Of a stretch of DNA of 37,306 nt, positions 1-37,306 are shown in pieces. Positions within the stretch are counted from its first letter, which is position 1, and each line of letters opens with the position of its first letter. Position numbers and translations under genes: made by a program. The notes under the pieces are model-generated. The model ran no database searches. It was not told where the DNA came from and was given only the letters and a program-made list of their open reading frames with translations. The stretch spans positions 1 to 37,306 of the forward strand of contig JAFNAG010000019.1 in NCBI GenBank assembly GCA_017860135.1, in the 5' to 3' direction. The DNA is from Acidobacteriota bacterium. Lineage in GTDB: Bacteria > Acidobacteriota > UBA6911.

Positions 1-752
1 CCTTCGGGGCGCGGCGGCGGGCGGGCAGCCGCGGCGTTGCCGCTCCTCGACGATGTCACCACATCGCCTGCGTCGCGGCGCCCTGCATCTGCCCGTCCGG
101 CGCTCGTGCCAAAATGCCAACTAATTCTTGTGCGAACCCTAAGGCGAGTGGCTTAACGCACACAAAGGGGCTGCAGGCACTCTTTTAGGTGCAGACCTCC
201 AGATTTGCTCGCCACTCTGATCGCTCCCACCTCTACGGTTCTACACCGCAGGGCGGCTGTGACTTTTACGTCCGGGCACCGCGCAGTTAGTCCCTTCCCG
301 CACTCCGAATATGCTACCCGTCTGAATCGAGCAACTGACGGGAGGGGACTTTCACTCCCAAGATTCGCAGCCTTGTCGGCTGCTCCTCAAACTCAGTGAG
401 TCCCCCGGCCGAGCCGGGGATTCATGCGAGAGATTACGGGACATCCGGATTTCTTTACCTTACGCGGTCACAATAGGGAACCTGCGCTGAGATCTGCCGG
501 GGCCGGTGTATCAACGCCGGTTGGGTAACTGAGCCGTGGCTTGGGGTTACCCGTTCACTGGAGCATAATCCAGGTTTTCATCGCAACAGCCGACCACTAC
601 CGCGCGTTGCTGCAGCGCCGGACACCGCCAAGTCGCCGGTGTGCTGCGAGCCAAACCCGGCGGCCTGGCGCGCGTTTTGAGAGTGCGGACCGGGCACAGG
701 ATGCCTGCGGCCGAGCCGCGCCCAGCAGGCAATACCTCATCTTCGGACAAAT
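1..752. other. structured non-coding stretch, no supported gene
   Basis: I find no convincing protein in this stretch. The short open frames have low-complexity arginine/serine compositions typical of antisense or non-coding high-GC DNA. The segment from about 120 to 430 is rich in short inverted repeats. A 7-bp perfect stem with a 3-nt loop lies at 403-419, and a small CAGCC/GGCTG hairpin lies near 369-382. The run reads like the end of a mobile element or a structured RNA, but I cannot name a family. It borders a decayed gene and a transposase fragment, so the whole left edge appears to be an eroded insertion region. Confidence 0.4.
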
Positions 753-1564
753 ATGTTCAATCGGTCGAAGCTGTATATCGGCGTAGGGATCGGTTCGGGC
801 ATTGCTCCAACCGGCATCGGTAATGGCTCAGGCCGCACTGTCTGCACCGTCCGGCTTGCCCTGCAGCGCACCGGCTCTTTGAACGCCGCTGCCTGGATCA
901 AAGAGATACAGAATGCCGATCAGGCGGCCATGACGGAATCGGGCATTCCGATCCGTCCAGCCGCCGCCCTGCTGCTGATCGATCATGACCGCGCCGCCGC
1001 GCTTCCGGAAACGGAAGCATTCCTGAATGAAACCCTTTCACAACTGGCAAGCGGCTGCTGGCCTCTTAACGCCGCACAATGGGCGCTTTACGCGCGTGAA
1101 ATCTGCTCGTCGTTGGATTGCTCCTCCGATCTTCGTTCAGCGACTCTCGCGACGGCCGGTTTCCTGGAAGCTTTTGCCGAAGCCATTCACGAAGTGCTTG
1201 CCCTGGATAAGAGCCTGGAGTGGCGTCGGGATCAGCCTTTTCAGCGCGCCTCTTCCAGGGAATCCAGAGCGTGGTTGTCCTCTTTCCCGGAGAGGACCGG
1301 CATACAGGCTGCACGCTGGCAAGCGCCGAACTGGCCCGCGAAGCTGAAACCAGACTGGCCGCTTTGACCGCCGCGCAGGACTTCGGGGGCCGCATCGGAA
1401 TCTCCGGCGGCGACACACAGCCGGCGTCTGTTTCCATGCCGGCTCTCCCCTTTCTCGAGGTGACCTTTCCCGCGCGGGACCAGTCGCTCTGGAGCTCCCA
1501 CCTGCGAAGGTATTTCATCCTCTATACGTCAGCACTGCTCCTGCTCGGTGCGGGCGCCGCATAG
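753..1564 (+). pseudogene. frameshifted, truncated membrane protein, probable sensor kinase N-terminal part
   Basis: Two open frames join into one protein-like reading. The first (from 753) runs in frame to about position 1235, ending its sensible part around the residues EWRRDQ. The sense then continues in another frame from about 1236 (ARLFQGIQ) to 1560. The second part ends with LPFLEVTFP, an LRRYFILYT segment and the start of a hydrophobic helix, then stops at the junction with a transposase fragment. The arrangement, an extracytoplasmic-looking domain leading into a membrane helix, resembles the N-terminal sensor half of membrane histidine kinases, but no kinase core follows. I infer a kinase-like gene that lost its 3' part and gained a frameshift. 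The start at 753 has no good ribosome binding site. The family name is tentative; the pseudogene status is better supported. Confidence 0.45.
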
Positions 1565-1746
1565 CCGCACCGCTGGCGTTGGCGGCCATAGTAGATGACT
1601 TGGCCGGTTTCAGGACGATAGCGCAGGCGTTCCAGGGCGATCAGAACATTAACCATGTAGCCGGCCAGACGCCGGCGGGCCTGGTAATCGTCAGGATCGA
1701 TCCGCTCGCCTTGATACACTGAAAAGCCCGGATGCGTCCAATTCAC
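1565..1746 (-). mobile_element. IS91-like (Y2) transposase fragment
   Basis: Reading leftwards from 1746, the frame gives WTHPGFSVYQGERIDP, then RLAGYM and LRYRPETGQVIYYG. This succession matches the C-terminal region of IS91/IS801-type transposases, where an HxGFSV segment is followed by an RLA.Y segment and a tyrosine-rich ETG.V.Y strand. Only about 60 residues are present. The catalytic tyrosine region and zinc-binding N-terminus are absent, so this is a dead relic. The frame runs on past 1564 into DNA belonging to the neighbouring decayed gene, which places the element boundary near 1560-1565. The reading sits on the opposite strand to the gene it abuts. Confidence 0.5.
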
Positions 1747-1798
1747 ATAGGATCTAACCGCCCAGGAGCTCCGGACGCCAACATTCTATTTCCTCATT

Positions 1799-2830
1799 TC
1801 AGAGATCGATATTCTTCAGCCCGGCTTCCCTGGCCCAGATGCGCGCCCGGTTCCATTCGTCAGCGGTGATACGCCTGGAGATTTCAGGGTAATCGAAGGC
1901 TTTGTGTTCGGGGTGATATTGGTCCATGAGGTTGACATAGGTGGTCGAAGTGAGTTCCTCAGCCACCCACTTTACGAAGCGGTCCGTGCCCGCGATGTTG
2001 CCGGGCATCACCAGATGCCGGATGATCAGCCCGCGCAGGGCGACCCCGCGCGAATCCATCCGGAGTTCGCCGACCTGCCTGTGCATTTCCTTGATCACCG
2101 CCGCCGCCACTTCCGGATAGTCGGTCGCGTCGCTCGAATACTTGGCGGCCAGCGCACCGTCCTGATATTTGAAATCCGGCAGGTAGATGTCTACGATTCC
2201 ATCCAGCATGCGGACAACTTCCAGGTCGTCGTACCCGCCGGTGTTATAGACGAGAGGCACTGCCAGTCCCTTCCGGATCGCCAGCCGCAGCGCTTTGACA
2301 ATGTGCGGAACCACGTGCGTGGGCGTCACCACGTTGATATTGTGGCAGCCACGCCTCTGCAGGGAGAGCATCATGGCAGCCAGATCCTCATGGGAGGCAA
2401 AATCGCCTTCGCCCCGGTGATTGATCTGCCAGTTCTGACAGAAACAGCACAGCAGATTGCAGTGGGAAAAGAAGATGGTTCCGGAGCCGCCGCTTCCGAC
2501 CAGGGGACGCTCCTCACCGAAATGCGGGCCGTAGGATGCGATCTTGAGTCTCGCCGTCGAGCTGCAGATGCCGGTTTCCCCACTGATCCGGTCCGCTCCG
2601 CACTGGCGCGGGCAAAGCCGGCAGGCCCGGAAATATTCCCAGAGGCTGCCTTCGACCTCGGCCAGGCGACCCTCGCGTTCGGCCTTCAGGAAAGCCGGTT
2701 CAAAGCGGGTGTTTGCAATCTCCCTGCCGGTCACAGTCTGCTCCGGTGCCCGGCCGCAACGGGCCGGTGCCATTGCGAACGGCGCGCTCGCCAGTGATTG
2801 TCTGAGGAAATCACGCCGCGTGATTCCCAT
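1799..2830 (-). CDS. radical SAM protein, PflA-like (COG1313 type), with twin-arginine start
   Basis: A 343-residue protein. The radical SAM cluster motif CX3CX2C is at C124, C128 and C131 (context HCNLLCCFCQNW). A second cysteine group at C70, C73, C77 and C89 (CRLCPRQC...GIC) is typical of the COG1313 family of pyruvate-formate-lyase-activating-enzyme-like proteins. The substrate is unknown. The N-terminus, MGITRRDFLRQSLASAPFAM, carries a twin-arginine-like motif and a short hydrophobic stretch, which would be unusual for an oxygen-sensitive radical SAM enzyme. I chose the start at 2830 because AGGAG lies about 7 nt upstream; the longer open frame to 2923 would run into the kinase gene. It is the last gene of the hydrogenase cluster, 20 bp after the kinase. 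A role in hydrogenase or glycyl-radical chemistry is only guilt by association. Confidence 0.8.
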   Translation of the reverse strand: MGITRRDFLRQSLASAPFAMAPARCGRAPEQTVTGREIANTRFEPAFLKAEREGRLAEVEGSLWEYFRACRLCPRQCGADRISGETGICSSTARLKIASYGPHFGEERPLVGSGGSGTIFFSHCNLLCCFCQNWQINHRGEGDFASHEDLAAMMLSLQRRGCHNINVVTPTHVVPHIVKALRLAIRKGLAVPLVYNTGGYDDLEVVRMLDGIVDIYLPDFKYQDGALAAKYSSDATDYPEVAAAVIKEMHRQVGELRMDSRGVALRGLIIRHLVMPGNIAGTDRFVKWVAEELTSTTYVNLMDQYHPEHKAFDYPEISRRITADEWNRARIWAREAGLKNIDL

Positions 2831-2850
2831 GCTGGACTCCTGCACTCGCG

Positions 2851-4728
2851 CTACGACATGGCGCGCTGGATTGCGGGAGCATGCGCGGGATCGAGCCGTC
2901 GGGAAAGGGTGACGACGAAACACGTGCCCTGTCCCGGAGCGCTCTGCAGCTCGAGTTTCCCGCCATACCGGTCGACCAGACGTTTCACGATGGAAAGTCC
3001 GAGGCCGGTCCCGATTTCCCCGCTGTCTTTCGCAGCCTGGGTCCGGTAGTAGCCCTCGAAAATCCGTTCCTGGTCGCGCGGATCGATTCCAATGCCTGTG
3101 TCCGAGACCTTAGCCAGGACGTGCCCGTTCTCACCGGCAATCTCGAAGCGCACCGAGCCTCCGTGCGGGGTGTACTTGACTGCGTTATCCAGGAGATTGG
3201 AGAAGATCCTCTCGATGTCCGCAGCCTGGGCCTGCACGACGATGTCCCCGGGAGAGATCGCCGTAGCAAAGTCGACCCCCTTGCTGCGGGCACGCTCCGA
3301 CGCGGTTTCGATCGCCTTCTGAAGGGTTTGGCCAAGGTGCACGGACTCCACCTCGCCTCCCTCCAGTGGGCGCTGGGCCGCCGCCAGGTCGAGCAAATCG
3401 CGGATCAGGTCGAAGGAATCCGTCACGCGGCGGCTGCAGCGCTCCAGCAGCTCTTTCTGCTTCGCGGTCAGATCGCCCGCGTAGGGGATGGCCTCAATCA
3501 CACCCTGGATCGCCGCCAGGGGCGCGCGCAGCTGGTGATGGGTCACCCGGGCGAACCAGATCCTCTCTTCACTCAACGCCTTCAGCTCCGCATAGGTCCT
3601 GGCATTCTCGATTGCCAGAGCGCCGAGGTTGGCCAGGTTTTTGAGCAATGCGCGCTCCGGCTCCGTAAATCGATGAGGCTCGGCCGAATAGATCCTGATC
3701 ACACCGAGAATCCGCTCTTTGGCAATGATCGGGGCGCAGAGCGCCGAGCGGATTCCCTCGCGGCGGGCTTCCTCCCGATACTGAAAGCGTGGATCCTCCC
3801 CCACATCGTACACCTCCATCATCCCGTACGTCAGGGTCGCCTGGTCCATCGGGCTCTTGTCGAGTTCCACCGGCCCTTTGTCGAGGTATTCCCGGCTCAG
3901 CCCGTAGCTGCCACCCACATGCAGCTCGCCCCCGGGGGAATCGAATAGCCGGATGAAACACGCCTTCATCCCCATCAGGCCGGCTACGTTTTTGGCAACC
4001 AGGCTGAGGACTTCATTCATTTCCAGAGTGGAATTGACCAGCTGCCCGATCTTGAAGAGAGCATCCACCTCTTTGTACGCGCGATCCAGAGCGCGTTCGG
4101 ACCGGAACAGGACCTCTTCCTTTTCCCGGAGTTTGCGCGTGATCGAGGTGGCCAGATACGCGATGATCGCGAAGAAAACGGCATTGGCGATCCAGAGGTT
4201 CAAGGGAGACGTAATGCCTTCGAGCGGATCCGTCATGAGCCGGCTGCTGTGGGACAGCGGCCAGACTCCTGATCCCTCCAGCGCAGCCACAAGGCCGGTG
4301 AGCGCTGCCGCAAAAGCGGCCAGAAAATAGCAGGAGCGCTGCGAGAGCAGGATCGCACCTATGATGACGTGGAGGGCGAACGCCAGGATCAGCGGGCTCA
4401 GCACTCCTCCCGTATAATGGACGACAAAGACGAGGGCCAGCCAATCCAACGCGATCTGGAGGTAGATGAAGTGCCTGCTCAGGCCGTGTTTGTGCTGCTG
4501 GGCGCTTGAAAAATACCGGTGGAATACAGTGTTGTAGGCCAGGACAGCCAGCCCTGTCAGATAGACAGGAACCAGCGTGATTTCGAGCCGTACCAACCAG
4601 CCGGCAGCCAGCGCTCCCGTAAAAATCCCAAGCGCCGCCAGCCAGCGCAGCCTGATGAACCACGCCAGCCGCTCTTCCAGCTCGCTTTCAATCGGGATCT
4701 GGACCTGTCCCTCTGCATGCGGAATCAT
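2851..4728 (-). CDS. membrane sensor histidine kinase with GAF domain
   Basis: A 625-residue protein. Residues about 25-200 hold roughly six hydrophobic segments, making a membrane sensor module without a large periplasmic loop. A short linker leads to a GAF domain (about 230-380), then a HisKA dimerisation domain near 395-465 and a HATPase_c domain to the C-terminus. The phospho-acceptor box reads VTHHQLRAP rather than the usual SHELRTP. The N box (NLLDNAVKYTP), G1 (DTGIGI), F (FEGYYR) and G2 (GTGLGLSIVKR) boxes are all intact, so it should be active. It follows a stand-alone receiver gene with a 77-bp gap and precedes the radical SAM gene, all on the strand of the hydrogenase genes. A signal such as redox state, hydrogen metabolism or a small GAF ligand is plausible; none is shown. 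Confidence 0.9.
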   Translation of the reverse strand: MIPHAEGQVQIPIESELEERLAWFIRLRWLAALGIFTGALAAGWLVRLEITLVPVYLTGLAVLAYNTVFHRYFSSAQQHKHGLSRHFIYLQIALDWLALVFVVHYTGGVLSPLILAFALHVIIGAILLSQRSCYFLAAFAAALTGLVAALEGSGVWPLSHSSRLMTDPLEGITSPLNLWIANAVFFAIIAYLATSITRKLREKEEVLFRSERALDRAYKEVDALFKIGQLVNSTLEMNEVLSLVAKNVAGLMGMKACFIRLFDSPGGELHVGGSYGLSREYLDKGPVELDKSPMDQATLTYGMMEVYDVGEDPRFQYREEARREGIRSALCAPIIAKERILGVIRIYSAEPHRFTEPERALLKNLANLGALAIENARTYAELKALSEERIWFARVTHHQLRAPLAAIQGVIEAIPYAGDLTAKQKELLERCSRRVTDSFDLIRDLLDLAAAQRPLEGGEVESVHLGQTLQKAIETASERARSKGVDFATAISPGDIVVQAQAADIERIFSNLLDNAVKYTPHGGSVRFEIAGENGHVLAKVSDTGIGIDPRDQERIFEGYYRTQAAKDSGEIGTGLGLSIVKRLVDRYGGKLELQSAPGQGTCFVVTLSRRLDPAHAPAIQRAMS

Positions 4729-4805
4729 AGGCGTGCCGTGCGGACATAAACCCGCCGCCGTCTAACATCATTGAGAAGAGGACGCAGTGCGCAACAGAGC
4801 CCGGC

Positions 4806-5180
4806 CTACTTCAGCTTGGTTTTCAGAAGCGACAGCAGCAGGGTGCTGTTGATCGGCTTCTGCAGCACGCCGGTCAATCCCAGCGAGCTGAAGTCGGTCG
4901 CCATGTTCAGGTTGTCGCCGACCGAACTGAGAACGTAGACGGGGGCCGCATTGCCGAGAGCGCGCAGCTCCTTGACGAAGCTCGTCCCTGAGTCTATCTC
5001 CTCCATCATCAGGTCGACGAACACAAGGTCGGGTTTGCCCGACCGGTAGACCCGCAGCCCCTCTTCCGCGCTCCTGGCGGTATCGACGATATAGTTGTTC
5101 GCTTCCAGCACGACGCGGAGGGACTCCAGAATATCGGGATCGTCGTCGAGTGCCAGAATCACGTACTTGCCATCTCGCAT
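4806..5180 (-). CDS. stand-alone response regulator receiver protein
   Basis: A 124-residue single receiver domain (CheY-like) without an output domain. It shows the acidic pair in LALDDDPD (D11-D13), the phospho-acceptor aspartate in DLVFVDLMMEE near residue 54, a serine in VLSSVG and the conserved lysine in LQKPIN. The start at 5180 is chosen because GGAG stands 6-7 nt upstream and because the open frame above it belongs to the protease gene in another frame. The protease stop codon ends one base before this ATG, so translation is probably coupled. The partner is likely the kinase encoded next. With no DNA-binding domain it must act by protein contact or as a phosphate carrier. Confidence 0.88.
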   Translation of the reverse strand: MRDGKYVILALDDDPDILESLRVVLEANNYIVDTARSAEEGLRVYRSGKPDLVFVDLMMEEIDSGTSFVKELRALGNAAPVYVLSSVGDNLNMATDFSSLGLTGVLQKPINSTLLLSLLKTKLK

Positions 5181-5181
5181 T

Positions 5182-5703
5182 TCAATCTCCGTCTTTTGAA
5201 GCCCGGCCTCCAGGGCATGCCGTCGTTGCCGCGGAGGCCCGGGCAAAATCGCCATGCCCGAGCACCGGCAGGAGGAATTGCAGGGCCGCCTCGAGGTTGG
5301 CCCGGGCTGCAGGCGAAAGTTGCTCTCCAAAATCGTTGAACTCGTAGCCCCGGATGCCGAGCGCATAGCCTTCCGGTTTCCGGCCGAACAGTTCCCCGGC
5401 CAGTGCAAGCACATGTTCCGGGTCGAGGCTGTGGCTGGAAAACGACTGCATAGCCCCGGGGCAGACAGGCCGGAAGAAAAAAGCGGCATCTCCGGCAACC
5501 GCCGCATCCACAAAGACGACCGTCCGGTAACCGGCCGCGGCGTGGGAGTCCTCGACGGTCAACTGGTAATCCGTCTCCACGGTGACGCCCGGCGGAGCGA
5601 TCTGCTCGATCGCCGCGCCGAACGCCGGGCCCAGGCCGTCATCCAGTCGCGCGGGATTTCCATAGCACAGCAGCAGGATGCCTCCCCCGGGACCTGCAGT
5701 CAT
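5182..5703 (-). CDS. [NiFe]-hydrogenase maturation endopeptidase
   Basis: A 173-residue protein of the HyaD/HycI/HoxW family. These peptidases remove the C-terminal peptide of the hydrogenase large subunit after nickel insertion. The family signature GNPARLDDGLG is near residues 15-25, and an acidic residue and histidines follow as expected for the nickel-sensing site. Length is typical (150-200). The start codon overlaps the hoxH stop by four bases (ATGA), and the stop abuts the receiver gene, so it is an operon member. Its substrate is almost certainly the adjacent HoxH, whose 24-residue tail after the last cluster histidine is still present in the coding sequence. Confidence 0.88.
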   Translation of the reverse strand: MTAGPGGGILLLCYGNPARLDDGLGPAFGAAIEQIAPPGVTVETDYQLTVEDSHAAAGYRTVVFVDAAVAGDAAFFFRPVCPGAMQSFSSHSLDPEHVLALAGELFGRKPEGYALGIRGYEFNDFGEQLSPAARANLEAALQFLLPVLGHGDFARASAATTACPGGRASKDGD

Positions 5704-7142
5704 CGCACTTTCCTGTCGACCACTTCTCCATTGTGGTCGAGGATCACAACCTCGAGAGGCATCCGGCCCATGGCGTGGGTTGCGCAGGACAGGCAGGGAT
5801 CATACGCCCGGATGGCCACTTCCACGTGATTGAGCATTCCTTCGGTGATCTCCAGCCTCCCGGAGAGGTATTGTTCGGCTACCTTCTGAACCGCGCGGTT
5901 CATGGGCTCGTTGTTGTTGGTGGTGGAAACGATCAGGTTGGCCATGGTGATCTGATCGTCGCGGTTCACCCGGTAGTGGTGAAACAGGGTGCCGCGCGGC
6001 GCCTCGACGATCCCGATGCCCTCGTCGCGGCGCTCTCCTTTCACCGTCAGGTCGCTCCCCTGCAGGTCCGGATCGTGCAAAAGCCGCTGGATTGATTCCG
6101 CCGAGTGAACCAGTTCGATCATGCGCGCCCAGTGATACGCCATGGTCAGGTTGTTCGGCTTTCCCTGGGTCAGCGCCTTGAATTCCCGGCGCGCGCTTTC
6201 GGCCTGCGGAGTGTCAAAGGAGTCGCAGTTGTTTACGCGAGCCAGCGGACCGACCCGGTACCATCCGTTTTCGGGTCCGAGCGATCTGATGAAGGGAAAC
6301 TTCATGTAGGACCACGGTTTCACTTCCTCGGCTATGAATTCGATATATTTCCGGTTGTCGACATGATCGAAGATCTTGTTCCCCTGGGAATCCAACGCCC
6401 GGAGCCCGCCGTCGTAAATATCATGGGTTCCGTCGGGCCGGACAATCGAGAGGTGGTTGGAAGCGAATGACGCGAAGGAGGAGAGCTGCTCGATGTGCTG
6501 CAATGTGTAGTCTTTCGCTATCTTCAGGGCGCCGGCCGACCAATCCAGGATCTGGCCGATGTCCTTGAGAAAACCATCCCGCTCTTCCACGGTGAGATTC
6601 TTGTTGACACCTCCCGGGATGGCGCCGGTGCCGTGGATCTTTTTGCCCGCCGTGGCCTTGATGATTTCCTGCCCATACTTGCGCAGCAGCACCCCTTGTT
6701 TGGCCAATTCGGGATATTTCCCTGCCACGCCGATGACATTGCGCACTGAGACCTCGGCGTCGAAGCCGAAGAGCAGGTCGGGCGAGCAGAGATGGAAGAA
6801 ATGGAGAGCATGGGACTGCAGAAACTGCCCGTGGTGCATCAGGCGCCGAACCTTCTCCGCGGTGGGAGTCAGTTTCTCCGCGCCGACGATCTGGTCGACG
6901 GCCTTCGCCGCCGCCAGATGATGGCTCACCGGGCAGATGCCGCATAGTCTCTGGACCAGGACCGGCACCTCCCAGAACGGCCGGCCCTGGATGAAGCGTT
7001 CGAATCCCCGGAATTCCACAATGTGCAGGCGCGCCTGCTTTATCCTGGCTTGCTCGTCCAGCAGGATCGTAACCTTGCCGTGCCCTTCGACCCGGGTGAC
7101 AGGTTCAATGACGATTCGTTTGGTTCCATTAGTTGATTTCAC
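5700..7142 (-). CDS. hoxH: NAD-reducing [NiFe] hydrogenase large subunit HoxH
   Basis: A 480-residue catalytic subunit that splits or makes hydrogen at a NiFe(CN)2CO site. The two metal-binding motifs are complete: L1 RLCGICPVSHH with C67 and C70, and L2 DPCLSCATH at residues 448-456 with C450 and C453. Another 24 residues follow the final histidine and would be cut off by the maturation protease. The N-terminal IEPVTRVEGHG is also classical. The start is GTG at 7142, with GAGGAG about 10 nt upstream. Together with hoxY, hoxU and hoxF this fits the group 3d bidirectional cytoplasmic enzyme. The gene begins 18 bp after hoxY and overlaps the protease by four bases. Confidence 0.95.
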   Translation of the reverse strand: MKSTNGTKRIVIEPVTRVEGHGKVTILLDEQARIKQARLHIVEFRGFERFIQGRPFWEVPVLVQRLCGICPVSHHLAAAKAVDQIVGAEKLTPTAEKVRRLMHHGQFLQSHALHFFHLCSPDLLFGFDAEVSVRNVIGVAGKYPELAKQGVLLRKYGQEIIKATAGKKIHGTGAIPGGVNKNLTVEERDGFLKDIGQILDWSAGALKIAKDYTLQHIEQLSSFASFASNHLSIVRPDGTHDIYDGGLRALDSQGNKIFDHVDNRKYIEFIAEEVKPWSYMKFPFIRSLGPENGWYRVGPLARVNNCDSFDTPQAESARREFKALTQGKPNNLTMAYHWARMIELVHSAESIQRLLHDPDLQGSDLTVKGERRDEGIGIVEAPRGTLFHHYRVNRDDQITMANLIVSTTNNNEPMNRAVQKVAEQYLSGRLEITEGMLNHVEVAIRAYDPCLSCATHAMGRMPLEVVILDHNGEVVDRKVR

Positions 7143-7160
7143 AGCTTGTATCTCCTCGAA

Positions 7161-7706
7161 TCAATCGTATTTGATCAGCTGGTACGGCAGCTCGATCGGC
7201 TTGTTGTGAAGCAGCGCCACCAGAGCCTCCCAAAGCGTGTCCGCAGAGGGAGGGCAGCCCGGAAGGTAGTAGTCAATCTTCACCACCTCGTGGGCAGGAT
7301 AGACCTTGTTCAGCAGCAGCGGGATTTCCGGGTCGTTGGGAATCTGTTTGTCCGGATTGTAGACGGTCGGCCCGTTCAGGTACGCCTCTTCCAGGCATTC
7401 CTGCAGAGGAATGGTGTTGCGCATCGCCGGGATGCCGCCCATGGTGGCGCAATCCCCAACCGAGATCAGGATGTCGCAGTGTTTGCGGAACTTCCGCAGG
7501 GTCTCGACATTTTCCTCGTTGCAGCACCCGCCTTCGATCAGCCCTACCAGGCACCGGTCCTGGAATTCCTTGATGTCGTTGATGGGTGACTTGTGGAACT
7601 CCACCAGCTCCGCCAGTGCGAGGATGCGCTCATCGATGTCAAGAAGCGACATGTGGCAGCCGAAGCACCCCGCCAGTGACGCTGTTGCGACTTTTGGTTT
7701 TCCCAT
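7161..7706 (-). CDS. hoxY: NAD-reducing hydrogenase small subunit HoxY
   Basis: A 181-residue small subunit carrying the [4Fe-4S] cluster proximal to the NiFe site. The ligands are visible as SLAGCFGC (C14 and C17), GDCATMGG (C86) and PGCPPSAD (C151). It is a short form lacking the C-terminal ferredoxin-like part of uptake-hydrogenase small subunits, as usual for group 3 enzymes. There is no Tat leader, so the complex is cytoplasmic. I prefer the ATG at 7706 over 7712 because AGGAG lies 6 nt before it and would be too close to the first ATG. The gap to hoxU is under 20 bp. Confidence 0.93.
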   Translation of the reverse strand: MGKPKVATASLAGCFGCHMSLLDIDERILALAELVEFHKSPINDIKEFQDRCLVGLIEGGCCNEENVETLRKFRKHCDILISVGDCATMGGIPAMRNTIPLQECLEEAYLNGPTVYNPDKQIPNDPEIPLLLNKVYPAHEVVKIDYYLPGCPPSADTLWEALVALLHNKPIELPYQLIKYD

Positions 7707-7724
7707 ATTCATCTCCTGTCCCCT

Positions 7725-8438
7725 TCACCTGGCCGGAGCCGCTTTCTCGATTTCGGTCCCGATCGCCTCATGATCATACTGCCGCTTGCCGACGGGCACG
7801 GCGTAGCCGACCCGCTTGCGGAGGATCGCCCCCACGGGGCAGACCTCGATCGCCTTGTCGGTGACAGCAGCATTGGTTTCACCCAGGCCGGCGCGCGCAT
7901 CGACCGCGATACGCTTGTCCCTGCCGCGTCCGACAAACTGAAAGACATTCTTGCCGTCTACGTCCCTGGAAGCCCGCACACACCGGCCGCAGAGCACGCA
8001 GCGGTTCCGGTCCAGGAAAATGTCCGGATGGGATGCATCTACGTCACGGTAAGGGAACTGATAGGGGTATCTGGGTGCGGTGATCCCGAAACGATATGCC
8101 AGAGCCTGCAGCTCGCAGTTCCCGCTTTTCTCGCAGAACATGCAGAAGTGATTGCCCTCGACAAACAGCATTTCGATGATGCTGGTGCGAAGCTTCTGCA
8201 CTTTGGGACTACCGCTTTCCACGACAATGCCTTCCGCGGCCGGCTGGGTGCAGGCCGCCTGTGGCCTGCCGTTGACCAGCACGGTGCAGACCCGGCAACT
8301 CCCGTGCGGCACGAGATCCTTGTGAGAACACAGCCTGGGAATGTATCGGCCCGCAGCGTCGGCAGCCTTCAGGATCGTCTGGCCCGGTTCTCCCTGTATG
8401 GTGTTTCCGTCCAGTATGAATGTGATTTTTTCGCTCAC
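7725..8438 (-). CDS. hoxU: NAD-reducing hydrogenase diaphorase subunit HoxU
   Basis: A 237-residue electron-transfer subunit related to the N-terminal part of NuoG. The [2Fe-2S] ferredoxin domain has C37, C48, C51 and C63. A NuoG-like segment follows with H97, C99, C102 and C108 (NHFCMFCEKSGNC). A ferredoxin-type [4Fe-4S] pair is seen in CVLCGRCVRA and further cysteines such as EVCPVGAI near the C-terminus. It would carry electrons between HoxF and the hydrogenase module HoxYH. The start is GTG at 8438, with AAGGAG 8 nt upstream. It lies 13 bp from hoxF and 18 bp from hoxY. Confidence 0.93.
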   Translation of the reverse strand: MSEKITFILDGNTIQGEPGQTILKAADAAGRYIPRLCSHKDLVPHGSCRVCTVLVNGRPQAACTQPAAEGIVVESGSPKVQKLRTSIIEMLFVEGNHFCMFCEKSGNCELQALAYRFGITAPRYPYQFPYRDVDASHPDIFLDRNRCVLCGRCVRASRDVDGKNVFQFVGRGRDKRIAVDARAGLGETNAAVTDKAIEVCPVGAILRKRVGYAVPVGKRQYDHEAIGTEIEKAAPAR

Positions 8439-8451
8439 GATGTCTTCTCCT

Positions 8452-10281
8452 TCACTCTGTCAGGTGAACCGACTTGCGGCCGGCAATTTTCGAAGCTTCC
8501 GCCACGGCAGCCGCCAGGTCGAATTCAGGCTGCAGCCCATCGGGCGCGGGTGTCACCCGGCCTTCGTACACGGAGCGGAATTTCTCCAGTGAGGTGAGAA
8601 CCGGATTGGCTGCGGTCTGACCCAGGCCGCACCGGCTTGCGATCTTGATGGTTTCGCCCAATTCCTTGAGGTAGACGAGGTCTAATGGCTCTCCCTTGCC
8701 GTGCCGGATCTTCTGCAATCCCTGCCGCAGGAGCACGTTCCCGGCCCGGCACGGCGTGCAGTACCCGCAGCTTTCATGGACGAAGAACTCCATGAACGCG
8801 TCGACCGCTTCGAGCAGGTCGCGGCCGGGGCCGAATACCATGATCGAACCTCCGGTGGCGAGATCGTCAAAGCAGATCAGCCGGCTGAAATCGGCGGGTC
8901 CCACCATCTGCCCCGCCGCACCGCCGATCTGCACGGCGATGGCGTCTTCCGCCCCGGCAAGCTTGAGGACATCCTGCAGCTTGATCCCGAGCGGAACCTC
9001 GTAGACTCCCGGTCGCCTGAGATCGCCGGAGATGCTCAGCAGCTTCGTCCCCGCGCTCCGTTCCGAGCCCAAGCCTGCGAACCACGCAGCCCCGCGCTCC
9101 AGAATGCGGGCTGCGCAGCAGTAGGTTTCGACGTTGTTGACGGCGGTCGGACACGCCAGGTAACCCTTCTGTGCCGGGAAAGGCGGGCGGGTCTTCGGGT
9201 CCCCGCGCTCCCCTTCGCACGAACTGAGCAACGCCGTTTCCTCACCGCAGATATATGCGCCCGCCCCCATCTGGATGCGGATGTCGAAATCGAACCCGGT
9301 CTTGCCGCAGACGCTCTTGCCCAGCAAGCCACGGCTCCTTCGGGCCGCCAGGACCGATTCCAGGAAGGCACGCAAATAACTGTACTCCCCGCGAAGGTAG
9401 AGAATGCCCTCCGCGGCACCGATCGCATATCCGCCGATCGTCATCCCCTCGAAAACATTGTCGGGGTATTCGGTCAGGATCACCCGGTCCTTGAACGTGC
9501 CGGGCTCCCCTTCGTCCGCGTTGCAGACGATGAAGCGCCTCCCCGAAGCGCCGGCGCGGGTGAATTCCCACTTCATCCCGGCAGGGAAACCGGCGCCGCC
9601 TCGGCCGCGCAGGCGCGCATTTTTCACATTCCGGATGACCTCCGCCGGACTCATGCCCAGCGCGTTGGTCAGCGCCTCACCGGCTTTCATCGGAGCCAAA
9701 ATGGCCGGCCCCCCCAGGCGGATGTTGTTTTCCACCATGGCCTGGACGAGGTCGTGGGCGTTGTTTCCGTCCCCCAGCTTTTTTACCAGACGCTTCGGGT
9801 CCATGTGTTGTCTTAGATCTTCCACGATTTGCTTTGCAGTGTCGGTGGACAGGCGAGTGCACACAACATCGTCAACCAGCGCCGCCGGCGCCTGGTCAGG
9901 CATGCCGATGCAGGAGGTCCATTCCAGGCCGATTTTCCCGTCTGCCGTGTGGCCGCCCATGCGGATGCCCAGTTCCCGCTGGAAAACTTCCGCCACATGG
10001 CCCATCCCCTGCATGCGATCGATGATAGAATTGCACAGCCGAATCACGATCCTGCCGTTCGGCTTGTCCTTGATAAAAGAGTAAAAGGAAACGAGGCTCG
10101 CCACTTCGACACGATGCGTCCTCAATGCACTGGCGATCACATCCATGGCGTCGTCGGAAACACAGCCATAGCGCTCCTGCACCGACAGGGCCACATCCAT
10201 CAAGCGCGTGCGGTCGTTCCCGTACTCCCGGCAGATGTTGCTGATCGTTGTTTTCAGGTTTTCATCCATAGTTCCATTCAC
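8452..10281 (-). CDS. hoxF: NAD-reducing hydrogenase diaphorase subunit HoxF (NuoE-NuoF fusion)
   Basis: A 609-residue FMN- and NAD(H)-binding subunit. Residues about 1-165 are NuoE-like and the rest NuoF-like. The NADH/FMN site motifs are GRGGAGFPAGMKW, CNADEGEPGTFKD and GAGAYICGEETALL. The [4Fe-4S] ligands are ESCGYCTPCRAGN plus SRCGLG. In the NuoE-like part only two of four usual [2Fe-2S] cysteines remain (RLCNSIID and TSCIGMPD). As I recall it, the soluble hydrogenase HoxF of Cupriavidus necator has the same loss. This supports that subtype; there is no separate hoxE gene here. The start is either 10281 or the second ATG at 10269, and neither has a strong ribosome binding site. It is the first gene of the operon. 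Confidence 0.93.
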   Translation of the reverse strand: MNGTMDENLKTTISNICREYGNDRTRLMDVALSVQERYGCVSDDAMDVIASALRTHRVEVASLVSFYSFIKDKPNGRIVIRLCNSIIDRMQGMGHVAEVFQRELGIRMGGHTADGKIGLEWTSCIGMPDQAPAALVDDVVCTRLSTDTAKQIVEDLRQHMDPKRLVKKLGDGNNAHDLVQAMVENNIRLGGPAILAPMKAGEALTNALGMSPAEVIRNVKNARLRGRGGAGFPAGMKWEFTRAGASGRRFIVCNADEGEPGTFKDRVILTEYPDNVFEGMTIGGYAIGAAEGILYLRGEYSYLRAFLESVLAARRSRGLLGKSVCGKTGFDFDIRIQMGAGAYICGEETALLSSCEGERGDPKTRPPFPAQKGYLACPTAVNNVETYCCAARILERGAAWFAGLGSERSAGTKLLSISGDLRRPGVYEVPLGIKLQDVLKLAGAEDAIAVQIGGAAGQMVGPADFSRLICFDDLATGGSIMVFGPGRDLLEAVDAFMEFFVHESCGYCTPCRAGNVLLRQGLQKIRHGKGEPLDLVYLKELGETIKIASRCGLGQTAANPVLTSLEKFRSVYEGRVTPAPDGLQPEFDLAAAVAEASKIAGRKSVHLTE

Positions 10282-10352
10282 CGTTGCGGTGACCTCACGA
10301 TGCTAACAATGCAGGATCCGATCGCGCCCAAGCCGCGGGCGGGCCGGATCGA

Positions 10353-10381
10353 TTATTAAGAAACAACTCGGTGACGCACAA
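10353..10381 (-). promoter_or_regulatory. candidate sigma70-type promoter of the hox operon
   Basis: On the minus strand, TTGTGC (10381-10376) and TAATAA (10358-10353) are separated by 17 nt, about 70 nt upstream of the hoxF start. I saw no sigma54-type GG-N10-GC element in this gap. The prediction rests on sequence match alone. Confidence 0.4.
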
Positions 10382-10680
10382 ACCAGACAGTTTTGCACCC
10401 CACTCTTTTACAACTCTCGCAGCCGATTTGCCACTAAATCCGGTTTATTCTCACGCACACCCGGACTGCATCCCGCCCGGCCGGGAAACACTCTCAGACC
10501 TCGACCCCACGGGCGACATGGAGCCTGAGGCGTGAGGTCTGAAGTCCGATGGCGGATCCCTGCACTTTCCCCACGAAATCCATTGCAAGCGGCCGAAAAA
10601 AAAACTAACTTAAAACGCTCCAGAAGGCAGCTTCCGGCTTGTCCTTGCAGGTGCATTCGTCCAGAGACAGGGAATCCAGC
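10382..10680. other. intergenic region with a spaced inverted repeat
   Basis: No gene is supported in this divergent gap between the hox operon and the broken symporter gene. It contains a 9-bp perfect inverted repeat, TCAGACCTC at 10494-10502 and GAGGTCTGA at 10534-10542, separated by 31 nt. This could be an operator pair or a hairpin. The remainder shows nothing I recognise. Confidence 0.3.
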
Positions 10681-11860
10681 ATGAAAAAACGCCGTTATCC
10701 TTCATTGACAATACAGATCATGATCGGGTTGGTGGTCGGCATCCTTGTCGGCTGGCTCGAACCGGGATGGGGCCGGGCCATCAAGCCCATGGCCGACATC
10801 TTCCTCCGCATGATCAAAATGATCATCGCGCCCCTGATCTTCTCGACACTGGTAATAGGGATCGCGGGCACCGGAGATTTCAAAAAAGTCGGACGCATCG
10901 GCCTGAAAGCGATCATTTACTTTGAAGTGGCAACTACTATCGCGCTCCTGATCGGTCTGGTAACGGTAAATGTATTCAAACCCGGTCAATACGTCACTCA
11001 GATTGTCTCGCAGGAATCGGCTCCCGCACAGGCCGCCACCGGCCTTGTGCAGCAGCCCCAGTCCGGGAGCGATTTTCTGATTCATGTGTTTCCCACAGGG
11101 ACAGCCGCTGGTTTCGGTGCTGAACACGCTCGCGGAGACGATGTTCCGGTTCACCGATTTCGTGATGAAATTCGCTCCGCTCGGCGTGATGGCGGCGATC
11201 GCCTACACCGTGGGGGCCAAGGGGCTGGGAGTGCTGCGCGGGTATGCCAGTCTCGTCGTCTGCTTTTACGGCGCGCTGGTCTTTTTCATTTTTGTGGTGC
11301 TGTTCGCGGTCTGCGTCATTATCCGGGTTCCGTTCCTTCGGCTGTTCAAGGCCATCCGGGAGCCATTCACGATCGCGTTCACGACTGCATCCAGCGAGGC
11401 CGCGCTCCCGAAGGCCATGGAGGTGATGGAGAAATTCGGGTGCCCGCGCGACATCGTGGGTTTCGTGCTGCCGACCGGATACAGCTTTAATCTGGACGGC
11501 GCCACGCTTTACCTTTCGCTGGCATCGATTTTCATCGCACAGGTCTATGCAATTCCCCTGGACATCGGGACCCAGGTGGCCATGATGCTCACGCTCATGC
11601 TGACCTCCAAGGGTGTCGCCGGCGTGCCGCGTGCTTCTCTCGTGATTCTCGCCGGCACGGTAGCCACCTTCAATCTTCCGATGGAAGGCGTCGCCCTGCT
11701 GCTCGGCATCGACCAGATCCTGGACATGGGGCGCACGGCAACCAACGTGACCGGAAACTGCGTTGCCACCGCTGTGGTCGCGCGCTGGGAGGGCGTTCTC
11801 GACGACAAGAAAATGATGACTTTCGAGCTTGGGGAGGCAGCCGAAGAGATCCGCGCCTAG
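10681..11860 (+). pseudogene. dicarboxylate/amino-acid:cation symporter (DAACS, GltP/DctA-like), internally deleted
   Basis: The N-terminal part starts at ATG 10681 with AGGGA 8 nt upstream. It encodes the first helices of a DAACS transporter (MIGLVVGILVGW; RMIKMIIAPLIFSTLVIGIAG) and reads to FLIHVFPT near 11098. Immediately after, the sense continues in another frame from about 11100 (PLVSVLNTLAETMFRFTDFVMKFAPLGV) to the stop at 11858-11860. It includes the family's re-entrant loop signatures TTASSEAALPKAM and PTGYSFNLDGATLY. Compared with the family, about 35 residues are missing between the two parts, roughly one membrane segment, and the reading frame is broken. The gene is therefore non-functional unless the gap is an assembly artefact. 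The C-terminal core is otherwise well preserved, so the damage looks recent. Confidence 0.8.
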
Positions 11861-11864
11861 ACAC

Positions 11865-11924
11865 AACCGCGGAATACGCGAAACACACGAAATCGACTTC
11901 GTGTGTTTCGTGTATTTCGTGGTT
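11865..11924. terminator. long inverted repeat between convergent genes, probable bidirectional terminator
   Basis: Two 27-nt arms (11865-11891 and 11898-11924) face each other across a 6-nt loop. Only three pairs are not Watson-Crick, and those become G-U pairs in the plus-strand transcript. It starts 5 bases after the symporter stop and lies 60 bp from the end of the convergent peptidase gene. The arms consist of ACACGAAA-type units, resembling a widespread intergenic repeat, so it may be both a repeat copy and a terminator. Confidence 0.6.
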
Positions 11925-11983
11925 GCTCTATTGAATCCTATTGTGTTCCAAAAACGTCCCCTTGCCCATGAACCTTCCGGCCG

Positions 11984-13390
11984 CTAGCGGTTGGTGAAGC
12001 GGATCGAATCGATCAGGGTTTCGAAGGCGCGGCGGTAGTCCCCATAATCGTTCTCCGGGGCTACACCGATGAAATACACCAGCCCCTCCGGACGGAGCAC
12101 AGTCACCAGCCAGTCCCTCTCCACCCCTCCGACAGGAGAATCGTTTTGCAGCACGGTGGACAGGGCTGCGGTCCCTCCCACGCGCGTCTGTCTGCCGGTC
12201 TGCGTCACACGCAGGCTCGGATTCGACTGCTGCAAGTCGCGGATGAGCTGATCCGTCGCATCCTGCAGCTCAAAACGCCCCGATTTTCCTGCCCGGGGTG
12301 AAAACGTGCTTATGATCATACCGTATGCGAGCGCCTCCCCCTGGCTCGAGGCAATAGTTCCGTTCTCCGGGGCAAGGGTGATTGACTGCCCGGTCCCCTG
12401 CGCGCTCCAGTTGTCGGGGTGACGCAGCTGGAGAGTTTCGGTCGAATAGTTGCGGTAGCCGTTCGAGGGTTTCGCGGGGCGGACTGCGCCGGGCTGACCT
12501 GCCGCCGGCTGTCCTCCTGCGGGACCGCCCTTGGGCTTGGGAAGGGTCCGCACATAGCTCTGGATCTCACGGAATTCGGTCGAATCTTCCCTTACTCCCT
12601 GCGGAATACCGCCGAGACGGTTGATTTCCTCCGTGATCAGGTCAATGCGGTTTTCGGGCTTGGGATGGCTGCTGAGCCACTCGGGCATCCTGCTTTGGCC
12701 CTCGGCCTGGAGCTTTTCGAAAAACTGGGCCATTGCGCGGGGATCGTACTGCGTGTCGTACAGGATCTGGGTGCCGAAGAGATCGGCCTGCCGTTCGGCA
12801 TCGCGCGAGTACTTCAGAAGCACCGAATTCGCGGCAAAACCGCCGCCGATCTGCGCCAGCACGGCGGCCACCGAGTTGCTCCCCATGACTCCGCCGAAAA
12901 TCGCCAGAGGCGCCTGGGCCAGATATGCCTTGCTCGCCTGGTTCGTGCCGTGGCGCAGCGCAGCGTGCCCGATCTCGTGGCCGATGACGCCGGCCAGCTG
13001 CGCCTCCGTGTCCGCAGATTCGATTGTGCCGCGATGGATGAAAAGGAATCCCCCGGGGAGCGCAAACGCATTGATGCTGACGTCGTTGACAGCCTGGAAC
13101 TGATATGGGTACTTGGCGCCGGGAGCCTTGGCCGCCAGACGCAAACCCAGCCGGTTCAGGTAGTTGTCGACTTTGGAATCTTTGAGCATGGGCAGCTGGC
13201 GTTCCGCGTCTGCGGCTACCTGGCGCCCTAACTCCACATCCTGATCGGGTGAAAACAGGTTCCAACCCGGCTTCAGCTCCGTGCGCTGCGCCCACAGTGC
13301 GGTCGCCATGAATATCAACGCAAACGGCAGAATGAGAAATCGTCCCGGCCGCACGGTTTGATTCACATAGGTCTTATGTAAACTGGCCAT
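11984..13390 (-). CDS. exported M48-family zinc metallopeptidase
   Basis: A 468-residue protein with an N-terminal signal peptide (hydrophobic 18-33, cleavage after about residue 34). The catalytic zinc motif HEIGH is at residues 138-142 and the third ligand is E199 in RDAERQAD. This is the arrangement of BepA/LoiP-type M48 peptidases, which act in the periplasm on misassembled outer-membrane proteins. The catalytic domain ends near residue 255. A proline/glycine/alanine-rich linker then leads to a C-terminal domain of about 160 residues that I do not recognise. The start at 13390 has a GGGGGG ribosome binding site 6 nt upstream and is preferred over 13405. It appears to be a single-gene unit. 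Confidence 0.88.
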   Translation of the reverse strand: MASLHKTYVNQTVRPGRFLILPFALIFMATALWAQRTELKPGWNLFSPDQDVELGRQVAADAERQLPMLKDSKVDNYLNRLGLRLAAKAPGAKYPYQFQAVNDVSINAFALPGGFLFIHRGTIESADTEAQLAGVIGHEIGHAALRHGTNQASKAYLAQAPLAIFGGVMGSNSVAAVLAQIGGGFAANSVLLKYSRDAERQADLFGTQILYDTQYDPRAMAQFFEKLQAEGQSRMPEWLSSHPKPENRIDLITEEINRLGGIPQGVREDSTEFREIQSYVRTLPKPKGGPAGGQPAAGQPGAVRPAKPSNGYRNYSTETLQLRHPDNWSAQGTGQSITLAPENGTIASSQGEALAYGMIISTFSPRAGKSGRFELQDATDQLIRDLQQSNPSLRVTQTGRQTRVGGTAALSTVLQNDSPVGGVERDWLVTVLRPEGLVYFIGVAPENDYGDYRRAFETLIDSIRFTNR

Positions 13391-13797
13391 CGATCCCCCC
13401 TGCATCCAATAGCTCCACTTATTAGATACACATAATCAGGCAGAGTTTCTCACAACCGCCGCAGGGACAGGCACCGAAATCAGAGCCGCGACCGCTCTCT
13501 CTTCCGGAAGGCGGCTCGGCATGAAACAAAGCAAACTTTTTCCTGAGGAATCTGAATTCGCAGTTTTCCTGAGAGCCGGATGATATCACCTGCCTCCCGT
13601 TTCGGCAATCGCCGACGGCGTCTGCCGACTTTCGGCGCCGTTTACCAAAAAAACAGAACGCAAAGACGCTGAGATGCAAAGACGCAGAGAAATCGTAAGG
13701 AAGCGATTCTTTGCGCGGTGGCGTCTTCGCGATGAAGTGCCTCCATGGCCTCGTTTTGATTACTCACTGATAGCGCTATGGATTACTGGATTCCGGA
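13391..13797. other. intergenic region with palindromic repeat
   Basis: No gene is supported. The left part presumably contains the peptidase promoter. From 13659 to about 13731 lies a hairpin-forming repeat, listed separately. The final part leads into the efflux promoter. Confidence 0.4.
13659..13731. repeat. hairpin-forming intergenic repeat (GCAAAGACGC type)
   Basis: The unit GCAAAGACGC occurs at 13660-13669 and, as GCAAAGACGCAG, at 13676-13687. An inverted version (GCGTCTTCGC) lies at 13721-13730. The inner stem pairs 13683-13695 with 13704-13715 across an 8-nt loop, with one bulge and one G-U pair. Similar CGCAAAGACGC elements are scattered in many environmental genomes, so this is probably one copy of a dispersed palindromic repeat. 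Confidence 0.5.
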
Positions 13798-13848
13798 TTG
13801 GAACGATGGTAGCACAAGGTATATCATCACTGATCGACCGGTCGGTCA
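13798..13848 (+). promoter_or_regulatory. efflux operon promoter with TetR-type palindromic operator
   Basis: A -35-like TTGGAA (13798-13803) and a -10-like TATATC (13820-13825) are separated by 16 nt. They are followed by the 18-bp near-perfect palindrome TGATCGACCGGTCGGTCA at 13831-13848, with one mismatched pair. Palindromes with a GACCGGTC core are typical TetR-family operators. It covers the expected transcription start and ends just before the AAGGAG ribosome binding site (13850-13855), a repressing position. No TetR gene lies in this window. Confidence 0.6.
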
Positions 13849-13864
13849 GAAGGAGTGTATTCAA

Positions 13865-15130
13865 ATGCCCGTTATCCAATTTTACAAAAGCCTTTGCCCC
13901 GCGGGCCTTGTTCTGGCGGGGTTGCTTGTTTCCGGCTGCGCGCCGAGGACGGCTCCTCCGCCCTCAGGGCCACCGGAGGTTGCAACCGTTTCGCTACGCC
14001 CTGAAAGGATCGTGTTAACGACTGAATTGCCGGGCCGGACGTCTGCATACCTCGTCGCCGAAATCCGCCCGCAGGTGAACGGCCTGCTGCAGAAACGCCT
14101 GTTCGAAGAAGGCGCCGACATCAAAGCGGGCGACCTCCTTTACCAGATTGATCCCGTCCCATACCAGGCTGCCTATGACCAGGCCAAAGCCGCGCTGGCC
14201 ACAGCGGAAGCCAACGTTGTCACGGCTGAGGCCAATGTTGTCGTGGCTGAGGCTAACCTGCCGGCGATCCGGTCACGTGCAGAGCGCCTGAAGGGGCTCG
14301 TGGCCATCCGCGCGGTCGGCCAGCAAGACTACGACGATGCCAGTGCCGCTTTGCAGCAAGCCGAGGCCAACCTCTTTGTGAGAAAGACGGCTGTGGAGAC
14401 AAGCCGAACGGCCGTCGAAGTAAGCCGAACCGCCGTGGAGAGTGCCCGCATCAACCTGTCATACACGCCCATCAAGGCTCCCATATCCGGCCGGATAGGA
14501 AGGTCCAACATCACGGTTGGCGCAATGGTGACTGCCTATCAGCCCGTTCCGCTGGCGGTCATTCAGCAGTTGGATCCGATCTACGTGGATGTGACCCAGG
14601 CCAGCGCGGATCTGCTTCGCCTCAGAAGGAAATTGGAAAGCGGCAACATTAAAAGCGACTCCGGCCAGCGGAGGGTCCAGCTGCTTCTCGAAGATGGGAC
14701 ACCGTATAGCGTGGCAGGCACGTTGCAATTCCGCGATGTCACCGTGGATCCAACCACCGGTTCGGTCACCTTGCGCATTGTATTTGCTAATTCAAAACTG
14801 GTGCTTCTTCCGGGCATGTTCGTGCGGGCCGTCATAGAGGAAGGCGTGGACGAACAGGCTCTTCTTATTCCTCAGCAAGGTGTAAGCCGCGACCCGAGGG
14901 GGAATCCCATCGCCCTGGTGGTGGACGCCGCCGGCAAGGTCGAGCAACGTGCGATCGTGCTGGACCGCGCGATCGGAGATAAATGGCTGGTCACCGAAGG
15001 GCTGGTTCCGGGAGACCGGCTGATCGTCGAAGGCATTGAGAAGGTCCGCCCGGGCGTCGTCGTCAGGGCTGTCGATTTTGCCGCACCCGCGACGTCCGGC
15101 GCAAGCCAATCGCCAATCCAGGCAAAGTAG
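13865..15130 (+). CDS. RND efflux periplasmic adaptor lipoprotein (AcrA/MexE family)
   Basis: A 421-residue membrane-fusion protein. The lipobox LVSGC puts the lipidated cysteine at C25, so it is anchored to the membrane. The family order is visible: a biotinyl-lipoyl strand (AEIRPQVNGLLQKRLFEEGADIKAGDLLYQID), then an alpha-helical hairpin with near-repeated units (TAEANVV, VAEANL; KTAVETS, RTAVEVS, RTAVESA). It returns to the lipoyl half (LSYTPIKAPISGRIG) and ends in beta-barrel and membrane-proximal domains. It links the inner-membrane pump to the outer-membrane channel. The start at 13865 has AAGGAG 9 nt upstream; the longer open frame upstream runs through the promoter. It is the first gene of the efflux operon. 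Confidence 0.92.
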   Translation: MPVIQFYKSLCPAGLVLAGLLVSGCAPRTAPPPSGPPEVATVSLRPERIVLTTELPGRTSAYLVAEIRPQVNGLLQKRLFEEGADIKAGDLLYQIDPVPYQAAYDQAKAALATAEANVVTAEANVVVAEANLPAIRSRAERLKGLVAIRAVGQQDYDDASAALQQAEANLFVRKTAVETSRTAVEVSRTAVESARINLSYTPIKAPISGRIGRSNITVGAMVTAYQPVPLAVIQQLDPIYVDVTQASADLLRLRRKLESGNIKSDSGQRRVQLLLEDGTPYSVAGTLQFRDVTVDPTTGSVTLRIVFANSKLVLLPGMFVRAVIEEGVDEQALLIPQQGVSRDPRGNPIALVVDAAGKVEQRAIVLDRAIGDKWLVTEGLVPGDRLIVEGIEKVRPGVVVRAVDFAAPATSGASQSPIQAK

Positions 15131-15140
15131 GAGGAATGCA

Positions 15141-18100
15141 ATGGCTGGGTTTTTTCTTGATCGTCCTGTTTTTGCCTGGGTCGTCGCTATCGGAATGATG
15201 CTGGCCGGCGTGCTGGCTATCTACAATCTGCCCATCTCCCAGTATCCGCCGATTGCCCCGCCGTCGATCTCGATCAGATGTGTCTATCCCGGCGGAAACG
15301 CAAAGACAGTGGAAGACAGCGTGGTACAGATCATCGAACAGCAGATGACGGGACTGGACCGGATGCTGTACATCCACTCCACCTCCGATTCTGCAGGGCT
15401 GGCACAGATCGAGCTGACTTTTGCCCCGGGGACGGATCCCGATCTCGCCTGGGCCAAAGTGCAGAATAAGCTTCAACTGGCCATGCCGGTGTTGCCGGAG
15501 GTGGTTCAGCGCCAGGGCCTCAGGGTCAGCAAGTCCACCCGCAATTATCTGATGATCGTCGGGCTCACTTCTCCGGATGACAGCCTCGACCAGAATGACT
15601 TGTCCGATTACGCCTTCTCGCAGATCCAGTATTCGCTGGCGCGTGTGCCCGGCGTGGGCGAAGTGGAGATGTTCGGTGCCGGCTATGCGATGCGGATCTG
15701 GCTGGACCCGAACAAGCTCACGAATTACGGAATGACCTCTGACGACGTGATCGCGGCAGTTCGGGCCTACAACGTGCAGGTGTCGGCCGGCCAGTTAGGC
15801 GGGATGCCCGCGGTGCCGGGCCAGCGGCTCAACGCTTCCATCGTCGTCCAGACGCTCCTGAAGACCCCGGAGGAGTTTGGCGCCATCCCTCTGCGCAACA
15901 ATCCGGACGGATCCATCGTGCGCGTGCAGGACGTGGCGCGCACGGAACTGGGGGCCGAATTTGACAACGCCAGGATCAGATTTAACGGACACCCCGCAGC
16001 CGGTCTTGCGATCCGGCAGGAGGCCGGGGCCAACGCACTGGACACAGCCGAGGGCGTAAAAGCCAAGTTGGAGGAATTGTCCAGATACTTCCCGGCCGGA
16101 ATGCGGGTTGTCTACCCCTTCGATACGACCCCCTTCGTGCGAGTAGCCATCAACGAAGTCTTCAAAACGCTCATCGAGGCAGTCTTTCTCGTGTTCCTGG
16201 TCATGTTCCTTTTCCTGGGGAATATGCGTGCCACGCTCATCCCCACGATTGCCGTGCCGGTGGTAATTCTGGGAACATTTGGCGTTCTGGGCCTGTTCGG
16301 CTATTCCATCAACATGCTGACCATGTTTGCCATGGTCCTGGCAATCGGCCTCCTTGTGGATGATGCCATTGTCGTGGTGGAAAACGTGGAGCGCATCATG
16401 TCAGAAGAGGGACTCTCGCCGCTGGAAGCCACCCGGAAATCCATGGACCAGATCACCAGCGCCCTGGTTGGCATCGGGCTCGTCCTATCGGCAGTGTTTG
16501 GCCCCATGATGTTTTTCGGCGGTTCGACCGGCGTGATCTACCGCCAGTTCTCCATCACCATCATCTCCTCCATGCTTCTCTCGGTCCTGGTGGCATTGAT
16601 CCTGACACCGGTACTTTGCGCTGCTCTTCTCAGGCCGGTGGGCAAAGGACACGAAGCTGCGGAAACCGGCTTCCGTCTTCTGCGGCCGTTCTTCCTGTGG
16701 TTCGACCATTTGTTTCTCCGTCTCCGGGCCCACTACCAGGCCGCGGTGGGGCACATGCTTGGCGCCAGGCTCCGATATCTGGCGGTTTTTGTTCTGATTG
16801 TGGCGGCGATGGGTTTTCTCTTCGGGAGGATGCCAACGGCCTACCTGCCGGACGAGGACCAGGGCGTGCTTATGGCCATGGTGCAACTTCCCCCCGGTTC
16901 GACCCTGGAGCAGACCGAAGCAGTCATGGCAAAAGTGCGCAACCATTTCCTGGTGGATCAGAAAGACGCGGTGGAGGCCTGTCTGACCATTTCCGGATTT
17001 GGCTTTGCGGGCCAGGCACAGAACCAGGGTTTTTCCTATATCAAGCTTCGAGACTGGGACGTGCGCAACAGGCCCGAACTGCGGATCAATGCTATCCTGG
17101 GCAAGGCGATGCCGTTTCTCTCCAGCATCCGGGAAGCAATGGTCCTGGCTTTCCCTCCTCCCGCTGTCACGGAACTCGGCACGGCAAAGGGATTTGACTT
17201 CATGCTTCAGGACCGCGGCGGGATCGGCCACGAGAAACTGATGGAGGCCCGTCTCCAACTCATGGGCCAGGCGATGCGCGACCCGCGGTTGACCGCCGTC
17301 CGGCCGAACGGGATGCCGGACCAGGCCGAGCACAAGGTGGATATCGACTGGGAGAAAGCCGGTGCCCTCGGAGTGTCGGTTCCGGCGATTCAGCGTTCGA
17401 TCTCGGTGGCTTTCGGCAGCGCCTATGTCAACGACTTCATCCAGGGGGGGCGGGTTCATCGCGTCTACGTGCAGGCGGATGCCCCCTACAGGATGCTTCC
17501 AGAGGATCTAGACCATCTATACGTCCGAAACGCTGGAGGCGGCATGGTTCCGGTTTCCGCCCTCGCGACGGGGCGCTGGACATACGCCTCGCCCCGGCTG
17601 GAACGGTATAACGGATTCCCGGCCCTGAACTTCCAGGGTGAGGCTGCACCCGGAAGGAGCACCGGCGATGCCATGAAAGCCATGGAGGAAATCTCCGCAA
17701 GACTGTCCCGGGGAATCGGCTACGATTGGACGGGGGTTTCCTACCAGGAACGGTTGAGCCAATCCCAGACCGGGCTCTTGTATGGGTTTTCCATCCTCGC
17801 GATTTTCCTGGTGCTGGCAGCCCTGTACGAGAGCTGGTCGATCCCTATTTCCGTTCTACTTGCCTTGCCGCTCGGAGCGATCGGAGGGGTACTGGCCACT
17901 TCCATGCGCGGGATGCCGAACGACGTCTACTTCCAGATCGGGCTGCTCACGGTGCTGGGACTTACGACGAAGAACGCGATCCTGATCGTGCAGTTTGCCA
18001 AGATCCGCGTGGAAGCGGGTGCGGGCCTGATCGAAGCCACTCTCGAGGGCGCCAAGCTCAGGCTTCGCCCCATCGTGATGACCTCGCTGGCATTTGGCTT

Positions 18101-18329
18101 CGGAGTATTACCATTGGCGATCGCCGCCGGCGCCGGGGCAGGAGCGCAAAAAGCCATCGGCACCAGCGTTCTCGGTGGCATGGTGACGGCCACATTCCTG
18201 GCGATCTTCTTTATTCCTCTGTTCTTCGTGCTGATCACCCAGATCTTCGGCAGGAAGAAACCCGGGGGTCGGACCATGAGGGTCCGGCCGGATTCAGAAT
18301 TTCAGACGGAGGGGCCGCAAAATGCGTAA
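15141..18329 (+). CDS. RND multidrug efflux permease (HAE1 family, AcrB/MexF-like)
   Basis: A 1062-residue inner-membrane proton/drug antiporter of normal family length. The N-terminus MAGFFLDRPVFAWVVAIGMMLAG is characteristic. The proton-relay aspartate pair is present in GLLVDDAIVVVENVERIM near residue 405, and the matching lysine in LTTKNAILIVQF near residue 940. Two duplicated halves each contain a large periplasmic loop. The start ATG at 15141 has GGAGGA 6 nt upstream and lies 10 bp after the adaptor gene. The 3' end overlaps the channel gene by 8 bp. Subfamily sequence suggests broad hydrophobic substrates, but the real substrate cannot be read from the sequence. Confidence 0.95.
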   Translation: MAGFFLDRPVFAWVVAIGMMLAGVLAIYNLPISQYPPIAPPSISIRCVYPGGNAKTVEDSVVQIIEQQMTGLDRMLYIHSTSDSAGLAQIELTFAPGTDPDLAWAKVQNKLQLAMPVLPEVVQRQGLRVSKSTRNYLMIVGLTSPDDSLDQNDLSDYAFSQIQYSLARVPGVGEVEMFGAGYAMRIWLDPNKLTNYGMTSDDVIAAVRAYNVQVSAGQLGGMPAVPGQRLNASIVVQTLLKTPEEFGAIPLRNNPDGSIVRVQDVARTELGAEFDNARIRFNGHPAAGLAIRQEAGANALDTAEGVKAKLEELSRYFPAGMRVVYPFDTTPFVRVAINEVFKTLIEAVFLVFLVMFLFLGNMRATLIPTIAVPVVILGTFGVLGLFGYSINMLTMFAMVLAIGLLVDDAIVVVENVERIMSEEGLSPLEATRKSMDQITSALVGIGLVLSAVFGPMMFFGGSTGVIYRQFSITIISSMLLSVLVALILTPVLCAALLRPVGKGHEAAETGFRLLRPFFLWFDHLFLRLRAHYQAAVGHMLGARLRYLAVFVLIVAAMGFLFGRMPTAYLPDEDQGVLMAMVQLPPGSTLEQTEAVMAKVRNHFLVDQKDAVEACLTISGFGFAGQAQNQGFSYIKLRDWDVRNRPELRINAILGKAMPFLSSIREAMVLAFPPPAVTELGTAKGFDFMLQDRGGIGHEKLMEARLQLMGQAMRDPRLTAVRPNGMPDQAEHKVDIDWEKAGALGVSVPAIQRSISVAFGSAYVNDFIQGGRVHRVYVQADAPYRMLPEDLDHLYVRNAGGGMVPVSALATGRWTYASPRLERYNGFPALNFQGEAAPGRSTGDAMKAMEEISARLSRGIGYDWTGVSYQERLSQSQTGLLYGFSILAIFLVLAALYESWSIPISVLLALPLGAIGGVLATSMRGMPNDVYFQIGLLTVLGLTTKNAILIVQFAKIRVEAGAGLIEATLEGAKLRLRPIVMTSLAFGFGVLPLAIAAGAGAGAQKAIGTSVLGGMVTATFLAIFFIPLFFVLITQIFGRKKPGGRTMRVRPDSEFQTEGPQNA

Positions 18330-19719
18330 ACTCACACTGATATTGGCGCTCTCGTTTTTCCTGTACGGGTGTCCCCGCACGTCACAGTATGTGCGCCCCG
18401 GGTTGCCGGCCCCTCCCGACTGGCCGGCAAGCTCTGCCGCCGGGGCCGGTGCGCCGGGCGCGCCGGCCGCCGGCGATCTGAAGTGGCGGGAATACTTCAC
18501 CGATCAGCGGCTCCAGTCTGTCATCGAGCTGGCACTGGGGAACAACCGCGATCTCCGGGCGGCCACACTCAATGTCGAAAGGGTCCAGGCTCTGTACCGG
18601 ATCCAGCGCGCTGAACTGTACCCCACCGTTGTAGCTTCAGCCAGCGCCGATGCCTATCGGGTGCCCAGGACCTTGTCTGGCGCCGATGATAACGAAACGG
18701 TGGCGCAACTCACCGTGGGATTGGGCATGGCTTCTTGGGAACTGGATCTTTTCGGACGCATCCGAAGCCTGAAGAGCGCGGCATTGGAGCAGTATCTGGC
18801 AACGGAACAGGCACGGTCCGCCGCTCAGATCTCCCTGATTGCCGCCGTCGCCAACAGCTACCTGGCGCTGGCAGCCGACCGTGAGGACCTGAAGCTGGCC
18901 CAGGAGACACTCGCTGCCCAGCAGGCCTCCTACGAATTGATCCTGCGCATCCGGGAAGCCGGTATGACGTCTGACCTGGAATTGCGGCAGGCGCAAAGCG
19001 CTGTGGACGCGGCGCGCGTCGATATTGCCAGATACTCGGGCCAACTGGTTGTGGACGAAAACGCGCTCAATCTGCTGGCCGGCGCACCCGTGACGTCCAA
19101 TCTGCTGGCTGATGATCTGAGCAACGTCGGGGATTTAAAGGAAATTGCGCCCGGCTTGCCATCGGACCTGTTGCTTCGCCGACCAGACATTCTCGCGGCC
19201 GAACACCAGTTAAAGGCGGCCAACGCGAATATCAATGCGGCGCGCGCGGCGTTCTTCCCCCGTGTCGCTCTGACCGCCGCCGCCGGGGTCACCAGCAACG
19301 ACCTGACCAATCTTTTCAAGCCCGCGGCCGGAACCTGGAATTTCGCCCCGCAGGTGGTACTCCCGATTTTTGACTCCGGTGCCCGCCGGGCGGGCTACGC
19401 GGTGGCGACGGTGGATCGGGATATCGCAGTCGCCGAGTATGAGAAAGCGATACAGGCGGCCTTCAGGGAAGTGAGTGACGCCTTGAGCCTGCGCATCACG
19501 CTGACCGAGCAGCAGCAGGCACTGCAATCACTCATCGATACGCTGCAGGAAACCTATCGGCTTTCCGAAGCCCGATATACGGGAGGGATCGACAGCTATC
19601 TGAACGTCCTCGTCGCCCAGCGCTCGGTTTATGCCCGTCAACAGCAGATGGTCGGCCTTCGCCTGGCACGACTGAGCAACCTGGTCGCACTATACAAGGT
19701 ATTGGGCGGCGGAGTCTGA
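18322..19719 (+). CDS. RND efflux outer-membrane channel lipoprotein (OprM/NodT family)
   Basis: A 465-residue TolC-type outer membrane factor. The lipobox LYGC places the lipidated cysteine at C17, followed by the usual proline-rich start (YVRPGLPAPPDWP). The two repeated helical-barrel halves carry the family phrases WELDLFGRIR and LRRPDILAAEHQLKAANANINAARAAFFP, then IFDSGARRAGY. It completes the tripartite pump. It overlaps the permease gene by 8 bp, showing tight translational coupling. No terminator hairpin is obvious after the stop. Confidence 0.94.
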   Translation: MRKLTLILALSFFLYGCPRTSQYVRPGLPAPPDWPASSAAGAGAPGAPAAGDLKWREYFTDQRLQSVIELALGNNRDLRAATLNVERVQALYRIQRAELYPTVVASASADAYRVPRTLSGADDNETVAQLTVGLGMASWELDLFGRIRSLKSAALEQYLATEQARSAAQISLIAAVANSYLALAADREDLKLAQETLAAQQASYELILRIREAGMTSDLELRQAQSAVDAARVDIARYSGQLVVDENALNLLAGAPVTSNLLADDLSNVGDLKEIAPGLPSDLLLRRPDILAAEHQLKAANANINAARAAFFPRVALTAAAGVTSNDLTNLFKPAAGTWNFAPQVVLPIFDSGARRAGYAVATVDRDIAVAEYEKAIQAAFREVSDALSLRITLTEQQQALQSLIDTLQETYRLSEARYTGGIDSYLNVLVAQRSVYARQQQMVGLRLARLSNLVALYKVLGGGV

Positions 19720-19939
19720 GGATCAAGTGTCGAGTCAATCTCAAGACCCGCATTTCAATCTTAGGGCCCGCCGCGGAACAACATGTACTTGTTTTCGCTA
19801 CCAGCCTTACTTATCATCGCTCAGGCCGATCCGCTTGTTTCCGAGCACATATTGTCGCGGCATAACAACCGTCCCCGGACCTCTTCTGCCAGGTCACTTG
19901 GCCCGGGGGCGGCTTCGGGAATCCGTGCGAGGCTGGAAC

Positions 19940-21559
19940 CTATTTGCGTTGATATTTCTCAAAGAAATTGAAAATGTTTGGCAGGTTGATCCAGATGGAC
20001 ATGTCGTGAGTCCCATCCTTTATCTCGTTGAACGGGATTTCGAGGCCATGTTCTTTGGCCCAGCGGATCATCTGACGGGACCTCTCGACGTTGTCCTTTT
20101 CGCCCACCGTATACAGGAGGGGCATCCCTTTGAGCTTCTCGATCGGGAAGCCCTCTCCGACGGTGGTCGCTGCGCAGGGCGCAATAGCAGCCCAGCGTTC
20201 AGGATACTTCGCGCCCAGGTGCCACGTTCCGCCACCACCCATGGAATTGCCCATCAGGTAAGTGCGCGATCGATCCACTCCATATTCACTCGACACGAGC
20301 TCGATCACGTTGAAGGCGTCCTTCTCGCTCAACTCGGCCATGCGCGCTCGCCCCGGGTCCACGGCGGTAGCGGTCGAACCCATGGGCGGCATGGCGCGCC
20401 CCCAGCCTCCACCCGGCCGGTAGCCGAGAGGGGTGACGATGATGAATCCGTGCTTTTCGGCCTCTGCAGTCAAAACCGGGCCCCTGAGCTTGAAATACGT
20501 GTTGTGGTCAGCACCGCCTCCATGCAGCACGACGACGAGCGGCAGTCTTGTCTTGCCATCGTATTTCGACGGCACGAAAACGCGGTACGGCATGATCTCG
20601 CCGGCATCCGTGAAAACGTAGTGCCGTTCGTGTTCCCCCTTGATTCTCAGCAACGGGTCTTTCCCCGCCTCCAGCGACTTCAGCAGCGCGAGGGAATTGC
20701 GAATCTCGGCGGAAAAATCGTAATAGGCGTTGGTCGTGCTGTCTTCGGGGTTCCGGCCCGGTATCAAATCGCGCCGCCCGAGGTTGATCACGCGGGCATA
20801 GTCGAACGGATACCGGATCGTAGCCTTGGTTGAGTCGAATCCTTTGACTTTCGCGAGTCTTTGATCGACGGCGGTCTGCTGCGAATCAAGATCTCGAACC
20901 GTCAATATGTTCATAGCCAGTCGGCGCAGCACCGAATCCCGATCGCGCAACTCAGCCGCTACCTGATAGGGGCCGTCCGCCAATCCGGCCAGGTTCGCAG
21001 AGAAAGTGTACGGTTCCTCCGCAAGGTCGCGCGCGTAAACCTCAAACGTCCCAAGGTCGCGCACCATCTTGTCCGGAGCCGCGAAATCCGCGATAGTGAC
21101 CCGCAGGCGCAGTCCGCCGGGCGCTGCATACGGAGCCCAATATTTCTGCGTCAGACGGGCATAAAAGGGACGCGATGAGTCGGTGACCGTCATGGTCGTA
21201 CTCAGCGCCAGTGAACCGCTGAACTCAGCCTTCTGGTCCCAGGGCAGGCCGCGCTGCACCGCGATCGCATGAAGCAGGCGGCGGCGCGCTTCTCCACCGT
21301 TGCCCGCATTCTGTAAGGACGTTGCCTCGGCGGCCAGTTTGTCGACCTGGGCCTTGATGGAATCGGCCACTTTCAAATTCGTTTGCAGCGTCCGCAGAGC
21401 CTGCGAAAGTCCCTGCACGGTCATCTGCGTTTTTTCGAGACCCGTGACGGCAGCGGCCACAGCGGCTTCCCCGGTCAGGCCAGGGGCGGGCGGCGGCGCT
21501 TGAGCCGGGAGCATCACCGCGCTCAAAAGGATCGCGACGATGAGTCGAACGGTGAACAT
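19940..21559 (-). CDS. exported alpha/beta hydrolase (esterase) with long N-terminal region
   Basis: A 539-residue protein with a signal peptide (MFTVRLIVAILLSAVMLPAQA). Residues about 20-320 form an N-terminal region I cannot assign, with helical heptad-like stretches followed by beta-strand-like sequence. The C-terminal third is a carbohydrate-esterase-1/polyhydroxybutyrate-depolymerase-like hydrolase. It has the oxyanion segment VVLHGGG, nucleophile S439 in GNSMGG, D489 in GEKD and H518 in DGTHD. It likely deacylates an ester of a polysaccharide or small molecule outside the cytoplasm. The start at 21559 has a strong AAGGAGG 5 nt upstream. A CTGACATATCAG palindrome, related to the operators of neighbouring genes, lies 46-57 nt before the ATG. 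Confidence 0.82.
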   Translation of the reverse strand: MFTVRLIVAILLSAVMLPAQAPPPAPGLTGEAAVAAAVTGLEKTQMTVQGLSQALRTLQTNLKVADSIKAQVDKLAAEATSLQNAGNGGEARRRLLHAIAVQRGLPWDQKAEFSGSLALSTTMTVTDSSRPFYARLTQKYWAPYAAPGGLRLRVTIADFAAPDKMVRDLGTFEVYARDLAEEPYTFSANLAGLADGPYQVAAELRDRDSVLRRLAMNILTVRDLDSQQTAVDQRLAKVKGFDSTKATIRYPFDYARVINLGRRDLIPGRNPEDSTTNAYYDFSAEIRNSLALLKSLEAGKDPLLRIKGEHERHYVFTDAGEIMPYRVFVPSKYDGKTRLPLVVVLHGGGADHNTYFKLRGPVLTAEAEKHGFIIVTPLGYRPGGGWGRAMPPMGSTATAVDPGRARMAELSEKDAFNVIELVSSEYGVDRSRTYLMGNSMGGGGTWHLGAKYPERWAAIAPCAATTVGEGFPIEKLKGMPLLYTVGEKDNVERSRQMIRWAKEHGLEIPFNEIKDGTHDMSIWINLPNIFNFFEKYQRK

Positions 21560-22012
21560 AGGTCCTCCTTCCTTATGGAAACGCCTCCGATGCGTTTTAC
21601 ACCTCTGACATATCAGAACAACGGACAGCGTCATATAGAACACAGAATCCCGCCTCATGTCCAGCCTAATCAGTGAATTCCCTCAAAACCGGCGGTTGGC
21701 AGACGAGTCACCCATTCCCGAGCGGCTGCGCCGCTTAGCCGCTTCGGGTCCTGGCCTCACCCGCCAGTTTACGGCTCTGTACCCCAATAACGATGAACAG
21801 GCAAAACAAGTTGCCTGAAGCGGCTGCCGGAAAACCAGTGATATCGCGATGCCCGGTTAGTGCCTGTCAATGAATAACGTTTACACCTTGGCGCGAGCTC
21901 CGGACAGGCAGATGCAAGGCGCCGCGACGCAGGCGATGCCGCTGTGCATCGTCGGGGAACGGCATGTTTATGCCTGGAATAGTATCCGTGCTGCTCCTGT
22001 TCCTCCACGAAG
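21560..22012. other. intergenic region, no gene supported
   Basis: The gap holds the palindrome at 21604-21617 (listed separately). It also holds a small hairpin with 7-bp arms AGCGGCT at 21721-21727 and AGCCGCT at 21737-21743, a possible terminator for the upstream minus-strand gene. The open frames here have unlikely composition and I do not support them. Confidence 0.4.
21604..21617. promoter_or_regulatory. operator-like palindrome upstream of the esterase gene
   Basis: TCTGACATATCAGA has perfect 5-bp arms around a CATA centre and matches the YTGR-NATA-TCAG family found four more times in this region. It lies 45-58 nt upstream of the esterase ATG at 21559. I do not see the downstream -35/-10 arrangement shared by three of the other copies. 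Confidence 0.45.
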
Positions 22013-23131
22013 CTATTTTCCCAGATGTTTGTCGAAGAACGCTGCGGTCAGCTTATAGCCTTCCTGCGACTCGGGGAAGTCGGGATTGGTCATGGAGCCA
22101 TGGTATAGGCCGTCGTAAATCAGCAGGTCGCTTTCCACGCCCACCTTGAGGAGCTTCCGATGGCTGTACGCAGCCCCGCTCATGGCGAAGTCCCGCGTGC
22201 TCGTGCAGAAGATCGTCGGCGGGAACTTGGCGAGCAGCTTCTCATCCACAGTCGGGCTGACGATGAACTGATTCCTGTCTATGCCGGTAAAATAACCCGG
22301 GCCGGCGGGGGCTCCGCCTGCGCCGCCTCCCTGGGCCCTGCCGGCCGGAGCGTTCGTCACGGACAGCGCGCCGAAAAATTGGGAATCGCCGGCAGCCGTG
22401 GAACCCAGGCCGGCGCAGTAAACCCCAAGCACGCCGGGCGCGGGCAAGCCGTCCCGGATGAGGATAGCCGTGGTCTGCGAAACCAGAGAGCCGCCCGCGG
22501 AGCAGCCGACCATCCCCATGTTTTGCGGCTTGTAGGTCTTCAGCATGTATCTCCAGATCTTCAATAGGTCCTCGCTGGCAGCGGGGAAACGGTACTCCGG
22601 GCCCTGGCGATATAGGATCGACACGACCTTTACACCCAGCGTGGCTGCGACCGGAATGCTGATCAGCAACCCGTTGCCGCGGACGCCGGTGCGGAAACCT
22701 CCGCCCGGCCCGTTGAGCATGAGGCGGTTCCGGTTACGTTCGGGCACCCCGCCCTTGGGCGTAATGATCGCCGCGGAGATCCCATCGATCGTCGTTTCTT
22801 CGATATCGACGGGAAAGACCTCCCGCATATGGTTGACGTTGGGTTTGAGGTTTTCGTTGTAAACCCGCCGCAGCTCGGCCATGTCGGAAATGTCCGACGG
22901 CAGGGGCACGGGGGCGCCCGGCCCTTCGGTCGGTCTGGTCCGCATCAGCACTTTCTTGCCCCCTTCGCTCAGAAGCTCGGGCAGCGGCACGGTTGCATTA
23001 TTGACCACTACCGTACCGTCCGGACGGATGGTGATCGAGCGTTCGGGCACGGCCCCTTTCGGCGAGACGGCGGCCATCAAAGCCGCGCCGATCGCCAGAG
23101 CCAGGACAACATGCAGGCAAAGCCGTTTCAT
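22013..23131 (-). CDS. exported alpha/beta hydrolase, hormone-sensitive-lipase (HSL)-like
   Basis: A 372-residue protein with a signal peptide (first ~22 residues). The catalytic triad is S211 in GCSAGG, D314 in TSTRDFA and H344 in GLYHGS, all in the HSL order. The usual oxyanion-hole HGGG motif is replaced by NGPGGGF at 140-146, which may alter substrate choice. A glycine/alanine/proline insertion occupies about 262-279. Family members hydrolyse short-chain or aryl esters. GGGAGG stands just upstream of the ATG at 23131. It is a minus-strand gene in the same region as the other exported hydrolase, possibly under the same regulator, since an operator-like site lies about 250 bp upstream. Confidence 0.82.
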   Translation of the reverse strand: MKRLCLHVVLALAIGAALMAAVSPKGAVPERSITIRPDGTVVVNNATVPLPELLSEGGKKVLMRTRPTEGPGAPVPLPSDISDMAELRRVYNENLKPNVNHMREVFPVDIEETTIDGISAAIITPKGGVPERNRNRLMLNGPGGGFRTGVRGNGLLISIPVAATLGVKVVSILYRQGPEYRFPAASEDLLKIWRYMLKTYKPQNMGMVGCSAGGSLVSQTTAILIRDGLPAPGVLGVYCAGLGSTAAGDSQFFGALSVTNAPAGRAQGGGAGGAPAGPGYFTGIDRNQFIVSPTVDEKLLAKFPPTIFCTSTRDFAMSGAAYSHRKLLKVGVESDLLIYDGLYHGSMTNPDFPESQEGYKLTAAFFDKHLGK

Positions 23132-23376
23132 ACTTTCCTCCCTTCAGAAGAGCTTCTCTTGTTGCACTTGGCACCGCCCGCCCACGAAACGGGCACGGGT
23201 CCGGATACAGATCCATGTTCCCCAGGGAGTTCTGCCCCCAAGGGTGTGGAGCCAGACAGACACGGCCTCCTGAGGTGACACCCTCCGGAGTCGCTTGATC
23301 GGTCCGTTGGCGACATGAGACCGACTCACCTGATCAACTACGGTGAGAATAGCATAGCACGAATTCAAGCAGCAAA

Positions 23377-23390
23377 TCTGGAATATCAGA
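23377..23390. promoter_or_regulatory. operator-like palindrome in the divergent gap
   Basis: TCTGGAATATCAGA, arms CTGG and TCAG around AATA, matches the five-member operator family of this region. It is 246-259 bp upstream of the HSL-like hydrolase start. The minus strand has a TTGAAT downstream but no clear -10 at proper spacing, so which promoter it serves is uncertain. Confidence 0.4.
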
Positions 23391-23734
23391 GAATGGGAAA
23401 CTCCTGCCACCCCATACGTGAGAAGCCGGTTTCTGTCGCAATCTTCCAGGAGTCTCCACCCTGAACCTGGACAAGAACTTGAATGCGACAGCAACGGCGG
23501 GCCATCTGCGCAATGTTACGCCCGGGGTAGATCAGCGGCAGGGCATTGCCCGACTCCAGATCCTTGAGGAGGTCGATGTCCGGATCGAAGTCCAGGACCG
23601 GAGGACACAATTAGTGAGCTTCGCGAAAGAACCAGGCCAGGGGATCCGGGTCGAATGGCTGCCTGCAAGAGGAGACCGGCGCTCCCTCTCCGGCAGAATC
23701 AGGGATCGGCAGCAGCCGCCCCTGGCTTTCATCA

Positions 23735-23782
23735 TTGATATATCAGAATTATGTTGACACGATACGATCCCTGATCTTATCG
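23735..23782 (+). promoter_or_regulatory. operator-promoter module 1 (isomerase gene)
   Basis: Operator TTGATATATCAG (23735-23746) is followed by a 7-nt linker, a perfect -35 TTGACA (23754-23759), 17 nt, and a -10-like TTATCG (23777-23782). The predicted start near 23789 gives a leader of about 130 nt to the isomerase ATG at 23920. Operator-to--35 distance is identical in modules 2 and 3. Confidence 0.65.
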
Positions 23783-23919
23783 TTGTGTCGCAACGGCATG
23801 CCGCCGACAGATTGCGTTCAGAATCCTCCGCTTTGCACTCGCGACGTTTGGCAGCAAGGGGGATGTTTCACGCCTGTTCCTGCAAACAGGGTGTCACGGG
23901 AAATTACGGAGATGCAGCT

Positions 23920-24756
23920 ATGAAACACGAATACTCGCTTGCCCACCTTACGGTCCTGGCGCTGACGCCGCCCCGTATGGTGGATGTTGCGGCACGTGCG
24001 GGTTACCGTTACGTTGGCCTTCGTCTCAATCGGGTCACGCCCGCTGAGCCGCTTTACCCGCTGATGACCGATCGCGCACTCATGCGGGAGACGAAGGCGC
24101 GATTGGCCGACACCGGGGTGGGGGTCTTGGACATCGAACTGGCCCGGATGGATCCTGCAAACGATGCGCGCAGCTACCTGCCGCTCCTTGAAACCGGCGC
24201 CGAACTCGGCGCCCGGCATGTCATCACCCAGCTGCCGGATCCGAATCGCGAGCGGGCAACCGAGCGCTTTGCCGAAATCTGCGATCTTGCCCGGCCGCTC
24301 GGCATCGGCATCGATCTCGAGTTTCCGTCCTGGACGGAAACGCCGGACCTTGCGGCGGCGGCGAAAGTCCTGCTGGCGGTCGACCGACCCAATGCCGGCA
24401 TCCTGGTCGACACCCTCCATTTCGACCGGTCAAATTCAAGCATCGCGGAGTTGAAGAAACTCCCTGGCAGATGGTTCCGCTTCGCGCACGTCTGCGATGC
24501 GCCGCGAGAAAGGCCGAAAACGAAGGAGGGGCTCATCCACACGGCGCGCTCGGAGCGGCTGTTCCCCGGAGACGGCGGCATCGATGTCCGGGGGATTCTC
24601 TCGTTTCTTCCGTCCGGAATACCCTACGCGCTCGAGATTCCCGGCGATACTCTTGCAGGAAAGATCGGGCTTGAGGAATACGCGCGCCGCGCCCTGCGGA
24701 GTGCAGAAGAGCACCTGGATGGGATGGAACAGGCCGCAAACCAGGCGCGGGGATGA
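23920..24756 (+). CDS. sugar phosphate isomerase/epimerase-like TIM-barrel protein
   Basis: A 278-residue protein of the xylose-isomerase-like TIM-barrel family (AP endonuclease 2 superfamily; IolE/IolH/Hyi relatives). Metal-site candidates are the acidic and histidine residues at strand ends: IDLEFPSW, GILVDTLHFDRS, FAHVCDAP and YALEIPGD. It has no signal peptide, so it acts in the cytoplasm on a sugar or sugar-derived compound; the substrate is not readable. The start at 23920 is chosen over 23785 because GGAG is 9 nt upstream and homology begins at MKHEYSLAHLTV. It lies behind operator-promoter module 1, just before the decayed TonB receptor that has its own module. This suggests it works on what the receptor once imported. 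Confidence 0.82.
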   Translation: MKHEYSLAHLTVLALTPPRMVDVAARAGYRYVGLRLNRVTPAEPLYPLMTDRALMRETKARLADTGVGVLDIELARMDPANDARSYLPLLETGAELGARHVITQLPDPNRERATERFAEICDLARPLGIGIDLEFPSWTETPDLAAAAKVLLAVDRPNAGILVDTLHFDRSNSSIAELKKLPGRWFRFAHVCDAPRERPKTKEGLIHTARSERLFPGDGGIDVRGILSFLPSGIPYALEIPGDTLAGKIGLEEYARRALRSAEEHLDGMEQAANQARG

Positions 24757-24782
24757 GGATTTCACCTTCATCTGGCGGATAG

Positions 24783-24831
24783 CTGGTATATCAGAATCTT
24801 AGTGACATCGCGCATTCTTCTTGCATATAAG
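24783..24831 (+). promoter_or_regulatory. operator-promoter module 2 (decayed TonB receptor)
   Basis: Operator CTGGTATATCAG (24783-24794), 7-nt linker, -35 GTGACA (24802-24807), 18 nt, -10 TATAAG (24826-24831). The promoter is well preserved although the gene it drives is broken. The arrangement equals modules 1 and 3. Confidence 0.65.
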
Positions 24832-24925
24832 GAAAATATCCGATCTCAATCTTCTCCTGTGGAGGAATGCCGGGAAATGATGGCTTGGAACAGGCTCACC
24901 ATGACTCCGGCGTGCGGCTTCCCGG

Positions 24926-26819
24926 ATGGAAGAGCAGTGCCTGGTGAATGCAAAGTACTTCAACTACCCGACGGCTTCCGCATTCTCGGTGGCGGGAGGC
25001 CACGGCGGCCAGACATTGTTCCTGCTGGATGGCACGGTTAATATGGACCCCATGTCGAACGTGGACTTGCCTCTGCCGTTCCCCGACGCATTGCAGGAGT
25101 TCAAGGTCGAAACCAGCTCGCTGCCGGCCAACTACGGCATGGCACCCGGCGGCGTGGTCAACGTGGTAACGAAGTCGGGAGCCAACGAGTTTCACGGCGG
25201 TGCATTCGAGTTCCTGCGCAACTACGCCTTCAACGCGCGCAACTTCTTCGCCAAGGAGAGGGACTCCCTGAAACGCAGCCAGTTCGGCGGGCATCTTGGC
25301 GGCCCGATCCTCAAGAACAAGTTGTTCTTCTTCGGCGGGTATCAGGGCACATACGAGAAGGTCTCCCCCGCGGCAAACACCAACTATGTAGCGACCGCGG
25401 TCGTGCTGCAAGGCGACTTTACTGCCATCGCATCGCCCGCATGCAACAACGGCAAGCAAATAACTCTGAAGGCGCCGTTCGTCGGAAACAAGGTAGATCC
25501 CTCGTTGCTGGCTCCGGTGTCGCAGAACCTGTTGAAGCTGATACCGACATCCACTGATCCATGCGGCAAGCCGGTTTACGGAATCCCAAGCGACAACCAC
25601 GAGAATCAGTTCGTGGCAAAAGTGGACTGGCAGATCAATGACCGGCACTCCGCCTTCACTCGTTACTTCTTCACGGACTACCAGCACCCCCCTCATTTCA
25701 CGGACAACCTTCTCACTACGTCAACCGATGCGAGTGCCGGCCTGGCAGGCCGCGTGCAGACGGCGGTGATCGGCCACACCTTCACTATGTCTCCCACTAC
25801 GGTCAGCGTTTTCCGCTTCGGCTATACCCGGTCGAGCATGATCCGGTACCTGTCCTCCAACGTACCGACGCCCACCCAGCTGGGCGCCAATGTGTACCAG
25901 CAGGTCAATAACTACCTGAATTTCAATGTGAGCAACTACTTTGGAGTCGCCTGCAACAACTGCAATCCGGGGCCATGGGTCTCCAACAATTTCCATCTTT
26001 CCGAAGACCTGACGATGATCCGGGGGCGCCATCAGATCTCCGCGGGGGTCAACTATGTCTACTCATAACTGAACTCCCAGGGCAGCTTCATGATGAACGG
26101 CAACTTCACCTTCAACGGCCAGACAACCGGAAATTCCCTGGCTGATTTTATGATCGGCAAGCCGTGCACGTTCTCGCAGGACAACGGCCAGATCGGAAAC
26201 GAGCGCATGCACATCCCGTCTCTCTACGTGCATGATAATTTCCGGATCAACTCCAACCTCACGGCGAATTTCGGCCTGCGGTGGGACCCGTTTCTTCTGC
26301 CGCACCATGCTCAGAACAAGGCCAGTATCTTCGATCGCGCCTGGTTCGACACCGGAATTCGACACGCGATAGATCCAGGTGTTGCTGCACAACTGGCAGG
26401 CATCGACGATCTTCACGGCGATGAGCGGAAACTTTACTACGGTCTCGCTCGGTGTGGACAACTCGTTGACGGGGGGATCCGACCGGCCCAACCTGGTCAG
26501 CAACCCTGAGCTGGATCATCCGACTGTCGAGCGCTGGTTCGACACCACTGCTTTCGCCCGACCGGCGACCGGGAGCTTTGGCAACGCCGGGCGGGGCATC
26601 ATACTCTGTCCCGGAGCGTGGAACCTGGACCTTGCGCTGTCCCGGACATTCCCGATTACCGAGTCACACAAGATTGACTTCCGCGCCGAGATCTTCAACA
26701 TCTTTAATCATGCCCGGTTCGGCAATCCGATCACATCTTTCACCAGCGGAATCTTCGGACAGATCAATACCGCCCGGGATCCGCGCATCATGCAGTTCGC
26801 TTTGAAGTATTCGTTCTGA
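24926..26819 (+). pseudogene. TonB-dependent Oar-like receptor, decayed
   Basis: The reading from about 24947 (NAKYFNYPTASAFSVAGGH) matches the plug domain of the intact receptor at 28680-31940, with PLPFPDALQEFKVETSSLPANYG as a landmark. Four lesions are visible. (a) The first ~175 residues, including signal peptide and carboxypeptidase-like domain, are missing. (b) An in-frame TAA at 26066-26068 interrupts YS-stop-LNSQGSF, consistent with a CAA to TAA change. (c) About 300 residues of the barrel are deleted near 26360-26385. (d) The reading frame shifts at that deletion. The end is intact (NIFNHARFGNPITSF to FALKYSF). The protein cannot be functional, yet its promoter module survives. It is likely a diverged duplicate of the receptor downstream. 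Confidence 0.88.
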
Positions 26820-26875
26820 TAACCTGACCCGGCAGGCCCCGGCCGCCGGACGGGACTTGAGGTTCCCATTGATAA

Positions 26876-26902
26876 AGGGCGCCGGCTGGCAGCCGGCGCC
26901 CT
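26876..26902. terminator. perfect GC-rich hairpin, probable bidirectional terminator
   Basis: Twelve-bp perfect arms (26876-26887 and 26891-26902) surround a 3-nt loop. It sits 57 bp after the decayed receptor's stop and 88 bp before the end of the convergent GntR gene. Downstream sequence on the plus strand becomes T-rich (TTTCGTTTTC, then TTTTTT), which suits termination. Confidence 0.6.
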
Positions 26903-26989
26903 CTCCGGCATTTCGTTTTCATGCGTGGTTTTTTGCCAAACTCAGCGGTCCTGTCCTGATCAGGGCAAGTCGATGGCGCGGCAAAAGCC

Positions 26990-27712
26990 TTACGATGGAG
27001 CCTCGGCGCGGTTATTGGTCGTGCGGGAATAGGTGTCCCCCTGGAGCTTCCGCAATCGGATGTACGGCTCGATCCCATCCATCACTTGACGGAAGCCCAG
27101 TTTGACGTGTACTTTCATTTTCTCTTCCGCCTCCTCCTCGGTACCACGAATCAAGGTCTCCATCAAATCCTGGTGATCCCGTTCACCCAGGGAGTGGATA
27201 GGCAGGCGCGGGAAAATGGCACAGAGCCAGGTGAACCAGAGCGCTTGCGTATTCTCAACCGCCCGCAGCAGCGCAGCACAATGGGTGCATTCCACGATGC
27301 GCCGGTGCAGCCTGTAGTGCAGGCTGGCAAACAGGACTGGATCCGATTTAGCGGCCGCGTCTACGCGCGCCGCCAGTTTCATTATTGACGCGCGCTCGCT
27401 CCGGGTCGCGTCCCGGGTGAACAGCTTGGCAGCCTGGGTTTCCAGTGCCTCCCGCACCACGTGATGTCCCACGACGTCCACCTGCGTTGGAATCCGCACC
27501 CTGGTTCCCGCGCGCGGACGGCTCTCCAACAGGCCTTCCACTTCGAGGCGCAACAGCGCTTCCATGACCGGCAGCAGACTCATGCCAAGTTCGGCCGCGA
27601 TTTTTCTGCGCGAGATCCCTTCGCCGATCGCAAGTTCCCCGCGCAGGATCCGGTGCCGGACAATTGTATAGGCCTTGTCCGCAAGACTGTGATTTTCAGA
27701 GGTGCTCCCCAT
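26990..27712 (-). CDS. GntR-family transcriptional regulator with FCD ligand domain
   Basis: A 240-residue regulator. The winged helix-turn-helix covers about residues 10-78 (AYTIVRHRILRGELAIGE; RKIAAELGMSLLPVMEALLRLEVEGLLESRPRAGTRV). The FCD domain runs from about 85 to 215, with histidines in LHYRLHRRIVE and HQDLMETL in the usual metal/ligand positions. The recognition helix reads SLLPVMEAL where FadR-like proteins have SRTPVREAL, so two DNA-reading arginines are replaced. FCD regulators sense small organic acids or sugar acids. It lies between two TonB receptor genes and is the natural candidate to bind the five YTGR-NATA-TCAG palindromes nearby. None lies right at its own start. The ribosome binding site is weak. 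Confidence 0.88.
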   Translation of the reverse strand: MGSTSENHSLADKAYTIVRHRILRGELAIGEGISRRKIAAELGMSLLPVMEALLRLEVEGLLESRPRAGTRVRIPTQVDVVGHHVVREALETQAAKLFTRDATRSERASIMKLAARVDAAAKSDPVLFASLHYRLHRRIVECTHCAALLRAVENTQALWFTWLCAIFPRLPIHSLGERDHQDLMETLIRGTEEEAEEKMKVHVKLGFRQVMDGIEPYIRLRKLQGDTYSRTTNNRAEAPS

Positions 27713-28679
27713 TTGCGATCTCTTTCCGGTGATGCAGCCGGCTGCTTCTTGGTGGCAGCGCCGTCAAATTTTGCGTTGAATGAAATGCAATCATAAACAG
27801 GTTATGTTATGACAGTATTGACTGAAGATCAAACGACTTCCGAGCTATTCCGCTATCCTGCCAGCATGAAGAACCCAATCACGAGTACCTGTTGATCCCT
27901 CGATGCGATTGGAACCGCCAAGACCTGCAGGACCGCCATGAACTTCCATGGAAGTCTTCGCATCGCGATGATGCCGGCTTCCCGACCCTGCAGCAGAGGA
28001 CTCCGGCGCGCGAGGCGCTGCACCCCTGCGGAGGAAGCCCGGGCGCGTGCCGTCGAAGGGTGGCTTGCCGTTTGATATATCAGAAACTTATTGACATGGC
28101 GCCCCTGTTAGTCCTAATCTGACCCCAACACTGGCACCATTAGCGGGAGAGGACAGCAACAATCGTGGCGGAGGCCGGGAAACGAAGAGTGCTCTCGATT
28201 TCCCGACGGGCGGTGCGGCAACACACAGACGCTATGCTCAGCCCATGAACGGAATTCCGTCGCATCAGCGGTGGGCGGCCGGGAACCTCATGACATCACA
28301 CGGCGCGGGCCCGCGAAGGGCGCTGCATGCATGCTGCTGCAGTGATGGATTTGCGGATTCCTCTCAGGTGCGGCTTTCCCCTGGAAGGCCGGATCCTCAG
28401 GTCTTGGCTTGCGTCAGGGTGTGAGATGACAATTTGGTCCAGATCAGCTTTCGGCCTCACGCGCATGATCTCACGCGGTACCGCACCCTTTTGCTGTCAG
28501 GAAATATTCCTTCGGGCGATGTGCGAACCGGACCCTGCGGTTCGATGTGATGTAAGCAATGGGAGCGCCCGGCGCCGTCATTCTGCAGGTTGCCGTGACA
28601 GGCCGCAACGACCAGGATATGCATATCGCCTCGGGTCAGGGCTTTGACATTCCATCCGGATGAGATAAAGGGGGGGACG
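27713..28679. other. 967-bp gap with promoter module and long leader
   Basis: No gene is supported. Operator-promoter module 3 lies at 28072-28120, so the transcript for the receptor gene would have a leader of about 550 nt. Palindromes in the gap include ACTTCCATGGAAGT (27942-27955) and CGCGGGCCCGCG (28304-28315, inside the leader). I recognise no riboswitch. The leader could be the remains of a deleted small gene or a regulatory RNA region. Confidence 0.45.
28072..28120 (+). promoter_or_regulatory. operator-promoter module 3 (intact TonB receptor)
   Basis: Operator TTGATATATCAG (28072-28083), 7-nt linker, perfect -35 TTGACA (28091-28096), 18 nt, -10 TAATCT (28115-28120). The operator centre is about 49 bp before the predicted start site. 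Geometry equals modules 1 and 2. Confidence 0.65.
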
Positions 28680-31600
28680 ATGAAACGAAGCTTTCTTGCA
28701 ATGCTTGTGCTTCTTGCGCCGTGCTTCCGTCTGGAGGCCCAGGTCGCACCGGTTTCGCAGGTGTCGGGCGTTGTGCGTGATGCCAGCGGCCTGTCGGTGC
28801 CGGACGCGGAAGTCACGATAACAAATACAGCTACTTCGGCATCGCGGACCGTGCGGAGCGCGATGAACGGATCCTACGCGATTACCAACCTTGCGGCAGG
28901 CCCATATGCCCTGCAGGTGAAGGCGCCGGGCTTTGCGACGTACACGCAGACAGGCATAGTGCTGCAGGTAAACAGCAGCCCGATACTCAACGTCACACTC
29001 AAAGTAGGCGCCATTACCGAAACTGTGGAAGTCCGGGCGGACGCGGCGATGGTGGAGTCGCGAAGTCTGGGCATCGGCCAGGTCATCGACGAAAGGCGCG
29101 TCGTCGACCTTCCGCTCAACGGACGGGATGTGTCGCAGTTGATCGCGCTCTCCGGCGCCGCGGTGGCTTACACAGGCACAACGATGAAGAGCAACCTGAA
29201 CCACGCGGAATCTTCCTCTTACTCGGTTGCCGGCGGGCAGATGAACGCGACCAACTACGTGCTGGATGGCGGCACGCACATTGACCCGCGAACGAACATC
29301 GGCTTGCCTCTGCCGTTTCCCGACGCGATGCAGGAATTCCGGGTGGAAACAAGTTCCCTGCCGGCGAGTTATGGGAGCATGCCGGGTGGCGCAGTCAATG
29401 TCATCACCAAATCAGGCACGAACAGCTTCCACGGCAACGCCTTCTGGTTTGTGCGCAACGGCGCGATGAACGCCCGGAATTTCTTCGCGCCGACGCGGGA
29501 TTCCCTCAAACGGAACCAGTTCGGCGGCACGCTCGGCGGCCCCATCCTGGAGAACAGACTCTTCTTCTTCGGCGGCCTTCAGGGCACCACCCTGCGCACC
29601 GCCCCGGTCACGGAGATTTCGTACGTTCCGACGGCAGCCGTGTTGCAGGGCGACTTTCGCCAGATCCTGGCGCCCCCCTGCCAGCCCAAGCAGGTTAATC
29701 TGTCATCGGCGATCGCCAAGGACAACGTCCTTCTCCCGGGCGTTGTGGACCCGGTGGCGATGAACTTTTTCGCGAGGCTGCCGGTGGCAACCGATCCCTG
29801 CGGTAAGATCCAGTATGGCATCGTCACCAAGACCAATGCGTATCAAGCGGTGGGGAAAATCGACTGGCAGCGAACCACGAGCGACCATATCTTCGGCCGG
29901 TATTACATCAACGATTACGATCAGGCTGCATACATGGACCCGGAAAACCTCCTGACAACCCGAAATGGCCTCCCTAACCGGGTACAGTCCATCACGCTGG
30001 GAGATACGTATGTGATCAACCCAAAGACGGTCAGTTCGTTCCGCCTCAGCTACTCCCGTTCCGCCGTGCAGCGGCTCCCCCATCCCGACAATCCCACCAT
30101 GGATGAACTGGGGTCCAAGATAACCGCCATGTTCCCCGACTATGTCGGCCAGGTGTCTGCCTCGGGTTATTTCTCGTTCCCGCTCGCGACGCTTCCCGGA
30201 TACGTTTACACGAATGTCTATGGCGTCTCCGAGACCATCGAACTCGCACTGGCGAAACATCAGCTCTCCTTCGGCTTCACCTGGAATCAGACGCGGATGA
30301 ACTCACTCGGCCCATTTCAGATGAACCCCCGCATGACTTTCACGGGGCAAATCGGCGGCAATGCGCTTGCGGATTTCATGACGGGAAACATGACCACGCT
30401 GCTGCAGGGCGGCGGGCAGATCGGCCGCGAGAAGCAGAACAGCCCGGCGCTGTATGTCCAGGACAACTGGAAAATGTCGCAGCGGTTAACGTTAAGCCTG
30501 GGATTGCGCTGGGATCCATGGCTTCCGCAGGTCAGCAAATACGAGTATGCAATGCGGTGGAGCCGCGCCGGGTTCGACGCAGTCGAAAGAAGCCAGGTTT
30601 TTGTGAATGCACCTCCGGGGGTGACCTTCCCGGGCGACCCGGACTTTGAGGGAAGAGTTACGGGGCTGAATCCAAAGTACAATCTCTTCGCACCGCGCAT
30701 CGGATTGGCTTTTGACCCCCGGGGCCTGGGCAAGGAGACGATCCGGGCGGGTTACGGCATCTTCTACGGCGGCCAGAATTACCTCTGGCACACGATGCAT
30801 GTACCGCTGAACCCACCGTGGGGATACACGATATCGCTCTCAGGGGTCAAGCTCTCGGATCCGTGGGCCACGTATCCGGGCGGCGACCCGTTTCCACCGC
30901 CGACGGAATTCCCTTCCGATTTCATTTTCCCGACCAGCGCCAAGTACGTATTTGAAGCGGATGAGGCGCGACCCACCTACATGCAGCAGTGGAACCTGTC
31001 CTTTGAGAAACAAATCGGAATCGACTGGCTGGTTGGCGCAACCTACATGGGAAACAAGACGACACACCAGTGGCTGAGCTATGCTCAGAACCCCGCCGTC
31101 TATTTCCCGGACGCCTCATGCACCCTGGGGGGTGTGACATACACCCCTTGCTCCAGCACCCGCTCCACCGACGCGCGCAGAATCCTGTCCCTTTCCGATC
31201 AGCCGAACGGGAAGTATATCGGGAATCTCTATATAACCGATGACGGCGCCAACGCAAGCTACAACGGTCTGAAGCTCTCCCTGAACCGGCGCTTCAGTCA
31301 CAACTACTCGGCGCTCGCCAATTACACGTTGTCCCACTGCCTCAATCACGGCGAAGTTGGTCAGGATATCACCAGCATGTACCAGAATCCCTACAACCGC
31401 AATGCGGAATGGGGGAACTGCGACCTGGATCGGCGTCATATTTTCAACCTCTCCATGGTTGCGCAAACCCCGAAATTTGCTACCAAATGGCTTCAGGCGG
31501 TCGCGGGCAACTGGGGATTGTCGGGGATCTTCAATTACGTCAGCGGGAGCTCGTTGACGGTCATGACGGGCACCGACGCTTCCCTCACCGCAGTCGGGAT

Positions 31601-31940
31601 GGATCGACCAAATGTGGCCGGCAATCCGAATCTGGATGACCCGACCATCAACCAGTGGTTTGACATTTACCAATTCGCGCGCAATGCTGCCGGAACCTAC
31701 GGCAGTGCCGGACGAGGCATCGTGCGCGGCCCCTCGGCGTGGAATTTTGACGCGGCCCTGTGGCGCATCATTCCGTTGACGGAGGCCGTGAATTTCGATA
31801 TTCGCTTTGAGGCGTTCAATGTATTTAACCACGCGCGCTTCGGCAATCCAAACACCACGTTCACATCGGGCAATTTCGGAAAGATCACTACTGCCGCAGA
31901 CCCGCGTATTCTGCAGTTAGCTTTTAAAATTGCCTTCTAA
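28680..31940 (+). CDS. TonB-dependent receptor, Oar-like, with carboxypeptidase-regulatory-like domain
   Basis: A 1086-residue outer-membrane protein. The signal peptide is about residues 1-20. A carboxypeptidase-regulatory-like (beta-sandwich) domain follows (VSGVVRDASGLSVPDAEVTITN to LQVKAPGF, about 27-90), then a plug region (RRVVDLPLNGRDVSQLI; NYVLDGG; GGAVNVITKSGTNSFHG). A large barrel ends in FNVFNHARFGN and a terminal LQLAFKIAF with C-terminal phenylalanine. Such receptors are numerous in Acidobacteriota and are thought to import sugars, peptides or aromatic compounds. The start at 28680 has a G-rich ribosome binding site just upstream; the longer frame adds no signal peptide. It is controlled by module 3 and has a long leader. 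The decayed receptor at 24926 is its nearest relative in the window. Confidence 0.92.
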   Translation: MKRSFLAMLVLLAPCFRLEAQVAPVSQVSGVVRDASGLSVPDAEVTITNTATSASRTVRSAMNGSYAITNLAAGPYALQVKAPGFATYTQTGIVLQVNSSPILNVTLKVGAITETVEVRADAAMVESRSLGIGQVIDERRVVDLPLNGRDVSQLIALSGAAVAYTGTTMKSNLNHAESSSYSVAGGQMNATNYVLDGGTHIDPRTNIGLPLPFPDAMQEFRVETSSLPASYGSMPGGAVNVITKSGTNSFHGNAFWFVRNGAMNARNFFAPTRDSLKRNQFGGTLGGPILENRLFFFGGLQGTTLRTAPVTEISYVPTAAVLQGDFRQILAPPCQPKQVNLSSAIAKDNVLLPGVVDPVAMNFFARLPVATDPCGKIQYGIVTKTNAYQAVGKIDWQRTTSDHIFGRYYINDYDQAAYMDPENLLTTRNGLPNRVQSITLGDTYVINPKTVSSFRLSYSRSAVQRLPHPDNPTMDELGSKITAMFPDYVGQVSASGYFSFPLATLPGYVYTNVYGVSETIELALAKHQLSFGFTWNQTRMNSLGPFQMNPRMTFTGQIGGNALADFMTGNMTTLLQGGGQIGREKQNSPALYVQDNWKMSQRLTLSLGLRWDPWLPQVSKYEYAMRWSRAGFDAVERSQVFVNAPPGVTFPGDPDFEGRVTGLNPKYNLFAPRIGLAFDPRGLGKETIRAGYGIFYGGQNYLWHTMHVPLNPPWGYTISLSGVKLSDPWATYPGGDPFPPPTEFPSDFIFPTSAKYVFEADEARPTYMQQWNLSFEKQIGIDWLVGATYMGNKTTHQWLSYAQNPAVYFPDASCTLGGVTYTPCSSTRSTDARRILSLSDQPNGKYIGNLYITDDGANASYNGLKLSLNRRFSHNYSALANYTLSHCLNHGEVGQDITSMYQNPYNRNAEWGNCDLDRRHIFNLSMVAQTPKFATKWLQAVAGNWGLSGIFNYVSGSSLTVMTGTDASLTAVGMDRPNVAGNPNLDDPTINQWFDIYQFARNAAGTYGSAGRGIVRGPSAWNFDAALWRIIPLTEAVNFDIRFEAFNVFNHARFGNPNTTFTSGNFGKITTAADPRILQLAFKIAF

Positions 31941-32381
31941 GGGGGAAGGTCGCGGATAGGACAGAGCCAAATTCGGACGGACGGTTTCGGTGCCCACATT
32001 CGAAGGCTCGGGCGACTCCCGGCCCGAGCCCGCCTGGCGCAACAGTGGATTCCGGTCAAGTCCGATTCCTCCCACGGCGGGCCACCGGCTGTAACTGGCA
32101 GCCGATCCCTTAATTGTTGAGTTTCGCGGGATGTGGTGACGAATAAGGATGGAGCGCGGGCGTCCCGCCCGCATGCCCAAGGAAGGCAAAGCCGGGGTTT
32201 TTTTCGGGCGGCACGCCCGCGCTCCACCGCTGCTCGGATTCTGATTCGTTTCAATTCTTGCCGTTGTCTTTTGCGAAGCCTAATAGATGTCGAATCGCCT
32301 CCCGAAACAGGCGGAAAGTGTCGGGGGCCAACATAAAGTCAGGAGGCATCTGATAGGAAACGGCCGAAAGGAAATTTCCCA
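31941..32381. other. intergenic region with inverted repeat, no gene
   Basis: No coding sequence is supported. The gap carries the 22-bp inverted repeat at 32150-32226. The remainder shows no promoter match that I trust. Confidence 0.4.
32150..32226. repeat. 22-bp inverted repeat, dispersed GC-rich palindrome type
   Basis: Arms 32150-32171 and 32205-32226 are reverse complements with one mismatch, around a 33-nt spacer that contains a run of seven T. The arms are of the GGAGCGCGGGCG...CCCGC kind commonly repeated between genes in environmental genomes. It could act as a terminator for the receptor transcript 210 bp upstream. Confidence 0.55.
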
Positions 32382-33446
32382 ATGTCAGCCCGATCGTTTA
32401 TGCGCAGGATTGCGCATTGGAGCGTACTCTTGCTGTCGTCTTTGTTGTTCTGTTCGGGGATGTACGGCAGGGCCATGGCACAACAGACCGGCATCAAGTT
32501 CAAGAAACCGGTATTTGGCGGCGCCTGCAAAGCCTGTCCTTGGGGCGCCATGGCAGAGATCGTGAAGTCGGCTATGCAGCCTTATGGCTACGATGTTCAG
32601 GTCTGCTATACCTGCTCGGGCGTGGATGCCCCCAGGATCGTCGCAGAAGCGAAAAAAGGGCCTGCTCCGAAGCCCGAATCACTGACGCCGCTTCCTCCTC
32701 CTGATGGTCCTGTCGATTTCGGCGCAACTGCTGCGCACTTCCTTTGGGAGGCGTATCAGGGTATCGGTAAATATGCACCTGACGGACCGATGAAGCACCT
32801 GCGCCTCCTGGCTAACATTCAGGATCCTCTGTATCTGGTAGTCGCGGTGAAGGCCGACTCCGGCATTGCCGATCTGCGCCAAATCAGGGAGAAAAAATTG
32901 CCCGTGCGTATCATGGGTAATCTCGAGGCTGCCTATTCGGATGCCGTACTTGCCTATTTCGGGATTACCGCAAAGGAACTCGAATCCTGGGGCGGCCGGA
33001 TGGTGAGGTCCAACGCCGAAGGGCGCAGAAACTTTGATGTTGTCATCCACGAAGCAAGCAGGGGCAATCCTCCCGAATTCAGTCTTTTCAACGAAATCAG
33101 CGAGACTACGCGCCTCAACTACCTGGACTTGCCCGAAGATCTGCTCGTACAAATGGCCGGGGATTTCGAACTCGAGCGCCGAAGCCTGCCAATTGGCTTC
33201 CTGCGAGGGATCGACCGGACAATTCCGACGGTCGCCCGGTCCGGCACGGTCGTCTATGGTCGGGCGGACGTTCCCGATGAGTTTGCCTATGCCGTGGCGA
33301 AGGCGCTCGACGAACAGCAGGACCTGTTTGCGTGGAGCAACAACACGTTTTCGTATAACCGCTTCAGGGTCGGCAAGGCATTCGGTGTCCCGCTGCATCC
33401 CGGTGCCGCCCGCTATTATCGGGAGAAGGGCTACATAACCAAATAA
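32382..33446 (+). CDS. TAXI-family TRAP-type solute-binding protein, orphan
   Basis: A 354-residue exported protein with a signal peptide of about 34 residues (cleavage near AMA-QQ). The fold is that of TAXI-type receptors: a start on VFGG, central PMKHLRLLANIQDPLYLVVAVKADSGIADL, and a closing ALDEQQDLFAWSN to HPGAARYYREKGY. Unusual is a cysteine set in the mature N-terminus, GGACKACPWG (C-x2-C) and VCYTCSG (C-x2-C), which could form disulfides or bind metal. No TRAP permease gene (DctM/DctQ or the fused form) is present in the window, so it may serve a distant transporter or act as a sensor. AAGGAAA lies 7 nt before the ATG. Confidence 0.7.
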   Translation: MSARSFMRRIAHWSVLLLSSLLFCSGMYGRAMAQQTGIKFKKPVFGGACKACPWGAMAEIVKSAMQPYGYDVQVCYTCSGVDAPRIVAEAKKGPAPKPESLTPLPPPDGPVDFGATAAHFLWEAYQGIGKYAPDGPMKHLRLLANIQDPLYLVVAVKADSGIADLRQIREKKLPVRIMGNLEAAYSDAVLAYFGITAKELESWGGRMVRSNAEGRRNFDVVIHEASRGNPPEFSLFNEISETTRLNYLDLPEDLLVQMAGDFELERRSLPIGFLRGIDRTIPTVARSGTVVYGRADVPDEFAYAVAKALDEQQDLFAWSNNTFSYNRFRVGKAFGVPLHPGAARYYREKGYITK

Positions 33447-33566
33447 GCGAGTCCAGTGGGTACTCGATATCGCTAGAGTTCTCGACGGAACCGCCACATC
33501 TGCAGCACAGGCCAAAGGGAATCGACCAGCGATCGTCAGCCCGTTCCGGTGCCGTGGAAATCGAGG

Positions 33567-34841
33567 CTAGATCAGTTCAGTCGTACCCGGGATTGCCACA
33601 GGGTCCGTCTGGTTGGGTCCGAACTCATACTTGGCCGGCGAAAGGTCGAGCTTCGACGAGTTCATCGCCCATTCCCAGGAAATGGCGCGGCCCGTGTAGG
33701 CGCTCATCCGGCCGATCACCGCACACAAGGTGCTTTCGGCGATCTGGCGGCCTTCATTGAGAACCTTCCCCTTCCGGATCGAGGCAATCAGGTCGACGTG
33801 CTCCTGAACGTAGGGTTTGCCTTCCTTGTCATTGTATTTCCAGGCTTTCTTCCCTTGGATCTCGCCGGAGCTCAACGCCACTCCCTTTGTGCCGACGATG
33901 CGTTCTTCGACGCGTTCCGCGCATCCCTTGGTCTGCCGGCACATGCTGGCCACACGGACTCCGTTGGGATATTCGAATTCGACGAAAAAGTGGTCGAAGA
34001 TATTGCCGAATTCGGGGGCGATGCGGACCTGGCGTCCGCCCATGCCCATGATGTTTTTGGGCATGGCCCCGATCGCCCAGTTCACCACGTCGATGTTGTG
34101 CACGTGTTGTTCGACAATGTGGTCGCCGGAGAGCCAGGCGAAATAGAGCCAGTTGCGGCACTGCCACTCCATCTCGCTCATGCCTTCGGCGCGCCTCCTG
34201 ACCCAGAGGTCGCCCTGGTTCCAGTAACACTGCGCGGAGACGATCTCTCCGATCTGCCCGTCATGGATGCGTTTCATGAGCTCGAGGTAGCGCTTCTGAT
34301 GCCGTCGCTGCGTTCCCGCGACGACCGCCAGGCCCTTCTGCTTTGCCAGTTCGGAGGAGGCGATCACCGAGCGGACGCCCACGGGATCCACCGCGACAGG
34401 CTTCTCCATGAATATGTGTTTGCCGGCATCAACCGCCGCCTTCAGGTGAATTGGGCGGAAGCCGGGAGGGGCGGCGGTGACGATGAGATTGACGTCCGGG
34501 CAGGCGCATACCTGGAGGTAGTTGTCGAATCCGGTGAAACGGCGCTCGACCGGCACCTTGATCCGTTCCGGGAAAGCTTCACTGAGCTTCTTGAAGGAAC
34601 CCTCGATCCGGTCGGGCACCAGGTCCCCCATCGCGACGATTTCCACTCCCGGGTCCGCGTTGAGACAATCCAGTGCCGCGCCGGTGCCGCGCCCTCCGCA
34701 GCCGATTACTCCCACTCTGATCATGTCCGATCCGGCAGCGAAGAGCCCGAGGTTTCCGGGCATGGCCGCTGCCAGCGAGGCCGCAGCTGCCGTCTTGACG
34801 AAGTCACGCCGGGTTACCGATGCATTATCCGGGTTATCCAT
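33567..34841 (-). CDS. Gfo/Idh/MocA-family oxidoreductase with Tat signal
   Basis: A 424-residue NAD(P)-dependent oxidoreductase. The Tat leader is VTRRDFVKTAAAASLAAAM (residues 9-27). The Rossmann dinucleotide motif GVIGCGGRGTG spans about 44-54. The active-site EKP is at 146-148 (FMEKPVAVD), and the histidine-rich catalytic segment is GDHIVEQHVHNIDVVNW. Such exported members act on sugars or sugar acids and often retain a tightly bound cofactor. It is the last gene of a minus-strand run, 23 bp after the isomerase-like gene. It probably handles the same compound as that enzyme. Confidence 0.9.
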   Translation of the reverse strand: MDNPDNASVTRRDFVKTAAAASLAAAMPGNLGLFAAGSDMIRVGVIGCGGRGTGAALDCLNADPGVEIVAMGDLVPDRIEGSFKKLSEAFPERIKVPVERRFTGFDNYLQVCACPDVNLIVTAAPPGFRPIHLKAAVDAGKHIFMEKPVAVDPVGVRSVIASSELAKQKGLAVVAGTQRRHQKRYLELMKRIHDGQIGEIVSAQCYWNQGDLWVRRRAEGMSEMEWQCRNWLYFAWLSGDHIVEQHVHNIDVVNWAIGAMPKNIMGMGGRQVRIAPEFGNIFDHFFVEFEYPNGVRVASMCRQTKGCAERVEERIVGTKGVALSSGEIQGKKAWKYNDKEGKPYVQEHVDLIASIRKGKVLNEGRQIAESTLCAVIGRMSAYTGRAISWEWAMNSSKLDLSPAKYEFGPNQTDPVAIPGTTELI

Positions 34842-34864
34842 GGTTTTTGCTCCTTTCCATCCGG

Positions 34865-35788
34865 TTAGAACTGGTCACAAGCGCGGTAGGCCTCGATGAC
34901 CGCCCGCTCGCCGTCCTTGCCGGGTTTGCTTTGTCCGTGCTCCATGCACAGGACACCCTGATATCCTTTGCCGTGTATCCATTTAAAAACGTTCCGGTAG
35001 TTGATTTCGCCCGTGGTAGGCTCGTTCCGTCCCGGATTGTCGCCTATATGGAACGCTGCGATCTCATCCCAGGCGGCTTCGATATTGGGGATGAGGTTCC
35101 CCTCGGTGATCTGCTGGTGATACATGTCGTTGATGATCTTGCACGACGGGCTGTTTACGGCCTTGCAGATTGCATACGCCTGCGGAATCCTGGTCAGGAA
35201 CAGTCCGGGGTGATTCTTGGGATTGAGCGGCTCGAGCACGATGACCAGTGCGGCAGGCTGGCAGATGTCGACGCAGGCTCGCAGATTCTCTATGACGTTG
35301 GCCGTCTGATAATCCCAGGCGAGACTCTCGTCGAGGCGTCCCGGCACCACCAGAGCCTGTTTGCAGCCTGTCCGCTTCATGGTCTCGACGCCGTCTTTCA
35401 TCTTCTGGAGGAGCATCTCCCTCACGTCCTTGTCACGGGTCACGAAGCTCTTTTTGCCGAAGTCTGCGTAAAGGACGAATGGGCCGAGCGCCATGCCGCG
35501 CCTGGCCAGTTCCCGGGCGATCAGTTCCTGCTGTTCGACGGGCCGGTTCATGATCCCATTATCGAACATGGCCGTGAAACCCTGATCGTAAGCGAACTGG
35601 ATCTGGGCCGCGGGGTCGCTGCCGGCATGGTTCCGGAACTGGGAAAGGCTCGGCGCGTACTTGAGTTTGAACCGTGCCGCTGTCGCTTCGCCGGTTGCGG
35701 CTGCCTGCTGCCCTCCAGAGGCTATCCCGGGGATTGCCAGCGCGGCAGCGGCAACACTGCTCAAGGAAATGAAATCTCTACGCTTCAT
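34865..35788 (-). CDS. hydroxypyruvate isomerase-like TIM-barrel protein with Tat signal
   Basis: A 307-residue protein. The Tat leader is MKRRDFISLSSVAAAALAIPG. The mature part is a xylose-isomerase-like TIM barrel of the Hyi type, with acidic and histidine residues at the barrel mouth (VLEPLNPKNHPG; CKIINDMYHQQ; AFHIGDNPGRNEP; LCMEHGQS). The GDNPGR/EP segment is characteristic of the Hyi group. It presumably isomerises a keto-acid or sugar derivative in the periplasm. I chose the ATG at 35788 over 35809 because AGGAGG lies 6 nt upstream and because the Tat motif starts there. It is flanked by the EEP gene (39 bp) and the oxidoreductase gene (23 bp) on the same strand. Confidence 0.88.
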   Translation of the reverse strand: MKRRDFISLSSVAAAALAIPGIASGGQQAAATGEATAARFKLKYAPSLSQFRNHAGSDPAAQIQFAYDQGFTAMFDNGIMNRPVEQQELIARELARRGMALGPFVLYADFGKKSFVTRDKDVREMLLQKMKDGVETMKRTGCKQALVVPGRLDESLAWDYQTANVIENLRACVDICQPAALVIVLEPLNPKNHPGLFLTRIPQAYAICKAVNSPSCKIINDMYHQQITEGNLIPNIEAAWDEIAAFHIGDNPGRNEPTTGEINYRNVFKWIHGKGYQGVLCMEHGQSKPGKDGERAVIEAYRACDQF

Positions 35789-35827
35789 GGTGTGCCTCCT
35801 CGTGGGCATGGAAGTGGCCGCTCACAC

Positions 35828-36739
35828 TCACTGAACGGGCTGTTTGGACGCACTCAAAGACAGCCACGCGGCCACAGGAAAATGGTCGCTCGGATACTGC
35901 CCCTTTTCCGAACAGGTGACGATTTCCGCTTTATCCGCACTCACGGCGCCTCGGCCGAGAATCCAGTCGATGCGCGTGCCATTCTCCAGGGGTGTTTTGT
36001 ATCCGTGGAATGTGTTGATTTTCTCGTTTTCGCGCTCGCGCGCCAGCAGCCACATGTCGGCAAATCCGCCTTCTTTCACCAGAATCTCGTAGGACCTGCT
36101 GGCCCCGGCGGCCGCGTTGAAGTCGCCGGTCATCACAAGTGGCAGATCCGTCTTGAGCCGGCCGGCGCGCTCGACGATCAGTGCGGCGCCCTTCTGGCGG
36201 GCCAATTCAACCGCATGGTCAAGATGGGTGTTCCAGAAATAGAATCCCCGGCCGGAACGCCGCTCGCGAAAACGCACCCAGGTGACCATGCGGCGATTGG
36301 CATTGCCCCAAGTCGAGGAGCCCACCACATCCGGGGTGTCTGACAGCCAGAAGTGGTCGTACTCCAACGGCTCGAAGCGATCGCGCCGGTAAAATACGGC
36401 CATGAATTCGCCCCGGCTGCCTCCGTCGCGCCCGAGCCCGATCCACTCGTACTCCGGCAGGTCGGCAGCCAGGTCTTTGAGCTGCTCGTAGAGCCCTTCC
36501 TGAGTGCCTATGAGGTCGGGAGCCACGCGACGGATGCAGTCTCGCATCACCGGGCGCCGCTCAGGCCATGAATTGGGGGGCTTGGGGCTCGCGTATCGAA
36601 GGTTGAATGTCATCACGCACAGCGAAACCGGTTCGGCGCCGGCCTGTTTTGCGACCCTGCCGACGGCTCCGATGCCGCCCAGCAGAAAAGCAAGACAGAT
36701 CGTTGTTGCCGCAAGGATCTTCGCTGTATAGCTTGGCAT
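35828..36739 (-). CDS. exported endonuclease/exonuclease/phosphatase (EEP) family hydrolase
   Basis: A 303-residue protein with a hydrophobic leader (residues about 7-30) that acts as signal peptide or anchor. The EEP metal-dependent hydrolase motifs appear in order: MTFNLRYA, GTQEGLY, FWNTHLDH, MTGDFNAAAG, RIDWILG and PSDHFPV. The family cleaves phosphate esters of nucleic acids, inositol phosphates or sphingolipids. The exported small single-domain type next to sugar enzymes suggests a phosphodiester or phosphomonoester of a sugar rather than DNA. It is the first gene of the three-gene minus-strand run. The ribosome binding site is weak. Confidence 0.85.
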   Translation of the reverse strand: MPSYTAKILAATTICLAFLLGGIGAVGRVAKQAGAEPVSLCVMTFNLRYASPKPPNSWPERRPVMRDCIRRVAPDLIGTQEGLYEQLKDLAADLPEYEWIGLGRDGGSRGEFMAVFYRRDRFEPLEYDHFWLSDTPDVVGSSTWGNANRRMVTWVRFRERRSGRGFYFWNTHLDHAVELARQKGAALIVERAGRLKTDLPLVMTGDFNAAAGASRSYEILVKEGGFADMWLLARERENEKINTFHGYKTPLENGTRIDWILGRGAVSADKAEIVTCSEKGQYPSDHFPVAAWLSLSASKQPVQ

Positions 36740-36863
36740 AGTGGATTTACCTGTTCTTTGGTGATGCAGCCTCTTGTTTTGCCGCCCCTCCGGCGGTCAA
36801 TTTGCCGGAGATTTTTATGTCCCAGCCCTATTTCGGAGGTCTGTTATGTCAACGGCCTAAAAC

Positions 36864-36883
36864 GCGCGGGCTGAAGCCCGCGC
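36864..36883. terminator. GC-rich hairpin downstream of the edge gene
   Basis: Nine-bp perfect arms GCGCGGGCT and AGCCCGCGC with a 2-nt loop (effectively 8 bp and a 4-nt loop), 13 bp past the stop of the minus-strand gene. This could be a terminator or another dispersed palindrome of the GCGGGCTGAAGCCCGC type. There is no clear T run on the minus strand after it. Confidence 0.45.
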
Positions 36884-36895
36884 TGACTACTGTTA

Positions 36896-37306
36896 TTACT
36901 GGCGCGCTTGTGCGCGGCGGTTGATCCACAAGCCGCCGATGCCCAGGATAAGAAAGATCACTGCCTGCACTACCGTCCTGTACTGCACCGGCTGTGCGGT
37001 TAATCCCAGGAAAAGAAAGGCCACTCCCAGCAGGCCGATCAGACGGTAGGCCCAGTTCATGGCCCGCGCTGCGCGCCGACGCGTATCGGCGGTGTCCGTG
37101 CCGAACCGGCGGAAAAACAGGATCAGGCCCAGCGCCGCACATACATCGAGCACGGCGAACATCAGCCAGAAAACCGTGGTCCGGGCCCCAATTCCAGGGG
37201 TGCCCAGGGCCGGCTCGATCATGCGCGCATATAGGAAAGACCCGACATTCGATCCGAGCAGCGAACCGAACACGCCGTATAAAAAAGCATATCCCATGTA
37301 GACCGC
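36896..37306 (-). CDS. C-terminal part of a membrane protein, probably MFS-like (cut by window edge)
   Basis: The frame stays open to the last base of the window, so the 5' end is missing. About 136 residues are visible, with four hydrophobic segments: YAFLYGVFGSLLGSNVGSFLYA, TVFWLMFAVLDVCAALGLILFF, WAYRLIGLLGVAFLFLGL and VVQAVIFLILGIGGLWI. The glycine-rich first helix and the RRFG loop resemble the last helices of major-facilitator transporters. No substrate can be suggested. The first internal ATG at 37297 is unlikely to be the true start. Confidence 0.5.
   Translation of the reverse strand, partial: AVYMGYAFLYGVFGSLLGSNVGSFLYARMIEPALGTPGIGARTTVFWLMFAVLDVCAALGLILFFRRFGTDTADTRRRAARAMNWAYRLIGLLGVAFLFLGLTAQPVQYRTVVQAVIFLILGIGGLWINRRAQARQ

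Follow-up and report, generated by a model that had tools for sequence, protein, structure and literature searches.

TAXI proteins are the least understood receptors of TRAP transporters. A figure legend in a review states that TAXI-TRAP systems were without exception accompanied by fused DctQM proteins (PMC5812351). In 2025 a TAXI protein that works independently of a TRAP permease was put forward as a first (PMC12344293). The nearest precedent for such a protein is TAXI-GltS (BP0403), which resembles the family studied here in having a TAXI protein without a TRAP permease and in forming fusions to a functional partner; in that system GltS, a symporter, is the partner and glutamate the ligand (PMC12344293). 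The fused partner here is a carboxylesterase. Orphan binding proteins without a linked permease also occur among TctC/Bug proteins, for which the use of distant permeases has been proposed (PMC5812351).

TctC/Bug is a family other than that of the protein described below, which we call C4-TAXI. We know of no four-cysteine pattern in TctC/Bug or in MxaJ; the latter has a binding-protein fold and is bound to the methanol dehydrogenase MxaF, an instance of the fold as partner of a periplasmic enzyme, although MxaJ (9ism) compares with C4-TAXI as a weak fold match only. The TctC/Bug orphans include the terephthalate-binding TphC/TBP, which serve ester-derived acids. Thi5/Nmt1, the HMP-P synthase, has a binding-protein-type fold. 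Thi5/Nmt1 is also like C4-TAXI in possessing four cysteines, which are functional in that enzyme (PMC10512395); it differs in being a thiamine-biosynthesis enzyme with a CCCFC motif and in giving a weak fold match only.

The window, i.e. the whole stretch of Acidobacteriota DNA that was analysed (37,306 nucleotides; contig JAFNAG010000019.1), carries one C4-TAXI gene (Table 1), whose base usage by codon position is of the coding type by a simple score of our own. Read by eye, the N-terminus of its product has the features of a signal peptide, namely a basic start, a hydrophobic core and A-M-A followed by QQ, with no lipobox in this presumed signal peptide, and the protein is apparently exported. 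Its cysteines are C24, inside the presumed signal peptide, and C49, C52, C75 and C78, which lie in the motifs GGAC49KAC52PWG and VC75YTC78SG. The protein matches Pfam NMT1_3 with 81.7 bits (gathering cut-off 27; E 9e-23; residues 109-350) and is the sole match to this model in its genome at E 0.001. Against NCBIfam TRAP_TAXI (TIGR02122) it scores 78.1 bits, below the cut-off of 84.35. Solved TAXI chains match as well, the best being 9ibo and 8s4j (E 1.5e-13). By sequence, the C-terminal two thirds of the protein is TAXI, while residues 1-108, with all four conserved cysteines, fall outside both family models.

Table 1. Features of the C4-TAXI gene, its product and neighbouring genes in the window
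Feature	Position	Strand	Remarks
C4-TAXI gene	32382..33446	+	354 aa; ORF open and intact; aligned with 12 relatives
Presumed Sec signal peptide, residues 1-33	32382..32480	+	sequence read by eye; model helix 3-27
First pair, C49-x2-C52, then invariant P53 and G55	32526..32537	+	start of predicted helix 53-68; invariant in 13/13
Second pair, C75-x2-C78, 3' of GYDV stretch	32604..32615	+	invariant in 13/13
Proline-rich insert, second pair to (V/I)DFG motif	32646..32708	+	alignment
NMT1_3 (PF16868) region, residues 109-350, ending in VPLHPGAARYYRE	32706..33431	+	Pfam profile match
Alpha/beta hydrolase (Abhydrolase_3)	22013..23131	-	73% identity across 197 aa with a truncated counterpart near the L034 copy
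Outer-membrane receptor (CarboxypepD_reg + OMP_b-brl_4)	28644..31940	+	ends 441 bp upstream of the C4-TAXI gene
Gfo/Idh/MocA oxidoreductase, convergent, downstream	33567..34841	-	Pfam scan

Structure prediction had been suggested in the initial annotation as a check. Two AlphaFold2 models, built from 4 and 6 alignment rows, have mean pLDDT values of 54.6 and 61.1, and pLDDT at the cysteines is below 50 in both. A fold search with the 61.1-pLDDT model returned 4ddd, 1us4, 8u79, 9ibp, 9ibo and 8s4j at Z 11.7-13.7, the next row standing at 7.1. This model recovers a TAXI fold, with low confidence where the cysteines lie. With the described TAXI proteins (VcGluP, 8S4J/9IBO; TtGluBP, 1US4/1US5; PF16868, TIGR02122), C4-TAXI shares the C-terminal two thirds, including a (V/A)PLHPGAxRYYxE-like end, the overall fold and presumed export; it differs from them in a proline-rich insert, in its score below the NCBIfam cut-off, in the absence of any linked DctQM found, and in having CxxCP(W/F)G and C(Y/H)xC where VcGluP has GSVTGVYYP and STGGS.

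The relatives collected comprise 13 copies in 11 genomes of Acidobacteria and Gemmatimonadota, with L005 and L040, whose contigs are equal in length, treated as one locus and counted once; a partial ordinary TAXI gene adjoining its permease (L012), a remnant (L006) and duplicate locus ids were left out. C49, C52, C75 and C78 are invariant in all 13 copies at identities to the window protein of 39-56%, and given this divergence the four-cysteine pattern is not due to chance. They belong to 37 invariant columns of the 13-copy alignment, among which P43, A48, P53 and G55 stand beside the cysteines. When cysteines were counted in each copy from 15 residues ahead of the first pair, 10 of the 13 copies had exactly four, and L004, L038 and L039 had five or six. 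All 13 copies have the same N-terminal layout, in which C-x2-C-P-(W/F)-G is followed by C-(Y/H)-x-C and then by the proline-rich insert, a stretch that exceeds its equivalent in seven ordinary TAXI proteins by as many as 25 alignment columns. These seven, aligned by MAFFT with four C4-TAXI proteins, have no cysteine at any of the four positions; three of them have one cysteine three columns ahead of C75. In a maximum-likelihood tree computed solely from residues C-terminal to the cysteine region, a branch with 100/100 support sets the 13 copies apart. Given the invariant cysteines and this branch, we regard the copies as a subfamily with an N-terminal part of its own, C4-TAXI. The initial annotation had proposed conservation of the four cysteines in homologues as a check and had named its absence in close homologues as a refuting result; this result did not occur.

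Where the cysteines lie relative to the ligand is less firmly placed. The ligand of VcGluP is held, directly or via water, by S40, V44, Y45, Y46, S75, Q93 and others (PMC11574862). In the MAFFT alignment the first pair falls on the S40-Y46 loop of VcGluP and the second just ahead of S75. Among the ordinary TAXI proteins, a G(V/I)YY loop occupies the first site in six of the seven, L047 being the exception, and the second site has loops such as TGGS, TKAS and TSGS; these ligand-contact loops, G(V/I)YY and (S/T)xGS-type, are absent from all 13 C4-TAXI copies, which have CxxCP(W/F)G and C(Y/H)xC there instead. The alignment of the model to 8s4j (VcGluP) starts at model residue 51, paired with chain residue 46, and so adjoins the glutamate contacts V44/Y45/Y46 given in the VcGluP study; this predicted start agrees with the loop mapping, short of proof. 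Counting against the mapping, a profile-profile comparison (hhalign) of residues 34-130 with ordinary TAXI gave scores that shuffled columns readily equalled, in 97 of 200 shuffles in local mode and 118 of 200 in global mode, which leaves the mapping to MAFFT and a weak model. The initial annotation placed the pairs within the ligand-binding part; the stretch itself lies outside both family models, and from position and a low-confidence model we infer that the pairs may sit at the ligand-binding loops.

The four cysteines may form a metal site, disulfides or a redox dithiol. Heme of the c type, one of the options raised initially, is unlikely because CxxCH occurs in none of the 13 copies, the second cysteine of each pair being followed by P, or by S/A/N/W. 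The CCCFC motif of Thi5/Nmt1 is likewise present in 0 of 13. Weak matches to Thioredoxin_3 were given by four of the 13 N-terminal segments at E of 10 or less (best E 0.029); the scores of the window protein (13.6 bits) and of L035 (14.0 bits) are below the cut-off of 24.8, so that membership is rejected, and the matches accord with a CxxC that opens a helix and nothing further. When the N-terminal part was compared with PDB profiles, three matches emerged at E 0.38-2.4, which were taken as chance, and kinship with zinc ribbons, rubredoxin or thioredoxin was not upheld.

C4-TAXI is rare and patchy within the genomes searched, as judged from low genome counts throughout. A scan for exact query peptides across 84,980 species genomes gave three loci, and a search of those three genomes found second copies in two of them. 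In whole-genome searches, 3 of 396 sampled genomes of the window's own phylum match at E 1e-20, one of the three (G314) with an ordinary TAXI; at E 1e-40 the matches are 2 of 395 genomes in the phylum of the L004 genome, 7 of 193 in another class of the window's phylum, and 1 of 38 in its own class, this one being the window genome itself. Among viral contigs, one scan gave no C4 relatives and two further scans were empty; two ordinary TAXI genes were found. L035 and L036 are near-copies, and the L040 (= L005) copy is broken by a frameshift. A genome of the same genus as the window carries a C4-TAXI remnant with a stop (L006, 1507-1806; 47% over residues 114-199), so this lineage may be losing the gene. 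In the tree, L032, the fusion copy from an acidobacterium, falls together with L004, L038 and L039 of the other phylum (87/94), a hint of gene transfer across phyla.

The window gene had been described initially as an orphan receptor with no TRAP permease near, and a dedicated permease consistently linked in relatives had been named as an observation that would speak against this. A search for DctM (PF06808; E 0.001) gave 20 matches in 9 of the 11 genomes, none of which shares a contig with a C4-TAXI copy; some copy-bearing contigs are short (G127:C82 and G867:C789, 6.7-6.8 kb), so that a distant linkage is still possible there. The window genome has three DctM matches, on C424, C33 and C325, none of them on the window contig, and at the same threshold no DctM was matched in G867 (96% complete) or G682. 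As an internal control, an ordinary TAXI gene was found directly beside its permease in G397:C358 and in G398/G858:C310. The orphan description thus stands, and no consistently linked DctM emerged in the relatives. MFS genes occur near the copies of L037, at a distance of 1.5 kb, and of L035, at 3.4 kb, and an MFS-like gene 5.8 kb from that of L039 (by eye), which leaves room for an unrelated permease. At L033 (5044-9908) the copy adjoins ZnuA-like and ZnuB-like genes and a gene for a molybdopterin-binding oxidoreductase domain protein; a zinc link was discarded, the ZnuA gene being near this one copy only. No transporter type recurs at one position across the copies. Reading the neighbours by eye and Pfam-scanning 32 of them brought no GltS to notice.

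The strongest functional link is to carboxylesterases, the clearest partner found for C4-TAXI and one that the initial annotation had not anticipated. At L032 (genome G799, 5664-8387, also given as 5661-8390) a single ORF encodes a COesterase domain (residues 89-550, 365 bits) followed by NMT1_3 (665-905, 105.5 bits), joined at ...YFAWRRSPEGLADTGIREKKPVFGGACRVC, with no second signal-peptide-like stretch between the domains when read by eye. A COesterase gene is also the next neighbour of the copy in L031 and L004. Counting matches of at least 200 bits, COesterase occurs within 1 kb of 3 of the 13 copies against 0.047 expected (Poisson P 1.7e-5) and within 10 kb of 4 of 13 against 0.233 expected (P 1.0e-4); as COesterase was picked after the neighbourhoods had been viewed, these P values are flattering, and the fusion is the stronger argument. 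Further hydrolases occur near individual copies: PF00756 esterases in L004 and L032, BD-FAE, GH43 and a GH5-like gene beside the L039 copy, and a beta-lactamase-family serine hydrolase directly upstream of that of L038. The window copy has no COesterase within 1 kb; the nearest alpha/beta hydrolase noticed is 9 kb off and of another family. The Abhydrolase_3 protein of the window and its counterpart in L034 (3-599, minus strand) share their 73% identity between two classes, the C4-TAXI proteins themselves only 47%.

The gene neighbourhoods otherwise vary. In the window the C4-TAXI gene is on its own, between the receptor gene upstream and the convergent Gfo/Idh/MocA gene. Outer-membrane receptors of PF25183 adjoin the window, L034 and L036 copies, but such receptors are numerous, with at least 39-66 matches in each of 8 of the 11 genomes (lower bounds, 39 candidates having been scored of 55 to 260) and 6-10 in the other three, so that this adjacency was not counted as evidence. 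A Gfo/Idh/MocA gene is also found near the L036 copy. Regulators near the copies differ, being GntR, TetR, LysR or MarR-like (by eye, with the Pfam scan of 32 neighbour genes). The search for a kinase or permease partner proposed at the outset gave no recurring kinase and no linked DctM; what it did find were kinase-like genes near two copies, in different arrangements, and none noticed near the others. Directly downstream of the L032 fusion lies a gene for a protein kinase whose N-terminal part looks membrane-like, and downstream of the L031 copy (3770-5849) lie an AbiEii-type nucleotidyltransferase and a truncated kinase-like ORF 1.9 kb off. Elsewhere in the window, an outer-membrane receptor-like gene at 24926-26819 is split over frames (24926-26068, 26090-26509, 26379-26819) and is possibly frameshifted, decayed or a sequence error. 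What looks like a multi-subunit hydrogenase, with large and small subunits and 2Fe-2S and NuoE/F-like proteins, is encoded at 2851-10281 (minus strand), adjoining a response regulator and a histidine kinase of the membrane (all read by eye).

The shared cysteine pairs, the absence of any TRAP permease found and the esterase fusion suggest that the fold is used here beyond ordinary uptake. Our main reading, to which we give a probability of roughly 0.4, is that C4-TAXI, instead of being a TRAP receptor, serves ester breakdown outside the cytoplasm as a ligand-binding or accessory module. The protein would be periplasmic or secreted, its TAXI fold having departed from TRAP transport, and would act as a stand-alone binding or accessory module for extracytoplasmic ester and polysaccharide breakdown, perhaps by holding or presenting a released product or substrate to an esterase or to a shared uptake route. 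The four cysteines would form one site at the former ligand loops, either a metal-thiolate centre or two disulfides that set the pocket. A narrower version is doubtful in our estimation, namely that the ligand loops were rebuilt as a four-cysteine metal-thiolate or redox-dithiol site and that in Acidobacteria and Gemmatimonadota the domain assists secreted carboxylesterases as a module that is either non-catalytic or co-catalytic. We would be similarly hesitant to take the COesterase-C4-TAXI fusion for the most compact form of such an arrangement.

The main rival, somewhat unlikely but to be taken seriously, is an ordinary orphan solute-binding protein that delivers a small organic acid to a permease, of the TRAP type or another, whose gene lies apart from it, with the cysteines as structural disulfides. 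Such a carrier could draw on the DctM proteins, at least one of which is present in 9 of the 11 genomes, or on the MFS transporters less than 4 kb from the L035 and L037 copies; the related TctC/Bug family supplies the described orphans already mentioned, and exactly four counted cysteines in 10 of 13 copies would suit two periplasmic disulfides. It fits less well with the two genomes that give no DctM match, with the loss of the VcGluP glutamate contacts in an N-terminal alignment of limited trust, and with the esterase fusion, which is odd for a carrier that needs to dock on a permease.

Improbable by comparison is a redox or metal sensor, the role proposed in the initial annotation, in which a membrane partner would read the ligand, metal or oxidation state of the cysteine site. 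Redox dithiols are similar to the CxxC with which a predicted helix begins, weak matches to Thioredoxin_3 occur in the segments listed above (the window's own below the cut-off), kinase or kinase-like genes lie near the L032 and L031 copies, and the L033 copy has its Znu-like neighbours; yet no single type of kinase, chemoreceptor or regulator recurs beside the 13 copies, and a sensor role finds no clear support. Still less probable is an enzyme on a binding-protein fold whose cysteines bind a metal for catalysis within the cleft, after the manner of the iron motif of Thi5/Nmt1. Thi5 (4h67, 4h6d) is among the structure-search matches, each of its four cysteines is needed, and the CCCFC motif binds iron (PMC10512395); but the best Foldseek E for Thi5 is 2.7e-3 with an rmsd of 13, CCCFC is not two C-x2-C pairs, and no catalytic acid or base was identified in C4-TAXI. 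An artefact, whether chance cysteines, a pseudogene or assembly contamination, is the least credible of all. The window genome has an estimated contamination of 7.58%, it is the sole one of 38 genomes of its class with a copy at E 1e-40, and both a frameshifted relative (L005/L040) and the same-genus remnant exist, but the invariant cysteines in 13 copies from 11 genomes refute an artefact for the family, and the window ORF is intact with coding-type base usage.

Taken together, C4-TAXI is a rare side branch of the TAXI family, most likely a non-TRAP binding or accessory module. Neither a four-cysteine TAXI nor a TAXI-esterase fusion is among the literature matches listed, which cover open-licence papers. 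If the reading as an extracytoplasmic module is true, it would be a second and different departure from TRAP, with the TAXI fold also used outside transport, and the fusion protein makes the idea of an esterase module directly testable. It would also provide a handle on how soil Acidobacteria break down esters and plant polysaccharides.
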